NCBI GenBank assembly: GCA_028280575.1
Contig: JANQLN010000068.1
Location: 1 to 64,000, forward strand
Origin: Clostridia bacterium
GTDB taxonomy: Bacteria > Bacillota > Clostridia > Acetivibrionales > STF1-152
Direction of reading: 5' to 3'
DNA: 64,000 nucleotides
The translations under genes were made by a program, and so were the position numbers. This document shows, piece by piece, positions 1-64,000 of this stretch (positions within the stretch are counted from its first letter, which is position 1; each line of letters opens with the position of its first letter). The notes under the pieces are model-generated. The model did not search any database. It was not told where the DNA came from and saw only the letters and a list, made by a program, of their open reading frames with translations.

Positions 1-173
1 TTTAAAAAACCCTTGACAACTATTAGCTGGTCTAAATTCATTCCCAATGATAACTGTTTCATTATACACATAAATCTTCTCAATGTTAAAATTGGGGAAA
101 CTCAAATAAATATTCAACTTGCAAGTAGAAAAACTTGGTGATATCATTAATTATTAAGAAAAGAGGGTTGCAG

Positions 174-785
174 ATGACAACAAAAGAAAAAATTATGTTA
201 GAAGCTGAGGAGCAATTTATTAAATATGGGATTGCAAACACTCAGATGAAAGATATAGCTAGTGCTGTAAAAATAAACAGAAGAACTCTCTACAGATATT
301 TTCCCACAAAGGATGAGTTAGCATTTGTTGTGGAAATGAATGTGATGATGCAAATATCTGAATACTTGTCTAATGGGATAGTTGATTTGCCTGATAAGTA
401 TTCCGGATATGAAAAAGTGGTACATTATTTTAATAACGTTAAATTAGATTATATCAAAAAGCAAATCAAGTTTACCGCTGAATTTGACAGGTATTTTGTT
501 GATGAGTATCCCAGCGAAAAGCTGGAATCAGATTTTGTGGAGTCTTTAGATCCTAAGAATGATAAGCTGTACAGCTTTATTGCACAAGGACAAGAAGATA
601 AATCTATACGTACTGATATTACAACTATAGAAATATACCAGTTCCTTAGTCAAAGTTTTATTTCTTTATTTCAAAGACTTCTATTAAGAGAAAATCATTT
701 GAAATATGAGTTTTGTGATGAAGTTGATTTTTCAAAATTGTATAAAGATATTATCTTGCAGGGAATAAAAAATCTAGACCACTAG
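174..785 (+). CDS. TetR/AcrR family transcriptional regulator
   Basis: A 203-residue protein with an N-terminal TetR helix-turn-helix: residues 1-50 read as a first helix, then MKDIASAV-INRRTLYRYF, the usual recognition-helix signature. The rest is a helical ligand-binding domain without recognisable specificity. The ATG at 174 is chosen because an AGAGGG ribosome site lies just upstream; an in-frame start at 135 would add 13 residues typical of no family member. It stands alone and is followed by a REP-like palindrome, so its target is unknown. It would act as a cytoplasmic DNA-binding repressor. Family assignment is firm; function is not. Confidence 0.88.
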   Translation: MTTKEKIMLEAEEQFIKYGIANTQMKDIASAVKINRRTLYRYFPTKDELAFVVEMNVMMQISEYLSNGIVDLPDKYSGYEKVVHYFNNVKLDYIKKQIKFTAEFDRYFVDEYPSEKLESDFVESLDPKNDKLYSFIAQGQEDKSIRTDITTIEIYQFLSQSFISLFQRLLLRENHLKYEFCDEVDFSKLYKDIILQGIKNLDH

Positions 786-804
786 GAATCCACAATGAAA
801 TTTG

Positions 805-831
805 AAGTCAAACAAAACGTCCCCTTGACTT
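805..831 (+). repeat. REP-like palindrome, copy 1
   Basis: The arms AAGTCAA (805-811) and TTGACTT (825-831) enclose ACAAAACGTCCCC. The same unit recurs near 44.87, 45.78, 46.02, 54.60 and 55.03 kb, there attached to broken IS200-like (RAYT) genes. This copy stands alone behind the TetR gene and may also form a weak hairpin in its transcript. Confidence 0.75.
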
Positions 832-986
832 CCCGATTTCGCCCTGATTAATAGCATAACGTTTATTCTACCTCCAATCCATTATAAAATTTTTATACAG
901 ATGAAATAATTATAAATCAAATTGCTGTGGTTGCGACAAAATTTAGTAAAATTTTTTTATTTCGCTAATTTTGCTGCAAAATTAAC

Positions 987-1112
987 GCAGAATCGGTGAG
1001 CTTTTAGAGATAATCGGAGTGATTTGCGTTTTTTGTGTAAGATTTGCGATTATTGCTAGTTGATTAATAAAAAGTGTAGCCATATAATTAAAATGTACTT
1101 CGTGCTATAACC
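987..1112 (+). repeat. 126-bp duplicated promoter block, copy 1
   Basis: Nearly identical and without gaps to 6425-6550. It contains two direct copies of GATTTGCG 20 bp apart (1021 and 1041) followed by a sigma-A promoter. A short imperfect inverted repeat (about 962-975 with 986-1000) precedes it. Homology ends exactly where a transposase remnant begins here. From 786 to 986 only the REP palindrome and AT-rich sequence are seen. Confidence 0.85.
1060..1088 (+). promoter_or_regulatory. Sigma-A promoter in duplicated block, copy 1
   Basis: TTGATT (1060-1065), a 17-bp spacer, then TATAAT (1083-1088). It points towards the GH2 gene at 1483 but is separated from it by about 370 bp holding a transposase remnant. 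Confidence 0.7.
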
Positions 1113-1113
1113 A

Positions 1114-1349
1114 TCTACCTGAGCAGGAGTAAGATTGCTAAGAGAAGAATGGGGTCTTATAAAGTTGTAAAAGAGCAAAAAGTACGTTTTGATTTATACC
1201 AGGATTTGAAGGTGTCATTAAATGATTCAACTCTGATATGATTAGAATTAGAGAAGATAGTTTTAGCAGCTTTATTATATGACCGGTATCTATCAGTAAC
1301 AATACTTGAAGGATTTCTATAGTTTTTAGCAGTGTTAAAAAGGGAAAAA
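1114..1349 (-). pseudogene. Truncated DDE-type IS transposase remnant
   Basis: Reading the minus strand gives an open stretch with TDRYRSYNKAAKTIF, then ESFNDTFKSWYKSKR. After a frame change it continues FYNFIRPHSSLSNLTPAQV. This is the familiar C-terminal end of DDE transposases (catalytic-core tail plus the YNFIRPH motif). The N-terminal half is missing, and a short internal deletion shifts the frame between the KSKR and LLFYNF parts. It separates the promoter block at 1060-1088 from the glycosidase gene. Confidence 0.75.
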
Positions 1350-1482
1350 CTTGTGGAGGGTTTCTGTTTGGTTTCCTTTCGGAGGTTACTTGTTTGTGGT
1401 AAAACTATTATATCTGAAAGGGTCCAAGGCTTTCAATCTTCATTTAACTTAACAAAACGTTTGGATAATATTGGAGGGAATT

Positions 1483-3462
1483 ATGAAAAAAACATTTGAC
1501 GCATCGATGTTGGATTGGGAGTTGTTTGGATGCAATCCGTTTTTATGGAAGCTGGAAAAAGGGAATTCATTTTCACATGATCCCAGAATATCCTGCGAGG
1601 TGGCGGTGAAAGCGAAAGTACCCGGTTCGGTACAGGCCGCGCTTAGGGATGCAGGGATAATTCCCGATTGGAACATTGGTGACAATGCGAAATTATGTGA
1701 GTGGGTGGAAAACCGGCATTGGATTTATAAAACCGTTTTGCCAGACGAATGGATGGACCTATCGCTGGATTGGGAGCTTCAGTGTTTAGGTTTGGATTAT
1801 TCCGGTTGGGTTTACCTGAATAATCATGAAGTCGGTACTTTTATGGGAACGCACATCCCCTACCGGTTCAACCTGAAAGAGTTCCTCTTACCGAGAGGCA
1901 ATATCCTGGAAATCATATTGGACTTGCCCCCCAGATGGCTTGGAGAATGGGGGTACACATCACAAATCAAGCAATGGAAAACACGATTTAATTATACCTG
2001 GGATTGGGCGCCGCGATTAGTACAATTGGGGATTTGGGATACCGTACAATTGATCGCTACCGACGGGAATTGCATCAGGGATTTTAGATGCACGGCGGAT
2101 GTATTAGCCGATTGTACCGGGGTTTTATGGATAAAGGGAGAACTGGAAGGTTCGGGTGTTTCGGTGCACTGCCAGCTACTGAAAGAAAAAAAATTAATAG
2201 CTGAAAAATATTATGATGCAGAAGCGTTTGCTGCCGGCGTTGAATGGAGAGATCTGAAAGTTGAATTGTGGTGGCCGAATCAAATGGGATCACAGTCTCT
2301 GTATGATATCACCTGCACAGTATTGGATTCCCAAGGGATGATGGTAGATCATGCCGGCCATCGCATTGGTTTTCGTAATATTCGTTGGGAATCCTGTGAA
2401 CAGGCGCCGCCGGAAGCGGATCCGTGGTTGTGTATCGTTAACGAAAAACCGGTATTTCTGCAGGGGTTCAACTTTCAGCCGATCCGCAACAACTACGCCG
2501 ACCTGACGATAGATGACTACACAAAGCGAATGATGATTTATCAAGATATCGGAACCAATTGTTTTCGTATCAACGCGTGCGGTTATCTGGAATTTGAATG
2601 CTTTTACGATTTGTGCGATGAGCTGGGCATACTGGTATGGCAGGAATTTCCACTGACATCCTCGGGACTGGATAATTGGCCGCCGCAGGACGCCAAATCC
2701 ATTGAGGCCCAGAAAAATATCGCTCGATCGTACATCCGCCGTCGGCAGCATCATCCCTCGCTGATGATGTGGAGCGGCAGTAACGAGCAGGGAAGCCCGA
2801 ATGGAAATAAAATCGGCAGTTATACACCGTGCACATTATCTCATCCCTTGCTTGCTGCGCTTAAGACAGTAGTTGACCAGGAGGATCCGACAAGGCGATA
2901 TATCCCGACATCCCCATTGGGTCCTTCCGCTATAGCTGATGAGAAGAGCTTTGGGAAAGGGATTCATTGGGATGTCCATGGTCCGAATATCAAATTTTCA
3001 AGTGAAGAAAAAATGTTTCAATACTGGGAAAAAGACGATGCACTGTTTCGCGCGGAGATTTATGTTTCGGGAGCTGCGCCGGCCGATATGATCCGCCGTT
3101 ATAAAGGCACATGGAATGAAATGCCTGCATCAGAGGATAATCCAATGTGGAGCAGACCTACCCACTGGTGGAACGACTGGGATGAATTGATTGCCCTTCA
3201 TGGTCGCGAACCGGAGACATTGGAAGAATATGTCATATGGAGCCAGGAAAAACAGGCAAAAAGACTTTATTATGGTATGAAAGCTTGCATGGATCGTTTT
3301 CCCCAAATAGGCGGATCACTCATGTGGGGCTCCCATGATACTACTCCTATGCCAATAAATTCAACAATAATAGACTTTGAGGGAAACCCGAAGCCTTCCG
3401 CCTATGTACTGAAAAAACTTTGGAGATTTCTTAAGGAGCGAAATGTAAATAAACAGATATGA
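1483..3462 (+). CDS. Glycoside hydrolase family 2, beta-mannosidase-like
   Basis: A 659-residue cytoplasmic enzyme without a signal peptide. The N-terminal half is a GH2 sugar-binding domain (about 1-190) and an immunoglobulin-like domain (about 190-300), followed by a TIM barrel. The barrel carries the acid/base signature WSGSNE (Glu435) and a likely nucleophile Glu525 in FRAEIYVSG. The arrangement and the MMWSGSNEQ motif resemble beta-mannosidases, but the protein is shorter than the usual 800 or more residues and lacks the C-terminal beta-domains. The ATG at 1483 follows GGAGGG; the TTG at 1471 lies inside that ribosome site. Likely role: hydrolysis of imported beta-mannosides or related oligosaccharides. 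Exact substrate is inferred only from family. Confidence 0.85.
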   Translation: MKKTFDASMLDWELFGCNPFLWKLEKGNSFSHDPRISCEVAVKAKVPGSVQAALRDAGIIPDWNIGDNAKLCEWVENRHWIYKTVLPDEWMDLSLDWELQCLGLDYSGWVYLNNHEVGTFMGTHIPYRFNLKEFLLPRGNILEIILDLPPRWLGEWGYTSQIKQWKTRFNYTWDWAPRLVQLGIWDTVQLIATDGNCIRDFRCTADVLADCTGVLWIKGELEGSGVSVHCQLLKEKKLIAEKYYDAEAFAAGVEWRDLKVELWWPNQMGSQSLYDITCTVLDSQGMMVDHAGHRIGFRNIRWESCEQAPPEADPWLCIVNEKPVFLQGFNFQPIRNNYADLTIDDYTKRMMIYQDIGTNCFRINACGYLEFECFYDLCDELGILVWQEFPLTSSGLDNWPPQDAKSIEAQKNIARSYIRRRQHHPSLMMWSGSNEQGSPNGNKIGSYTPCTLSHPLLAALKTVVDQEDPTRRYIPTSPLGPSAIADEKSFGKGIHWDVHGPNIKFSSEEKMFQYWEKDDALFRAEIYVSGAAPADMIRRYKGTWNEMPASEDNPMWSRPTHWWNDWDELIALHGREPETLEEYVIWSQEKQAKRLYYGMKACMDRFPQIGGSLMWGSHDTTPMPINSTIIDFEGNPKPSAYVLKKLWRFLKERNVNKQI

Positions 3463-3507
3463 TCATACGGTCGATAGCCAAATGGAAGCATTTATTAAGT
3501 AGGGGTC

Positions 3508-3588
3508 TATGCTACAATTTCGGACAAGGAAATAAGCAGTAGGACATCGAAAATTAAACGCCAAAGGGTTGACATGGAGCCTCTACCA
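3508..3588 (+). repeat. Repeat R1 with hairpin, copy 1
   Basis: About 80 bp also present at 22371-22453, in both cases just downstream of a glycosidase stop codon. Shared parts include CTACAATTT, GGACAAGGAAATAAGCAGT, GGGTTGACA and GGAGCCTCT. Here the 3' end folds as CCTCTAC (3580-3586) with GTAGGAGG (3594-3601), which covers the ribosome site of the kinase gene at 3606. Confidence 0.7.
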
Positions 3589-3605
3589 CTACTGTAGGAG
3601 GGAAC

Positions 3606-5150
3606 ATGGAGAAATATTTAGCTGGTATTGATATTGGTACTACAGGAGCAAAATGTGCAATATTTGATTTAGATGGAAATATGGTTGCTAATGCATACAG
3701 AGAATATATTTGTGAATATTTAAGACCCAATTGGATAGAGCAGGATGTTCAAATGGTTGTAGAAAAATCGATGGATGCGGCCAAAGACGCGCTAGCAAGA
3801 AACAAAATAGATGCAAGCGAAATAGCTTCAATTGCAGTATCAACCCAAAGAACATGTTCGATATTTATTGATGAGAACAGCAACCCACTAAAAATGATTT
3901 CCTGGCAGGACAACAGAACAGGTGAAGAAGTCGCAGATATTGCAAGCAAAATTAAACCTGTTAAGTATTACGAAATAACCGGACTTCCTTTAAATACGAC
4001 ATGGGTATTGACCAAAATACTTTGGGTAAAGAAGAATATGCCGGAGCTATGGGCAAAAACAAAAAAAATTGTGCAATTGCAGGACTTTATGCTCAAAAGC
4101 CTTGGCGCTGAAGATTATTTTGTAGATATCCCGGATGCGGTTTTATATGGACTGTGGGACAATGATAAATTTGAATGGTCTGATGAGATATTATCACTTT
4201 TTGATATTGACAAACAAATCCTGCCGATACCCACGAAATGTGGCACAAAGGTTGGTGCTTTATCTAAAGAGGCGTCATTAAAAATAGGTTTTAAGGAAGG
4301 TACACCCATATGCGTTGGCGCAGGCGATCAGAATGCGGCAGCTGTAGGTGCTGGCATCATCAATGAAGGAATTGCGTCTGTATCAATTGGTACTGGAGGG
4401 ATGGCAATCATTTTGTTGGATAAAAGCTATAGAGATAAAGATATGAAAGCATGTGTAGGAAGTCATGCGATATATGGAAAATGGCAGTTTGAAGGATATC
4501 AGATTGGTGCAGCAGGTGTTTTCAGATGGTTTAGAGATGAAGTAGCAGCACTTGAAAAGCAAGAGGCTAAAGAAAATGGCAAAGATGTTTACGTTATGCT
4601 AGACGAAATGATCAGTGAGACAAAACCGGGGAGTGATGGACTTGTTTTCTTGCCGTTTTTAGCAAGCTCTGGTGCGCCAAGGTGGAATCCAGATGCTAGA
4701 GGTACATTTATCGGATTGACATTCGCACATGACCGAAGGCATCTGGCGAGGGCTTTTATGGAAGGAATTACGCTTGAACAAAAAGATATATTGAGATCTA
4801 TGCGCGTAACAGGAAATAAAATAGAGAAAGTTCGAATAATGGGCGGCGCAGCAAAATCGGAGCTATGGTGTCAGATGCAGGCGGATATGTATGACAAAGA
4901 AGTAGAAACATTGAAAGTGTCGGATGCGGCTTTGGTCGGAGCCGCCATATTTGCGGGTGTAGGAGTTGGTTTGTTTAAGAATATCAAACAAGGTGTATCA
5001 CGAATGGTGAAAATAGATAAAAAATATTACCCCATAAAAGAAAATGTAGAAACTTATGATCAAATATACGAAATATATTGCAAAACATACGAAACGATAG
5101 AGCAGAACGGTGTTTATAAAATGGTAGCGGAATTTCAAAAAAACAATTAA
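3606..5150 (+). CDS. FGGY-family carbohydrate kinase (xylulokinase-like)
   Basis: A 514-residue two-domain sugar kinase, the usual length for xylulokinase/gluconate kinase relatives. The N-terminal phosphate loop reads GIDIGTTGAKCAIFD. The candidate catalytic base is Asp241 in GAGDQNAAAVGAG. The C-terminal adenosine motif is MGGAAKSELWCQMQAD. It should phosphorylate a ketose or related sugar in the cytoplasm with ATP. The start is ATG with GGAGGG 4 bases upstream, and that ribosome site can pair with an upstream CCTCTAC. It is 10 bases from the URO-D gene, so the two form an operon. The sugar cannot be told from sequence; the co-located GH2 enzyme suggests a product of glycan breakdown. Confidence 0.88.
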   Translation: MEKYLAGIDIGTTGAKCAIFDLDGNMVANAYREYICEYLRPNWIEQDVQMVVEKSMDAAKDALARNKIDASEIASIAVSTQRTCSIFIDENSNPLKMISWQDNRTGEEVADIASKIKPVKYYEITGLPLNTTWVLTKILWVKKNMPELWAKTKKIVQLQDFMLKSLGAEDYFVDIPDAVLYGLWDNDKFEWSDEILSLFDIDKQILPIPTKCGTKVGALSKEASLKIGFKEGTPICVGAGDQNAAAVGAGIINEGIASVSIGTGGMAIILLDKSYRDKDMKACVGSHAIYGKWQFEGYQIGAAGVFRWFRDEVAALEKQEAKENGKDVYVMLDEMISETKPGSDGLVFLPFLASSGAPRWNPDARGTFIGLTFAHDRRHLARAFMEGITLEQKDILRSMRVTGNKIEKVRIMGGAAKSELWCQMQADMYDKEVETLKVSDAALVGAAIFAGVGVGLFKNIKQGVSRMVKIDKKYYPIKENVETYDQIYEIYCKTYETIEQNGVYKMVAEFQKNN

Positions 5151-5175
5151 TTTAACATAAATGGAGGAAGGGAAA

Positions 5176-6324
5176 TTGACACATCGAGAGAGAGTAGCTT
5201 TGGCATTAAATCATAAACAACCAGATCGAGTTCCTGTTGATTTATGGGGTTCGGCATGTAGATTGCATACTGATTTATATATGCGTATCGCTGATCATTT
5301 GGGTTATTCGGAATATATGGAGCTTGTAAGACCGGGCTCTACGACTAAATATGTAGATTATCGTTTAAGTGATAAAGTGGATGTAGATTTCAGGCATATA
5401 AATATCGGTAAGCCAAAAGATTTTAAAAGTTATGTAGATGAAAACGGCAATACAATCGATGAATGGGGAATCGGAAGAAAGCTAATCGGCAATTATAACG
5501 CAATTACTTATCATCCTTTCAAAGATAAAGACATTGATGCTATTAAGAAACATAGATGGCCAGTAGCAGAAGACGAGGGTAGAATTGCCGGTTTAAGAGA
5601 AATGGCAAAATACTGGTACGAAAATACGGATTATGCAATTACAGCTACATCTGCTGTTTCTGGAATTATGTTTGAGCTTGCGCAATATTTAAGGGGTGCT
5701 GAAGATTTTTTAATAGATTTGTATATCAATAAAAAGTTTGCATTTTCATTGATCGATCAGCTTACAGATATAATTATTGACATCAATCTATATTATTTAG
5801 AGCCTATTGCAGAGTATATTGAATGGATCGAATTTACCGAAGATTTAGGAATACAGAATAATTTACTTATCTCAAAAGATATGCTGAAGAAGTATTTTGA
5901 TGAACCTCATAAACGTCTTTTTTCGGCAATCAAAAAAAGGTTTCCAAAATTAAAAATATTTTTTCATTCATGCGGTGCCATTAAAGAAATTATAACAGAT
6001 ATTATAGAATGGGGCGTTGATATTTTAAATCCACTGCAGCCGTTGGCACAAGGAATGGATTTAGTTGAAATAAAGAAGGAATATGGCCAGGATGTCGTTT
6101 TTCATGGCGGAATAGACATACAGCAAGCGATGCCGGGAAGCATTCAGGATGTAAGGAAAGAAGTTGAAGAACGTATAAATGTTTTGGCAGAGGGAGGGGG
6201 ATACATACTGGCTCCCACCAATCATCTGCAGATCGATGTGCCTGTTGAAAACTTTTTTGAATTATATAATTATGCGATAAAGTATAGTAAAAGTAATTTA
6301 AGGTCACCTCCAAAAACTCGCTGA
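5176..6324 (+). CDS. URO-D (uroporphyrinogen decarboxylase) superfamily protein
   Basis: Starts MTHRERVALALNHKQPDRVP when the TTG at 5176 is used. This N-terminus is characteristic of the family branch near methylcobalamin:coenzyme M methyltransferases (MtaA). The ATG at 5161 overlaps the GGAGGAAGGG ribosome site and is rejected as start. The body keeps FHSCGAI and GGIDIQQAMPG, the metal/cofactor-region motifs of this superfamily. True HemE is unlikely, because heme genes are absent and such paralogues are common beside sugar genes in Clostridia; a methyl-transfer or unknown role is more plausible. The last residues (SPPKTR) are encoded by the left arm of an inverted repeat, so the native C-terminus may have been replaced. 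Confidence 0.82.
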   Translation: MTHRERVALALNHKQPDRVPVDLWGSACRLHTDLYMRIADHLGYSEYMELVRPGSTTKYVDYRLSDKVDVDFRHINIGKPKDFKSYVDENGNTIDEWGIGRKLIGNYNAITYHPFKDKDIDAIKKHRWPVAEDEGRIAGLREMAKYWYENTDYAITATSAVSGIMFELAQYLRGAEDFLIDLYINKKFAFSLIDQLTDIIIDINLYYLEPIAEYIEWIEFTEDLGIQNNLLISKDMLKKYFDEPHKRLFSAIKKRFPKLKIFFHSCGAIKEIITDIIEWGVDILNPLQPLAQGMDLVEIKKEYGQDVVFHGGIDIQQAMPGSIQDVRKEVEERINVLAEGGGYILAPTNHLQIDVPVENFFELYNYAIKYSKSNLRSPPKTR

Positions 6325-6443
6325 TTCTGCTGACAACGGTGTACATATATGATAAAATGAATGCATGAGAAAAATACATAATATCTAAATATGTATCTTG
6401 TACTATAATTAAACATTTATATTAGCAGAATCGGTGAGTTTTT
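6312..6443. repeat. Imperfect inverted repeat (20-bp arms)
   Basis: AAAAACTCGCTGATTCTGCT (6312-6331) pairs with AGCAGAATCGGTGAGTTTTT (6424-6443) at 18 of 20 positions across a 92-bp interior. The left arm contains the stop codon of the URO-D gene. A compact relative of the same pair occurs near 962-1000. This looks like the ends of a small inserted element. Confidence 0.6.
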
Positions 6444-6550
6444 AGAGATAGTCGAAGTGATTTGCGTTTTTTGTGTAAGATTTGCGATTATTGCCAGTTG
6501 ATTAATAAAAAGTGTAGCCATATAATTAAAATGTACTTCGTGCTATAACC
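6425..6550 (+). repeat. 126-bp duplicated promoter block, copy 2
   Basis: Gap-free near-copy of 987-1112, with the same paired GATTTGCG boxes (6459 and 6479, 20 bp apart) and the same promoter. It sits directly upstream of the ABC importer operon, which is probably its original context. Confidence 0.88.
6498..6526 (+). promoter_or_regulatory. Sigma-A promoter of the first sugar ABC importer
   Basis: TTGATT (6498-6503), 17 bp, TATAAT (6521-6526). It lies 65 bp before the GTG start at 6591. The paired GATTTGCG boxes just upstream are candidate activator sites, perhaps for the AraC protein encoded at 10659 (inference). Confidence 0.78.
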
Positions 6551-6590
6551 GTCTTGTAAATAAATAAATATAAATGGAGAATTTGTAGCT

Positions 6591-7523
6591 GTGTTAATTA
6601 GGAAAAAGACGATCAAGATGACCACAAAAAAAAATGTTAAGGATAATATTGAACTATATATCATGCTGGCTCCTGTACTGGTGCTGATATTTATTTTTTC
6701 ATATATTCCTCTGTTTGGAATTGTGATTGCATTTCAGGAGTATATTCCAGGGCTGCCGTTTTTTGGCGAAGGAGTTAACTGGGTGGGGATTAAGCACTTC
6801 AAGGCCTTTATTGATTCTTTCTATTTTATACGGATTTTAAAGAACACGCTTGTCCTAAACTTATTAAATTTGGTGATGGGATTTTGGGTGCCGATATTTT
6901 TTGCGCTGCTGCTCAACGAAATGCGTACCGTAAAACTGAGAAAATTTATTCAAACAGTAAGTTACATGCCCTATTTTATTTCAGCCGTAGTCGTAGCCGG
7001 CATGGTTTTGTCGTTTATTTCCGATGACGGTATTGTTATAAAATTAACCAGTATATTAGGGTTTTCACTTAGGTCGGTTAACACAAAAGCAGAGGCATTT
7101 CCATTCATTTATGCGATAACGAATGTGTGGAAGAATTTTGGCTGGAGCAGTATTCTATATTTATCAACAATTTCATCTATTGACCCAACATTGTATGAGG
7201 TTGCTGAAATTGACGGAGCTCATAGGCTGCAAAAGGTATGGTATATCACGATACCATTTATGGTTCCGCTTATCATCATTCAATTGATTTTTGCAATAGG
7301 AAGCATCCTTCACGCAAATGCAGAGATGATATTACTGCTGTATAATCCATCGATTTATTCCTCTGCAGATGTGATTGGAACCTATGTTTATCGGGAAGGA
7401 CTGCTGGGGGTTCGGTACAGCTACGGTACGGCAGTCGGGTTATTATTGAGCGTTATGAGTTTTACCCTTGTGTATACCGCGAACAGAACCTCGCGCAAAT
7501 TTGCGGATTTTTCTTTGTGGTAA
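6591..7523 (+). CDS. Sugar ABC transporter permease, LplB/YteP type
   Basis: A 310-residue inner-membrane permease with about six hydrophobic segments, the first near 24-46 (YIMLAPVLVLIFIFSYIPLF). The EAA loop reads EVAEIDGAHRLQKVWYITIP, which contacts the ATPase. GTG at 6591 is used with GGAG 11 bases upstream; an internal ATG at 6618 has no ribosome site. Together with the next permease and the lipoprotein at 8655 it makes an importer of the polysaccharide-oligomer type. No ATPase gene is present, so it probably shares a multi-use MsmK/UgpC-like ATPase encoded elsewhere, as is usual for this group. The ending FADFSLW is typical. Confidence 0.9.
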   Translation: MLIRKKTIKMTTKKNVKDNIELYIMLAPVLVLIFIFSYIPLFGIVIAFQEYIPGLPFFGEGVNWVGIKHFKAFIDSFYFIRILKNTLVLNLLNLVMGFWVPIFFALLLNEMRTVKLRKFIQTVSYMPYFISAVVVAGMVLSFISDDGIVIKLTSILGFSLRSVNTKAEAFPFIYAITNVWKNFGWSSILYLSTISSIDPTLYEVAEIDGAHRLQKVWYITIPFMVPLIIIQLIFAIGSILHANAEMILLLYNPSIYSSADVIGTYVYREGLLGVRYSYGTAVGLLLSVMSFTLVYTANRTSRKFADFSLW

Positions 7524-7557
7524 AGAATTTATCGAATAAACAGAGAGGATTATATAT

Positions 7558-8463
7558 ATGAGTTATAAAACAGCAAATAAAAATACCGGTTATGATGTAA
7601 TTGTCGCCGTGCTTTGCCTGACAATCGCCGTGATTACCATATATCCTATGTGGTATGTGTTAATTTTGTCCATTAGTAATCCGAATGCGGTAGCCCGAGG
7701 CGAGGTATGGATTCTACCCAAGGGATTTTACTTCGATAGTTATAAAATAATTTTCGACGATTTTCGTATGTGGCGGGGACTGCGTAACAGTGTTTTTTAT
7801 ACCGTTACCGGAACGGTCCTTATGCTCATTACCAGTTCATTGGCCGCTTATCCGCTTACAAGACCGAATCTGAAGGGGCGTACCGCAGTTGTGATATTTT
7901 TGCTTATCCCGATGTATATTTCCGGAGGACTTATCCCCACCTTTCTTGTAATAAGTAAACTTGGCCTTTATAATACAGTATGGGCACTCATTATTCCCGG
8001 ATGCTACGGTATATGGAACATTATTCTATGTAGAACGTTTTTTATGACCATTTCACAAGAGCTGTGGGAATCGGCATCCATCGACGGTGCCAACAACTAC
8101 CAGATATTCCTTCAAATATATATTCCGCTTTCCAAACCCGTATTGGCAGTGATTGCCATATACACCGTCGTCGCCATATGGAACTCATGGTTTGCTTCGA
8201 TGGTATATCAACCCAACGAAGTTCTCCATCCGGTCCAAATGTATTTGCAGCGGGTGCTGATAAGCCAAACGTTAAAACTTGATGCAATGAAGGATCTTCC
8301 GCTGGATCAGGAAACAAGAAAATGGCTGCTGAGAAAGGCGTTGACCGCAAAACAGCTCAAATATTCAATAATTATCTTCGTTACGCTCCCTATTATCATG
8401 GTATACCCTATGTTCCAAAAGCATTTCGTCAAGGGCGTTATGCTGGGATCGCTAAAGGGTTAA
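7558..8463 (+). CDS. Sugar ABC transporter permease, LplC/YtcP (MalG-like) type
   Basis: A 301-residue permease with six predicted membrane segments and the EAA motif ELWESASIDGANNYQIF. It ends in KHFVKGVMLGSLKG, the standard end of this family. GAGAGG precedes the ATG, 34 bases after the first permease, so both are co-transcribed. It forms the heterodimeric channel with the protein at 6591. The stop codon is immediately followed by a group II intron remnant that now separates it from the binding-protein gene. Confidence 0.9.
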   Translation: MSYKTANKNTGYDVIVAVLCLTIAVITIYPMWYVLILSISNPNAVARGEVWILPKGFYFDSYKIIFDDFRMWRGLRNSVFYTVTGTVLMLITSSLAAYPLTRPNLKGRTAVVIFLLIPMYISGGLIPTFLVISKLGLYNTVWALIIPGCYGIWNIILCRTFFMTISQELWESASIDGANNYQIFLQIYIPLSKPVLAVIAIYTVVAIWNSWFASMVYQPNEVLHPVQMYLQRVLISQTLKLDAMKDLPLDQETRKWLLRKALTAKQLKYSIIIFVTLPIIMVYPMFQKHFVKGVMLGSLKG

Positions 8464-8578
8464 GCGCGACATGCTATGGCGATGAAGCTTTGAGTTGCTT
8501 GAGCGCAATGCGGTGAAAGTCGCACGTTGCGTTCTTATGGGAGTTGGTCCCGGCGACGGGACCCGCTTACCGAACTAC
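8464..8578 (+). ncRNA. Group II intron remnant (domains V and VI)
   Basis: Bases 8501-8534 are a textbook 34-nt domain V. The lower stem is 8 bp (GAGCGCAA with TTGCGTTC), followed by a 2-nt CG bulge (8525-8526) and a 6-bp upper stem capped by a GAAA tetraloop (8515-8518). The catalytic AGC triad is at 8502-8504. Domain VI follows with the stem GGTCCC/GGGACC, ending near CTAC at 8578. The stretch 8464-8500 starts GCGCGAC and may be a relic of the 5' end. No maturase or domain I-IV is present, so it cannot splice by itself. Confidence 0.82.
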
Positions 8579-8654
8579 AAATTATGGATGAAAAGGTTAA
8601 AGTAAACATTTACTTTTTCCTTTAAATCAAATATAAAATATTGAGGAGGATTTT

Positions 8655-10373
8655 ATGAGAAGAAAAATTTTCAGGATTTTATCAGTGTTTTTGACAGCTT
8701 TAATGATTATATTCATTTCTGCCTGTTCAGGAACCAAAAACACTGATGAAACCAAAGGAACAAAAGGGACAGAAACAAAAGAAACTGAAGGCACAAAAGA
8801 AACTCCCGCACCCGAGATTCGTACTCTATCAGTCCTGTGCATGAGCGGAAGAAGCGCTCATTATCCGGAACACTCTCTTGAAAACATAGACGATTACATT
8901 GTATACCAGGCCTTTGAGGAGGCGCTGACCGAACGCGGGCTTGCTCTTGAGTATGAGATGATTCCTCCGGATCAGTACAGGACGTCACTGCAAACCAAAC
9001 TAGCTTCCGGTACGAAGTTACCCGACCTTGTGAGCTTTGAATTTACCAGTGATGATCGAACCGTTCTTCAATATGGTAAAAACGGCCTGATAATCGATGT
9101 CAAAGCCGCTGTAGACCAATATGACGATGACGGAAGTATTTTTGCGTACTGGGATGCTACAAATCCGCAGGCAAAGGGTATGCTGACAACCGAAGACGGT
9201 AAAATTTATTGGTTCCCTTATATCTACAGACTCGGATTGCTGGATGAAAACGGAAAAGATATGGGAGACCGCTCCGGCGGATCATTCCAAGCAAGTATCC
9301 GCAAGGATTGGCTCGACGCCGTGGGTATCGAGTACAGTATGTTTATGACTCCCGACGAGCTCTTTGACGCCCTTCTTGCTTTTAATACGCAGGATGCCAA
9401 CGGAAACGGTCTCAATGACGAGGTTATTACGGTAGGAATTGGAAGCTTCAATAATGGCATAGCGAACGGCTTTGGACTTACCTCTCGGATGGTTGCCATT
9501 CTAGAGGGCATGCCAGAGGTCCAATGCCAGTGGTATGCGCCGGGCATCAAGGATTATATCGCTTTCATGCAGAAACTGTACAACCACGGCCTGTACAATA
9601 CAGCCTCATTGGGCGAGGGTGTAAACCAACAATTGCTCATTGAGAATAAGAGCTCTCTATCCTACACATACGCTGCCGGGATAGAAGAAGAAAAAATTAC
9701 CAACGTGGATGCAGAATACGCGCCTATCATAGTGGACAATGATGCCGGAGCGGACGGTTTCTACTATGACGGAGCCGCAACTTTTGGGTTGGTCGGGATG
9801 TGGTCGATCTCGAAAGACTGTGACGACGTCGAGGCGGCCGTAGACTTGTACGATTATTTTTTCACCGATGAATTTATGTACCTTGCAGGCGCTGGAATAG
9901 AAGGGGAGACCTATGAATTTGACGAGTTCGGCGGTATTGTAAAACTGTTCACAAATGATGATGTTGCAAATGGAGAAAAAAATGTTCCTCTTTTTTACTA
10001 CTTAACAATGAACGCTCTTCCTCACTTGCACAGAATGAACAACACATTTGAATCGACTTTGGCAGAAGCAAAAAAAGCGTCTATTCTGAAATCTGAGATG
10101 GTAAAATTCATTATTACGAATGATATGAATTACATTCATCAACCCGAGGTTCAACCTCTTGCCATGGCCACCGACCAAGAATTGGAGAAGTTACAGGAAA
10201 TTGAAACCATACTAGATACCTACTCCAGTGAGTTGCTTACCGGACTGATCCTCGGTGAAAAGTCACTGGAAGATTTTGATACTTATATAGCCGAAATGCA
10301 GGATCTGGGGCTTGATGATTATATCGCTATCTACCAGGACCGTTATGACAGATTCTTGGCTGCGAACCAATAG
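8655..10373 (+). CDS. Extracellular sugar-binding lipoprotein of ABC importer
   Basis: A 572-residue family 1 solute-binding protein of the LplA size class. Positively charged MRRK, a hydrophobic stretch and a lipobox ISAC (Cys about residue 23) mark it as a lipoprotein. A Lys/Thr/Glu-rich linker (about 25-55) tethers the folded domain to the membrane surface. GAGGAGG lies upstream of the ATG. It should capture oligosaccharides and deliver them to the permeases at 6591 and 7558. The ligand is unknown; family relatives bind uronate- or mannose-containing oligomers. A 9-bp hairpin follows the gene. Confidence 0.88.
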   Translation: MRRKIFRILSVFLTALMIIFISACSGTKNTDETKGTKGTETKETEGTKETPAPEIRTLSVLCMSGRSAHYPEHSLENIDDYIVYQAFEEALTERGLALEYEMIPPDQYRTSLQTKLASGTKLPDLVSFEFTSDDRTVLQYGKNGLIIDVKAAVDQYDDDGSIFAYWDATNPQAKGMLTTEDGKIYWFPYIYRLGLLDENGKDMGDRSGGSFQASIRKDWLDAVGIEYSMFMTPDELFDALLAFNTQDANGNGLNDEVITVGIGSFNNGIANGFGLTSRMVAILEGMPEVQCQWYAPGIKDYIAFMQKLYNHGLYNTASLGEGVNQQLLIENKSSLSYTYAAGIEEEKITNVDAEYAPIIVDNDAGADGFYYDGAATFGLVGMWSISKDCDDVEAAVDLYDYFFTDEFMYLAGAGIEGETYEFDEFGGIVKLFTNDDVANGEKNVPLFYYLTMNALPHLHRMNNTFESTLAEAKKASILKSEMVKFIITNDMNYIHQPEVQPLAMATDQELEKLQEIETILDTYSSELLTGLILGEKSLEDFDTYIAEMQDLGLDDYIAIYQDRYDRFLAANQ

Positions 10374-10405
10374 TCTATTGTTCTCGACGATTTGACGGAT
10401 AATGC

Positions 10406-10438
10406 GCAGACGCCTGAAGACCGGATTTGGGCGTCTGC
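10406..10438 (+). terminator. Strong hairpin after binding-protein gene
   Basis: GCAGACGCC (10406-10414) pairs perfectly with GGCGTCTGC (10430-10438). The following AATATTGACTTTT is only moderately T-rich, so termination may be partial. Confidence 0.55.
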
Positions 10439-10658
10439 AATATTGACTTTTATATGAATTTAGAAAGTAGTATAACTTATAAATCTATCCATAGCTATTA
10501 AATTCATATAGTTACCGGGAGTGGTATTAAAAAAGTTGTTAAGGTATCTATAGAATACAAAAAATTTTTATTAAGTGCAAATGTTATTTGACATGGTCTA
10601 TTTCGGCACAAATCTTTCATTCCTATTTGTGCCGGTGATAGCCGGAATGGAGGATAAT

Positions 10659-12788
10659 ATGAAACATGCATATATTAGAAGCCTTACTTTTTGGAGGCTG
10701 TTGGCATCATATTTCTCATTGATTGCCGCAGTTTTTCTAGTGATCTTTTTATATACGTGGCGGAATAACATTCATGAAAATTTCAGAATGACGCAAGAGG
10801 ATAACAATGAAGCCGTTTCGGCGATAGCATCCTATATGGAGTCCAACCTTTCCGAAATCCTCATTTTTGCTGACAGACTCAATACAACTACTTGGGTACA
10901 CAAGCTTTATGTGGATATGGATAGCATTAACGTTGAGTTCGACTTTATGCGCCGCAGCGATATTGGACGGGATTTTTTGTTTTTTACTGAAAGCAATGAG
11001 ACATTCAGGAAATTATTTCTCATATATCCCTATAGAGACATATGTATATCGCAGGACGTATGGGCGAATATTAACACCTACCTTGGTATTCTGGGTTTCA
11101 AACAGCAAGAATCTGAGATGTTTCTTAATTTGATCACAAATATAAATTCCATAACACAAATAGAGAATGTGAATTGGGAGGGATTCCGTGATGACATAAT
11201 GGTAATTGTTCCCACTGAGGGTATTCAGAAACCACGGGCTTATCTATGCACGCTAATCAGTGCGGATCGGATAAGTAAGAACGTAAATCAACTGATGACG
11301 CCGAGTCTTGTTTACGCCAGGATTGTAAACAACGAGACTGGAAACACAGTGTTTGAGACAGATTCTTTAAAGGCTCAATCCAAACTTACCGTTATAACCA
11401 GAGATTCGACATATCTTGACTGGACATATGAATTCTATATCGATGAAAAAATTTACAGTATAACGAATTCCAGTATACTCAAGGACATGAGCGTTTTTGC
11501 TTGCGCGTTCTTTTTAGGTGGATTGGGATTGGCATACTTTCTTGCATGGATTACATACCGTCCCGTAAGCACACTGATGAAAAAAATATCGGAAAGAAAT
11601 AAGCAAAATAGCAGCGGTCTAAAAAAGAATGATTACATGATAATCGGAGAGTCATTCGACAGGCTAACCTTTGAATGTGACGAAATGACACGAGCAAACT
11701 GTTGCAGGAAATTACTGTATGGTTATTTTGACCAGAACGCAGATAACCTTGATAAGCTTCATATCCCGTTTGAAAACGAGAATTTCTTTCAAACATATAT
11801 AGTATTGTCGGAAAGCGTAAAAGATGAATCACGGCTGAAGGATACCGCTAAAAAAACACACCTTGAGAGTATATTGAACAATATGCCGGAACTGCGTTAT
11901 GAAACGATCGATATCGCAAAGGATGAATACGTAATCATCGCTGCATTCCGGGATTTGGCCACCGCACAGAAGCTGAACACAAGCATTCAGCAGTTGATCG
12001 TTAATAATTGTAAAATAGTATTTTCCGGCAGTATCCGCCAGGGAATCGCAGGAATCGGCGTATCGTATCAATACGCTCACAAGAAGTATCTCTATTTATA
12101 TAAGAATAACCTGAAGAAATACTACTATCCACTTGAGTGGGAATATCAGTTGATTTTCGGACTTCGTGCCGGGAATGCCAATACCCTGCGGAATATTCTC
12201 AAAGAGCTTAAGCGGGAGAACGAGCACCTGCTTGAAACGGGAGCCATATCAAGCGAAGATTACCTCAGGCTTCTTTCCTCTATTATGGATTCGATCTACC
12301 ATGCAATGGAGGATATTACTAAAAAAGATCATTCCGTATTCGATGATCTGATGACTGTTTTTACGCAAAGCTCTGTTCCCCAAATATGGGAGAAATTTGA
12401 TACTGTATGCAGAACAATCTGCAGTAGAATTGCCAGTCAGGAAAATATTCCCAGATATGGTGAGGAACTCATCAACTATATTGATCAAAATTTCCAATGT
12501 AAGGATATTACCCTATCCCTGATGGAGGATAAATTTGGGTTAAGCTCAAATACGATCAACAAAATATTTAAAACCAATACCCGGGAGACATTTTATACCT
12601 ACCTGACGACAAAAAGGATGAAAAGTGCAAAAAGACTTTTGGAATCAGGAGAATACCCAATATACAAAGTAGTGGACATGACCGGCTATACAAATGATTC
12701 CACATTCCGGCGTGTGTTTTCACGTTATTTTGGGGTTAAGCCTAAAGAATACGTAAGAAACAATAATCTAAAAACTTTATATAGGTAG
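10659..12788 (+). CDS. Membrane-anchored AraC-family regulator with extracellular sensor
   Basis: 709 residues. It has a first membrane segment near 10-35, an extracellular region to about 280, a second segment (VFACAFFLGGLGLAYFLAWITY) and a cytoplasmic part ending in two AraC HTH motifs (last 100 residues, with TNDSTFRRVFSRYFGVKPKEY). The ATG at 10659 is preceded by AATGGAGG; the ATG-like start at 10575 has no ribosome site. This layout is the YesN/YtdP-like single-protein sensor common beside Lpl importers. It likely senses an extracellular sugar and activates the surrounding genes; the paired GATTTGCG boxes at 1.0 and 6.5 kb are candidate targets. It is 6 bases from the next gene. Confidence 0.87.
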   Translation: MKHAYIRSLTFWRLLASYFSLIAAVFLVIFLYTWRNNIHENFRMTQEDNNEAVSAIASYMESNLSEILIFADRLNTTTWVHKLYVDMDSINVEFDFMRRSDIGRDFLFFTESNETFRKLFLIYPYRDICISQDVWANINTYLGILGFKQQESEMFLNLITNINSITQIENVNWEGFRDDIMVIVPTEGIQKPRAYLCTLISADRISKNVNQLMTPSLVYARIVNNETGNTVFETDSLKAQSKLTVITRDSTYLDWTYEFYIDEKIYSITNSSILKDMSVFACAFFLGGLGLAYFLAWITYRPVSTLMKKISERNKQNSSGLKKNDYMIIGESFDRLTFECDEMTRANCCRKLLYGYFDQNADNLDKLHIPFENENFFQTYIVLSESVKDESRLKDTAKKTHLESILNNMPELRYETIDIAKDEYVIIAAFRDLATAQKLNTSIQQLIVNNCKIVFSGSIRQGIAGIGVSYQYAHKKYLYLYKNNLKKYYYPLEWEYQLIFGLRAGNANTLRNILKELKRENEHLLETGAISSEDYLRLLSSIMDSIYHAMEDITKKDHSVFDDLMTVFTQSSVPQIWEKFDTVCRTICSRIASQENIPRYGEELINYIDQNFQCKDITLSLMEDKFGLSSNTINKIFKTNTRETFYTYLTTKRMKSAKRLLESGEYPIYKVVDMTGYTNDSTFRRVFSRYFGVKPKEYVRNNNLKTLYR

Positions 12789-12794
12789 GATTGT

Positions 12795-15089
12795 ATGGAC
12801 ATAAAAAAGCTGATAACGAAACAGGACTGGATAGCCGATCATTTCCCGGAAGACGAAACCAATTCGTTGCGGATAGGAAACGGGGATATCGGCGTCGCGA
12901 TATACAGAACAACGGAGAGCTTTGTATTTGAGTTGGGCAAAAACGACATTATTGACTATAGGGAAAATCCAGAGGGGTTTTCACCATGGGTACCGTTACC
13001 AAGCTGCAAAACAGCCGGTCGGTTAAGGATAAGAACAAAGAATGCGGAAAAAGAATTATCGGGCAGACTGCAATTATATAATGCCCAATTATCCTGCTAC
13101 AATGAAAATAAACAAGTATTCAATGCGTTTGTATGCAAAAACAGGAATATGATCGTTACGCAGTATCATAGCGGCGGCGATGAAGCATTGGATTTAGAGC
13201 TGGCAAGGCACAAAGATTGTACAGGATTTATCGACAGCGTTCCGGAATTTGGTTTTTGTGAAGACCATATGTGGCTAACCTACAAATTCCCCGCATCGCC
13301 AACATATCCGAATGGGTTTGAATATGCGGTAGTAACAAAAATAATAAACGGAGAGATTATACAATCCGATATCTTTCATGATTTTGCTGATAGACGAATG
13401 GATGAATTTACAAACCGCGAAGAAAGACCAAAGGTTGCCAGTGAAAGTATTGTTCGTAGCAGAATAACATCCGGAAAGACAGTGTTATTGCTTACGGTAG
13501 TAAAAACTACCCATGATCATATACGGCCAATGGAAGCAGCCAAAAAGGAAATATCACAATTTTCGCCAGAAGGGCTGGACAGCATTATAAAGGAACACCG
13601 TGAATTATGGCATTCTTTCTGGGCGCGTTCCTATGTTATCATAAAAAACAAAGAGTTCTTGACACAGCAGTGGTATTTAAATCAGTACCATCTGGCAATT
13701 CAGACAAGACCTGATAGTGTTGCACCGGGACTCATCGGACCAAATGTATTTGATGACTTTCCCCAATGGGGAAATGATAGACACTGGGATTATAATATGC
13801 AGGCTGCTTTATGGGCGGCCTTTTCCAGCAACCATTTGGAACTTGCGCAAGCATATAATAATGAAGTATACGACCTTTTGCCGGTAGCAAGACAAATGGC
13901 AAAAGAAAAAGGATATCTGGGTGCGAAATATCCGGATGTTTCGTGGCCTCTGAATTATCATAAAAATCCCATTGCCGGGAAGTGGGATAACAATACATTA
14001 TGGATCAACGGATTCATTGCGCAACCGATATGGTGGTACTATGAATATAGCCAGGATAAGGAATTCCTCAGAGAAAAAGGGTATGAGATCATACGAGATT
14101 GCGCTGAGTGCTATCGCGCGGCTATTGTAAAAAATGAGAAGGGCTGGTACGAAACTCCCCGCAGTGCGATATGGGATTTGGCATTCGTTATGGATGATCC
14201 CACAAATGCAGCCGTAGATATCGCCTTTGCCAAAGTACTAATGCGAAACGCCATAGCAGCCAGTGAAATACTTGATGTTGATGCGTATCTACGTCCGCTA
14301 TGGCAGGATATACTGGATCATATTATCGGTTATCCTACTACGATAATAAACGGCGATGAATTCAAACCGCTTAAGCCCTATCCTGAATTTGTATCTCATT
14401 ACATAAATCAAAAAACACCCTCGGGCGAAGTACTTACGATGGCAAGCGGATTGCCGGTTGTGGACTATAATTTACCGGGACACACAATATCAATTTTTCC
14501 GGCGGGCGACATAGGAATGGATAGTAACCAATGCATAAAAAAGATCGCAGAAAGGACGCTGCAAGTGACTCCGTACCATTTATTGGACGATTTGGTCCTT
14601 TTAACAATGGCATGGGTTCGCATGGGGTTGAATATAATAGATAAATTTGAAGAATTCACCCGTTATATATTGAAGAAAAACGGCTGCCAAACATATCCGC
14701 CCACATCCTATTGGAGTAAATGGATATTTACTCATTACCTAGGCTGGCCACTGGTTATAAATGAATGCATTGTTCAAAGCTATAACGGTAAGCTTCGGTT
14801 TGCTCCGGTCAGGCTTGATAACGATGTGCTGTTTGGCGGACTGCGGACGGTCGGAGCGTTTATCGTATCTGGTGAGATTAAATCCGGAGGCCGCATAAAA
14901 GCTCTTAGCATAATGAGCGAAGCAGGATGTGAATGCAGAATCGTAAAACCATGGGACAAAATAAGAATAGTCGATGAAATGAGCGGTTTGGAAATTGAAT
15001 ATATAGAAGAGGCCGATATCATTACATTCAGCACGAAAAAGGGGAGAAACTATCGTTTTGAAGAATACAGATCAAATAAGCGCATATAA
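12795..15089 (+). CDS. GH95/DUF5703-like alpha-L-fucosidase-type glycosidase
   Basis: A 764-residue cytoplasmic protein. The N-terminal beta-domain carries LRIGNGDIGVAIYR, the GNGD-G signature seen in GH95 and DUF5703 proteins. The centre (about 300-620) has the (alpha/alpha)6-barrel pattern, including NDRHWDYNMQAALWAAFSS. A beta-domain closes the protein. GH95 enzymes cleave alpha-L-fucosides or alpha-L-galactosides by inversion; catalytic residues could not be aligned with confidence here. It follows the AraC gene by 6 bases and is probably co-transcribed with it. It is related in plan to the next gene, but the two are not recent duplicates. Confidence 0.65.
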   Translation: MDIKKLITKQDWIADHFPEDETNSLRIGNGDIGVAIYRTTESFVFELGKNDIIDYRENPEGFSPWVPLPSCKTAGRLRIRTKNAEKELSGRLQLYNAQLSCYNENKQVFNAFVCKNRNMIVTQYHSGGDEALDLELARHKDCTGFIDSVPEFGFCEDHMWLTYKFPASPTYPNGFEYAVVTKIINGEIIQSDIFHDFADRRMDEFTNREERPKVASESIVRSRITSGKTVLLLTVVKTTHDHIRPMEAAKKEISQFSPEGLDSIIKEHRELWHSFWARSYVIIKNKEFLTQQWYLNQYHLAIQTRPDSVAPGLIGPNVFDDFPQWGNDRHWDYNMQAALWAAFSSNHLELAQAYNNEVYDLLPVARQMAKEKGYLGAKYPDVSWPLNYHKNPIAGKWDNNTLWINGFIAQPIWWYYEYSQDKEFLREKGYEIIRDCAECYRAAIVKNEKGWYETPRSAIWDLAFVMDDPTNAAVDIAFAKVLMRNAIAASEILDVDAYLRPLWQDILDHIIGYPTTIINGDEFKPLKPYPEFVSHYINQKTPSGEVLTMASGLPVVDYNLPGHTISIFPAGDIGMDSNQCIKKIAERTLQVTPYHLLDDLVLLTMAWVRMGLNIIDKFEEFTRYILKKNGCQTYPPTSYWSKWIFTHYLGWPLVINECIVQSYNGKLRFAPVRLDNDVLFGGLRTVGAFIVSGEIKSGGRIKALSIMSEAGCECRIVKPWDKIRIVDEMSGLEIEYIEEADIITFSTKKGRNYRFEEYRSNKRI

Positions 15090-15155
15090 CCATAAATAGT
15101 CCAATGAACAGTAAGTGTTTTGCGCTTTTTGTATCCAATTTTCGATTATTGCTTG

Positions 15156-15184
15156 TTGATATAAAAAAATAACAATAGTAAAAT
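15156..15184 (+). promoter_or_regulatory. Diverged third copy of the shared promoter
   Basis: TTGATA (15156-15161), 17 bp, TAAAAT (15179-15184). The upstream sequence 15110-15155 (TTTTGCG, then TTTTCGATTATTG) resembles the boxes at 1021-1060 and 6459-6498. It suggests that the unit at 15251 belongs to the same regulon. Confidence 0.6.
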
Positions 15185-15250
15185 TAATTTATAATCTTGC
15201 TATGGAAGTACTTGTAAATAATAAGAAACCAGCATCGGAAAGGAGAAAGA

Positions 15251-17929
15251 ATGAAAACATCATTTAACCCCAAGACCCGTACATGGGCACGCCCATTTCC
15301 CCAAAGCCTTGCCCAGCATGATATTGTATACCAATCCCCGCCCGAAGATGCGCTGCAGGGGCTCCCGATCGGGAACGGTGATATGGGAATGCTTCTATGG
15401 ACCGAGGGGAGCCGACTGGTGGCTGTGATAAACAAAATAGACCTGTTTGACGATTTGCCGGACAAAGGGGACGGCATGGTGCCCCGCGTAGAATACGGCC
15501 ATGAATCGACGCTACGCCATGGTGCCCGGCTTACCGTGGATTTTAATATGCCGATTTTTGACATATTATATCTACAGGAATTTAAGGCTTGTCTGGGATT
15601 GGCGGACGCGACAGTCCATCTCAAATCTCAAACTCCTTTTTTAGGGATGGAAGCGACGGCTTTTGCCAGCAATTCCGACCGTGTTATTGTGCTGAAATGC
15701 CATGCTCAGGGTGACGATTCTGTCCGTATTCATACCGAAATGGAGCGTTACGGCAGCCGTCCCTATGCCTACTGGTACAGCACCATCAATCGGGATGCCA
15801 CCCTAGGGCTCGAAGGAACCCGGACTACCGTGAATGGGGAAACACTGCTTATTCGGCAGCAACTGGGGAATCTGCATTTTGTTGTAGGCGTCCGCATACT
15901 TGGTGACGGCGTCATGGCTGAAAGACTGAACCGGCATGCAGGACGTTTGTCTTTGTGTGAAGGCGATTCGGCGGATTTCACCCTTCTTATCACGGCCTTG
16001 ACATCGGAAAACACCCCGGATCCACAGGCCGAGGTGATTAATATCCTCGATCATGCCGTGGCTAAAGGATTTTCAACCATTCATGAGACACACGCCCGGG
16101 AATGGGAAAACTTCTGGAAAGCCTCTTTTCTTTCCATACCGAATGATTACATCGAAAATATATGGTATTTAAACCTATACTATGCTAATTCATCATGCCG
16201 GGGCGCTTATCCACCGAGATTCAATAACTACTTGTGGAGTTGGAACCGGGATGTGGCCAATTGGGTGTTTTATTTCCACTGGAACATGCATAACTTTATC
16301 TGGCCGCTGCATGCGGCCAATCATGCCGAACTGGCACTTCCCTTTTTCCAATATCGCAGCCGTTCGCTTCCCAATGCAAAAATTTTCGCTCGGAACCAGC
16401 AAAAACGGGAAGGCGCCTTTTATGCCGATCAAGCCGACCGGCTGGGCCGCAATAACGGATGCAGTAATAACCAGACGCCCGGTTCCCAGATTGCATTGCT
16501 TTACTGGAAGCATTTCAAGTATACCGGCGACCGCCGGTTTCTTGAGGAACAGGCCTGGCCGGTGATCCGTGAAACCACCCGTTATTACGCTTCCTTGGTT
16601 GAGGAGGGCGCAGATGGTGTATACCGGTCAAGGTTGTCACAGGCCTATGAGGGTTCTCCTCTCTTTGACGAAGTCATTACCGATACCGCCATGATCCGGG
16701 CCTTGATGCCGGCGGCTGTCGAATGTGCGGTGCTGCTGGGTTGCGCCGGGCCCGAGACCGAGCGCTGGCGGATGATTGGCGAGAACATGAACGGATTCCA
16801 TACCCAGCCGCTTGACGAGGATGAGTATGAGACCAATGCCGAAGGGAAACGGATACTTCGGTTCGGTATCGGCCGGGGAAAGGAAGTGCTTTCGGGAAAA
16901 GCGTTTACGGTAGGCATATATCGTATGCTTGAAGGAGAGGACAGGGCAGGCTTCCGGCGGGACGCCCTGCCTGAAGAAATAACGAAGCCGCTCGAGGATG
17001 TGAGAAAAGGCGATCGGCTCCGTAGGAGATATGGAAATCCGGACCATCCGGTTTATTATGGCATCCCGGATCCGGAAATAGCTCCTGTTTTCCCTGGTGA
17101 GTTGATCGGCCTGAAGGACAAGGGAAGTGAGCTTTTTAATACTAGTGTAGATCAGGTTCGGTTGCATACGACCGCCGATAGACCGCTTGAAACCCTTATT
17201 CATGGCGGAACGGAAGAAGGCTGCTGCGGGTGGTGTCCCTACCCGGTAGTGCTAGCCCGGCTGGGACTGGCGGAAGAGGCTGCCGCCGAATTGGTACACA
17301 GCGTCATAACCTGGCAGTTTTATTGCCAGGGATTCAGCCATTACAGTGATTTTTTTACCAAAGATAAAAACTACCGCTGGCACACTAATACAGTAACCGA
17401 ACAAAAGACCGGGAAGAAGCTTCTTTCCCCGGCATGGCCATTCCGGCATTTTACGCTGGAGGCCATTCCCATCGTTTGTGCTGCGGTCAATGAAATGCTG
17501 TTACAGAGTTATGAGGGATTTATCCGGCTTCTGCCGGCGACGCCGGAGAACTGGAACGGCAGCTTCATGCTGGCAGCCGAGGGCGGATTTTTAGTGCATA
17601 CCCAATACGATCATGGCATAGCTGAATGGGTGGCGGTGGAAAGCCTTCACGGGAAGCGTTGCCGTATCGTCAACCCCTGGGATTCGAAGCTGGTATATGT
17701 AACCGTTCTTGACAGGCAGGGACAGGTTATAGACAGTCTGACAGTATCATCATACCGGGAGGGACCCGATTCTCTGACTGATTTTGACACTCTCGAAGGA
17801 ATGCTTTATTTACTCTCAGTGGGGCCCGATATTCTGGATCATTGGATAGTAGAAGCGAAATCTTTTGAACCAAACCGGGAAATGAAATCCCTGGGGCATG
17901 CCCGGTTGGGTTTGCCTCGGATATACTAA
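15251..17929 (+). CDS. Large GH95/DUF5703-like glycosidase
   Basis: 892 residues. The N-terminal domain has LQGLPIGNGDMGMLLW. The barrel region contains WNRDVANWVFYFHWNMHNFI and RNNGCSNNQTPGSQIALLYW. The C-terminal beta-domain ends near residue 880. No signal peptide is seen. The family plan matches GH95-like six-hairpin enzymes acting on fucosylated or galactosylated glycans, though the substrate is open. AAAGGAG precedes the ATG. Base composition is strikingly high: the 60 bases from 16681 are 67% G+C and those from 17521 are 65%, against 32% for the 60 bases from 20521. This suggests acquisition from another lineage. The next gene follows after 13 bases. Confidence 0.68.
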   Translation: MKTSFNPKTRTWARPFPQSLAQHDIVYQSPPEDALQGLPIGNGDMGMLLWTEGSRLVAVINKIDLFDDLPDKGDGMVPRVEYGHESTLRHGARLTVDFNMPIFDILYLQEFKACLGLADATVHLKSQTPFLGMEATAFASNSDRVIVLKCHAQGDDSVRIHTEMERYGSRPYAYWYSTINRDATLGLEGTRTTVNGETLLIRQQLGNLHFVVGVRILGDGVMAERLNRHAGRLSLCEGDSADFTLLITALTSENTPDPQAEVINILDHAVAKGFSTIHETHAREWENFWKASFLSIPNDYIENIWYLNLYYANSSCRGAYPPRFNNYLWSWNRDVANWVFYFHWNMHNFIWPLHAANHAELALPFFQYRSRSLPNAKIFARNQQKREGAFYADQADRLGRNNGCSNNQTPGSQIALLYWKHFKYTGDRRFLEEQAWPVIRETTRYYASLVEEGADGVYRSRLSQAYEGSPLFDEVITDTAMIRALMPAAVECAVLLGCAGPETERWRMIGENMNGFHTQPLDEDEYETNAEGKRILRFGIGRGKEVLSGKAFTVGIYRMLEGEDRAGFRRDALPEEITKPLEDVRKGDRLRRRYGNPDHPVYYGIPDPEIAPVFPGELIGLKDKGSELFNTSVDQVRLHTTADRPLETLIHGGTEEGCCGWCPYPVVLARLGLAEEAAAELVHSVITWQFYCQGFSHYSDFFTKDKNYRWHTNTVTEQKTGKKLLSPAWPFRHFTLEAIPIVCAAVNEMLLQSYEGFIRLLPATPENWNGSFMLAAEGGFLVHTQYDHGIAEWVAVESLHGKRCRIVNPWDSKLVYVTVLDRQGQVIDSLTVSSYREGPDSLTDFDTLEGMLYLLSVGPDILDHWIVEAKSFEPNREMKSLGHARLGLPRIY

Positions 17930-17942
17930 AAAGGGGGAGAAC

Positions 17943-19916
17943 ATGATCAAAACACTTCATAGGGCTTTTATGTCGATTCGCATTCCTGTACAACGATGGC
18001 AGACGGAGGCGGCTTTCACGGAAATCCTGCACATGCTGGATGAGCATCCCGGTGTGGCCGATGATCTGGCACTGTTTACCGCATCCACCCACCCGCCGCT
18101 GCCGCTGGATGTCGCCCGAGAACGGGCAGCCCTCATGGCGCGGCGCATAAAGCAGATCAAGGTAAGGGGATATGGGTGCGGGATAAACATCTTGGCTACC
18201 ATAGGCCACCATAACGAAAACCTGTCAGGATCGCTGCAGGGGGATTATACCCGTCGGACAGACATCAATGGAAGTGTGTGTGAAGGATCTTTTTGCCCAA
18301 ACGATCCACGGTTTATCAAGGAGTATGTTATCCCGCTGTACACCGTCATGGCCCAGGCCGGTCCCGATTTTATTTGGATCGACGATGACGTTCGAACAGG
18401 GCACATGCCCATCGGCCCCGATTGTTTCTGTGACCGATGCCTTGAACAGTTCGCTCGGATATCTGGTATTCTATATACACGGGAAACCCTGGACAATGAT
18501 TATAAAGACAAGGCCAGTATTGGAAAATTATGGCTTCAAGGAAAGCGCGATACTTTCAACCGGCTTTTCGAGACCATTGAGAAAACGGTGCATGGTATCA
18601 ATCCTGACATCCGGTTAGGCTTTATGACCGGAGAACGTTACGCTGACGGGTATGATTTTGATACCCAGGCATCCATATTGTCGGGGCCTGCCGGACAGGA
18701 AGTTTTGTGGCGGCCCGGTGGAGGCTTTTATACCGATGAGACACTCCGAGGGATGACAGAAAAATCCCATCAGATCGGTCGGCAGGTATCGCTGCTGCCT
18801 CCTTGGGTACGATCCATTCAATCGGAGATTGAGAATTTTAATTATGAAGCGCTCGGCAAAAGTGTTCATATCACGACCACTGAGGTGGCTTCTCACATAG
18901 CGGCCGGTTGCACCGGCGCCGCATTCAATATAATGGGTGATAATGAACCGCTGGCAGTGGAAAAGAGAAAGTTGTTCAAAGCGATCAGCAACCAACGTCC
19001 TTTCTTTGACAGTCTGGTTCAATCGCAGGGTAGAGAACCGGCGACGGGGATCTTTACCGGATGGAACAAGGACATTGATTCCGTTAGGGGTTTTCTAAAG
19101 GGACAAAGATACAATCCACATTTCGCCGACCAATGGTTTGAACTGGGATTACCCATGGCTTATGATACTGCTCACGGACTAATGGCCATGTTCACAGGCG
19201 ATGCGCCCTATGCTTTCAGTGATCAGGAGCTTACAGACTGGCTGTCGAAAGGTCTTTATTTGGACGGACTGGCGCTGCAGGCGTTGAATGATATGGGTTA
19301 TGGTATGCTTACGGGATATTCGGCGGAAGGGCACCTTCATGCAGACTGCATTGAGGAGTTCACCGATCATCCGCTAAACGGTGGGCTTCAAGGAAGCCTG
19401 CGGAACGGCCGGCAGTCGTTTATGAAGTGCCCCTGTACTATATTGCAGCCTGCGGCGGAAGGTGCTCACACGCTGGCCCGAGCGGTAGATTATGGCGGCC
19501 GGGTACAGGCTGCTTGCGTCATGGGTGTGTTCGAAAATCGGCTGGGTGGTCGCGTATGCGTGAGTGGTTATTATCCGTGGAACAATGTACTGGGTCACAC
19601 AAAGTCTGAACAGTGCAAGCAGGTGATCAGGTGGCTGACACGGGATAGCCTTCCTGCCTACGTCTATTCACTGCACAAAGCCAACCTTTGGGTTAGAGAA
19701 AATCCTTCGGGGCTGAAGGTTCTTACTCTGCTAAACTCAAGTATGGATGCGGCAGAGGATCTCATTCTTCATGTGCGCACTGGTCTGGATTACCTGCTCA
19801 TTATCGACGGGAATATGCGCAAGGTTCAGGTAGCAGCGTCAGGTGCTGACGGTGAATACCGGATTTTCAAGTTGCCGCAACTTAAACCGTGGAGCGTTTA
19901 TTTGATTACGGAGTGA
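17943..19916 (+). CDS. Putative TIM-barrel glycosidase-like protein, unassigned family
   Basis: 657 residues, no signal peptide. The N-terminal half looks like a (beta/alpha)8 barrel. It has FIWIDDDVRTGHMPIG followed by a cysteine cluster CFCDRCLEQF, reminiscent of uncharacterised GH-like families with an acidic active-site strand. The middle (about 370-560) resembles the glutamine-amidotransferase-like trimerisation domain of GH42-type enzymes, and the end is a beta-sandwich. I cannot name the family. The ATG at 17943 follows AAGGGGGAG; the frame opens earlier (17898) inside the previous gene, but without a ribosome site. It shares the high G+C of its neighbour and forms a two-gene operon with it. 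Confidence 0.6.
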   Translation: MIKTLHRAFMSIRIPVQRWQTEAAFTEILHMLDEHPGVADDLALFTASTHPPLPLDVARERAALMARRIKQIKVRGYGCGINILATIGHHNENLSGSLQGDYTRRTDINGSVCEGSFCPNDPRFIKEYVIPLYTVMAQAGPDFIWIDDDVRTGHMPIGPDCFCDRCLEQFARISGILYTRETLDNDYKDKASIGKLWLQGKRDTFNRLFETIEKTVHGINPDIRLGFMTGERYADGYDFDTQASILSGPAGQEVLWRPGGGFYTDETLRGMTEKSHQIGRQVSLLPPWVRSIQSEIENFNYEALGKSVHITTTEVASHIAAGCTGAAFNIMGDNEPLAVEKRKLFKAISNQRPFFDSLVQSQGREPATGIFTGWNKDIDSVRGFLKGQRYNPHFADQWFELGLPMAYDTAHGLMAMFTGDAPYAFSDQELTDWLSKGLYLDGLALQALNDMGYGMLTGYSAEGHLHADCIEEFTDHPLNGGLQGSLRNGRQSFMKCPCTILQPAAEGAHTLARAVDYGGRVQAACVMGVFENRLGGRVCVSGYYPWNNVLGHTKSEQCKQVIRWLTRDSLPAYVYSLHKANLWVRENPSGLKVLTLLNSSMDAAEDLILHVRTGLDYLLIIDGNMRKVQVAASGADGEYRIFKLPQLKPWSVYLITE

Positions 19917-20020
19917 TCAAGCGTAAGAAATTTTTTTGATTAACTGATAAGAAAATCATCCAGCAAGCGGACCATTACGCTGGAATTGGTGCCGTATCAC
20001 ATCGCCGTAGCGGACGGCGG

Positions 20021-20190
20021 ATGGAGCTGCGGCGGAACGGCCACCAGGCCAGTTATCGGAAAGTAGCCAGACATATGGAAGAAATGGGGCTTCGTTCGGT
20101 TCACAGACGGCGCCGGCAGCGATGCCTGACCGACAGCAGGAAAGTGCGTGCAGGTGGATATCCGAGCCTTGTACGGGGGCTTGATATTAC
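20021..20190 (+). pseudogene. IS3-family transposase (OrfB) fragment
   Basis: The reading frame encodes MELRRNGHQASYRKVARHM, then EEMGLRSVHRRRRQR and DSRKVRAGGYPSLVRGLDI. This matches the helix-turn-helix region that precedes the integrase core in IS3 OrfB proteins. The catalytic DDE part and OrfA are absent. It is G+C-rich like the two genes before it and marks the downstream edge of that block. The remaining 19917-20020 and 20191-20301 hold nothing recognisable. Confidence 0.75.
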
Positions 20191-20301
20191 TGATCCGTTT
20201 AATTTTTTGTCCGTAAAAGTGTTGACGACCCATAAACATAGAGCTCGAAAGCTTTTAGAGTTTTCGAGAGGATTATTTAAAAGGGAGGGAGGTATTTTAT
20301 A

Positions 20302-22365
20302 ATGCTTTCTCAATTTGTATATGGAACACAGTATTATCGGGCTCCTACTCCTTTACCTGAAGAATGGGAAAAAGATATATCTAAATTTGATTCTCTGGGG
20401 ATTAACTATTTTCAAATAAGGGCTCAATGGCGTTGGAACGAACCGAGAGAAGGTGTTTATTGTTTTGATGATATAGATAGGCTATTTGAAATTGCTGGAA
20501 AATGCGACAAAAAAGTTATTTTCAAGTTTATGCTGGAGTGTGCTCCACAATATATTTTTAGAAAATATAATGGTGTACGTCGCGACTTTAACGGACAGCC
20601 ACTAAGAGAAGGCACCAATGGCTCTATGTATGTCGGAGGCTGGTGGCCTTGTTTTGAAAATCCTAAAGTTAGAGATCATGCAACACGATTTGTTGAAAAA
20701 TGTGTAATACGTTACAAGGACTTTCCTCAGCTAGTGCTTTGGAATACATGGAATGAGCCTCGGTCAAGACCCGCCGAAGATTGTGCCTGTGAATACTCAA
20801 TAAGGATATTTAGGAAATGGCTGGAATCAAAATATGAGAATATAGAAAAATTTAATTCATTTTTTGGAGTAAGAGAAGATAGCTTTTCTACTATATCAGC
20901 ACCAGGTATGCCCCATGGATACTGGGATTTTTTCCTTTTCCGAAAATGGAGAGGCACTTCTGTTCTTGCGGAAAGAATAAAATGGGTATATGACACTATT
21001 AGAAAGCACGATACTAGCAGACCCATCATGGCACATGTGGGCTATTCCTCCTGTATTCAAGATACCGCCAGAGATACGAGTGATGATTTTTCTATAAGTA
21101 AAAGTACTGATTTTTATGGAACCTCATTTCCGGTGGAGTCAAGTCTAAAAACACAAAAAGATGAAGTTCTTTGTGGATTGATTGTGGATTTTATCAGGCA
21201 TATTGATAAAAACTTCTTTGTACATGAATTATATCCAGACTGGGGAAATTGGACAATGCCTGTTTCTGTTGAAGACTTGAGATTTAAAGTATGGACAATC
21301 CTCTCCCGTGCTGCAAAAGGCATTGTGTATTGGCAATACAGAGCTGAAAGGTTAGGGAATGAGAATAATCTTGCAGGATTGGTGAATATGGATGGCAGGT
21401 TTAACAATCGGAGCATTGAAGCTGGTAAGATAGGTAAAATTATAAATCAGAATAAAGAGCTTTTCCACAAATTGAATGTTCCAAGGTCTGATGTTGGAAT
21501 ATTGTACGACTTTGATTCTGCATTGATTTCACAAATTGAAGATACAGGTAGAGACTTGTGGGACTTTTCAATCAAAAAAAATGCAATAAATGCATTTAAT
21601 CAAGCACACAGAGGTATGTATGAATTATTCTTTAATTTATCTGTTCCTGTAGACTATATGGATACAAGAGATCTGGAAAAAATTTTGGATTACCGCATTA
21701 TTTATGCTCCTTACTTAACTATGATAAAGCCTGAAACAGCAAAGAAACTGGAAAAATTTGTTTTTAATGGAGGGTTATTGCTTGCGGATGAAGGGTTCGG
21801 ATTAAGGCAGCAAAATACATGGCTGCATACAAATTATCAAAATGCAGAATGGAAAAATCTTATACCTGCCTTTTGGATTGATAGAGTAAAGAATAATGGA
21901 GAGGATAAAATACTGCTGCCTACAGGAAAAGTAAGTGTGACCCCAATGAGAACTGTCTTCAAATCGGAAAGCGGGATAGTTTTAGCTAAGTATATGAACG
22001 GTCAACCTGCAATATACCAGTTTACTTATGGTAAAGGTAATATTATTTTGTTTGGAAGTTCAATTGGATACAGTTTTCAAAAATTTGCGGAACGTCCATG
22101 GATTGAGTGGATTGGTCAATATATTGAAAAGAGGATAATTCGTAAGAATCCTTGTGATAATATTGAAAAGGGTATTTACAGCAGAACTCTTAAAGCAGAT
22201 AATAAAGAAGTAATTATAATCTTTAATAGGTCAAAAATGAAGCAGCAAGTAAATTATGCATTTGGTAAAAACTCATATGAAATTACAGGTGAAGTCAATT
22301 TTAATGGAAAATATGGAAAAGTGACTATAGACTCAGGTAAGGTTGCATGTATTGTTCTTGAATGA
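20302..22365 (+). CDS. Glycoside hydrolase family 42 beta-galactosidase-like
   Basis: 687 residues, cytoplasmic. The TIM barrel begins GTQYYRAPTPLPEEW. The acid/base pair is Asn151-Glu152 in LWNTWNEP, and the nucleophile candidate is Glu309 in FFVHELYPDWGNW. A trimerisation domain (about 400-600) and a small C-terminal beta-domain follow, as in GH42. Length and order fit the family. It hydrolyses terminal beta-galactosides or related sugars (beta-arabinosides are known too). GGGAGG precedes the ATG. Codon use returns to A+T-rich after the G+C-rich genes upstream. Confidence 0.85.
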   Translation: MLSQFVYGTQYYRAPTPLPEEWEKDISKFDSLGINYFQIRAQWRWNEPREGVYCFDDIDRLFEIAGKCDKKVIFKFMLECAPQYIFRKYNGVRRDFNGQPLREGTNGSMYVGGWWPCFENPKVRDHATRFVEKCVIRYKDFPQLVLWNTWNEPRSRPAEDCACEYSIRIFRKWLESKYENIEKFNSFFGVREDSFSTISAPGMPHGYWDFFLFRKWRGTSVLAERIKWVYDTIRKHDTSRPIMAHVGYSSCIQDTARDTSDDFSISKSTDFYGTSFPVESSLKTQKDEVLCGLIVDFIRHIDKNFFVHELYPDWGNWTMPVSVEDLRFKVWTILSRAAKGIVYWQYRAERLGNENNLAGLVNMDGRFNNRSIEAGKIGKIINQNKELFHKLNVPRSDVGILYDFDSALISQIEDTGRDLWDFSIKKNAINAFNQAHRGMYELFFNLSVPVDYMDTRDLEKILDYRIIYAPYLTMIKPETAKKLEKFVFNGGLLLADEGFGLRQQNTWLHTNYQNAEWKNLIPAFWIDRVKNNGEDKILLPTGKVSVTPMRTVFKSESGIVLAKYMNGQPAIYQFTYGKGNIILFGSSIGYSFQKFAERPWIEWIGQYIEKRIIRKNPCDNIEKGIYSRTLKADNKEVIIIFNRSKMKQQVNYAFGKNSYEITGEVNFNGKYGKVTIDSGKVACIVLE

Positions 22366-22370
22366 TCGGA

Positions 22371-22453
22371 TGTATTCTACAATTTTGGACAAGGAAATAA
22401 GCAGTGGACGCCTAAAATTTAGCGCTTGAGGGTTGACAAGGAGCCTCTGCCAC
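22371..22453 (+). repeat. Repeat R1 with hairpin, copy 2
   Basis: Counterpart of 3508-3588. The terminal hairpin is kept with changed sequence: CCTCTGCC pairs with GGCAGTGG (7 of 8), where copy 1 has CCTCTAC with GTAGGAGG. Downstream, 22478-22600 stays open in one frame (LLLAPAYYNYKAIASKYLAK then stop) and may be the relic of a larger gene, possibly a solute-binding protein. Confidence 0.65.
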
Positions 22454-22616
22454 CATGATGAACGGCAGTGGGGGCGTGATACGTTGACCAATAGTGCAAA
22501 GGAGAAAATCACTGCAGAGGAAGAGAAGATTAATGTATTGCTACTGGCACCGGCTTATTATAATTACAAAGCAATTGCCAGTAAATATTTAGCAAAATAA
22601 TAGGAGAAGTATTTTT

Positions 22617-23549
22617 ATGCTATTCAAAGAAAAAATATTGGAATGTTTGGGGAAATTCCCGGAGAAGGCTAAATTAAAACCAAAAGTAATTGAGTCTATT
22701 GATAAGGGAACACATATTCTGCAATTGATAGAATACAATGTAGAAATGAATGAACGTATAAGAGCTTATCTTATGCTGCCTGGCAAGTTGAAAAGTGGAA
22801 ATCCGGCAATTATTGCATCCCATCAGCATGGGAATGAGTATTTTCTGGGTAAATCCGAACCTGCCGGATTAAGTGCAAATCCAATGTATCACTATGGACT
22901 TGATTTGTGTTTGAAAGGATATGTGGTCCTTTGTCCCGATCATCTGGGATTTGAAGATAGAAGACCTCAGGAATATAAGAGAATAGGGAATAATAACTTG
23001 CAGGAGGCAAACTATGAAAGATTTCTTTTCTGTAAGTACATACTGGAAGGAAGTACTCTTCAAGCTAAATACTTATCAGACTTGAGCAGAGGAATTGATT
23101 TTCTTGAATCTCTTGATCTAGTGGATAACAACAGGATCGGTGCTATAGGTCATTCCCTTGGCGGACAGGAAACTTTTTGGCTGTCATGGTTTGAACATAG
23201 AATAAAAGCAGCAGTATCTTCATGCGGTTTCAGTCAAATCAGGACTATTCTAAGGGATGCTATAAATCATAATTTTGCATCATATACTTACGGAATTTTG
23301 AATATAGGGGATATGGGAGATCTGGTATGTGATATTGCTCCAAAACCTTTTTTTATGGCTAATGGGAGTGAAGACTGGATATTTCCGATTGATGGTGTTA
23401 AGGAAATTTCAGAAATGGCAGGAGATAAATATAGAAAAATGGGCAAGGCTGAGAATTTCAGATCAATCATTTTTGAAGGAGGGCATGCCTTTCCTCTTGA
23501 AGTAAAGTCTGAAGCATTTGCATGGCTGGATAAATTTTTAATGAAGTAA
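22617..23549 (+). CDS. Alpha/beta hydrolase (acetyl-esterase/dienelactone-hydrolase type)
   Basis: 310 residues with a full alpha/beta-hydrolase triad: Ser180 in GAIGHSLGG, Asp253 in GSEDW and His290 in GGHAF. The N-terminal strand region (IIASHQHGNEYFLG) resembles cephalosporin-C deacetylase/acetyl-xylan-esterase relatives. There is no signal peptide. Likely role: removal of acyl groups from imported glycan fragments; this is inferred from the neighbouring glycosidases. AGGAG lies upstream of the ATG. The 23550-23805 gap has a short open stretch (PVALEQFDVRFAGKSY) that I do not recognise. Confidence 0.8.
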   Translation: MLFKEKILECLGKFPEKAKLKPKVIESIDKGTHILQLIEYNVEMNERIRAYLMLPGKLKSGNPAIIASHQHGNEYFLGKSEPAGLSANPMYHYGLDLCLKGYVVLCPDHLGFEDRRPQEYKRIGNNNLQEANYERFLFCKYILEGSTLQAKYLSDLSRGIDFLESLDLVDNNRIGAIGHSLGGQETFWLSWFEHRIKAAVSSCGFSQIRTILRDAINHNFASYTYGILNIGDMGDLVCDIAPKPFFMANGSEDWIFPIDGVKEISEMAGDKYRKMGKAENFRSIIFEGGHAFPLEVKSEAFAWLDKFLMK

Positions 23550-23805
23550 CACTAATAGTCTGTTAAGTTTATAATTGTGGATTAATTCTACCTGTAGCAC
23601 TTGAGCAGTTTGATGTACGTTTTGCAGGAAAAAGCTATCGGGATTATTCACTGGATGAAAAAACGATGGCAAATGTATGGAATCATGTGAATTGTATATG
23701 TATAAGTGTGGTGCGCCACACTTGGAACAAATAATTTTACTTGATACAGGAAGACTGTTTTTGTGGCGTTTGATAGGTTTAAGTTTTTATGTGTTGATAC
23801 TGACA

Positions 23806-24654
23806 TCAGCCTTTTCGATATTTGCCAGGTGTTATTTTTGAAATTTTTTTGAACACCCGGCAAAAATGCTGGATGTTATTGAACCCACAATCGTAACAAA
23901 TGTCAATGATTTTTTTCGAAGTTTCCCTTAACATTTTCTGTGCTTCTATGACTCTCCTGTTCTGTGTATACTCAACAACTGAGAAGCCTGTTACTTTCCT
24001 GAAAACATGGGATATGTAATATTTATTGAGATGAAATTCATTTTGAAGGATATCCAGGCCGATCTCTTCCATATACCTTACATCTATATAGCCAACAATT
24101 TTCTTGATAAGCATGTCGGTCTTATTAAGCGTTGCTGGTCTAAAGCCTTTTTCCTGCAATTTAATAATATATATGACCAGCCTTGCAAGATAAAGCTTAA
24201 TGTCCGCATGGTGTAAGCTATCCTTTGTGCAAACGGGATTTTGCTTAAGATTTAAAATATTGTCCAGAATATTTATTATTTCATATTTTTGTCTTAAGTC
24301 CGTTTCCACCTTTATATTTGAGGACCTTAGGATGTTTTCCCACAAATCTCTGATTCCCAATGCCTTAATAATATTTAAGATAAATTTATTCTTGAAATTA
24401 ATCACGTATCTTGCGTATTGAGAGTTGCTGGGATAAAGAATCCTGTGGATTTCATACTCCTTTATAAAAAGCATATCTCCGTCTTTGATGTTATAATGCC
24501 GGTCTTTTATAAATACCTGAATATCCGCTTTCATAAAAAAAGCTATTTCATGTGCATTGTGGAAGTGCTCAAGCGGACTTGTATTCTTCAATTTATAATC
24601 CTTATAGTCCAGCTGGAATCCTATATCATCAATTTGATCTACAGGGTAATCCAT
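23806..24654 (-). CDS. AraC-family regulator with cupin sensor domain
   Basis: 282 residues. The N-terminal cupin (about 20-100; HFHNAHEIAFFMKADIQVF) would bind a sugar. The C-terminal pair of HTH motifs (about 185-280) ends in CGFNNIQHFCRVFKKISKITPGKYRKG. It is a soluble regulator transcribed away from the GH42/esterase genes and divergent from the URO-D gene at 24841, so it may control either side. Spacing to the divergent gene is about 190 bp. Family assignment is firm; the effector is unknown. Confidence 0.88.
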   Translation of the reverse strand: MDYPVDQIDDIGFQLDYKDYKLKNTSPLEHFHNAHEIAFFMKADIQVFIKDRHYNIKDGDMLFIKEYEIHRILYPSNSQYARYVINFKNKFILNIIKALGIRDLWENILRSSNIKVETDLRQKYEIINILDNILNLKQNPVCTKDSLHHADIKLYLARLVIYIIKLQEKGFRPATLNKTDMLIKKIVGYIDVRYMEEIGLDILQNEFHLNKYYISHVFRKVTGFSVVEYTQNRRVIEAQKMLRETSKKIIDICYDCGFNNIQHFCRVFKKISKITPGKYRKG

Positions 24655-24840
24655 TTTTTATTCACACTCCTGTCATAATACTTATTATATAATAACACAT
24701 AAGAGCAATATATGTTAGTTTTTTTTATCCTGGCAATATTCTTTAGGACATTTTTACTTGTAATCCTTATACTATCATTGTATTGATAATATGCATACAG
24801 GAGTTTTGTCAAAGGCTCCTGGACAGGAGGTATAAAGGGC

Positions 24841-25968
24841 ATGACACCCAGAGAAAGATATTTGGAAACAATTCTATTTGGAAATCCGGATAAAATTCCG
24901 TTAAACCCTGGAAACCCCAGAGAATCAACATTAAAGAAATGGAGACAGCAGGGACTGGATGAGGGGGCAGATTACATTTATGCTGCATTGGATGTTTTGG
25001 GAATTTGCAGGGAAGCAGCACTTGCATTTAATGCAGTTGATATTTCTTTCAAAATGATACCGGAGTTTGATGTGAAAATACTGGAACACAAAGACAACCA
25101 CTATATTGTGAGTGACTGGATGGGAGCCGTAACAGAAATATCTGATACCTATGATGAATCATATCTGAGGAGTGCAAAGGATTTCGTAACAAGAAGATGG
25201 CATAAATTCCCTGTTGAAAACAGAGAAGACTGGGAGAAGATGAAGGAAAGATTCGATATCCATACGAGGGAAAGGGTGCCTGAAGATGTAATAAAAAAAT
25301 ACAAGGATTCAAAAGATAGAGACTATTTATTATCTTTGAATTTCAATGGAGTTTTCTGGCAGCTCAGGGAGTGGTGCGGCTTTGAAAACCTGTGCATCAT
25401 GATGGCGGAGGAACGCGGGTTCATACACGAAATGGCAGGCTTTTGGGCTGATTTTGTAGCGGGTGTTTTAAATAGGGTACTGCCATATATACAGCCCGAT
25501 AGAATCTTCATAAGTGAAGACATGGCTTATAAGGCACACAGCATGATTTCTCCTGCCATGACCCGTGAATTCATACTGCCTGCCTATAATAAATGGATAC
25601 CGGAAATCAAAAAAGCAGGCTGTCCTGTTATAGAGCTGGACAGCGACGGTTACATAGAAGAATTGATACCCATATGGATAGAAGCCGGTATCAATTGCTG
25701 CAGCCCCATAGAAGTTGCCGCACACTGTGATATTGTCAGGTTCAGGAAAAAGTTTGGCAAGCGGATGTCATATATGCAGGGAATTGACAAAAGATTGATG
25801 GCAAAAGGCCGTAATATTCTGGAAAAGCATGTAATGGTCATAGTAAAGGAGCTTTACAAGGATGGAGGCTTTATACCCGGATGTGACCATGGAGTTCCGC
25901 CAGATATATCATGGCAAAACTACGTGGAATTTACAAAGCTCCTTGCCGGACTGAGCGGTTGGCTATAG
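24841..25968 (+). CDS. URO-D superfamily protein
   Basis: 375 residues beginning MTPRERYLETILFGNPDKIP, the standard opening of MtaA-like URO-D paralogues. The C-terminal half has LDSDGYIEELIPIWIEAGI and PGCDHGVPPDISWQNY, matching the substrate/metal-region motifs of the superfamily. It differs clearly from the URO-D protein at 5176, so it is not a local duplicate. AGGAGG stands 10 bases before the ATG. Its role is probably a cobalamin- or methyl-linked reaction, or unknown; true porphyrin work is unlikely without other heme genes. Confidence 0.82.
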   Translation: MTPRERYLETILFGNPDKIPLNPGNPRESTLKKWRQQGLDEGADYIYAALDVLGICREAALAFNAVDISFKMIPEFDVKILEHKDNHYIVSDWMGAVTEISDTYDESYLRSAKDFVTRRWHKFPVENREDWEKMKERFDIHTRERVPEDVIKKYKDSKDRDYLLSLNFNGVFWQLREWCGFENLCIMMAEERGFIHEMAGFWADFVAGVLNRVLPYIQPDRIFISEDMAYKAHSMISPAMTREFILPAYNKWIPEIKKAGCPVIELDSDGYIEELIPIWIEAGINCCSPIEVAAHCDIVRFRKKFGKRMSYMQGIDKRLMAKGRNILEKHVMVIVKELYKDGGFIPGCDHGVPPDISWQNYVEFTKLLAGLSGWL

Positions 25969-26132
25969 GAAAAATACTGGTGAAAAAGCTCATGCACTAG
26001 GCTTCTTCTTATAGCAGCTTTTCAGATACAGATAGTAAGAGCAATTTGCTTAGTAAAAGTATTTGTTTACAAAATAAATGAAATACGATATATTGGGTAT
26101 GTTTAGTACCTTTCTCAATTTGAGGTGATTTA

Positions 26133-26294
26133 ATGACAAATGAAGTAAATCTTATAACAAAAGATGTAATTGTAGTCGGAGGGGGAATGGCCGGTATATC
26201 TGCTGCAATATCGGCAGCAGAGAAAGGGGCAGGGTTTAGGACCTCCTGCAATAATAGTAATAAAAAGCTTGCCTATTGTCAGCAGTCATTGTGA
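26133..26294 (+). pseudogene. N-terminal stub of FAD-dependent oxidoreductase
   Basis: 53 codons: MTNEVNLITKDVIVVGGG, followed by MAGISAAISAAEKGAG, a perfect dinucleotide-binding start of a fumarate-reductase-like flavoprotein. It then runs into unrelated codons and stops at 26292. GAGGTG precedes the ATG. The remaining several hundred codons are gone, so this is a truncated relic. Confidence 0.78.
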
Positions 26295-26313
26295 AATGTC
26301 AGGAGGTTTTTTA

Positions 26314-26964
26314 GTGAAGTATAAATATATTTTCTTTGATTTAGATGGAACTCTTACCGATCCTAAAGTAGGGATAACCAAATCTGTACAATATGCTTTA
26401 GAGAAAACTGGAATAGAGGGAGTAGCTTTAAGTGAACTAAAGAAATTTATTGGCCCGCCCCTGAAAGAATCATTTATGGAGTTTTATTATTATGATGAAC
26501 AGACAGTAATACCTGCAATTAAATACTATAGAGAGTATTTTCAAGAGCAAGGGATCTTTGAGAATAAAGTTTATCAAGGTATACCCGGTTTATTAGATGA
26601 GCTGACAAAGAAGGGTATAATCAATGTGGTTGCTACATCAAAACCGACAATTTTTGCCGATAGAATTGTAGAACATTTTGGTTTAAAGAAATATTTTCAT
26701 AGTATAGTAGGTAGTAATTTAGATGGAACTCGGAGCAGTAAAGCGGAAATAATAAGCTATATCATCACTAAACTAAATATTAACACAATGGAAAATATTG
26801 TTATGATCGGGGATCGAAAATATGATGTAATTGGGGCACAGCATAATAATATTGATTCAATCGGCGTTTCATATGGGTATGGAACAATCGAAGAATTAAG
26901 GTCAGCTGACCCGACTTTTATAGTGAATTCAATCAGTGAATTGCATAAATTATGCATAAAATAA
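26314..26964 (+). CDS. HAD-family phosphatase (phosphoglycolate-phosphatase-like)
   Basis: 216 residues with all HAD motifs: I is FFDLDGTLTD (nucleophile Asp and general acid Asp), II is VVATSK, III a lysine near SSKAEII, and IV is MIGDRKYDVIGA. A helical cap sits between motifs I and II (C1-type). The GTG at 26314 is chosen because AGGAGG (26301-26306) lies right before it. It would hydrolyse a small phosphate ester in the cytoplasm; PgpB/Gph-like proteins of this size are often promiscuous. It stands alone. Confidence 0.88.
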   Translation: MKYKYIFFDLDGTLTDPKVGITKSVQYALEKTGIEGVALSELKKFIGPPLKESFMEFYYYDEQTVIPAIKYYREYFQEQGIFENKVYQGIPGLLDELTKKGIINVVATSKPTIFADRIVEHFGLKKYFHSIVGSNLDGTRSSKAEIISYIITKLNINTMENIVMIGDRKYDVIGAQHNNIDSIGVSYGYGTIEELRSADPTFIVNSISELHKLCIK

Positions 26965-27003
26965 TTTCATTTATAAATACGGCCACAAATGGGGAGTGGT
27001 TTT

Positions 27004-27102
27004 ATGAATATAATTAAAAGTAGGAAATTTCATTTATCTGCTCTTTATACCTTTGATAGTTATTGGTCTAATAATATATTCTTACGTCTTATATAAATAA
27101 GA
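27004..27102 (+). other. Short hydrophobic coding relic and tandem 14-mer
   Basis: In one frame 27031-27102 reads as a membrane segment (FIYLLFIPLIVIGLIIYSYV) and stops; upstream the frame is broken, so it looks like the tail of a lost gene. Further on, TTTAGATTTTAAAA is repeated in tandem at 27197-27210 and 27211-27224, directly before the ribosome site of the next gene. Confidence 0.35.
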
Positions 27103-27235
27103 TGGAGACAAAACTATGAAATACTCAACTGCACTAATTGAAAAAGTCGATGTTTTCATGAAATTTGATTCCTGTGAGGAAATATAATATAATAAATTTA
27201 GATTTTAAAATTTAGATTTTAAAAAGGTGAATATT

Positions 27236-28624
27236 ATGTTTGTTGGACGACAGACTGAATTGGCAAAATTTAATGAACGGTATAATGGTTCGAAAGCAGA
27301 ATTGATTTTTTTATACGGCAGAAGAAGAGTAGGTAAAACCGAGTTTCTCAGGAAATTTGCAGAAGACAAATCACAGGTCTTATTTTTCAGTGCCACTGAA
27401 AGCAGTGATTTTGAACAACGGCAAAAAGTTAAATTAAGGATGGTCACAAGCGGATTCCAAGGTAATTGCGAATTGTTAAATAGTTGGGAAAGTATTTTTA
27501 GTAATATGGCTTCTCTTAATAATAATGGCAAATCGTTGGTTATTATTGATGAATTTCAGTACATGTTTTCCAGTAACAAGGCGATACCTTCCATATTGCA
27601 AAATGTATGGGATGAATATTTGTCCAGGTCAAATATAATGCTGATATTATGTGGGTCTGCAATGAGTTTTATTGAAAATGAAATATTAGGGTCTAAGAAT
27701 CCTTTATATGGCAGGGGAACTGCTATTTTTAAGATGAAGGAACTAAACTTTTATGAGGCTGGCAAGTTTTTCCCATATTACTCAGCAGAGGATAAAATGA
27801 GAGCTTATATGATTTTAGGAGGGATTCCATTTTATTTGAAACAATTCGACAGCAGCAAGTCTGTGGAATATAACATTAAAACCAATATTATATCTTCAGA
27901 AACAATTTTATATAATGAAATAGATTTTTTGATGAAGCAGGAGCTGAGGGAGACAGCAATTTACAATACCATAATTGCAGCTATTGCTCTTGGAAATACA
28001 AGGTTAAATGATATTTACCAGAAAACACAAATTGACAAAGCCAAAATAACTACTTATATCAAAAACCTTATAGATATACATGTGGTTGAAAGGGAAATGT
28101 CCATTAGTGCCGAAATAAAAGAATCAGCAAAAGTACAAAGAGGGATATATAGGATTAGTGATAATTATTTTCGTTTTTGGTATCGCTATGTATACCCTAA
28201 CAAAAGTGAAATAGAAATCGGGTTTAATGAATATTTGTATGAAGATGTCATTGAGCAGAATTTAAATGAGTTTTTTGGAATAGGGTTTGAAGATATTGCT
28301 GTACAATATATGTGGCGCCAAAATATGAAAGGAAATTTACCAATGCGATTTAGTAAATTTGGTCGGTTTTGGAGAAAGGATTTGGAAATTGATATTTTTG
28401 CAATTGGTAAGTCAGGCATGATAATAGGTGAATGCAAATGGAAAAATAGTGCTCCGGGTAAAGGAGTTTATGAGAGCCTGTTAGCCAAATCTCAAAGGTT
28501 TACCGACTATAAGGATAAGTATTATTATATTTTCAGCAGGAGCGGTTTTACTCAAAGCCTTAAAGATTTGGCAAAAGAGTATCCAAATATATATCTTATC
28601 AGTATTGACGACTTGGCTGTTTGA
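27236..28624 (+). CDS. AAA ATPase of the archaeal-type ATPase/DUF234 family
   Basis: 462 residues. The Walker A reads LYGRRRVGKTEFLRKF and Walker B is LVIIDEFQYM. An Arg-finger/sensor stretch (LCGSAMSFIENE) follows. After a winged-helix region (about 235-300) the C-terminal DUF234 domain (about 330-440) shows a nuclease-like pattern, EIDIFA...GECKWKN, resembling a PD-(D/E)xK core. Such proteins are common orphan ATPases in Clostridia and archaea; a role linked to mobile elements is often suggested but unproven. The ATG at 27236 is chosen over the GTG at 27227 that lies inside the AAAGGTG ribosome site. Confidence 0.85.
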   Translation: MFVGRQTELAKFNERYNGSKAELIFLYGRRRVGKTEFLRKFAEDKSQVLFFSATESSDFEQRQKVKLRMVTSGFQGNCELLNSWESIFSNMASLNNNGKSLVIIDEFQYMFSSNKAIPSILQNVWDEYLSRSNIMLILCGSAMSFIENEILGSKNPLYGRGTAIFKMKELNFYEAGKFFPYYSAEDKMRAYMILGGIPFYLKQFDSSKSVEYNIKTNIISSETILYNEIDFLMKQELRETAIYNTIIAAIALGNTRLNDIYQKTQIDKAKITTYIKNLIDIHVVEREMSISAEIKESAKVQRGIYRISDNYFRFWYRYVYPNKSEIEIGFNEYLYEDVIEQNLNEFFGIGFEDIAVQYMWRQNMKGNLPMRFSKFGRFWRKDLEIDIFAIGKSGMIIGECKWKNSAPGKGVYESLLAKSQRFTDYKDKYYYIFSRSGFTQSLKDLAKEYPNIYLISIDDLAV

Positions 28625-28744
28625 CGGAACCAGGAATTTTACCGAAATTAAGTGTTACTCCTATAAAAGGAGGACATCTTGATGAAAATACTTATTGGTT
28701 TTTATGAAGGACACTTTAAGCGGATTTGCCGCATATGAGTTGGA

Positions 28745-28972
28745 GACAGCCCTGTAGGCCCATCTGGAGAGATTATACCTGTTTACTATACTCCTGAAAA
28801 AGATCAATCGAAAAATATTGTAACTTATAATGCAAAAGCACACCCTCATTTATCACAGGATGGGGAATTGTTAATCAGTTATAATGTCAATTCAACTGAT
28901 TGGAATGCATTGGATGACGTGACCCACAATTTCACAATGCTGCGTTCTGATTTCACCTTGAAACCAAAATGA
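28745..28972 (+). pseudogene. C-terminal fragment of a DUF5005/DUF4185-like protein
   Basis: One frame stays open with IVTYNAKAHPHLSQDGELL and ISYNVNSTDWNALDD, ending TLKPK and a stop at 28970. The KAHPHLS...GELLISYNVN pattern recalls the end of secreted beta-propeller proteins (DUF4185/DUF5005). The N-terminal part is missing, and upstream codons are out of frame. Confidence 0.55.
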
Positions 28973-29205
28973 TGAACCGGGAGATTTTTGGTCCTGCCCT
29001 GCCTGTTGTCAGTTTTGATAATCACAATGAGGCTGTAAAAATAATAAATGGCAAAGCCGCTTCCCTGGCAGTGTACCTTTTTACAAAAAACAGGACAATT
29101 GAAGAATTTTTTGTTTTAAATACTGTTTCCGGTGGAATATGTGTAAATGTAAATTATTTAAGAAGATGCTTCCTCCATACAGGATGCAGGATTTTAATAA
29201 AATGA
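28969..29205 (+). pseudogene. C-terminal fragment of an aldehyde dehydrogenase
   Basis: The opening EIFGPALPVVSFDNHNEAV and AVYLFTKNRTIEEFF...SGGICVN are the end of the catalytic domain of class-3-like aldehyde dehydrogenases. The NAD domain and catalytic cysteine are missing, and the C-terminus runs into unrelated codons. It lies directly before a CrtI/CrtN-like gene. In staphyloxanthin-type pathways an aldehyde dehydrogenase oxidises diaponeurosporenal, so it may be a relic of the same locus (inference). Confidence 0.75.
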
Positions 29206-29331
29206 AGCTATTCATGAAAATATTTAATAAATAAATGATAGGAATTTCAACTGGTACGGCATAGTGGGTAATATGTTTAAAGATATAGAGCGAATTTGCA
29301 AAAGTGTTTTACTGACAAGGGGTGCATTATT

Positions 29332-30903
29332 ATGAGAAGGAAAAAAGTGATAATTGTTGGGGCAGGTCCGGGAGGATTAAGTGCAGGAATGCTTTTGTCC
29401 CATGAAGGATATGATGTAGAAGTATTTGAAAAACAGTCAGAAGTGGGGGGCAGGAATGCACCAATAAAACTTGGGGATTTTACCTTTGACGCCGGTCCTA
29501 CATTTCTTATGATGACAAGTGTTCTAAAAGAGCTGTTTTCTATAACCGGAAGGAATATAAATGACTACTTGGAAATGAAAGAAATAGATCCTTTTTACAG
29601 GCTGAAATTCAAAAACAAAAATATTGAATTCTTCCCCACCAGGAATAGGGCGAAAATGCTCGAGCATATAAAAGAGATATTTCCGGGGGATGAAAAAAAT
29701 TATGAGAAATTCTTAAGAAAAGAAGGCATCAAGTTTGACAAGCTGTTTGAATGTTTAAAGATTCCATACCATTCACCTCTCCACTTTTTAAGAAAGCGTT
29801 TTATAAGAGCCATACCTGAATTTGAGATAGGTAAATCTCTTTACCGCAAGCTTTCCGACTATTTTGAGCATGATGAAATGAAAATATCAATGACTTTCCA
29901 GGCTAAATATCTTGGAATGTCTCCCTGGGAATGTCCGGGAGCATTTACCATTCTTTCTTTCATTGAGCATGACGGCGGTATTTATCATGTTACAGGAGGG
30001 TTAAACAGGATATCCCATGCAATGGCTGATGTGATTAAAGAAAACGGAGGTAATATACACCTTGAATCTGAAGTTGAAGAGGTTTTGGCTGAAAACAAAA
30101 AAGCCAGGGGTATAAAGCTTAAGAGCGGTGAAATGATTTATTCCGACTATGTTATAATAAATGCAGACTTTGCCCATGCTATGACCAATATAGTAAGCAA
30201 AAAAAACAGGAAAAAATATATGGACAGGGATATTGAAAGAAGAGATTACTCCTGTTCTACCTTCATGCTCTATCTTGGTCTGGACAAAAAATATGATTTA
30301 CCCCATCACAATATTATCTTTGCTGATGACTATAAAAAGAATGTTGAAGAAATATACAAAGAAAAGTCACTGTCACAAGATCCCTCCTTCTATTTGCATA
30401 ATCCCTCGGCTATTGACACTACTCTCGCCCCGGAAGGAAAGTCAGCAGTATATATACTTGTGCCCGTTGCTAATAACACTAGTAAAATAGACTGGGATAA
30501 AGAAAAAAAGGCGTTCCGGGACCTTATAATAAAAAAAATCAAAGAAAAAACTGAAATAAAGGACATTGAACGGCATATTGAAGTAGAAAAGATAATCACG
30601 CCCCATGACTGGGAGAAAGAATACGATATATATAACGGAGCCACTTTCAACCTAAGCCATAAACTTACCCAGATGCTTTATTTCAGACCTCACAACAAGT
30701 TTGAGGAGTTTGACAAATGCTTTATAGCCGGAGGAGGTACCCATCCCGGAAGCGGCCTTCCCACCATATACCAGTCAGGAAGGATTGCAGCAAATTTAAT
30801 AATAAAGGAAGATACAATAGGTTTGGGCATTAATTATAAAGATGAATTCGAAAATAATATAAAGAATACGGAAACAGGTAAATTTCCGGGAGTGGGAATA
30901 TAA
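29332..30903 (+). CDS. Phytoene-desaturase-family (CrtI/CrtN-like) FAD oxidoreductase
   Basis: 523 residues. N-terminal FAD motif VIIVGAGPGGLSAGMLLSHEG, then VEVFEKQSEVGGRNA and FDAGPTFLM, all typical of carotenoid desaturases. The C-terminal FAD motif is IAGGGTHPGSGLPTIYQSGR. CrtI-type enzymes introduce double bases or oxidise end groups of C30/C40 carotenoids at the membrane. The ATG at 29332 has a weak AAGGGG ribosome site. No phytoene or diapophytoene synthase lies nearby, and both neighbours that would complete a staphyloxanthin-like path are truncated, so the enzyme may now be an orphan. It could also act on another polyene or lipid. Confidence 0.85.
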   Translation: MRRKKVIIVGAGPGGLSAGMLLSHEGYDVEVFEKQSEVGGRNAPIKLGDFTFDAGPTFLMMTSVLKELFSITGRNINDYLEMKEIDPFYRLKFKNKNIEFFPTRNRAKMLEHIKEIFPGDEKNYEKFLRKEGIKFDKLFECLKIPYHSPLHFLRKRFIRAIPEFEIGKSLYRKLSDYFEHDEMKISMTFQAKYLGMSPWECPGAFTILSFIEHDGGIYHVTGGLNRISHAMADVIKENGGNIHLESEVEEVLAENKKARGIKLKSGEMIYSDYVIINADFAHAMTNIVSKKNRKKYMDRDIERRDYSCSTFMLYLGLDKKYDLPHHNIIFADDYKKNVEEIYKEKSLSQDPSFYLHNPSAIDTTLAPEGKSAVYILVPVANNTSKIDWDKEKKAFRDLIIKKIKEKTEIKDIERHIEVEKIITPHDWEKEYDIYNGATFNLSHKLTQMLYFRPHNKFEEFDKCFIAGGGTHPGSGLPTIYQSGRIAANLIIKEDTIGLGINYKDEFENNIKNTETGKFPGVGI

Positions 30904-30959
30904 GGTCAAGGCCATAAAAGCCCAAAAATATATTTATTAAAATGGTTGGAGGGGCAAAA

Positions 30960-31214
30960 TGATTAATGGACTGACCATAACTGTTTTGGGGATAGTAAAG
31001 GGGAGAAATACTAGTTTTTATGGATGCCGACACAGTTTTCTTACATAATGGTCTTGAAAAAATTATAAAATTATATATTGCAAATGGAATGAAGGGGCTT
31101 TTATCAATTCAACCCTATCATACGGTAAGAAAAATGTATGAAAACCTGTCTGCTATATTTAATATAATTGTTGTAGCAGGAATAAATTTTACAATTAACT
31201 GCTATATCAATTAA
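30960..31214 (+). pseudogene. Broken CrtQ-like glycosyltransferase (family 2)
   Basis: The frame from about 31014 reads VFMDADTVFLHNGLEKIIKL, LLSIQPYHTVRKMYENLSAI and FNIIVVAGINF. The DAD metal motif and SIQPYH...YE-LSA-FN pattern are those of diaponeurosporenoate glycosyltransferases (CrtQ). A start in another frame at 30960 (MINGLTITVLGIVKG) looks like the original N-terminus, so a frameshift and large deletions have destroyed the gene. The remaining 31215-31360 is AT-rich without a gene. Confidence 0.68.
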
Positions 31215-31360
31215 TTAAGTTAATTGAGAGAAAAAACCAATATATTCACATTTGCATTTTACAGATTTCCCTTTAATACAAGCATCAGAGTGAGGTTTGC
31301 AAACTTTTACTGTCAGGATGTGTGGTCATGAATTTGCTGTGGATAAATACTAAAAACTTA

Positions 31361-31390
31361 TTGACACGGTAAGTTGAAATGTGCTAATAT
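31361..31390 (+). promoter_or_regulatory. Sigma-A promoter before cupin gene
   Basis: TTGACA (31361-31366), 18 bp, TAATAT (31385-31390). It probably drives the cupin and kinase genes. Confidence 0.6.
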
Positions 31391-31545
31391 TTATTTATAC
31401 TTGTTATAACAATATAATGTTTTGGTAAAGCGAGTCAACTTAAGCGGGCTTGTCTTAAAAGTCAAATCTGAAAAGACGATTGTACAGCAGTAATAATTGT
31501 AAAAACAGGCACAGGAGTTTAATTATTTTAAAGGAAGGTGGACAA

Positions 31546-31941
31546 ATGTCGATAAAGGTAACAAATATAAGTAATACAGGGATACAACAGAGTGAGCACT
31601 CATTTGAGAATTTGCTTCAAAAAAAGAAATCAAACGTTCTCAGGGATTCATTCATCTTGATTTCTCCTGAAAACTCAACAACCGAAACTCTCAAGGCTGG
31701 TTATACCACAGTGTATCCTGGCTGCAGGACAAGCGGGCATACCCATCCGGAATTGGAAGAAATATATCATATAGTCAAGGGACAGGGAATAATGAAAGTT
31801 GGGGAGCAGGAGTTTAAAGTAAAGGCGGGAGATACTTTCCTTGTTCCTTTTGGAGATTTCCATACCACTGAAAACCCATTTACCGAAACGCTGGAATATT
31901 TTTGGGTGGTATCTCCTGACCATAACAGAGTTCAAAAGTAG
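31546..31941 (+). CDS. Small cupin-domain protein
   Basis: 131 residues forming one cupin barrel. Motif 1 is GCRTSGHTHPELEEIYHIVKG (His-His-Glu metal ligands) and motif 2 is GDTFLVPFGDFHTTENP (His). The ATG at 31546 follows AAGGAAGGTGG; an upstream in-frame start lacks such a site. Proteins of this kind are often sugar isomerases or epimerases, or sensors, and it is 140 bases from an FGGY kinase. A role in presenting or isomerising the kinase substrate is an inference. Confidence 0.85.
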   Translation: MSIKVTNISNTGIQQSEHSFENLLQKKKSNVLRDSFILISPENSTTETLKAGYTTVYPGCRTSGHTHPELEEIYHIVKGQGIMKVGEQEFKVKAGDTFLVPFGDFHTTENPFTETLEYFWVVSPDHNRVQK

Positions 31942-32083
31942 ATGAATGCAGACAGCATCATATGAAAGGGAGTGCAGGAGCAGGCTCCTAGGAATTCCCA
32001 AGCCTTTGGAGATGGGGGTCATGAAGCCTGAGGGACCATGAATTCCGAGGCTTCAGTGGTGTTAAGGAAGTGATGTAGCAGTT

Positions 32084-33604
32084 ATGAATGATGGTTTTTT
32101 GATGGGTATTGATATAGGGACTGAAAGTGCTCGTGCAGCGCTTTTGACACTGGATGGAGAGGTTGCTGGAAGCAGTTCGAGAGAATACCCGCTTTACTGT
32201 CCGAGAGCTGAGTGGGCTGAACAGGACCCGGAAGACTGGTGGAATGCAACAATAGAAAACATCAGAGAAATATTGTCAAAGGTGAAAAAACCCAAAATAT
32301 TGGGAATAGGGATAGGCGGTCAGATGCATGCCCCAGTGCCTGTGGATAGAGAAGGGGGATTGCTGCTGAATAGGGTCCCCCTCTGGTGCGATAAAAGAAG
32401 CAGTTATCTCTGTGATGAATTCAAAAAAAGATATGAGCCCGTCCAGGGCTTGAAAATTACCGGCAATGCTGTGCTTCCGGCTTGGACGGGGTTTAAGGTC
32501 CAATGGATAAGGGAGCACTATTCTGAAATATATAATAGGACATACAAATTTTTAACCTGCAAGGATTACCTCAACTTGAAACTCACCGGCAAGATGTTTA
32601 CAGATTATTCGGAAGCTTCGGCAACCTATTTATTTGATGTTGAAAGAAAAATCTGGTCCGAAGAGCTTGTAAACCTTCTTGGCCTGGATATAGACAAGCT
32701 TCCTGATATTGCAGAAGCATCTAAGCTTATAGGTACTGTAACGCCGCAAGCCGCAGTACTTACAGGATTGGAGGAGGGTACCCCGGTGGCTGCCGGGGGC
32801 GGGGATATGATGTGTATTCTGCTGGGCGCGGGTATTTCCAAATATGGGCAGGCATGTGATATAACCGGAACGGCAGCTGACATTTCTGTCTTTGTCGAAA
32901 AGCCTTTGTATGATCCCCGTTTAATGCATATACATCATATTGTACCGGGCGGAGGCTGGGTTTCTTTTGGAATCCTGGACGCAGGAGGGGGAAGTTTCAA
33001 ATGGTTCAAGGATACTTTCTGCCAGAAAGAATCGGAAAGGGCAAAGGATAAAGGAATTTCGGTATACCAGCTTTTGGGCGACAAAGCCGGGCAGGTTCCC
33101 GAGGGTTCGGAACAGCTGCTTTTTTTTCCATATCTGCTTGGTGAAAGGACCTTGGGGTCAAGCAACAGCAGGGGCGTTTTCTTCGGATTGACACCAAGAC
33201 ACACAATTGCCCATTGTGTAAGGGCTATAATGGAAGGAGTTGCCTTCGACCTCAACCAAAGCCTTGAAATTATAGAGGATAAGAATGTAGGAATTGAAGA
33301 AATACGCGCCATTGCAGGAGGGGCAAGAAGTGATGTGTGGTGTGATATCAAAGCCAATGTATATAGAAGAGCAATTGTTACCCTGAATAACTTTGAAGGC
33401 GGTGTGATTGGAGCTGCAATGCTTGCAGGACTTGGTGCCGGATTATACGGGGATGTAGAAGAAGCAGCGCAGAGAATTATAAATTTTGACAAGAGGTACA
33501 TACCTGAGCATGGAAAAATGGAGCTGTATGAGAAAATGTATGCCTTATATAAAGAAATGCATGATGGAATACAGGGTTATTATCATAAACTTGCTAAACT
33601 GTAA
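32084..33604 (+). CDS. FGGY-family carbohydrate kinase (xylulokinase-like)
   Basis: 506 residues. N-terminal MGIDIGTESARAALL; the substrate-site GIGGQMHAPVPVD is xylulokinase-like; the catalytic-base candidate is Asp241 in AAGGGDMMCILLGAG; the C-terminal IAGGARSDVWCDIKANV matches the family. It is only distantly similar to the kinase at 3606. Start ATG with GGAAG about 10 bases upstream. With the cupin before it and GntR after it, this looks like a three-gene sugar-acid or ketose unit. Confidence 0.88.
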   Translation: MNDGFLMGIDIGTESARAALLTLDGEVAGSSSREYPLYCPRAEWAEQDPEDWWNATIENIREILSKVKKPKILGIGIGGQMHAPVPVDREGGLLLNRVPLWCDKRSSYLCDEFKKRYEPVQGLKITGNAVLPAWTGFKVQWIREHYSEIYNRTYKFLTCKDYLNLKLTGKMFTDYSEASATYLFDVERKIWSEELVNLLGLDIDKLPDIAEASKLIGTVTPQAAVLTGLEEGTPVAAGGGDMMCILLGAGISKYGQACDITGTAADISVFVEKPLYDPRLMHIHHIVPGGGWVSFGILDAGGGSFKWFKDTFCQKESERAKDKGISVYQLLGDKAGQVPEGSEQLLFFPYLLGERTLGSSNSRGVFFGLTPRHTIAHCVRAIMEGVAFDLNQSLEIIEDKNVGIEEIRAIAGGARSDVWCDIKANVYRRAIVTLNNFEGGVIGAAMLAGLGAGLYGDVEEAAQRIINFDKRYIPEHGKMELYEKMYALYKEMHDGIQGYYHKLAKL

Positions 33605-33781
33605 TGAAAAAAGCTTTTAGGAAGATTTTATTGAAACGCGTGGCCGGAAAACAATATAATAATGAAGAATTAAGCTTTGGTTATAATGAAAATGTTTTAT
33701 TATAGCATAAATTAGTGTATAATTTTTGTATGAATTTTTAAAAAAAATGTATATAAAAGCTGGAAGTGGAGTGGATGGATT

Positions 33782-34519
33782 TTGATTAACAAGTCACAGC
33801 CTTTACCGTTATATTATCAGGTAAAAGAGGATATCCTGGATAAAATCAGTCAGGAGATATTTCAGGTGGGAGACATAATACCTTCTGAAAATGAGCTGCA
33901 AAGCATGTATAGAGTAAGCCGCATCACTATAAGGCGCGCTATACAGGAGCTGGTTCAGGAGGGCTATCTTTCTGCCCAGCAGGGTAAGGGTACTTTTGTA
34001 AGCCAACCTAAAGCTACCCAGGAGTTAAATGTGATAACAAGCTGGGCTGAAACCATGATGAATCTTGGTATGCACCCTGAAACAAAGAACATTCAGTTCA
34101 GCGAGGAGTCTTCGTCCGTTACTGTAGCCAAAATGTTAAATGTGGACCCCGGTGAAAGAGTATATAAGATTGAGAGATTAAGATATGCCGCGGGAGAGCC
34201 TATTTGTATAATGGTTAACTACCTGATACCTGAATTGGTTCCGGGTTTGATACAAAAAGGACTTGTGGGAGAATCCCTGTATGAAACTCTGGAAAAAAGG
34301 TATAACATTGTCATGGAGAGGGCTGTTGAAACTGTAGAAGCCTGTGCGGCCAATGTACGGGAGGCAGAGCTTTTAAACATTAAGAAGGGTTCACCACTGC
34401 TGCGGGTAAAGAGGGTGACCTACGGCAGTGATGACAGGGTTATAGAAATAGTAATAGCGGTATCGAGGGCGGACAAGTACTCATATACAATCAACCTGCT
34501 GGGAAGACCTAAGAAGTAG
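33782..34519 (+). CDS. GntR-family regulator, HutC/UTRA type
   Basis: 245 residues. The winged helix-turn-helix (about 5-75) includes IIPSENELQSMYRVSRITIRR and YLSAQQGKGTFVS. The UTRA ligand domain (about 95-240) follows, with ERLRYAAGEPI. A TTG start at 33782 is used, preceded by GGAGTGGATGG. It probably represses the neighbouring kinase operon until a sugar (phosphate) binds; the operator was not identified. It converges with the aldehyde dehydrogenase gene on the other strand. Confidence 0.88.
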   Translation: MINKSQPLPLYYQVKEDILDKISQEIFQVGDIIPSENELQSMYRVSRITIRRAIQELVQEGYLSAQQGKGTFVSQPKATQELNVITSWAETMMNLGMHPETKNIQFSEESSSVTVAKMLNVDPGERVYKIERLRYAAGEPICIMVNYLIPELVPGLIQKGLVGESLYETLEKRYNIVMERAVETVEACAANVREAELLNIKKGSPLLRVKRVTYGSDDRVIEIVIAVSRADKYSYTINLLGRPKK

Positions 34520-34592
34520 TCCATAAATCCAGGTTTTGAAAGTATCAGCCTAAAAATTTATGTTTTATCATAAAAATGATATTTTTGGTTCT

Positions 34593-36029
34593 CTATTCAA
34601 GTTCAATCTTCACATGCTTGAACTGCAGATACTGGTCCATAGCATGTTTGGACAACTCCACCCCAAACCCGCTGTCTTTTCTTCCCCCATACGGCGCATA
34701 GATTGAATCAGGGCTAACCGTATTGACTGCTACACTTCCACAGTCTAGAGCTTCACTGGCTTTAAAGGCAGTAGCCAGACTGCTTGTGTAAACATACGAG
34801 ACCAGACCATAATCTGTATTGTTTGCCTTATCTATAGCTTCTTTGAGATTTTTAAAGGTGTCGATGGCGACAACCGGGCCAAAGGTTTCTTCTTTCATTA
34901 TTTTCATATCTTCAGACACGTTTGTAAGTATGGTAGGTTCAAAGAAGTTTCCCTTGGAATACTGCGCGCCTTCCGGCTTTTTACCTCCATACTTAATAAT
35001 TGCCCCTTTTGAAACGGCATCCTGGATATGTTTTTTTGCAGTATGCAGGCCGTTTTCCTCCACCATTGGACCAAGGTGTACCTCAGGGTTTGCAAATCCA
35101 TCTCCAATAGTAAGTTTGCTGGTTTCCTCGACAAATGATTCTATAAATATGTCAAATACACTTTCCTGAATATAAATTCTGTTTAAAGCATTGCAGATCT
35201 GGCCCATATTGCGAAATGAGCGTTTTACCCCATCTTTTACTGCTTTTTGCAAGTTTGCATCTTCAAATACCACTAAGGGTGAGTGCCCCCCAAGTTCCAG
35301 GTTTAATTTTTTAAGGCTTGAAGCGGATGATTGAATGATTTTTTTTCCTGTTTGGGTCGAACCGGTAAAAGCGATTTTTTTAATGAGTTTACTGCTGAAT
35401 AGTTCTTCCCCCACTTCACTGTGGTTTCCATACACAACATTCAGTGCCCCATCCGGGAAACCGGCTGAGTGGCAAAGCCTCATAAATTCTGTCAACGCCA
35501 TAGGAGTTGCCTTCGGCGGTTTTACAACAACCGTACACCCTGCTGCCAATGCCGGTGCGATTTTCCATGCAATCAGCGATACGGGATAGTTCCATGCTGC
35601 GATTGCAGCAACTACACCTATCGGCTCCTTAAACACCAGGCTTTTTGAAGTTTTTGAAGCGGGGCAAGATATTTCCCCTACCAGGTCTACACAGACCTGT
35701 GAATAGTATTCAAGTACGTCTGCAGAGCCTAGAATTTCCTTTCTCGCGTCTCCTAATGGTTTTCCGTGCTCTTTTGTAAGCAATTCAGATAGTTGCCCAG
35801 AACATTCCCTTATGACATCCGACGCCTTTCTCAAAATCCTTGAACGCTGTATAGGAGATGTCTTTGACCATATTTTAAAAGCATTATGGGCGCTGCGTAT
35901 TGCCGATTTTGCTTCATCCCCTGTAAGGAAAGGTATGGTGCCCACAGTTTCACCATTTGCAGGATTTTTTACCTCCAGCCTTTTTTCGCTGTTAAACATT
36001 TTGCCGTCTATTAATACACCTAAATCCAT
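34593..36029 (-). CDS. NAD(P)-dependent aldehyde dehydrogenase (succinate-semialdehyde-type)
   Basis: 478 residues with all landmarks: WNYP substrate region, FTGSTQTGK coenzyme motif, Glu245 in LELGGHSP, catalytic Cys279 in NMGQICNALNR, and EETFGPV near the end. Similarity pattern and length fit the succinate-semialdehyde/lactaldehyde branch. The ATG at 36029 follows AGAGGTG; a longer in-frame start at 36068 lacks a ribosome site. It oxidises an aldehyde to the acid in the cytoplasm. It is unlike the broken class-3 enzyme at 28969. Confidence 0.88.
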   Translation of the reverse strand: MDLGVLIDGKMFNSEKRLEVKNPANGETVGTIPFLTGDEAKSAIRSAHNAFKIWSKTSPIQRSRILRKASDVIRECSGQLSELLTKEHGKPLGDARKEILGSADVLEYYSQVCVDLVGEISCPASKTSKSLVFKEPIGVVAAIAAWNYPVSLIAWKIAPALAAGCTVVVKPPKATPMALTEFMRLCHSAGFPDGALNVVYGNHSEVGEELFSSKLIKKIAFTGSTQTGKKIIQSSASSLKKLNLELGGHSPLVVFEDANLQKAVKDGVKRSFRNMGQICNALNRIYIQESVFDIFIESFVEETSKLTIGDGFANPEVHLGPMVEENGLHTAKKHIQDAVSKGAIIKYGGKKPEGAQYSKGNFFEPTILTNVSEDMKIMKEETFGPVVAIDTFKNLKEAIDKANNTDYGLVSYVYTSSLATAFKASEALDCGSVAVNTVSPDSIYAPYGGRKDSGFGVELSKHAMDQYLQFKHVKIELE

Positions 36030-36398
36030 TATTATCACACCTCTTAAATAAATTTTTACAAACTCCAAACATTATAATGATATAACAATATGTCCTCTAA
36101 AAACCCCCTAAAAATAATCAATAAGAGTTTGAAATAAATGAGAAAAATGCTGTTCGGCTTAAAAACACTTAAGAGTATGGAGCGGCTTTTTTAAAGTGTT
36201 CTGACATGGGCAAAAGCATTGAATATTCCCCCTTTCCGTTCCGAATTTACCCTGACGGTTATATACCACAGCATTTACTTTAAATGACCCAAGCTTGGAG
36301 CTTTTAATATAAAGTGATTATACTAGTTCACAGATGATAAGTCAAGCTGAGCCGGTCAGGGCCGCGATTAAAATCTGCACCCAAAAATAGGCAATTAA
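36030..36398. other. Intergenic region without recognisable gene
   Basis: No ORF of note. On the minus strand 36130-36300 keeps an open frame containing LGSFKVNAVVYNRQGKFGTE, which I cannot assign and which may be a gene relic. Confidence 0.3.
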
Positions 36399-36427
36399 TT
36401 GACCCTTACATGATTTTATGTTAGAAT
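36399..36427 (+). promoter_or_regulatory. Sigma-A promoter of sensor AraC gene
   Basis: TTGACC (36399-36404), 17 bp, TAGAAT (36422-36427), about 90 bp before the ATG at 36517. Confidence 0.68.
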
Positions 36428-36516
36428 ATATTAGGTAAATTAAGTACTTTTTTAAATAAAATCTTGTATATTTGAGACATCGCAAACATCTTATTTAAAG
36501 TAAGAAAAGGTGCCTA

Positions 36517-38763
36517 ATGAGTAAATATTATAAACAAGTATTATTAAATTATTTGTCACTCGTTTCTATGCTAAGTATATTGATTGCTTTTGTAAGCATT
36601 TCTATCTTTGAAAAGTCATATAAAGAAATGATAAATGCAAATATGAACGAAATCCTTGCCTTTAATCAAAATAACCTTATAGATTCAATAATAAGCATAA
36701 AAGATGATATCCGCTTTAGTATTTTCCAAAAAGAATCAGGTCAGACAAAAGCTATTTTAAGTGATAATATCTCGGTTAATGAATATTTAAAGATAAAATC
36801 TATATATGATTATTTGACAATGTTAGAGCTCAAGCACAATCAAGCAGTCAATGGAATCCATTTATATTATAAAAACTCGGATATTATGATATCATCTAAA
36901 TATGGCCTTAAGGTTGTTGATGAAGGCTGGAATAAAGATATAAACATAAGCTGGGTAGACGGCGTATCAGATTCTGATACAGATGAAATATGGATACCTA
37001 CACGGCCTGAAAATCTGACAATATCTCCTGTTAGTGCTGTGGAATATAATTTTTCTTATGTAATGGCTTATAATAAAATACTTACAGATAATACAATTTA
37101 TATTTGTATAGATTTTAACGAATTATATTTAAAAGACAAATTATCACACGGAATAGAGGGGAAAAACTATGTTTTGGACCACAATGGCAATGTTATATCT
37201 GTAAGCCATGGAGACGAGAAGCTTATTTATCGTAATATTGAAGGGTTTTTAGAGCACGAAAAGCATTTCCAGTTTGATATAAATGATGTAAAGTATCTTG
37301 TTTCTTTTATAATTAATAAGCAAACAGGCTGGTATTTGGTGAATCAATATCCTATAGATTCATTATATGGGGCATTGAAAACTATAAAAATCATTGTAAT
37401 TATTATTGCTGCATTTTTGAGTATTATAGGCATATCAATATCCATATTCTTAGCGCATAAATCATATTTACCCATTAAAGGATTGGTATACAAATTATCT
37501 AGCAGTTATGGTGTTAACTTCAGGCAAAAACGCAGTGAATTCAAAGTTATTGATAACTTCATAACCAATCTGGATTTGCAGATACACAAAATGGAAAATA
37601 CTGTTAACCAGAATAGAAGCTCTTTAGAATCTCAACTTATAAATGATTTAGCTAATAACAGGATAAAGTCATATGATATTCTAAAAGAACGCACAGAGTT
37701 CTTAGGTATTAACTTTGATAAGGTCTATTATGTATTAGTTAACTTAAGTATAAAGATTAATGCCCAAAATATTCCATTGATAGAAAAGCACATGATTCGA
37801 TATGAGCTGATAGAAAAAATCAATGATTTAAGTGATACGGAAAATATTATACTTATTAATGAGGAGTCTGAGCAGTCCATAAATTTACTCATAAATACGA
37901 ATAGTGAATACGGTATACTAATCTCTGACAAGATAAAATTGATAACGGCGCTTAAGAAAATACTGGGTGCAAATATCAAAATCCAGGCGATTATAACTCA
38001 GATGACAAATTCAGTTTTGAAGCTGGATGAGCAATATGTCCTTTTAGCCAGGCTGAAAAAATATGCGTTCTATATACCTGATGAACATATTATTACGTAC
38101 AAACTATTAGACAGGGTAAATAATTCGCAGAGCATTGATCAAAAATTAATCCAAAACTTTACTCATTCGGTATTTAGTATGGATTACCAAAATCTTATGC
38201 CCAGTATAAACAGGATCCATTTACAGTTACTTGACAATAATTGCACATATGAAGTTTGTAATGATGCAATGTATCAGCTTATAAACAGTGTTACACGTTA
38301 TATTGAGCATATGAATTACAAATATAAGGGTAACCCTTATTCATTATTCACTACTGCCGGTGATATTGATATGTTTAAACAAGCCCTTGTGAAAGAGATT
38401 AGGAATATACATAATGATATCAATGAAAAAAATGAGGATGATGCCGGATACATAATAAATAAAGTCAAACAGTACGTGAATGATAACGTGGCAGAAAACC
38501 TTTCACTTAATACAATTTCTGAAAAAGTATATATTACACCACAATACCTAAGTACGTTATTTAAAAAGAAAACAGGCAGCAATTTAAGCGCTTACATCAT
38601 TTCTGTCCGCATTGATAAAGCTAAACATTTACTTAATGATACATCATATAGTATAGCAGAAATAGGAAGGTGTATCGGATATGAGACGTCTCACTACTTT
38701 ATAAAAAAGTTTAAGGAATCTGAGGGCATGACACCTAAGCAATATAGAAATCACAGGTCTTAG
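36517..38763 (+). CDS. Membrane-anchored AraC-family regulator with extracellular sensor
   Basis: 748 residues. The first membrane segment lies at about 10-30 (YLSLVSMLSILIAFVSISIF), an extracellular dCache-like domain to about 290, the second segment (IIVIIIAAFLSIIGISISIF) and a cytoplasmic region ending in two AraC HTH motifs (last 100 residues, VYITPQYLSTLFKKKTGSNL). Same plan as the protein at 10659 but strongly diverged. AAAAGG stands before the ATG. It is transcribed into the second importer, so it most likely senses an extracellular saccharide and induces 38989-44699. Confidence 0.88.
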   Translation: MSKYYKQVLLNYLSLVSMLSILIAFVSISIFEKSYKEMINANMNEILAFNQNNLIDSIISIKDDIRFSIFQKESGQTKAILSDNISVNEYLKIKSIYDYLTMLELKHNQAVNGIHLYYKNSDIMISSKYGLKVVDEGWNKDINISWVDGVSDSDTDEIWIPTRPENLTISPVSAVEYNFSYVMAYNKILTDNTIYICIDFNELYLKDKLSHGIEGKNYVLDHNGNVISVSHGDEKLIYRNIEGFLEHEKHFQFDINDVKYLVSFIINKQTGWYLVNQYPIDSLYGALKTIKIIVIIIAAFLSIIGISISIFLAHKSYLPIKGLVYKLSSSYGVNFRQKRSEFKVIDNFITNLDLQIHKMENTVNQNRSSLESQLINDLANNRIKSYDILKERTEFLGINFDKVYYVLVNLSIKINAQNIPLIEKHMIRYELIEKINDLSDTENIILINEESEQSINLLINTNSEYGILISDKIKLITALKKILGANIKIQAIITQMTNSVLKLDEQYVLLARLKKYAFYIPDEHIITYKLLDRVNNSQSIDQKLIQNFTHSVFSMDYQNLMPSINRIHLQLLDNNCTYEVCNDAMYQLINSVTRYIEHMNYKYKGNPYSLFTTAGDIDMFKQALVKEIRNIHNDINEKNEDDAGYIINKVKQYVNDNVAENLSLNTISEKVYITPQYLSTLFKKKTGSNLSAYIISVRIDKAKHLLNDTSYSIAEIGRCIGYETSHYFIKKFKESEGMTPKQYRNHRS

Positions 38764-38919
38764 AAAATAATTTTGCACTTGTTTATCAACACAGGCAATT
38801 TTCTGTATCTTATGATTGGCACACCATATTCAAAAAATATCACAGATTTATGATAATACAAACATATAATTCAAATATGCTTAAATGTTATTTTGTTGTA
38901 CTTTTATAAAAAAATATTA

Positions 38920-38949
38920 TTGTTTTTTTCATACATGATGATATATAAT
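38920..38949 (+). promoter_or_regulatory. Probable promoter of second sugar importer
   Basis: TTGTTT (38920-38925), 18 bp, TATAAT (38944-38949), 40 bp before the ATG. The -35 box is weak, as expected for an activated promoter. Confidence 0.45.
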
Positions 38950-38988
38950 CACAACTGACCAATAAATAAAGAAGAAGGGGAGCATTGA

Positions 38989-39936
38989 ATGGAGAAAAAC
39001 TATCTAATCAAGCCTAAAGGATTTGCTCTTTTGAAGGATTGGCTGGCCTCATACAGAAAACACAGGGTATTGTTTTTAATGCTGATACCTGGGTTGTTGT
39101 ATTTTATTGTTTTCAAGTATTTCCCGATATATGGTTTGCAGATTGCATTTAAAGATTTTAACCTGGTCGAAGGTATCTGGGGCAGTGACTGGGCAGGATT
39201 AAAATACTTCAATATGCTTTTTACTACAAAAAGCTTTTTTGACGTTTTTAAAAATACGATTATTATAAGCATATATCAATTAGTATTTGGTTTCCCGGCA
39301 CCTATCATACTGGCACTCATGTTATATGAGATAAGGAATTTGGCTTATAAAAAACTGGTACAAACTATCAGTTACCTTCCCCACTTTGTATCATGGGTCG
39401 TATTAGCCGGCGTTTTCACCCGATTTTTGTCGCCTTCTTCAGGCCCCGTCAATATTTTAATTAAAACATTTGGGGCTGAACCGATCTTCTTTTTGGGCGA
39501 TAACAGATATTTTAGAGCGACGTTGATTGTAACAGAGATTTGGAAAAGTATAGGATGGGGATCAATTGTTTATATTGCGGCTTTATCAGGAATTGACCCA
39601 GCATTATACGAATCAGCAAACATAGACGGTGCAAATAAAATTAAAAAAATTATTCATATTACTCTGCCATCATTGACGCCTGTCATTACAATTATGCTGA
39701 TATTTGCTATAGGCAGGATAATTAATGATAACTTTAACCAGATATTTAATCTGTATAGTCCGATTGTATATCCAACCGGTGATGTTATCAGTACTTACGT
39801 ATATCGAATGGGTTTGGCCAAAATGGAATTCAGCTTTACTACTGCAGTGGGTTTGTCCAAGAATGTTATATCATTTTCGCTGGTTATTATTGCTAATGCT
39901 GTTGCAAAAAAAGTCAACGATTACGGTATATGGTAA
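38989..39936 (+). CDS. Sugar ABC transporter permease, LplB/YteP type
   Basis: 315 residues, six membrane segments, EAA loop ALYESANIDGANKIKKIIHITLP, ending VAKKVNDYGIW as usual for the family. AAGGGGAG precedes the ATG. Its last 45 codons are part of a 173-bp unit that has been duplicated in tandem behind it. It pairs with the permease at 40123 and lipoprotein at 41072; no ATPase gene is present locally. Confidence 0.9.
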   Translation: MEKNYLIKPKGFALLKDWLASYRKHRVLFLMLIPGLLYFIVFKYFPIYGLQIAFKDFNLVEGIWGSDWAGLKYFNMLFTTKSFFDVFKNTIIISIYQLVFGFPAPIILALMLYEIRNLAYKKLVQTISYLPHFVSWVVLAGVFTRFLSPSSGPVNILIKTFGAEPIFFLGDNRYFRATLIVTEIWKSIGWGSIVYIAALSGIDPALYESANIDGANKIKKIIHITLPSLTPVITIMLIFAIGRIINDNFNQIFNLYSPIVYPTGDVISTYVYRMGLAKMEFSFTTAVGLSKNVISFSLVIIANAVAKKVNDYGIW

Positions 39937-40141
39937 GGAGGTGAGATATATGAGGATTAAACAATCAATACGTATATCAAATGGATTTGGCTAAAATGGA
40001 ATTCAGTTTTACTACTGCGGCGGGTTTGTCTAAGAATGTTATATTATTTTCGCTGGTTACTGTTGCTGATGCTCCTTGTGAGAAAAGTCGGCGATACGGT
40101 ATATGATAGGGAGGTGCCATAGATGAAGATTAATCAATCAA
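39796..40141 (+). repeat. 173-bp tandem duplication at a gene junction
   Basis: Unit 1 (39796-39968) holds the 3' end of the first permease gene, its stop, GGAGG and the first 6 codons of the second permease (ATG at 39950). Unit 2 (39969-40141) repeats all this in diverged form, with the ATG at 40123 leading into the intact second permease. The start in unit 1 reads MRIKQSIRISNGFG and stops. 173 is not a multiple of three, so the duplicated permease tail is out of frame and decaying. Confidence 0.88.
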
Positions 40142-41001
40142 AGGATGACAGGATGCTGGAGATAGTCGTTTCTGTGTCATTGGCAATATTATGTATCACT
40201 ACACTTTACCCTTTTTGGAACCTGATTGTAGTATCATTACTGCCGTCAACTGCTCCAATGTCAAAGTTATACTTCTTCCCGCCTGCGATAGACTTCCAAA
40301 ACTATCTTATTGTATTGCGAAGCCCAGATATATATATTGGATTCAGAAACTCAGTTGTGCGCTTGGTTCTGGGCACAATCCTGAGTGTCATCGTAACTAT
40401 TACAATGGCATATCCACTATCAAAAAAATATTTGCCCAACAGGACTTTTTGGACAGCCATTATAGTATTTACCATGTACTTTGGAGGCGGATTGATTCCT
40501 ACTTATTTATTGATAACAAATACGCTGGAGCTGACAAATACAATCTGGGCATGGGTATTGCCGAATTTGGTAAGCGCATTTCATTTAATTATTGCACGCA
40601 ATTTTTTAAGCAGTATCCCAAAGGAGCTTGAAGAATCGGCAAGAATTGATGGAGCTGGAGATTTTAGGACTTTCGTTCAAATCATTGTACCTTTGTCAAA
40701 GCCTATAATAGCTACTGTAGCATTATGGACAGCGGTAGGATTATGGAACGAATGGTTTGATGCTCTGCTGTATACGCCTGCGCCGGAAATGGCGGTATTG
40801 CAAATGGTCATGAGGCGTGTAATTATGGCAGGCTCAAACAGTTTTGAGGATGCATTGACAATGGATGAATTGTCATATATCAATCCTGAAAACCTTAAAG
40901 CTTCGACTGTTATTGTTGCAACTGTTCCTATATTAATAACCTATCCGTTTGTGCAAAAATACTTTGTAAGGGGTGTCCTGGTAGGTTCACTTAAAGGATA
41001 G
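40123..41001 (+). CDS. Sugar ABC transporter permease, LplC/YtcP (MalG-like) type
   Basis: 292 residues, six membrane segments, EAA loop ELEESARIDGAGDFRTF, ending KYFVRGVLVGSLKG. GGGAGG precedes the ATG. Heterodimer partner of the permease at 38989. The start region was created twice by the local tandem duplication; only this copy continues into a full frame. Confidence 0.9.
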   Translation: MKINQSKDDRMLEIVVSVSLAILCITTLYPFWNLIVVSLLPSTAPMSKLYFFPPAIDFQNYLIVLRSPDIYIGFRNSVVRLVLGTILSVIVTITMAYPLSKKYLPNRTFWTAIIVFTMYFGGGLIPTYLLITNTLELTNTIWAWVLPNLVSAFHLIIARNFLSSIPKELEESARIDGAGDFRTFVQIIVPLSKPIIATVALWTAVGLWNEWFDALLYTPAPEMAVLQMVMRRVIMAGSNSFEDALTMDELSYINPENLKASTVIVATVPILITYPFVQKYFVRGVLVGSLKG

Positions 41002-41071
41002 AATTTGATTTGCCTAAATATCGCCATAGACAAAATATAATAAATATAAATAGAAAGGAAGGAAGGAAAGC

Positions 41072-42763
41072 ATGAACGCCAAAAAAATAATTGCTATTTT
41101 GCTAGTGTTGATGATGATACTTGGTGCAACAGTTGGCTGCACAAAGAACTCGACATCAGATATTAAAGATCAAACGGCTGAAAGTAAGACAGAAGTTAAT
41201 GGGGAGCCTAAAAAAGAGGAACCAAAGGAGGAAAAAGAAAAAGGTCCTTATGCCAAATATGTTCCGGATGAAAACAAAGTATATAAGTTTGATATCGTAA
41301 CATATATTAGAGAGCCTGTGCCTGATGATGATGATATTAAAGCTTTGATTGAAGAAAAATTCAATGTTAAGCTTAACTTATGGAACCTGGAACAGAGCAA
41401 CTATGTAGAACTGCTTAATTTAAGGGTGGTGAGTGGTGAAATTCCGGACATGTTTGAATTCTCAGGCCAGGCAAGCATGGCACCTGAATTGTATCGTCAA
41501 GGCGTTACACTGCCATTAGACAGAGCATTATTGGACTATGGCATGCCTAATGCTATGGCTCAGCTTGATATGCAAAAACCCGGCTGGGAGGATTGGTGCC
41601 GTGCAGAAGATGGTATAATGTTCAAACTGCCTGATTTCAACATAAAACCGAATCAACAGGCTATTATCTGGCGGGGCGACTGGTTAAAGAATGTTGGGAT
41701 TACGAAAATTCCGGAAACATTGGAGGAATTTGAGGCTGCATTGTATGCATTTGCACACGAAGATCCCAATAAATCTGGTAATAAAGATACTTATGGTGCA
41801 TCCACAACTGTAATGCAGCCTGTATTCGGAGCCTTTGGTGCAATGCCGTTCTGGAGCTTCGGATATGAGAAAGATTTCAGCAACACATGGCATATCAAGG
41901 ACGGTGAACTGGTCTTTGCAGGTATCCAGCCTGAAATGAAAGATGCATTAGCCATGCTTAACAAATGGTATGTTGATGAAGTGCTGGATCCCGAGTTTGT
42001 TTTAGGTGAAAACCAAGGTGGCTATTGGGCACACACGCACCCATTCTTCAACTCAAAGATAGGATATACAGGACATGGTGCCGTGTATCATTGGTCACCA
42101 CCCATGCACAACGAACATCAAGGTGGACCAAATTATAAGGAATTGATGCTGATTGATCCGGCTATAGCCGAAAGCTATGTATTTGGCGTGGCACCGGTCG
42201 GCCCTAATGGCAAAAAAGGTGTTTCAGGCAACCCATATATTAATATCACTAAAGGTGCAGGGTTTGGTTCTCATTTAGCAGACGAACCTGATAAGTTTGG
42301 TAAGCTTATGCAGTGTGTCGATTTCAGATATTCCGGTATGGAAAACAGCAGATTATACGCGGGTGAGGAAGGCAAACATTATACATTCAAAGAAGTTACG
42401 GGTTGGGATGGTAAAACATATCAGTTACAACTCGCTACAGAATATGGTATAGAGGTTTATCCCCGTTCTGCCGAAAGAGTATTCAGAATATTTACGGCTT
42501 ACTTCCCGGACAGCTTATCAGATCCGGATCTGGCATGGAGAAAGTTCATGAACTTTGGTGAGCACATCTATGTTAACCAATTAGATACAATACTGCCGTC
42601 TGATGCTCAATACGCTAACGAGTTAGTTAAACTGACCAGTGAAACATATTATCAGATTATAACAGGCGGAAAACCAATTGAGTATTTTGATGAGTATGTA
42701 GATATATGGTGGAAGAACGGTGGTAAAATAATGCACGAAGAAGCCAATGAATGGTTAAGATAA
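41072..42763 (+). CDS. Extracellular sugar-binding lipoprotein of ABC importer
   Basis: 563 residues; lysine-rich start, hydrophobic stretch and lipobox VGC (Cys about residue 24), then a Lys/Glu-rich linker (about 28-55) and a large LplA-class binding domain. A run of purine-rich GGAAGGAAGG precedes the ATG. It supplies the permeases at 38989/40123. The ligand is unknown; the lyase-like protein next to it suggests an acidic or unsaturated oligosaccharide (inference). Confidence 0.88.
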   Translation: MNAKKIIAILLVLMMILGATVGCTKNSTSDIKDQTAESKTEVNGEPKKEEPKEEKEKGPYAKYVPDENKVYKFDIVTYIREPVPDDDDIKALIEEKFNVKLNLWNLEQSNYVELLNLRVVSGEIPDMFEFSGQASMAPELYRQGVTLPLDRALLDYGMPNAMAQLDMQKPGWEDWCRAEDGIMFKLPDFNIKPNQQAIIWRGDWLKNVGITKIPETLEEFEAALYAFAHEDPNKSGNKDTYGASTTVMQPVFGAFGAMPFWSFGYEKDFSNTWHIKDGELVFAGIQPEMKDALAMLNKWYVDEVLDPEFVLGENQGGYWAHTHPFFNSKIGYTGHGAVYHWSPPMHNEHQGGPNYKELMLIDPAIAESYVFGVAPVGPNGKKGVSGNPYINITKGAGFGSHLADEPDKFGKLMQCVDFRYSGMENSRLYAGEEGKHYTFKEVTGWDGKTYQLQLATEYGIEVYPRSAERVFRIFTAYFPDSLSDPDLAWRKFMNFGEHIYVNQLDTILPSDAQYANELVKLTSETYYQIITGGKPIEYFDEYVDIWWKNGGKIMHEEANEWLR

Positions 42764-42798
42764 CAAAGTAATATACAAATTATTAAAATAAATTGATA

Positions 42799-42835
42799 GG
42801 GTACTATATTACCGTATAGTACTCCATTTTTTATT
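42799..42835 (+). terminator. Intrinsic terminator or attenuator
   Basis: GGGTACTAT pairs with ATAGTACTC (core GTACTAT 42801-42807 with ATAGTAC 42816-42822) and is followed by CATTTTTTATT. It sits between the binding-protein and lyase-like genes and probably lowers expression of the latter. Confidence 0.65.
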
Positions 42836-42848
42836 AGGGGGTTTGACA

Positions 42849-44699
42849 ATGCTGGGTAAACAGAATATTGAAACATATATACGGAAGAACTTACAATTGG
42901 GTGGCCGGGTTTTAGACGGACATAAGCAAAAAAATGTTATTTACGCAAAACTTGTGATCGGGGATAAAGTTGATATATCTGACTTTGATGATATTCTGAA
43001 TAAATTGTATTATAGATATGATTGTGGTGATTTTGATGTTAACTTACTGGTAAGAATACTTTATTTGTATAGCAATACCGGGCAATTAACTGAGGAAACA
43101 AAAGATGCGATTAAGCAAGCCTTGCTTGATTTTGACTATTGGTTTAGTAAAAACAATAAAAATCCAGGCAAACATATTTTCTGGACGGAAAACCATGTAA
43201 TGCAATTTTATACGGCTGAATACCTTCTTGCCCAATTCTATCCTGACGATACATTCAGAATGAGAGAGAAAAAGGGCAAAGACATGCTGGGCATGTTAAA
43301 GGATCGTGTCCTAGATTGGATTTGGATAAAGGCCAAAACCGGATTCTGCGAGTGGAACTCCAATGCATATACGGGAGGCAATATTTATGCGTTACTCAAT
43401 ATTTATGACTTTTCCGGGGATATGATTGTTCGTAATAAGGCAAAAGACTTATTGGACATCATTATGCTTGATATTGCAGTTAACTCATATAAGGGCAGCT
43501 TTGCTTCTACACATGGCCGTGCTTATGTTAACCATGTGATTTCCACAAAAAATGATAACACTTCATTAGCAACAAAAATATTATGGGACAATATATGCGG
43601 ATTTAATGCAATCAGTTCCAACAGCGGTCTCGCTCTAATGACGAGCGGCTACGATACCCCGTCCATAATAAACAAAATTGCTTGTAACGAACAAGAAGTA
43701 TTGCTCACTAAAGAACAGCAGAGCTTCAATGTGGAGGATGGCCCGGCTTTAGGTAAGGGCTTTGAGGATGAGGAAGACCTGACTTTATATTGGCATAACA
43801 TGGGCTACACCCATCACGATATATTAGAAAAAAACCTTGAAATGGAAAAAAAATATCATCTAAACATTAATGAATGGCCATATAGAGAATATTTGCACCT
43901 TAAGAATAACATGCACAGCAAATCGAAAGAAGGTGCCTGTTATGACCACAATTATTTAAGCAGAGTCAATTTTACAACCTGTAAAACGCCTGACTACATG
44001 ATTAGCTGCGCACAAGATTTCAGAAAAGGCGGGTATGGATTTCAGCAGCATATATGGCAGGCAACAATGGATGGTGATATTACGGTATTTACAAACCACC
44101 CTGGCCCAAATACCCGGCCTTGTTATTGGGCAGGCAGCTATTATTTGCCAAGAGCGGTACAATACAAAAACACCGTCATAAGCATTCATGACATTAAAAG
44201 GAAATGCCATTTTGAATTCACCCATGCACATTTCCCGAGAAGCAAATTTGATGAAGTCTGTGAAATTGATGGATGGATATTTGGTAGAAAAGGAGATGGC
44301 TACATTGCATTGTGTTCGCAAAATCATTATGAGTGGAATAATGAGCATCCATATCTCAATTGTGATGTGGTATGCAAAGCCAGAGAGAACATTTGGATAT
44401 GCCAGATGGGGAGAAAAGAGGATGATGTCAGTTATAAATACTTTGTTGCCGGCATTTTGAGAAGTCAATTGACCTTTTCAGCTCAATCTGTAAAATATGC
44501 GACTCCTAAAGGCGATGTGCTTGAATTCGGCTGGGACGGTGATTTGCTGGTAAACGGCCAAGTAGAGAAAATCCGGGACTACAAGCGGTTTGACAATAAG
44601 TATTGCCAAAGTGAATATATGAGCGGAATATATAAGATTAGTGACGGAACTGACAGTATTGAATATGATTTTACGGATATAAAAAAAATTGATACATAG
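42849..44699 (+). CDS. Uncharacterised alpha/alpha-barrel protein, possible polysaccharide lyase
   Basis: 616 residues without signal peptide. The N-terminal two-thirds are helical, with FWTENHVMQFYTAEYLLAQ and CEWNSNAYTGGNIYALLNIY. These recall the helical toroid of heparinase-II/III and alginate-lyase proteins, and the last third is beta-rich (HYEWNNEHPYLNCDVVCK). The histidine and asparagine in WTENH could be catalytic. I cannot assign a family with certainty. The ATG at 42849 follows AGGGGG; a TTG at 42843 is too close to that site. It belongs to the importer operon behind a terminator-like hairpin. Confidence 0.55.
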   Translation: MLGKQNIETYIRKNLQLGGRVLDGHKQKNVIYAKLVIGDKVDISDFDDILNKLYYRYDCGDFDVNLLVRILYLYSNTGQLTEETKDAIKQALLDFDYWFSKNNKNPGKHIFWTENHVMQFYTAEYLLAQFYPDDTFRMREKKGKDMLGMLKDRVLDWIWIKAKTGFCEWNSNAYTGGNIYALLNIYDFSGDMIVRNKAKDLLDIIMLDIAVNSYKGSFASTHGRAYVNHVISTKNDNTSLATKILWDNICGFNAISSNSGLALMTSGYDTPSIINKIACNEQEVLLTKEQQSFNVEDGPALGKGFEDEEDLTLYWHNMGYTHHDILEKNLEMEKKYHLNINEWPYREYLHLKNNMHSKSKEGACYDHNYLSRVNFTTCKTPDYMISCAQDFRKGGYGFQQHIWQATMDGDITVFTNHPGPNTRPCYWAGSYYLPRAVQYKNTVISIHDIKRKCHFEFTHAHFPRSKFDEVCEIDGWIFGRKGDGYIALCSQNHYEWNNEHPYLNCDVVCKARENIWICQMGRKEDDVSYKYFVAGILRSQLTFSAQSVKYATPKGDVLEFGWDGDLLVNGQVEKIRDYKRFDNKYCQSEYMSGIYKISDGTDSIEYDFTDIKKIDT

Positions 44700-44706
44700 C
44701 ATTCTG

Positions 44707-44740
44707 TATGAAACGTCTTAATTCTTTATTATGACATGGT
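44707..44740 (-). repeat. Dispersed hairpin repeat, copy a (partial)
   Basis: TATGAAACGTCTTAATTC resembles the reverse complement of the unit at 61508-61529 and the same-orientation copy at 56172. Confidence 0.5.
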
Positions 44741-44898
44741 AAGAAAATTATATAGGTGAAGCATTGGATATTCGCGTTGAAAAAGATAAAAATGGGAACA
44801 GGTGCAAGTATCAAGCAGCTTGAGAAGGGTCTTGGAATAGGAAGAAATATAATTCAAAAAACTTAATCAGCAAGTCAAACAAAACGTCCCCTTGACTC
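44741..44898 (+). pseudogene. RAYT (IS200-like) C-terminal remnant with REP palindrome
   Basis: The frame 44792-44866 reads MGTGASIKQLEKGLGIGRNI and ends with a stop, resembling the C-terminal tail of REP-associated tyrosine transposases. Upstream DNA matches the relic at 54890-54990 (GGATATTCGCGT, AAAGATAAAAATGG, ACAGGTGCAAGTATCA). The REP AAGTCAA...TTGACT follows at 44872-44898. Confidence 0.68.
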
Positions 44899-44909
44899 CC
44901 AACTATTTC

Positions 44910-44938
44910 TTGTTGTCAATAGGGTAATAGTATATAAT
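44910..44938 (+). promoter_or_regulatory. Promoter of mntA-hepT
   Basis: TTGTTG (44910-44915), 17 bp, TATAAT (44933-44938), starting 12 bp after the REP palindrome and about 43 bp before the mntA start. Confidence 0.6.
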
Positions 44939-44980
44939 TATATGTGTGAATGAATAGCAATAGTATAAAGGTTGATTAAT

Positions 44981-45382
44981 ATGGAAGAATACTTTAATAC
45001 AATAAAAGAATACTTAATAAAAAAACTGGATCCACACCTGATAATCATATTTGGATCTGCAATACGTGGCGAAATGAACGATGAAAGTGATATAGATGTT
45101 GGTTTTCTCAATGAACAAAAAAATGACCCATATCGAATTTTCTTGCTGTCACAAGAACTTGCAAATATAGTTGGAAAAGATATTGACCTTGTGGATATGT
45201 CGAAATCCTCTACAGTTATGCAGGTGCAAATAATTAGTAGTGGTAAAATAATATATAATGCCAACTACGTTAAAAGTGCGGCTTTTATGATGAAATCCTT
45301 CAAGCAGTATGCAATGCTCAATGAAGAGAGAAAATGTATTTTGGATAAAATAAATGAAAGAGGTAGTATTTATGCAAAATGA
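44981..45382 (+). CDS. mntA: MntA-type minimal nucleotidyltransferase antitoxin
   Basis: 133 residues with the polymerase-beta fold signature FGSAIRGEMNDESDIDVG (Gly25-Ser26 and Asp37/Asp39 as metal ligands); Asp72 in DIDLVD is the third acidic residue. In characterised type VII systems MntA AMPylates the tyrosine of its HepT partner and thereby neutralises it. The ATG at 44981 has AAAGG upstream; the frame also opens with TTG at 44972. The stop overlaps the hepT start by 11 bases, so translation is coupled. A promoter lies at 44910-44938. Confidence 0.88.
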   Translation: MEEYFNTIKEYLIKKLDPHLIIIFGSAIRGEMNDESDIDVGFLNEQKNDPYRIFLLSQELANIVGKDIDLVDMSKSSTVMQVQIISSGKIIYNANYVKSAAFMMKSFKQYAMLNEERKCILDKINERGSIYAK

Positions 45383-45776
45383 CATAATAATAAATAAATG
45401 TGCTACTATAGAAAGATGTATAAAAAGAATAGAACAGGAATATGATAACAACTATGAAAATCTGAAAAACTTTACCAAACAAGACTCCATAATTCTTAAT
45501 ATACAAAGGGCTTGTGAAGCCTGTATTGACCTGGCCATGCATATAGTCTCAATAAAAGGATTGGGAATCCCACAAAAAACAAGAGATGCATTTGATATTC
45601 TCTGCAAAAACGACATTATTAGTGAATTATTAAGTAAAAAAATGAAGTCAATGGTAGGATTCAGAAATATAGCAATCCATGATTATCAGGAATTAAGTTT
45701 ATCTATTATTAATGAAATTATTAAAAAGCATCTTAATGATTTTACTGAATTTACAAGCGTAATATTATCCATATAG
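45372..45776 (+). CDS. hepT: HepT-like HEPN-domain toxin (RNase)
   Basis: 134 residues, all-helical, with the HEPN RX4-6H motif R98-NIAI-H103 followed by D-Y105 in GFRNIAIHDYQ. This is the RX4HXY form in which the tyrosine is the AMPylation target of MntA. The fold is DUF86-like. The expected activity is RNA cleavage that arrests growth or aborts phage infection. The ATG at 45372 follows AGAGG; the earlier ATG at 45354 has no ribosome site. The pair is flanked on both sides by REP/RAYT relics, consistent with a mobile cassette. Confidence 0.88.
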   Translation: MQNDIIINKCATIERCIKRIEQEYDNNYENLKNFTKQDSIILNIQRACEACIDLAMHIVSIKGLGIPQKTRDAFDILCKNDIISELLSKKMKSMVGFRNIAIHDYQELSLSIINEIIKKHLNDFTEFTSVILSI

Positions 45777-45777
45777 C

Positions 45778-45818
45778 AAGTCAAGGAGTCAGAGTCAAAG
45801 GGACGTTTCGTTTGACTT
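45778..45818 (-). repeat. REP-like palindrome, copy 3 (inverted, extended)
   Basis: AAGTCAA, GGAGTCAGAGTC, then AAAGGGACGTTTCGTTTGACTT. This is the reverse orientation of copy 2 at 44872, so the toxin-antitoxin genes sit between inverted copies. Confidence 0.75.
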
Positions 45819-45855
45819 CAACTATATGTAATGTATTTATTAGGGTGAGATTAAC

Positions 45856-45966
45856 ATACCAGGAAAAGTCAGAATGATAAGTAAAACAGAAATTATCACA
45901 CTACGGGGAATATTGGAGAATCAAGAAATAGTTGATGCGGATTTTTGTTTACTTTTCAATTATTGA
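45856..45966 (+). pseudogene. RAYT (IS200-like) N-terminal remnant
   Basis: The frame reads PGKVRMISKTEI, then ITLRGILENQEIVDADF, and stops at 45964. This fits the N-terminus of IS200/RAYT proteins (P-K-R--SKTG-YH---RG----Q-IF-D). DNA from 45819 to 45966 aligns with 54632-54810. The His-hydrophobic-His motif and catalytic tyrosine are gone. Confidence 0.7.
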
Positions 45967-46023
45967 AGAATTCATAAAATATGAGACTGAATAAAGAACC
46001 GTGTAAATGGTAATAATCTCCAC

Positions 46024-46048
46024 ATAAAACAAAACGTCCCCTTGACTT
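46024..46048 (+). repeat. REP-like half-palindrome, copy 4
   Basis: AAAACAAAACGTCCCC followed by TTGACTT; the left arm has decayed. It ends one base before the stop codon (46050-46052) of the last RiPP-cluster gene and marks that edge of the cluster. Confidence 0.75.
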
Positions 46049-46049
46049 C

Positions 46050-47837
46050 CTAAACGGTATACCATTCCATTTGTGCTGTATACATTTTATAATATATACT
46101 ATCAGGGTTATTTATTAATTCTTGATGTGAGCCGTCCTCATGTATGTATCCATCATTAATTACTATAATTCGGTCTGAATATTTGGCAAATCCAAGGCGA
46201 TGGGATACAAAAAATACCAATCTGTCTTTAGCAAGTGAAAAGACTAATTTATAAATGTCAATTTCGGCTAACGGGTCAATATAAGAGGTGGGCTCGTCTA
46301 AAATCCAAACATTTGCTTTTTCATTAGCTATCAGCCTGGCAATTGCTAAACGCTGCCACTGTCCTTTTGATAATTCTATTCCCTCTTCAAGATTACCTAA
46401 CTTAGTATAAATTCCATCAGGTTTTGTTTTTATGAATTCATACAGGCCAACCATCTTTAGTATGTTATTAATTTTATCTGGATTTAGTTCCTTTCCTCCA
46501 CAACCAATTTCTATATTTTCTTTAACACTCATTTGATAGTGCTTAAAATCTTGAATAACTGCAGTAGCACATAAATCATTACAAGAATATTTTCCTTCAT
46601 AATTTTCAAGCAATGATAGAATAATGGAAACAAATGTAGTTTTTCCGCTGCCGTTATAACCAACTACTGCTATCTTTTCACCTTTTTTAAATGATATGTT
46701 TATTCCCTTTAACACATAATTAACAGTCTGAGAATATTTATATTTTAAATTTCTGATTTCTATTAAATTAGTGCTGGCCTGACAATCTATTGTGTTGTGT
46801 TCTTTATAATCCATAACTTCATAATAAGCTTCCAAGACTCTTATATACCAATTACTATTTAGCATAAAAACTGTAAAGCTTTTTACTGTCGAAAATAGAT
46901 TGGTGAGTAGGGCTACAACCATACTAAAATACCCTATATTATATTCGCCGTCTGCCACGCCTTGTCCGACAGACAATATGGTTATGATAAATGTAGCTAG
47001 AAAAAGGGCAGAAGAAACAAGCTCTGATGAAAATGACAAAACATTTAACTTTAAATAATTTTTACGTTCGCATTTATTATAAAATTTATATTTGCTTAAA
47101 AAAAAGGCAAAGCTTCCTTCCACCTGTATATTTTGGTGGTTTATCCTATTGCCTAGAACTCCTTTGAAGTAATTATTTCTGCGTGTCTCGGGAGAAACGT
47201 GTTTTCTCCAATAATCAAGCTGCTTGTCTGTTACAATACCTGCCAAAATTATGTTAATTATCAAAGCTATTAATATTACGACCAGAAACATAGTATTTAT
47301 TTTTGATAAAAGAACTGAATAAACTACAAACATCAATATAATTCTGGCAATTTGTGTTATACCGAATACGGCATTGCTATATTGTCCGCTAGCTTTGCGT
47401 GCAAAATCAATTTTTTCGTGAAATTGATTGTTTTCATAGTACTCGTATGATATATTTGAAAGCTTATTAACTATGCCTTTTTCCACTTCAAAAGATACCT
47501 TATCAACGTATTTTGCTGTTATTCTATAATATAAATTACTCAATAATCTCATAATCAGTAATGCAAGAAGAAACAGTATTATTGATGCAAATATAGTAAA
47601 AAAATTATCATCAATTCCTTGCTTTGAATAAACCGATATGCTATTTGTGGTATATTCCAAAAATTTCAAATCAATAAAGCTAACGCTCATTGTTATACAG
47701 GCAAGGACAATAATCATAATAGTATCAAATTTGAATTTTGAATATAGCTCTTTAATAATTTTCCACTGGATAATAAAGAACTTTTTTGCAGTTATTTTTT
47801 CATTCATGTCCTTACTTTTTACTTTTTTACTCTTCAT
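46050..47837 (-). CDS. ABC exporter half-transporter (membrane plus ATPase), subunit 2
   Basis: 595 residues: six membrane helices (about 20-330) then an ATPase with Walker A VGYNGSGKTTFVS, signature LSKGQWQRLAIARL (degenerate second residue) and Walker B VWILDEPTSYIDP, and switch His in VSHRLGF. No C39 leader peptidase is fused. The start ATG overlaps the stop of subunit 1 (ATGA). Two such half-transporters form a heterodimeric exporter, probably of the modified peptide made by the upstream genes. The LSKGQ signature may mark one composite ATP site as weak. Confidence 0.87.
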   Translation of the reverse strand: MKSKKVKSKDMNEKITAKKFFIIQWKIIKELYSKFKFDTIMIIVLACITMSVSFIDLKFLEYTTNSISVYSKQGIDDNFFTIFASIILFLLALLIMRLLSNLYYRITAKYVDKVSFEVEKGIVNKLSNISYEYYENNQFHEKIDFARKASGQYSNAVFGITQIARIILMFVVYSVLLSKINTMFLVVILIALIINIILAGIVTDKQLDYWRKHVSPETRRNNYFKGVLGNRINHQNIQVEGSFAFFLSKYKFYNKCERKNYLKLNVLSFSSELVSSALFLATFIITILSVGQGVADGEYNIGYFSMVVALLTNLFSTVKSFTVFMLNSNWYIRVLEAYYEVMDYKEHNTIDCQASTNLIEIRNLKYKYSQTVNYVLKGINISFKKGEKIAVVGYNGSGKTTFVSIILSLLENYEGKYSCNDLCATAVIQDFKHYQMSVKENIEIGCGGKELNPDKINNILKMVGLYEFIKTKPDGIYTKLGNLEEGIELSKGQWQRLAIARLIANEKANVWILDEPTSYIDPLAEIDIYKLVFSLAKDRLVFFVSHRLGFAKYSDRIIVINDGYIHEDGSHQELINNPDSIYYKMYTAQMEWYTV

Positions 47838-49651
47838 ACCAATTCAAGTTTCTCCTCATACACCTTTTTTTGTTCATAAAAAAGCTTTGCATAATAGCCA
47901 TTTTTTAAAAGCAGCTGTTCATGGGTTCCCTCTTCTGTAATTTTACCATTTTCAATCATGATAATCCTATCAGCAAGCCTTGCAAAGCCTATTCTATGTG
48001 ATATTAGAATAGCTGTTTTACCTTTGATGTTTTCTCTCAGGCCATTTATCATATCTATTTCTTTTAGCGGGTCAATAGACGCTGTCGGCTCGTCTAATAT
48101 TAATATTTCAGGGTTTCCCAAATAAGCTGAGGCGATAATCAGTTTTTGCCACTCACCCCCGGATAGTTCAACTCCGTCATCATTGTATTCTTTTCCGACA
48201 AAAGTATTATCCGAATCCTTATATTTAGATATAAAAGACTCTATACCTGCTTTTCTATAAGCAATCGTTAATTCGGGCTTGTCATTCATATATTTAATAT
48301 TCCCAAGGCCGACAATTTCTTTTATTGATAATGAAAAACGCGAAAACTCTTGCGGAGCCATACCAAAGTATTGAAATACTCTTGATTTTTCTTGTCCAAT
48401 ATCAAAACCATTAATAGCAACCTTTCCTCTTTGCGGATTAAGGCTTCCGTTAAGTAATTTTGATAACGTTGTTTTTCCGCTGCCGTTATATCCCATTATA
48501 CTGACAATCTCCCCTTTTTTTAAATGCATTTTTAAATCATTAACAGCCGGATTATCACTATTTGGATAACAGTATGTTACGTTAATTGATTCTAAGGATT
48601 CAAAAGAATCAAATACCAAATTATTTGACTCTTTACACTGCTTATTTAATTTTTTCGTCTCAATGTTACCAATAGGAGTTATAAATTCTACATAATCATT
48701 TATATATTTAAGGTCTTTATAAAAGCCATTCATTACAGTACTAACGACTTTATTTATCTGTGTGTATGATGCTTCTATTAAGCCAAACAGCATAACAAAT
48801 GTACCGATATCGTACTTTTTATAATAAATTCCTGTAACTAATATGAGTATCGCAGCTACTCTCAAAAAGAATTTTACTATCAGGGATAAATTATCCAGAC
48901 TAATTCTTTTAAGCGATAAAGCTAAACGTTCCTGCCGAAGATTAGAATAGATATTATCCCACTTCTTGAGGATACTACTTTTATAATCATATATGCGGAG
49001 CTCTTTTGCATACTCCTTTCCAGTTAACAATTCAACAAAATAATCCCTGAACCGTTGTTCCTTTATTTGTTTTTTATCAAGTTCATATTCCTTTTTTGAA
49101 GTGTATTTCAATGTTATAAATGATATAACGGAACATAATATCGAATATGCTATCAACATGGGTTCATATATCACAAAAATCATGATTGTACCAAAAATGG
49201 TGCCCATATTAGAAAAAAACAACATAATAAGATTATTCAAATAAGAACTAATCTTTTGTGTATTATTACTTATAAATGAATACCTTTCCATAAACTTCTT
49301 ATCAAAAAATCTCTCTTGCGGTGTTTCTAAACTTCTCCTCATAAATATACTTTGGAAAAGGAAATCAATATTAAGTCGAAAAAAATTATTACCAAATGCT
49401 TTGAGAAAACTATTTGATATATCTATAAAATACACAATCATATATGCCATGGCAATTCCAAAAAAGGCACCGGTTGTCTGGCCCACTTTAATACTTGAAG
49501 ATAGCTCATTTATGAGATTTTTATTTAATATATTCAATAAAATACTTACGGCCGTTGAAAAAGAAAGTACCAGTATATAAACGAAAATGTAAAAAAAACA
49601 ATATTTAAATGATTTTTTAATTATCCAAAGGATATTATTTATTTGCTTCAT
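47834..49651 (-). CDS. ABC exporter half-transporter (membrane plus ATPase), subunit 1
   Basis: 605 residues: membrane domain (about 15-320) and ATPase with Walker A MGYNGSGKTTLSK, consensus signature LSGGEWQK, Walker B ILILDEPTASIDP and ISHRIGF. GAGGAAG precedes the ATG. It is 42 bases downstream of the radical SAM gene and overlaps subunit 2 by 4 bases. Role: export and self-immunity for the RiPP product (inference from context). Confidence 0.87.
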   Translation of the reverse strand: MKQINNILWIIKKSFKYCFFYIFVYILVLSFSTAVSILLNILNKNLINELSSSIKVGQTTGAFFGIAMAYMIVYFIDISNSFLKAFGNNFFRLNIDFLFQSIFMRRSLETPQERFFDKKFMERYSFISNNTQKISSYLNNLIMLFFSNMGTIFGTIMIFVIYEPMLIAYSILCSVISFITLKYTSKKEYELDKKQIKEQRFRDYFVELLTGKEYAKELRIYDYKSSILKKWDNIYSNLRQERLALSLKRISLDNLSLIVKFFLRVAAILILVTGIYYKKYDIGTFVMLFGLIEASYTQINKVVSTVMNGFYKDLKYINDYVEFITPIGNIETKKLNKQCKESNNLVFDSFESLESINVTYCYPNSDNPAVNDLKMHLKKGEIVSIMGYNGSGKTTLSKLLNGSLNPQRGKVAINGFDIGQEKSRVFQYFGMAPQEFSRFSLSIKEIVGLGNIKYMNDKPELTIAYRKAGIESFISKYKDSDNTFVGKEYNDDGVELSGGEWQKLIIASAYLGNPEILILDEPTASIDPLKEIDMINGLRENIKGKTAILISHRIGFARLADRIIMIENGKITEEGTHEQLLLKNGYYAKLFYEQKKVYEEKLELV

Positions 49652-49693
49652 AATGCTTCCTCATTAATTAATTAAGATAATTGTGCTAATATT

Positions 49694-50734
49694 TTAGCTT
49701 ACAATACTCTTTTTATTTGTTGCATAACGATACAAAAGATGATTAGTTTGCTTTTTCCTGAATAAACATCCTCCATCAGTTCCATAGAAATTGCCTAAAT
49801 GAAAAGCTTTACCTCTGCACCCACCTCTGCAAATACTCTTACAAATACATTGATTGCAATTTGCCAGCTTTTCTTTACTGGCACTTTTTATGTTATTCAG
49901 AATGGTTTTATATTTTTCATTTTTAAAAATGTGTAGTAAATCATGGTCATTGATATTACCTAATATATATTCGTCACTATATAATAATTGACACGGCAAT
50001 ACACAACCTTTGTAATTGATACATAAATTAATTTCACTTTTATCATCTGTTAACGGACAAATATAACCATATTGAATAGGATTTACATCTTCACGGTTAT
50101 TCTTCATCATTAATTCACCAATTAGCAAATGTATTTTATATAAATCATCTACATTTTGAATAAACATGTCTTGTTTGCCTGACGCATTTCCTTGTCTTTC
50201 TAGGAGCCCAAAAATGGGAAGATAATCATAATATGAAATTAAATTATAAAACGCTTTTATGTCTTCTTTATTATAAGCTGAGACTACCATTTTCACAAAT
50301 ATTTTTTTAATACCACTCTTTTTTAACTGATCAATATTATGAATTGTTTTATTGAAGCTTCCATGTCCTCTAACTATATCATTAGTTTCTGCTGTAGCAC
50401 CATCTAAACTTATTTGCAAAGTTAAAAGTGAATATTTTTTGATATATTCTATGAACTTGGTATTAATAAGCGTACCATTAGTAACAATAGTAGCATTTAA
50501 ACCTCTCTTAGTAATATAATCTAGTATTTTCAAAAAATTTTTATGTAATAGTGGTTCGCCACCTGACAGTGTTATGGATTTAGCATTACTGATAAACAAA
50601 TTGTCAACCAATGAACAAATTGCTTTATAAGATATTTCTTCATTGGGATTTTTTGGCGACTGGTTATAGCAATGCTTACAACTTAAATTACATTTTGATG
50701 TTATTTCAATATAACAATTTCCAATTTTTCTCAT
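49694..50734 (-). CDS. Radical SAM/SPASM peptide-modifying enzyme
   Basis: 346 residues. The [4Fe-4S] SAM motif is C15-NLS-C19-KH-C22, followed by SGGEPLL and ISLDGA. The C-terminal SPASM region carries CINYKGCVLPC and CNQCICKSICRGGC, enough cysteines for two auxiliary clusters. Such enzymes make Cys-to-carbon thioethers or carbon-carbon links in ribosomal peptides. Here the likely substrate is the 40-residue peptide encoded at 51456, guided by the PqqD-type protein encoded just upstream. The ATG at 50734 follows GGGTGG; a GTG at 50743 is an alternative. Cross-link type cannot be told from sequence. Confidence 0.87.
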   Translation of the reverse strand: MRKIGNCYIEITSKCNLSCKHCYNQSPKNPNEEISYKAICSLVDNLFISNAKSITLSGGEPLLHKNFLKILDYITKRGLNATIVTNGTLINTKFIEYIKKYSLLTLQISLDGATAETNDIVRGHGSFNKTIHNIDQLKKSGIKKIFVKMVVSAYNKEDIKAFYNLISYYDYLPIFGLLERQGNASGKQDMFIQNVDDLYKIHLLIGELMMKNNREDVNPIQYGYICPLTDDKSEINLCINYKGCVLPCQLLYSDEYILGNINDHDLLHIFKNEKYKTILNNIKSASKEKLANCNQCICKSICRGGCRGKAFHLGNFYGTDGGCLFRKKQTNHLLYRYATNKKSIVS

Positions 50735-50751
50735 AATAGCCACCCGTTAAC

Positions 50752-51312
50752 CTATATTATTTTTTGTATTAGTATACTAGCGTTTAACAATTGATATAAA
50801 AAATGATATGTTTCATCTAGCAATTCCTGTTTATCAACCTGAAACTCGTTTTGTAATGAAAGAATAATTTCAATTAAAGTTGTTTTACCATCAAACTTTT
50901 CTAATATATGTTTTTCCAAATCTTCAAGGACATAAACTATATTTTCTTGTGAATTAAAAATAACATATCCATCATCAATATTCTCTAAATGCAAAGATTT
51001 ATTTGTAATATAGATTTTGTGCTTGTCATCTTTCATTTGTTCATTCTTATCCATCATTTGTTCAATAGTTTCTATTGCTATATCCGTTTCATTTTCTTCA
51101 TTGCCAAAATCATACTTAGTGCAATACCCTCCTGAAAAACTGAAACAAGTATCAGAATTGATATTCTTGTAGATACCTTTTTCATCCAGATTATTACTAT
51201 TAGACCTTTTGCTCATACCCAAACCACATCCTTTATTCATACCCCCTCCAACTCCTTTGCTCATGCCCACTCCACTTTCTTTTATCAGGCTCCGTTCAGA
51301 TATTTTTTTCAT
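50752..51312 (-). CDS. PqqD-type RRE protein with precursor-like N-terminus
   Basis: 186 residues. The C-terminal part (about 105-186) has the PqqD pattern, GYVIFNSQENIVYVLEDLE, FDGKTTLIEI and a final helix with LLDETYHFLYQLLNA. It would bind leader peptides for the radical SAM enzyme. The N-terminal part is unusual. Three Gly-rich repeats (SGVGMSK, GVGGGMNK, GCGLGMSK; residues 13-35) are followed by C56-FSFSGGY-C64, almost the same as C-SNYSGGW-C in the precursor peptide. An acidic linker joins both halves. The ATG at 51312 follows GAAGG; the TTG at 51336 does not. It may be a bifunctional precursor-chaperone fusion. Confidence 0.78.
   Translation of the reverse strand: MKKISERSLIKESGVGMSKGVGGGMNKGCGLGMSKRSNSNNLDEKGIYKNINSDTCFSFSGGYCTKYDFGNEENETDIAIETIEQMMDKNEQMKDDKHKIYITNKSLHLENIDDGYVIFNSQENIVYVLEDLEKHILEKFDGKTTLIEIILSLQNEFQVDKQELLDETYHFLYQLLNASILIQKII
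51121..51147 (-). other. Core-like motif CxxFSGGYC inside the PqqD-type gene
   Basis: Codons for Cys56 to Cys64. Six of nine positions are identical or aromatic-for-aromatic with residues 25-33 of the precursor peptide. Confidence 0.7.
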
Positions 51313-51408
51313 ATAACTACACCTTCTTTCAGTCAAATATATTTTTTTTATAAAACATCTGTAATAATTATAGAATACACTTTATTGAATAATGAAAGAA
51401 AATAAACG

Positions 51409-51436
51409 ATTATAGAACAATATCTTATTAAATCAA
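51409..51436 (-). promoter_or_regulatory. Promoter of the PqqD/rSAM/exporter operon
   Basis: On the minus strand TTGATT (51436-51431), 16 bp, TATAAT (51414-51409). It lies between the precursor and the pqqD-type gene and would allow separate expression. Confidence 0.6.
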
Positions 51437-51455
51437 TTTTCTGTATTCAAATAAA

Positions 51456-51578
51456 TTATTTCGGACTACAATGGTCATCACACCACCCACCGGAATAATT
51501 TGAACAAGCTCCAGCTACAATTTGATTATTGATTGATTCCTGATCCAGCTTTATGAGTTTAAGTGCTCTCCATTTCAT
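51456..51578 (-). CDS. RiPP precursor peptide (40 residues, three-cysteine core)
   Basis: Too short for routine ORF calling. The leader begins MKWRALKLIKLDQESINNQ, followed by IVAGA. The core is CSNYSGGWCDDHCSPK, with Cys25, Cys33 and Cys37. AAAGGAGGTGG lies 8 bases before the ATG, and a promoter is at 51602-51630. AGA before Cys25 fits an Ala-x-Ala cleavage site, which matches the signal-peptidase-like domain in the next gene upstream. The leader has no hydrophobic secretion segment, so it is a modification leader. Location beside RRE, radical SAM, kinase and exporter genes supports it strongly; the thioether or other cross-links are inferred. It does not match the lasso, SCIFF or subtilosin precursors known to me. 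Confidence 0.82.
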   Translation of the reverse strand: MKWRALKLIKLDQESINNQIVAGACSNYSGGWCDDHCSPK

Positions 51579-51601
51579 GCATACCACCTCCTTTACATTC
51601 T

Positions 51602-51630
51602 CTTATAGTATGCTATATAAAATACGTAAA
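51602..51630 (-). promoter_or_regulatory. Promoter of the precursor peptide gene
   Basis: On the minus strand TTTACG (51630-51625), 17 bp, TATAAG (51607-51602). Transcription would start near 51595, only about 10 bases before the ribosome site. Otherwise 51579-51819 holds no gene. Confidence 0.55.
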
Positions 51631-51819
51631 TAGTTAATGATAAGTCTAGTTTTCGCTTTTCCCTTCATTATTCAATAAATAGCAGTCAATAATTACTTTA
51701 ATAGGAATTATATCAATTAACATACAGCATACAAAAATGATTTAAACAAGTTCTTCTATGATTTATTTATTAAATGTATTTTACTCTAATTCCTAAGCTT
51801 AGAGATCATTAATTCCATT

Positions 51820-53370
51820 TCAACCTTTACAGATTACACCTTCCCCTTGCAAATATTTCCTGTTGTATTCTATATTTTTTATATTGTCTTGTGACAATAA
51901 CGGCTTTATTACGCTGAAGCGGTCTTCACAGAAAAGTCTATCAAGGAAAGGGATCGGCCAAGTATTATATTCAGATTCTGCTAATCCAAACCGATCTAAA
52001 AAACCCGGTTCGCCTATTTCTAATTCCTGATAGGGTTCCAATATTGACTTATCGTCGAAAACCAAAGCTGTATAATACAAGGTGTAATATATGTATTTTT
52101 CAATATCATATAGTTTTGCTATCTTAATTACTAGGTCAGTATTTATATTCTCTTTCTTTACTAAACTATATACATCACAAAATCTACGTAAGCTTATACT
52201 TTTATTTCCGGATAATAAGTACAAAGAGCTATGTTCCTTATAATTGTGCAGACAATATTGTATAAAAGCCTTTTCAATGGAAAGTGTATAGAAATCAACC
52301 GAACCATATGTAGTCTTTACGGTATCTGATAAAAAATCTTTTATTTCTATAGATTGGCTTTCATGTTTCCCCCATAAGATAGCAAAGTTAATGTTTATGC
52401 ATATAAAGGGTATTCGTTCATCTGTATTAGGTTTTATATAAGGTAAAACTTGATTAGTAGAGTTTAAATAAAATAACATCTGCTTTCGTGTAAATTTAGA
52501 AATGGTCATATTCTTATTCAGATATCCCTGTACGAAACCCTGTCTTTCTAATATAGATATAATATCTTGGAGATTTTGCTTGTCAATCAATATATTTATT
52601 TCTGATGAACCACTATAAGATTCGTCTTTATATACAGCTTTAGCTAAAGGTAGCCCTTTTATAATTGCATAGGGAAAATCTATAGCAGAAATTATTGGGG
52701 GTAGCATATTATATAGTACCTGATAAGCTGATTTATTCAATACTCTCTTTACTCTTGATACAGCATCTAAGTTAAATTCTTTAAAACCATTCACTTTTGA
52801 TAATAATTCTGTAATATTGTGACGTCGAAATATTCTCAAAGTATCTGCCAATATGTTTTTTGATAAGTGAGCAGTGTCAATTAACCCCTTCTTAAATATT
52901 GAGCGTAATATGTGTAAAACAATATGGTAAAAGTTAGTTTCAACATTTAAGAATAAATTTTTGTACTTTTGATATTCAACGTCCTTTATAATTTTTTCAA
53001 TATTATAATTATAAATCTCTGCTACTTTGTGTACCTTAAAGGCCAAATCGATAAATATATTAATATTATTTATATCTATATATCCTTTTGTTAAATCGAT
53101 TCCTCCCCTTTTTACAGATATAACTTTGCCTATGACGTTGTTTCTACTAACAAATTCCAAACGAAATGAATTATCACCTTTGCATAATAAACGGTTTTTT
53201 TGAACAGAGATAACTCTATGAACAAGATAACCTTCATCCTTATAAGAAAATACGACGATGTCTCCCGGATGATAATCACAAAGTGGCCTTAAGCGAACTA
53301 AATCTCCATCTTTCAGGCGTGGATTCATACTAGCCCCTTTTACAATTATTGTAGTACCTTCAATTGTCAA
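51820..53370 (-). CDS. Fusion of S26 signal-peptidase-like domain and NTase-like domain
   Basis: 516 residues. Residues 1-90 are a SipW/Sec11-type S26 peptidase with Ser14 in KGASMNP, His51 in YLVHRV and Asp66 in KGDN, lacking membrane helices. The remainder matches the uncharacterised nucleotidyltransferase family found in lasso and related clusters (IIKGLPLAKAVYK, then GSSEINILID). The usual metal-binding DxD is Glu257-Ile-Asn259, so the NTase site looks dead or altered. The TTG at 53370 follows AAGGAGG, and its start overlaps the end of the kinase gene by 11 bases. Likely job: leader removal at AGA-Cys of the precursor, with the NTase-like part as a binding or scaffold domain (inference). 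Confidence 0.75.
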   Translation of the reverse strand: MTIEGTTIIVKGASMNPRLKDGDLVRLRPLCDYHPGDIVVFSYKDEGYLVHRVISVQKNRLLCKGDNSFRLEFVSRNNVIGKVISVKRGGIDLTKGYIDINNINIFIDLAFKVHKVAEIYNYNIEKIIKDVEYQKYKNLFLNVETNFYHIVLHILRSIFKKGLIDTAHLSKNILADTLRIFRRHNITELLSKVNGFKEFNLDAVSRVKRVLNKSAYQVLYNMLPPIISAIDFPYAIIKGLPLAKAVYKDESYSGSSEINILIDKQNLQDIISILERQGFVQGYLNKNMTISKFTRKQMLFYLNSTNQVLPYIKPNTDERIPFICININFAILWGKHESQSIEIKDFLSDTVKTTYGSVDFYTLSIEKAFIQYCLHNYKEHSSLYLLSGNKSISLRRFCDVYSLVKKENINTDLVIKIAKLYDIEKYIYYTLYYTALVFDDKSILEPYQELEIGEPGFLDRFGLAESEYNTWPIPFLDRLFCEDRFSVIKPLLSQDNIKNIEYNRKYLQGEGVICKG

Positions 53371-54178
53371 AGTCCATCCTCCTTATCACTTGATTTACAA
53401 ACTTCATTTCAGTGTAACTTATTTTCTTACAGAAGTATTGAGATAGTTGAGTCAGGAATTTTAGATAATTTTCAGATATCTTTACTCTTTGAATAGAGTT
53501 TTCAAGCAATAGTTTTATTTTTTCTCCACAGTTCAATTTTTCAACTGCATTAGTATTTTCTGTTCTTTCAATTAGAAATATTTTTCCAAGCGGTACATTG
53601 CAATTTACTACATTTCCAGGTTTATATATATACCGCTCTGCAATGATATGGTTAAAAAAATGGGTATTAATGTTAATATTATTATTATATAATGCTGTTA
53701 TTCCACCACTCCTCAGATGGATATTACATGGAAAGGGAATTACTTCCTTTGTTTCTCTATCAATTATAGAACAATCATCTGTAATATAACCAAAATCTTG
53801 CTGTATTAAATAAGTAGTCAGTGTTGTCTTTCCACTGCTTGTAGGTCCCACTAGCAAAAAAGCCTCGCCGTTATATTCAACTGCTGCTGCATGAATAGCA
53901 AAAAAACTTCGATTTATTTCAGTATTTTCATAAATAAAGTTTATTATTGTCTGTAAAGGATTTCTAACTTGTGTTCTTTTGTTATTCATATCAATCCATA
54001 TACCGCTATCATTTTTTATTACCTTAATAATAGCGGACTTATTTGTCTGTGCTTTAGCAATAAAAGGCTCGTAATACATTTCTATTTGTTTGATTAATTC
54101 CTTCATATTGGTATGAATCTCAATATCCGTATCATGGCAGGGTCTATTAATATATAATACATTTGTCATGCAGTCCAA
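53360..54178 (-). CDS. HPr-kinase-like protein of RiPP cluster
   Basis: 272 residues resembling the C-terminal kinase domain of HprK. It has Walker A GPTSSGKTT (111-119) and Asp134-Asp135 in YITDDCSIID, within the stretch where HprK holds its catalytic Asp. The N-terminal half (1-95) is specific to peptide clusters. HprK homologues phosphorylate a C-terminal Ser in the lasso peptide paeninodin; here a Ser three residues from the precursor end (CSPK) or others in the core could be the target. The start is TTG 54178 with GGAG at 11 bases, or ATG 54169; neither is clearly better. First gene of the cluster. Confidence 0.75.
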   Translation of the reverse strand: MDCMTNVLYINRPCHDTDIEIHTNMKELIKQIEMYYEPFIAKAQTNKSAIIKVIKNDSGIWIDMNNKRTQVRNPLQTIINFIYENTEINRSFFAIHAAAVEYNGEAFLLVGPTSSGKTTLTTYLIQQDFGYITDDCSIIDRETKEVIPFPCNIHLRSGGITALYNNNININTHFFNHIIAERYIYKPGNVVNCNVPLGKIFLIERTENTNAVEKLNCGEKIKLLLENSIQRVKISENYLKFLTQLSQYFCKKISYTEMKFVNQVIRRMDFDN

Positions 54179-54604
54179 ATAAACATCAACTCCTTTTTTG
54201 TTTTTGGCTATCTACTAATTTTATTATTTATGTTTATTATTTATGCAAGTTTCACACAAACATGAACCTTCAAAGTGGAATATTTAGTGCACCCTATTTC
54301 GTCCTGTCTGTGTTTTTTTTAACCTTTTTGCCGCATCTTTAAATGTAATTTTCCTTATTAAACAGCTACCTCTAAGCTTATTATTTTGACCTTTGACATG
54401 CCTTTTTGAGCAAAAACAACAATAAGTAAATCCATACAATTTTCAATTGACATATTTATACTATACTATATAATTCAATAAAAACCAAACATAAATTGGA
54501 TTACTTCTTCTTTATATGTGATTACAAATATATGGTATACTATAATTTTATTCACGTCAACCTATTTTTGCTAATTTTGTGTAATTTATTTTTATTTGTT
54601 ATTA
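54179..54604. promoter_or_regulatory. Upstream region of RiPP cluster with outward promoter
   Basis: A strong plus-strand promoter is visible: TTGACA (54447-54452), 16 bp, TATAAT (54469-54474). It points to the RAYT relic, and no ORF follows within 150 bases. A minus-strand promoter for the kinase gene is not clear; TTGCAT near 54246 with TAAAAT 19 bases on is weak. The rest is AT-rich. Confidence 0.45.
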
Positions 54605-55057
54605 AAGTCAAAGGGATGTTTTGTTTGCTTTAACTATATGTAATGATATATTTATTAGACAAGGGAGATGATTACTATGCCAAAAAAAGTCAGAATGATA
54701 AGTAAAACAGGGAATTTAACACACCACTAGGAATAGTTATGGAAATTACATGTCGGGAATCAAGGGATAGTTGATACGGATTTTTGTTTTGGTTACTTTT
54801 CAAGTATCAAAGAATACAAAATATAATGAAGAAAAAAGAATGTCTGGATTATTATGACAGGGTGAGGTAAAAAGATGATGGATTAAAGAAAAATATAGGT
54901 GAAAGGGTTGACATAAAGGTAATGGACACATCGGATATTCGCGTAGAAAAAGATAAAAATGGAAACAGGTGCAAGTATCAGGCACTTGAATGGTTCTTGG
55001 AAAAAATATAATTCAAAAAGCTTAATTAGCAAGTCAAACGAAACGTCCCCTTGACTT
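54605..55057 (+). pseudogene. Degenerate RAYT (IS200-like) element bounded by REP palindromes
   Basis: A REP at 54605-54631 (orientation reversed) and a clean REP at 55031-55057 bracket a broken gene. Its start is intact, AAGGGAG then ATG at 54678 reading MPKKVRMISKTGN, and it stops after 17 codons. Further fragments keep VDIKVMDTSDIRVEKDKNGN near 54910-54960. The YHI-RG, HUH and catalytic tyrosine parts are lost. Matches to the relics at 44741 and 45856 show one family of elements. Confidence 0.75.
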
Positions 55058-55150
55058 GCTTTTAAATAAATTCGAGAATTATAAGACATTTTAAAATTTT
55101 CTCCGTATTTATATATGTAAACATAAATTGTGAAACAGGAGTTAATTTAT

Positions 55151-55594
55151 ATGAATAATGACCTTTTTAAATCTCAGAAAAATAAAATGATTGCCGGTGT
55201 TTGCGGAGGAATTGCCGAATTTACCCGGATAGATGCTACAATAATTCGTTTGGCGGTAGCAGCTATAGCATTTGTATTTCAACCGATTATTATCCTTTAT
55301 ATAATTGCTGCCATTGTTATACCCAGATATGACGGCAATGCACAATCAAATATGAATGGAACGTGTTCTTCTGAGGGTAATCAGGATTCTTACTACAATG
55401 CCGGGGATGAAAACGGGCAAAATGATGATTATGATCCGCAAAATACAAGAGTTGTTTTGGGAGGAGCATTGATTTTGATTGGTGCAGGTTTTCTTTCAAA
55501 TTATATGTTTCCACAGTTTTATGAAAAGTTTTTCTGGCCATTTTTATTCATAGCGGCAGGTGCCGCAGTAATATATACTTCATATAAGAAATAA
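55151..55594 (+). CDS. PspC-domain membrane protein
   Basis: 147 residues. The N-terminal PspC domain reads KNKMIAGVCGGIAEFTRID, followed by a membrane helix (about 35-58). An acidic, Asn-rich linker (60-100) leads to two further hydrophobic segments at the C-terminus (LGGALILIGAGFLS and FWPFLFIAAGAAVIY), like the LiaF-type membrane part. CAGGAG precedes the ATG at 55151. Such proteins act in envelope-stress sensing. It stands alone; from 55595 to 55939 only AT-rich sequence is seen. Confidence 0.87.
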   Translation: MNNDLFKSQKNKMIAGVCGGIAEFTRIDATIIRLAVAAIAFVFQPIIILYIIAAIVIPRYDGNAQSNMNGTCSSEGNQDSYYNAGDENGQNDDYDPQNTRVVLGGALILIGAGFLSNYMFPQFYEKFFWPFLFIAAGAAVIYTSYKK

Positions 55595-55939
55595 AAGCAT
55601 GTAATCCTGCTTATACATGTACCAATCTTTTATTGAAAAAATAGTTAGCTTCAAGTATCATATTAGCTGTTGATTTTTAAACATTGATAATAAAATTTTC
55701 GCTATAGTAATAGTTAACCGGCTTTTATATGCATGTCCGTTTAAAGAAAGATTATGTATTAATAGGTTTAGAGATTTCTAAAGTGCACATTACCTGTGTA
55801 AAAAAATTTTTTTAGAATAAAAAAAACAAATCAATTGGAAATTATTCCCGGAAGCTGCAGGGAGTTTACTTTAATTATAGTAACAATTTTTTTCTTTTTT
55901 GAATAAGATGGTATATAAGAGTTTGGGGAGGTATGTCAA

Positions 55940-56092
55940 TTGGCAGAGAATAGAGGGGTTTTAGATTGGTTTTTTGGAGACTGTACAATCTTGTGGTTTA
56001 TAATTCTTTTCCTGCTATTGTTCTACGGCTGTAATTTTTATGGTACCGGATACAGGGGGGACGCTGTAGATATCGGTCCGGTGGAGGAGTAG
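55940..56092 (+). CDS. Small single-pass membrane protein (50 residues)
   Basis: TTG start at 55940 with GGGGAGG eight bases upstream. It begins MAENRGVLDWFFGDCT, then a membrane segment ILWFIILFLLLFYGC, and ends GTGYRGDAVDIGPVEE. The layout (short polar N-terminus, one helix, Gly-rich tail) is like small spore- or sporulation-associated membrane proteins of Clostridia, which is only a suggestion. It is too short for usual ORF calling. Confidence 0.6.
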   Translation: MAENRGVLDWFFGDCTILWFIILFLLLFYGCNFYGTGYRGDAVDIGPVEE

Positions 56093-56171
56093 AATAATTA
56101 AATCCATTTATAGTCGGGATTAAGCAGCGGGCTTTTAGGCATTTATTCGTGCCTTGAAAGTCCGTTGATTT

Positions 56172-56232
56172 ATATGAAACGTCATTAATTCTTGTAATAT
56201 GGTTTTTGAAATGTGTTTTCCAAAGCCATATT
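56172..56232 (-). repeat. Dispersed hairpin repeat, copy b
   Basis: AATATGG (56196-56202) pairs with CCATATT (56226-56232); the flank TATATGAAACGTCATTAATTC is the reverse complement of the tail found behind the hairpins at 61469 and 62700. Confidence 0.65.
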
Positions 56233-56289
56233 CTATAGAGTATTACGCTTGCATTTAAGCTGTACATAAAAACGCCGGGAGGGAATGTA

Positions 56290-58041
56290 ATGTCCGACAA
56301 TGAACATGTTAAAACAGTGAATGGGAAAGTGCTGGATAATAAAAATGGAATAAATAATATTGAAATTTATCTTTACCGTGTTGTACAGAAAAGAGAGCTT
56401 GAGGATGGTCCGACTGTTTATCTTGAAACTTTTTATGGAAGTACCCGGACATCAAAAGACGGAGGATTTTATTTTATTGTTCCGGAAGGGGATTATTCGT
56501 TAGCGGTTAATATAGATTCACTTCCTGATGGGAAAACCGTATTAAAAAAAGATTACTTTCTGGAAAAATCCGTACACGATCTGACCATAAACCTGGTAGG
56601 CAAAGAGCTGGAAAAGACCGGCGGCAGCCATATGCCGGAACGGCCGCAGATAAAAAAGGATGCCATTGATATAATCAGGAGCGACTACAGAAATGGAGTC
56701 ATTAACAGGGAACAAATGGTAAGGAATATCCTCTACAGTATATTTGACAAATCAAAACTGGCAGAAAAATATACAAAAAGAAGAAGCATACCTATAAAAT
56801 GTGCAACTACCGCCTTAGAGGAGATCAGGGAATATTCTGCAAGCAGGTATGCAGATCCTGCCCTGGCGTCAGAAGCAAGAAGGTATATAAGCAATATGAT
56901 TCCTTCACTTGAAAAAAGCTATATAAGCAAAAGCGGCAATTTCAAAATATTTTATACAACTGAAGGAAGGCATGCGGTCTCCCTGAAGGACAGCAATAGA
57001 AACGGCGTACCCGATTATATCGAGGACGTAGCTTATGCCATGGAAAATGTAAGGACCGTTACCTGTGGACAGCGCGGCTTCAAGTATCCGCTCCTGGGCG
57101 GAAAAAATAGCTACTATAAAGTCTATCTTTATGACCTTGACGGCATATACGGATATACTGCATCTTCTTATAAAAGAGGCTATGGCAGCAGGGTAACATC
57201 ATCTTCCTTTCTGGCGCTTGATAATAACTATTCTTCAAAAAAAGGATTTGAAATATCAAGAAATGCTGCTATGAAAGTTACGGCAGCACATGAATATTTC
57301 CATGCCGTTCAATATGCGTATAATATGGATGCTGACAAATGGTGGAAGGAAGCTTCGGCAACATGGAATGAAGACGAATTGTATTCATCGGTCAATGATT
57401 ATTTCAGGTATATTGACGATATTTTTGAACAGCCTAATAAATCTTTGGATGAATATACTTACAGCGGTGTAGTGTTTGCCAAATACATTACCGAGTATAA
57501 TAAAGGGTATGAAAGCATGAAACGGATTTGGGAAATTCAGAATGAAAAGACCGACAACAGCATTAATGCTATTGACCGGTTTTCAAAAGAAGGCAAGAAT
57601 AAAAGCATAGGCGATATATTCAACAGGTTTTCAGCATATAACTTCAATCCTTCACAGTACTACGAAGAGGGCAGACAGTGGGACAGCAAACTGGCTGTCC
57701 AAAATACCTACGAGCAGTACCCTGTATTTTCCAGAAACAACAAGCTTGACCATCTTGCTGCCGATTACCAGCTATTTAAGTTGAGCGGGGTTAACAGCAG
57801 CAATGTCAGAATAACAGTTGAAGGCATCAGCAGTATAAAGTGGGGATTTAAGCTCCAGAAGAAAAGGAAAAGCGACGGCAGGTGTGACACCACATATATA
57901 GAGCTGGGAGAAGCAGCCAACAGGGCGGAGATTATACTAAAGAAGGCAGGGCAAACCTACAGCGAAATATGCCTTATACCGGCAAACCTGGATAAAAGCA
58001 AAGACGGAGCATCATATGATTATTCCCTAAACATTGAATGA
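56290..58041 (+). CDS. MXAN_6640-type putative metalloprotease
   Basis: 583 residues. N-terminal carboxypeptidase-regulatory-like beta-domain (about 8-105; TSKDGGFYFIVPEGDYSL). The metalloprotease core has DSNRNGVPDYIEDVA (calcium-like loop) and the zinc motif H334-EYF-H338 in AAHEYFHAVQ, with Glu354 in WWKEASATW as probable third ligand. The C-terminal beta-domain starts near 490. The family is usually secreted, but no signal peptide is visible here, which is odd. GGGAGGG precedes the ATG. Substrate unknown. Confidence 0.78.
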   Translation: MSDNEHVKTVNGKVLDNKNGINNIEIYLYRVVQKRELEDGPTVYLETFYGSTRTSKDGGFYFIVPEGDYSLAVNIDSLPDGKTVLKKDYFLEKSVHDLTINLVGKELEKTGGSHMPERPQIKKDAIDIIRSDYRNGVINREQMVRNILYSIFDKSKLAEKYTKRRSIPIKCATTALEEIREYSASRYADPALASEARRYISNMIPSLEKSYISKSGNFKIFYTTEGRHAVSLKDSNRNGVPDYIEDVAYAMENVRTVTCGQRGFKYPLLGGKNSYYKVYLYDLDGIYGYTASSYKRGYGSRVTSSSFLALDNNYSSKKGFEISRNAAMKVTAAHEYFHAVQYAYNMDADKWWKEASATWNEDELYSSVNDYFRYIDDIFEQPNKSLDEYTYSGVVFAKYITEYNKGYESMKRIWEIQNEKTDNSINAIDRFSKEGKNKSIGDIFNRFSAYNFNPSQYYEEGRQWDSKLAVQNTYEQYPVFSRNNKLDHLAADYQLFKLSGVNSSNVRITVEGISSIKWGFKLQKKRKSDGRCDTTYIELGEAANRAEIILKKAGQTYSEICLIPANLDKSKDGASYDYSLNIE

Positions 58042-58110
58042 GGGAAGGCTTGAATTTTAAATTTATATGGCTTTACAAACAGTTTTAGCTTTGGTAACAA
58101 AAGCTCTCAG

Positions 58111-59475
58111 CTATTTCCTGCGCTTTCTTTGAAACAGCAGCAGCAGTGAAAGTATAGCCAGGTACCCTGTAAAGGTAAATAAGGTAATAATAAAAAACCC
58201 GGGTTTGTTTTCCTTTATACCCATTATTGGAAGGGTAAGCAGAATCATTAATGGAAATCCCAAAAATAATCCCACCCCGCTTCCTAAAAGAAGATGTTTT
58301 GCAACAGGTGTTTCAAATTCAGGATCGACTTCCCGCAGCAGGGCAAGACCTGTAGAAATAGTTCCGGTAAGCATTGCATAGAAAGCTACAATGCTTTCAA
58401 TAATATGGCTTTTAAAATGCTTTTTGCATATAAAGATTATATAGGCCATTGTAATAACTCCGCCCAGTATTGTAACAGCCAGGGTCGGCAGCAGGTATTT
58501 ATTTAATATGGATAGTGAGATTGCACTTATGGCTGCCGTTATCATAAAATCGAATGAGCCCCCGGCAATTCTCTGCAGTAAAAAGTTATTAGGATAGTTG
58601 CGCGTCATAATATTTTTCTTTTTGAACAGGTCAAATATGATTCTGAGTAATATAGCATATAACGCCCCTATAATAAAATTAAATCCCCAGAACAAGTGAG
58701 AAAGGGTTTCTCCCATGCTGCCCAAATTGACCAGCAGGACATCAAGCAGTTTTAATGTCAGATATGTTGTTAAATATACTATCCCTATTAAAAAAATCTG
58801 GACTGAAATCCTGTCGATTGATTCACTTAAGGGAATATCGTCAGGGCTATCCTGTTCACTTACAGCAGAGAGTTTTTTATTCCCTGTTTTTGTATAAAGC
58901 TTATATTTTCCTTTCCTTACAAGGTAGTTCATAAGAGGAACTCCTCCCAGGCAAGCCCACAAGAAGCCTATGGCGCCTATTGATATTCCGATATTGCCGC
59001 CTTTCCAAAAGCCGATTGCTTCCCATTGCCTTCCTATTGAAAATGCCTGGCCCGGACCCTGGCCAAAGCCAAGCGGCAGCAAAAGTCCAAAGGCTTTAAA
59101 CAGGTCAGGATATATGGTGTATGCCATTACAAGAGATATGCAAAATCCCAGTATACCCTGTATTAAATAGGTAGATACTATGACAGCCCCTGAATTGACA
59201 ACATCTTTGCTTTTGTCTCTTTTTCTTTCCTTAAGGGCAAGGGAGATAAATCCAATAGCCATTAAATGGTATACAAGAGTACCTAACCTTTCAGGGTCAA
59301 GCTTGATAATGTTCAACAGCTCAGGTCCCGCTAATAATCCGATAAATCCTGCAATAATAGAGTTTGGAATAAGGTATTTTTTAAAAAAGACAACCTTTCG
59401 CTTGAAATATGTTGCAATTCCAAGAAACAATGACAATACTGCCACATCGATTACATATCCCCATTCGGTATTCAT
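58111..59475 (-). CDS. GltS-like sodium:glutamate symporter family protein
   Basis: 454 residues with about 12 hydrophobic segments in two inverted halves. LLPLGFGQGPGQAFSIG is a Gly-rich re-entrant loop as in GltS, with GLLAGPELL in the first half. The ATG at 59475 follows GGAGGG; a longer frame from 59538 has none. It is longer than E. coli GltS (401) because of a cytoplasmic loop (about 210-245). Substrate is probably a dicarboxylate or amino acid with sodium. It converges with the metalloprotease gene. Confidence 0.78.
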   Translation of the reverse strand: MNTEWGYVIDVAVLSLFLGIATYFKRKVVFFKKYLIPNSIIAGFIGLLAGPELLNIIKLDPERLGTLVYHLMAIGFISLALKERKRDKSKDVVNSGAVIVSTYLIQGILGFCISLVMAYTIYPDLFKAFGLLLPLGFGQGPGQAFSIGRQWEAIGFWKGGNIGISIGAIGFLWACLGGVPLMNYLVRKGKYKLYTKTGNKKLSAVSEQDSPDDIPLSESIDRISVQIFLIGIVYLTTYLTLKLLDVLLVNLGSMGETLSHLFWGFNFIIGALYAILLRIIFDLFKKKNIMTRNYPNNFLLQRIAGGSFDFMITAAISAISLSILNKYLLPTLAVTILGGVITMAYIIFICKKHFKSHIIESIVAFYAMLTGTISTGLALLREVDPEFETPVAKHLLLGSGVGLFLGFPLMILLTLPIMGIKENKPGFFIITLFTFTGYLAILSLLLLFQRKRRK

Positions 59476-59563
59476 TATATCCCTCCATTGATTCCTCGTT
59501 TTCTCCCGCCAGGCTTTAAAAGCCAACAAATTGTCCACTAAATTATCAAAAGCAAATTGTAAA

Positions 59564-60775
59564 CTACAGGGCAGCCTTTTTCTGGGTTATTATTCTTTTA
59601 GCCATATTCAAAGCCATTGCCCATTTATATGCAGATATTTTACCCATTGTAAATGTTATTCTGTATAAATCTCCCATATAGTAAAATTCAAAAAGCTTAT
59701 TATATTGAACATTTATTCCATTGATACTATGTATATCAAAAAAGATGGTATCTTTTTTCAAAAGAGCCTTAAATAAAATTCCACCTCTTTGAAATTCTGC
59801 TTTTCCAAGCCTTATCACTCTAAAAGGTGACATACGCCTGCCCTTTTTTAAAACCGCACCTTTATCTTCAAATATTGTTTGCTCATCCTTGGATGTTATT
59901 ATGGTATTGTGAAGCCTGGAAAGCTGCCAATGGTTCCAGTCTGCCGTATTGTCGAAATAATTTTTTTTAGAATTTGACTTTAAAAACCCAAACCTGTCAT
60001 AGGTTACACTGTAGCCGCATTCACCGCATATGAATTTATCCTTGTCAGAATACTGTTTACCCAGGGAATTGCATGAGGGACATGTAAATAGAAACAATTC
60101 AAGGCTTTCTGCAAGCTTTTTACCGTGATACGGGATCATGGCGGCTCTTTGATATTCATACTCGTTATGGGATAGGCTTACAGTTAGTCTATCATATATT
60201 TTAGCCGTTGACATACCTTTTATTTCTTCTGATTTAAGTACAAGCTTATAGTCAATATTAATAGTCCCGAACCTGGGCCTGTCCGCCCATCTGGGATAGG
60301 AAATGCATCCTCCCTTCAGTACGGCACATACAACCGGGACTTCAAGCTTTTTGACAAGTTTTGCAGTAGGATAAAGGATTTTAAGGGTATTGCCGTCCCA
60401 GCTCCTTTCTCCTTCCGGATATACACCCACTACGCCGTTATTATTCCTTACACGTAATATTTTTTTTACCGTATCCGAATCGGAAATAAATTTTGCTTTT
60501 GGTATGCCTCCAACGAGCTTTAATAATAATTTTAGAATTGTATTACGAAAATATTCATCAGATGTTACGAAATGAATGGGATGTTTTATAAATATGGAAA
60601 CCATAAAAGGGTCCCAGAAATTGACATGGTTTGCAAAAACCATATATGGAGGTTTAATACCTTTTATACTGCTGGTGTCGGCATTAAGGCCATATCTGAT
60701 TCTAATATATTTACCTATTGTAAACTTAAGAAATTTATGAAAAATTCTATTTGTATTTTTATATCTTTTTTTCAT
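59564..60775 (-). CDS. PlsC-type acyltransferase with C-terminal zinc-ribbon domain
   Basis: 403 residues. The acyltransferase part (1-220) carries H50-X4-D55 in FANHVNFWD and the glycerol-phosphate-site PEGERS (120-125). It is followed by a zinc ribbon CPSC-X15-CGEC (about 230-255) and a beta-rich tail. PlsC enzymes transfer acyl groups to lysophosphatidate at the membrane. The zinc-ribbon extension is uncommon and may bind nucleic acid or protein. It lies 89 bases downstream of the symporter gene on the same strand. Confidence 0.83.
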   Translation of the reverse strand: MKKRYKNTNRIFHKFLKFTIGKYIRIRYGLNADTSSIKGIKPPYMVFANHVNFWDPFMVSIFIKHPIHFVTSDEYFRNTILKLLLKLVGGIPKAKFISDSDTVKKILRVRNNNGVVGVYPEGERSWDGNTLKILYPTAKLVKKLEVPVVCAVLKGGCISYPRWADRPRFGTINIDYKLVLKSEEIKGMSTAKIYDRLTVSLSHNEYEYQRAAMIPYHGKKLAESLELFLFTCPSCNSLGKQYSDKDKFICGECGYSVTYDRFGFLKSNSKKNYFDNTADWNHWQLSRLHNTIITSKDEQTIFEDKGAVLKKGRRMSPFRVIRLGKAEFQRGGILFKALLKKDTIFFDIHSINGINVQYNKLFEFYYMGDLYRITFTMGKISAYKWAMALNMAKRIITQKKAAL

Positions 60776-60871
60776 AAAAACAACTGCCCCAAATAAGTTA
60801 ATAATCAGTCAATTTGATTGTAGCATACCGGGAGGCAGTTTATCAACAAGAAAATGTTAAAAAACTATCTG

Positions 60872-61270
60872 TCAGGAGTTAATTATTTCAATAATTTTAA
60901 GCATTTTTTCAATTGTTGTCTTGCTCTTGCTGTCCAATGCAGGCCTGATTAGATCAAGTGTTTTTAATATACCTTCACCGGACGGTCCTCTGCTGTCCAT
61001 AGTTCTTAAATGATTTTTCAAATCTTTGTAAGTACAGCTGAGGCTGTCACATTTTCCAACGGCATTTATGAGAGAGCCTCCCTGCCTTGTTGAAGAAGAG
61101 TATTCTCCGATTACATTCAGTATATCCTTAATAAGGCACATACTATTGTCGCGCTGTGCTTCGGGAGAATCATCTCTTTTTTGGGAATTATTTTTTTCAA
61201 CAGCCTTCCTCATTTTGTTAACTGCATTTAATCCGCCTGTTATCTGTTCAAGCTTTGCGTATCTGTCCAT
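60872..61270 (-). CDS. Hypothetical helical protein (132 residues)
   Basis: Starts MDRYAKLEQITGGLNAVNKM with GGTGG upstream of the ATG at 61270. The sequence is helical, without membrane segment or known motif; SLSCTYKDLKNHLRTMDSRG holds its only clear pattern. Proteins of this kind with a short N-terminal helix and acidic, Ser-rich middle are found in spore-forming Clostridia, but I cannot assign it. It is divergent from the homocysteine operon. Confidence 0.6.
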   Translation of the reverse strand: MDRYAKLEQITGGLNAVNKMRKAVEKNNSQKRDDSPEAQRDNSMCLIKDILNVIGEYSSSTRQGGSLINAVGKCDSLSCTYKDLKNHLRTMDSRGPSGEGILKTLDLIRPALDSKSKTTIEKMLKIIEIINS

Positions 61271-61371
61271 AATACACCACCATTTCAAATAAAAAACATA
61301 TAGTTTTGCCCATATATCTATTTTATGTAGTATTTTTTTGGTTGTTACAATTTTGAAAACAGATGTAATGT

Positions 61372-61401
61372 CATAATATAAGAATTAAAGTTGTTTCATA
61401 C
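61372..61401 (+). repeat. Dispersed hairpin repeat, copy c (partial)
   Basis: CATAATATAAGAATTAAAG then TTGTTTCATAC matches the tail of copies d and e, without the hairpin. Confidence 0.5.
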
Positions 61402-61468
61402 AGTTGAAATATAACCAGGCAAGGTTTATAATAAAAAAAATACATCTAAATGTAACGTCATAATTCTA

Positions 61469-61529
61469 TGCAATATGACTTTTTGTGCATTTTTAAAGCC
61501 ATATTGCAAAAATTAAAGGCGTTCCATAT
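61469..61529 (+). repeat. Dispersed hairpin repeat, copy d
   Basis: TGCAATATGAC (61469-61479) pairs with GCCATATTGCA (61498-61508) at 10 of 11 positions, then AAAATTAAAGGCGTTCCATAT. It lies in the leader of the homocysteine gene, ending 15 bases before its ATG. Confidence 0.7.
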
Positions 61530-61544
61530 AATTGTGAGGTAATT

Positions 61545-62693
61545 ATGGGATATAAGAGTTTTGATGAGATTAATGAAAAGATAAAAAAGGGTAAGGCAGT
61601 AGTAGTTACGGCGGAGGAAGTTATTAATATAACAAAAGAAAAGGGTGTAAAAAAGGCGGCGGAAGAAATTGATGTAGTTACGACCGGTACATTTGGTCCC
61701 ATGTGTTCTTCCGGTGTATTTATCAATTTTGGACATTCGGAGCCCCCGATAAAAATGAACAGGATCTGGCTGAATGATGTACCTGCATATGCCGGAATAG
61801 CAGCAGTTGACGCATATCTGGGAGCAACTGAGATGTCGGATTCCAAGGGTATGGAATATGGAGGTGCCCACGTAATAGAGGACCTGGTTTCAGACAGGGA
61901 TATCAGGCTGTATGCTGAGTCATACGGTACAGATTGTTATCCAAGAAAAGAAATATCTACGATAATTAATAGGAATAATGTGAACCAGATATATATGTAC
62001 AATCCCAGAAATGCATACCAGAATTACCCGGCAGCTACAAATATGTCCGACCGCATAATATATACGTATATGGGAACTTTGCTTCCAAAAGGCGCAAACA
62101 TTACCTATTCCACATCGGGTGAGCTGAGCCCCTTGCTTAATGATCCGGAATACAGGACTATAGGCATTGGGACGAGGGTATTCATTGGAGGAACCCAGGG
62201 ATATGTAGCCTGGGAGGGTACACAGCATAATCCGGGGCAAAAAAGAGGGGAAAACAAGGTGCCTGTATCCCTTGCAGGGACATTGGCTTTAGTGGGAGAC
62301 TTAAGGGGAATGAACCAGCGTTTTGTCAGGGCTGCCGTGTATGAAAAATATGGAGTCAGCCTTTTTGTGGGTATTGGCATACCTATACCTATACTGGATG
62401 AAGACATTTTAATAAAAACAGCAATCAAAAACAGTGATATATATACGGATATTTTTGACAAGAGCGGAAATGAAGGTGTAGTAGGAAAGGTATCATATGA
62501 ACAATTGAGAAGCGGATTTGTCGAAATGAACGGCAGGAAGATTCCTACGGCACCTCTTTCAAGCCTAAAAACAGCAAGGGAAATAGCCGGTATTTTAAAA
62601 CAGCAGATAGAACGGGGAGAATTTTTAATATCCCAACCTGTTCAGACCTTACCTATGAATAACAATATAAACAAACTTGATGTAAGGCCATAA
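61545..62693 (+). CDS. Homocysteine biosynthesis protein (COG1900/DUF39)
   Basis: 382 residues, full length for the family. It shows TTGTFGPMCSSGVFINFGH with the conserved cysteine and ESYGTDCYPRKEI with a second one. In Methanosarcina the COG1900 protein works with a NIL-ferredoxin protein to convert aspartate semialdehyde and sulfide to homocysteine; exactly such a partner follows at 62781. GTGAGG precedes the ATG. The path bypasses acyl-homoserine. Operon order COG1900, NIL-ferredoxin, UPF0280 supports the call strongly. Confidence 0.87.
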   Translation: MGYKSFDEINEKIKKGKAVVVTAEEVINITKEKGVKKAAEEIDVVTTGTFGPMCSSGVFINFGHSEPPIKMNRIWLNDVPAYAGIAAVDAYLGATEMSDSKGMEYGGAHVIEDLVSDRDIRLYAESYGTDCYPRKEISTIINRNNVNQIYMYNPRNAYQNYPAATNMSDRIIYTYMGTLLPKGANITYSTSGELSPLLNDPEYRTIGIGTRVFIGGTQGYVAWEGTQHNPGQKRGENKVPVSLAGTLALVGDLRGMNQRFVRAAVYEKYGVSLFVGIGIPIPILDEDILIKTAIKNSDIYTDIFDKSGNEGVVGKVSYEQLRSGFVEMNGRKIPTAPLSSLKTAREIAGILKQQIERGEFLISQPVQTLPMNNNINKLDVRP

Positions 62694-62699
62694 TTTTTA

Positions 62700-62760
62700 T
62701 GCAACATGACTTTTGGCAGATTTCAAAAGCAGTATTGCAAGAATTAAAGATGTTCCATAT
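62700..62760 (+). repeat. Dispersed hairpin repeat, copy e
   Basis: TGCAACATGAC ... GCAGTATTGCA (hairpin partly decayed), then AGAATTAAAGATGTTCCATAT. It sits in the gap between the first two genes of the homocysteine operon, at the same distance from the next start as copy d. Confidence 0.65.
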
Positions 62761-62780
62761 TTATATAAGGGGAAATAGAA

Positions 62781-63203
62781 ATGAATAAAATCAAGGTAAC
62801 AATGTATTTTCGCGCAAACGAACTGACAATGCCGTTAACGTATCACCTGGTTAAGGATTATGACCTTAAGCTGAATATACTGCACGCAGATATCAGCTTA
62901 AACAAGGTAGGGAAGCTTGTTGTCGATATTACGGGCACCGATGAGAATATAAAGGAAGGTCTGGATTTTGTCAAGCAAAAAGGTGTCGAATACAAGATTT
63001 TCAATAAGAGTATAATATGGAAAGAGGGAGAATGTGTCCACTGCGGGGCATGTACCGCAGTATGTCCTTCGGGGGCATTGGCTATGGATAAGGATACCTG
63101 GGAGCTGACTTTTTACAGGGATAAATGCCTTGTGTGCGGCCTATGTGTTAAAGCCTGTCCTTTAAAGGTAATGACTTTGGCCGACAATGGCAATGGGTCA
63201 TAG
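62781..63203 (+). CDS. NIL-domain ferredoxin (homocysteine biosynthesis partner)
   Basis: 140 residues. The N-terminal NIL domain (1-75) is followed by two [4Fe-4S] motifs: CVHCGACTAVCPSGA (about 86-100) and CLVCGLCVKACPLKV (about 116-130). It supplies electrons to, or shares a cluster with, the COG1900 protein. GGGGAAA precedes the ATG; the next gene starts two bases after its stop. Confidence 0.9.
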   Translation: MNKIKVTMYFRANELTMPLTYHLVKDYDLKLNILHADISLNKVGKLVVDITGTDENIKEGLDFVKQKGVEYKIFNKSIIWKEGECVHCGACTAVCPSGALAMDKDTWELTFYRDKCLVCGLCVKACPLKVMTLADNGNGS

Positions 63204-63205
63204 CC

Positions 63206-63928
63206 ATGTATGAAAAAAGAGAGTACAGAAACAGGTTTTATGCAGAGAACCTTGTATTTTTCAGGGTTATTGAAAAAGAAACCGATCTCATGATTGGTGC
63301 GAAAAGTAATTTGGCTAACGAGGCCCTGAAAGCTGTTAAAAATTGCAGGAAACAGCTTGAGCGATATATAAAGGTGCATGAGGAGTTTAAAACAAGCCTT
63401 AAACCGGTTAATCTTAAGAATAATCCCCGCCATATTATTTGCAGGATGTGTGAAGCGGCAAAAAAGGCAGGCGTAGGACCGATGGCCGCTGTAGCCGGTG
63501 CAATAAGTGAGAAGGTGGGCATGGAGCTTTTAAATTATTCAGACGAGGTAATTGTTGAAAATGGCGGTGACATTTTCATTAAAACAAATGTTTCAAGAAA
63601 AGTTGGAATTCACGCAGGACAGTCTCCTTTGAATGAAAAGATTGCCATCCAAATACTGCCGGAAAAAACCCCCCTGGGCATATGCACATCATCGGGAACC
63701 GTCGGGCACTCATTGAGCTTCGGAAAGGCAGATGCGGTAGTTGTTGTGTCAAAGGATACTTCTCTTGCAGATGCGGCTGCAACATCACTTTGCAATACGA
63801 TAAAATGTGAAGATGATATTGATACTGCCATTAGGAAGGCTTCAAAAATCGAAGACATATCAGGTATAGTTGCCGTAATGGGAGATAAATTTGGTGCGTG
63901 GGGAGATATTAAGCTAACGGAGTTTTAA
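63206..63928 (+). CDS. UPF0280 (COG2122, ApbE-like) family protein
   Basis: 240 residues. Landmarks are GPMAAVAGAISEKVG, VENGGDIFI and CTSSGTVGHSLSFGKADAVVVVS, the ApbE-related flavin-transfer-like fold. COG2122 genes are genetically linked to the COG1900/NIL homocysteine path. It is translationally coupled to the ferredoxin gene (2-base gap). The precise reaction is not established. Confidence 0.87.
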   Translation: MYEKREYRNRFYAENLVFFRVIEKETDLMIGAKSNLANEALKAVKNCRKQLERYIKVHEEFKTSLKPVNLKNNPRHIICRMCEAAKKAGVGPMAAVAGAISEKVGMELLNYSDEVIVENGGDIFIKTNVSRKVGIHAGQSPLNEKIAIQILPEKTPLGICTSSGTVGHSLSFGKADAVVVVSKDTSLADAAATSLCNTIKCEDDIDTAIRKASKIEDISGIVAVMGDKFGAWGDIKLTEF

Positions 63929-63953
63929 TTATATGTTTTAAGGAGCTGATTTT

Positions 63954-64000
63954 ATGAAATTGACCATATTGGGTAACAATGGCCCGTTTCCGGCAGCAGG
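63954..64000 (+). CDS. MBL-fold metallo-hydrolase, start only
   Basis: AAGGAG then ATG; the visible residues MKLTILGNNGPFPAAG are the typical opening of RNase-Z-like beta-lactamase-fold hydrolases. The gene runs out of the window. Confidence 0.7.
   Translation, partial: MKLTILGNNGPFPAA

Follow-up and report, generated by a model that had tools for sequence, protein, structure and literature searches.

The operon and its surroundings

The window studied here, a stretch of 64,000 nucleotides from a Clostridia bacterium, carries on its minus strand an operon (46050-54178) of six enzyme and exporter open reading frames (ORFs) and one ORF of 40 codons, which lies between the peptidase and PqqD genes:

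53360..54178 (-), HprK-like kinase, 272 aa
51820..53370 (-), fusion of an S24/S26 signal-peptidase-type protease and an NTP_transf_5 nucleotidyltransferase (NTase), by Pfam and NCBIfam
51459..51578 (-), precursor peptide gene, 40 aa: MKWRALKLIKLDQESINNQIVAGA followed by CSNYSGGWCDDHCSPK
51459..51506 (-), predicted core CSNYSGGWCDDHCSPK, with predicted cleavage between AGA and C
50752..51312 (-), PqqD-type RRE protein, 186 aa (PqqD Pfam 1.5e-6, above cut-off)
51121..51147 (-), second core-like motif, CFSFSGGYC, in the N-terminal extension of the PqqD protein
49694..50734 (-), radical SAM/SPASM peptide maturase (Radical_SAM 1e-26, SPASM 5.8e-9)
47834..49651 (-), ABC exporter half 1 (ABC_tran 3.5e-26), resembling MsbA and NHLM exporters
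46050..47837 (-), ABC exporter half 2 (ABC_tran 4e-19), MsbA-like

An earlier note on this DNA had described this operon (kinase, peptidase/NTase, PqqD, radical SAM/SPASM enzyme and ABC pair), and each of these assignments is backed by both Pfam and NCBIfam. The genes are tightly packed, with overlaps of 11 bp between the kinase and peptidase genes and of 4 bp between the two ABC halves; the peptidase-NTase gene starts with TTG. In the Pfam results for the operon proteins, neither a B2 transglutaminase-like peptidase nor an asparagine-synthetase cyclase domain appeared, which bears out the note's view of lasso-type accessories mixed with a radical SAM enzyme and lacking the lasso B2 and C enzymes. 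An Rfam scan of 44000-56500 returned no match.

The GC content of the operon is 28-31%, compared with mostly 35-45% around it. Dispersed REP-like repeats ending in AAAACGTCCCCTTGACT, with 28 matches genome-wide, lie on both sides of the operon:

44762-44897, 45849-45981, 54670-54825 and 54929-55056, copies of the REP-like repeat

The host is also the sole genome with the radical SAM enzyme among 58 genomes of its order. The low GC content, this sole carriage and the flanking repeats together suggest that the operon was acquired horizontally. We were not able to find a relative of the cluster in the plasmid collection, and the viral contigs held generic radical SAM proteins only, the best full-length match being about 28% identical.

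Two neighbouring gene sets were recognized by eye. A pair at 44972-45776 (+) resembles an MNT nucleotidyltransferase/HEPN toxin-antitoxin system (motifs GSxxRGxxxxxSDIDV and RNxxxH), and the genes at 61545-63928 (+) resemble an anaerobic homocysteine-biosynthesis set (DUF39-like, NIL/ferredoxin and UPF0280-like).

The precursor gene and its family

The ATG of the 40-codon ORF, at 51578, is preceded by a Shine-Dalgarno sequence (AAAGGAGGTGG / AAAGGAGG). Related precursors were collected as short ORFs with a ribosome-binding site that lie near relatives of the radical SAM enzyme and share a W/YxKP leader. An HMM built from 11 other precursors, with that of the window left out, was run against 5102 short ORFs and recovered the one in the window at E=2.7e-6; the second-best window ORF reached 0.41. 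In all 20 non-redundant precursors the distance from the leader aromatic to the start of the core is exactly 22 residues; part of this set came from a profile containing these columns, and precursors found by the leader pattern alone show the same spacing and residue pattern. These three lines of evidence support the earlier claim that the ORF is a precursor gene, and other copies of the gene set are indeed accompanied by homologous short ORFs, which passes the refutation test that the note had set. We take the short gene to be genuine because about 19 distant relatives have the same leader at identical spacing. That the ORF is no gene and resembles the others by chance is extremely improbable: it has only 40 codons and no relative is found in the host's own order, but this reading is already contradicted by the leave-one-out HMM, the ruler and the strong Shine-Dalgarno sequence together.

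A 12-row profile of the family, searched in 391 Clostridia-class genomes, gave strong matches in 9, among them all 7 that bear the radical SAM enzyme; most of these 7 had fed the profile, while G132 had not, nor had the extra matches in G084, G149, G159 and G071. Some strong matches (L138, L139) are orphans on short contigs, with the enzymes not in view. Over 300 genomes of the phylum, the precursor HMM returned the window and one weak match (L264) only; the surroundings of the latter hold no RiPP genes, and we rejected it as probably a chance match. NCBIfam and Pfam scans assigned the precursors to no family, one member being weakly paeninodin-like (E=0.0016).

The earlier note had also given the gene its own promoter. 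This was not borne out by a promoter scan, which counted 66 sites against 63.7 +/- 8.9 in shuffles, with none convincing just upstream. An imperfect inverted repeat (51365-51402 / 51658-51695; 38 nt, 82%) flanks the precursor gene on both sides, and 150 shuffles of the intergenic region never reached its score. It may represent a small mobile cassette or have a regulatory function.

The residues around the predicted cut are constrained as well. Position -1 is A or G and position -5 is I, V or M in all 20 precursors, and position -3 is A, L, I, V, S or T. Core position +2 is Ser in 19 and Thr in one, and a Cys lies 3-8 residues downstream of this Ser/Thr2 in every core. The family signature can be written as a W/YxKP leader, then [AG] before the cut and x-S/T-x(2-7)-C after it. 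An A or G at -1 with a small or aliphatic -3 is the rule of signal peptidases, although the hydrophobic signal segment is absent. The leader in the window lacks the Pro of WxxP, reading W-R-A-L; its core contains three Cys and has a computed linear monoisotopic mass of 1757.62.

The CxxxSGGxC pattern, which the earlier note had proposed as a mark of such peptides, did not serve as one: among the 391 Clostridia-class genomes, a plausible precursor with this pattern occurs only here. The 30 outside matches whose loci were read turned out to be out of frame, interrupted, or without a precursor-like leader.

Most cores (15 of 20) carry Y, F or W at +4, as in C-S-x-[Y/F/W], and SPASM enzymes are generally known to catalyse diverse cross-links (PMC8326336). 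The radical SAM enzyme might thus link this aromatic residue through a C-C or C-O bond, or modify it in another way, instead of forming a Cys thioether. We consider this unlikely, since the remaining five cores have no aromatic residue at +4, whereas the Cys past Ser/Thr2 is present in all.

Enzymes, relatives and a second core copy

The CxxxCxxC motif of the radical SAM enzyme (C15/C19/C22) and its SPASM cysteines (C226, C248, C293, C296, C302, C306 and C323) are invariant in seven family members. Its nearest curated model is the StsB sactipeptide maturase, with a score of 139 bits where the cut-off is 625, and its nearest RiPP maturases of solved structure are SkfB (2.2e-29) and 5wgg (1.6e-20), all of them distant. 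At E<=1e-40, relatives were found in 7 of the 391 Clostridia-class genomes, the window's own included, and more on named contigs. We were able to find similar gene sets at about 15 Clostridia-class loci, where identity of the radical SAM enzyme is mostly 29-37%.

In relatives of the cluster (L023, L024, L026, L028 and L030), FkbH-type HAD enzymes are often present as well, either joined to acyl carrier proteins or encoded close to them, and L026 also carries a BtrH_N-like protein. These genes suggest that the products are decorated with a glyceryl or acyl group, for which the window has no counterpart. We found no papers in the open literature that join FkbH with RiPPs. A protein of about 350 aa with a C-terminal ArsR-like winged helix often precedes the precursor gene in relatives (L023:5260-6312, L025:5241-6287, L033:1199-2260 and L018:12178-13308), and the window is without it.

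The kinase matches the NCBIfam models TIGR04352 (1.5e-10), TIGR04355 (1.7e-10) and ScmC (3.3e-7), each time under the equivalog cut-off, and its active-site motifs HA.A, G.T..GKTTL and [TS]DD are retained across 15 sequences. A kinase search of 399 genomes of the phylum at E<=1e-25 returned the window alone. PDB sequence searches with the kinase, peptidase and RRE gave no informative match.

In the fusion protein, residues 1 to about 90 form the peptidase and about 230-440 the NTP_transf_5 domain. The peptidase motifs GxSMxP, HR and KGD do not vary among 15 sequences and mark a Ser/His enzyme like the archaeal, SipW and ER signal peptidases. In the window copy, Ser14, His51 and Asp66 (of GDN) fall in columns conserved across these 15, and the N-terminal helix that relatives have is missing. 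The AlphaFold model of the fusion has a mean pLDDT of 83. A structure search with it, in which all matches had E>0.001, placed LexA, SpsB, SipA and SPC on top and nucleotidyltransferases weaker. Six relatives have the peptidase fused to a PqqD/RRE domain, which ties it to handling or removal of the leader. The NTase metal motif, D-[ILV]-D (DxD) in the family, reads E-I-N (EIN) in the window, so that the NTase domain is probably inactive, with the usual decoration probably lost in this copy.

This EIN motif, together with the change from WxxP to WxxL in the leader and the low-GC island, might indicate a decaying remnant, that is, an acquired cluster whose product is no longer made. Such decay is quite unlikely, given that the reading frames of the six long genes and of the precursor are uninterrupted, that the gene overlaps are preserved, and that the catalytic motifs are intact in the radical SAM enzyme, the kinase, the peptidase and both ABC ATPases. 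Judged by its sequence, the operon is functional-looking and the precursor genuine.

Another reading is a plain sactipeptide or ranthipeptide cluster, in which a radical SAM thioether would be the defining feature and the kinase and NTase would be marginal or act on another target. With StsB as the best curated match, SkfB as the best solved one and three Cys in the core, this has some appeal, but we regard it as unlikely: the radical SAM enzyme is far under every curated cut-off shown, the kinase and peptidase active sites are kept across relatives just as in the radical SAM enzyme, and Cys1 is absent from 6 of the 20 cores while all keep Ser/Thr2.

The RRE protein contains a second copy of the core motif, which the earlier note had missed. 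The RRE itself is short and divergent. In its AlphaFold model, residues 1-71 have pLDDT <50 (disordered), 72-98 form a helix and 99-185 the RRE fold (about 88-95). The N-terminal extension, absent from relatives, holds CFSFSGGYC, compared with CSNYSGGWC in the precursor. These two, separated by about 360 bp, are the sole matches of the pattern C..[FY]SGG[aromatic]C in the 4.35 Mb genome, and the chance expectation of a match within the PqqD protein is about 1e-7 (0 of 400,000 shuffles). No leader precedes this copy, with a Ser at -22 and no W or Y. The copy may stem from a precursor fragment that fused to the RRE and is modified in cis, or it may be a relic; in the former case, modification would proceed without a leader because the copy is tethered to the leader-binding domain.

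A proposed pathway and its place among known systems

Linear polyphosphorylated peptides (LPP) were described by Popov et al. 2026, with a core set of a SipW-like SpI peptidase, a discrete RRE, an HprK-like kinase, an NTP transferase and an MsbA-like exporter (PMC13381572). LppS removes the LPP leader only with the RRE, and mutants of its Ser, His and Asp (the catalytic Asp being D93) are dead; LppK puts phosphates on core Ser3, near the N-terminus; deletion of the NTP transferase made no change in the study host (PMC13381572). The LPP leader consensus is YxxPxVLxHQxIxFETxxS, with Y at -16 and the cut at FET/xxS, and the Pro of YxxP/WxxP matters for RRE binding (PMC13381572).

We consider it probable that the locus encodes an LPP-type (SipW-peptidase/HprK-kinase) RiPP operon with an added radical SAM/SPASM enzyme. 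The RRE (PqqD) would bind the leader through its aromatic W3, and the radical SAM enzyme would form an oxidative cross-link, most likely a Cys thioether, in the core's conserved Cys region. Phosphorylation of the invariant core Ser2 is the predicted task of the HprK-like kinase, the Ser/His signal-peptidase-like domain would cut between VAGA and CS, and the ABC heterodimer would export the product. The sequence basis of this pathway is the precursor family, the fixed leader length, the cleavage-site and Ser/Cys pattern and the intact active-site motifs. Its experimental basis comes from the LPP relatives, namely RRE-requiring SipW-like cleavage and a phosphorylated Ser near the core N-terminus (PMC13381572), and these peptidase and kinase experiments lend independent support to the roles proposed here for both enzymes. 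We infer the radical SAM chemistry, the order of the steps and the biological role. The similarity of the radical SAM enzyme to the thioether-forming SkfB and StsB favours the proposed pathway; because the radical SAM family is broad, the thioether is only the likeliest of several chemistries. Points against the LPP-type reading are the lost Pro in the leader of the window, the missing peptidase helix, the departure from the LPP leader consensus and the orphan precursor matches on short contigs.

The locus thereby joins two RiPP logics that were previously apart, phosphorylation with SipW-like processing (LPP/lasso) and radical SAM cross-linking, and the system opens a direct way to test for mutual dependence of phosphorylation and radical cross-linking. 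The strict ruler of the precursor family, which sets the aromatic 22 residues away from the cut, can be used for mining more clusters. The core copy in the RRE protein offers a concrete case in which to ask if an RRE can stand in for a leader in cis. It is possible, if doubtful, that the locus represents a phospho-thioether hybrid class beside LPP and lasso peptides, with the PqqD extension as a second, leaderless cis substrate.

The HPr-rel-A and SynChlorMet systems (TIGR04352/04353/04355, TIGR04248-04251) share an HprK-related kinase and a PqqD-like protein with the window, and SynChlorMet also a radical SAM enzyme. However, the proteins in the window score far under these cut-offs, the kinase with 40.7 against the 200 bits of TIGR04352 and the RRE with 16 against the 35 of TIGR04353; the RRE of relative L030 passes the latter (42.4 versus 35). 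Sactipeptides and ranthipeptides (StsB, SkfB, CteB, PapB) likewise combine a radical SAM/SPASM maturase with a Cys-bearing core, but the window enzyme falls well below the curated maturase cut-offs, and these classes as described have no kinase, signal-peptidase-type protease or NTase.

Lasso peptides of the paeninodin/pseudomycoidin type (PMC8498205) share the HprK-like kinase, NTase, PqqD RRE and W/YxxP leader. In contrast to them, the operon has no B2 peptidase (a B2-like gene lies elsewhere in the genome) and no macrolactam cyclase, and the C-terminal Ser, the lasso kinase site, is found in no precursor of the family. The same genome has a second RiPP-like cluster (L262:8077-13577, on G000:C103), with genes for a radical SAM/SPASM enzyme, a PqqD protein, an HprK-like kinase, an NTase with a DID motif, a transporter and a lasso B2-type peptidase that passes the NCBIfam cut-off. 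Its candidate precursor is 47 aa long (MEKRNLIGAYEKPELVKHETLKEVTMSSRSRGGCSTCRGDEDEDDDD) and has a YxKPxL leader; no gene of asparagine-synthetase size lies near it. In this genome W goes with the signal-peptidase cluster, and Y with the B2 one. Popov et al. assigned the two residues the other way round for LPP and paeninodin, so that the second cluster is a mirror image of the W/Y discrimination that they described.

The earlier note knew of no described class with this combination. This no longer holds for the kinase/signal-peptidase/RRE/NTase set, published in May 2026 as LPP; the radical SAM enzyme goes unmentioned there, the words "radical" and "thioether" being absent from the main text of PMC13381572. 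In the open literature, outside which subscription papers and preprints fall, we found no paper that links radical SAM to HprK and PqqD, or paeninodin to SPASM. The system shares with LPP the SipW-like/archaeal-type peptidase, RRE, HprK kinase, NTP transferase and MsbA-like exporter, the absence of a macrolactam cyclase, the [Y/W]xxP leader and an apparently phosphorylatable Ser/Thr early in the core (+2 in all 20 precursors here). It differs in its leader, which departs from the LPP consensus and has the aromatic at -22 instead of -16, in an AxA/G cleavage site (A or G before the cut and xS after it) in place of FET, and in having Ser2 where LPP have Ser3. It differs further in its radical SAM/SPASM gene and short Cys-bearing core, in its clostridial hosts, and in the fusion of the peptidase to the NTase or to the RRE. 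Our preferred reading of the locus is accordingly a radical-SAM-bearing, LPP-like variant with a Cys core.
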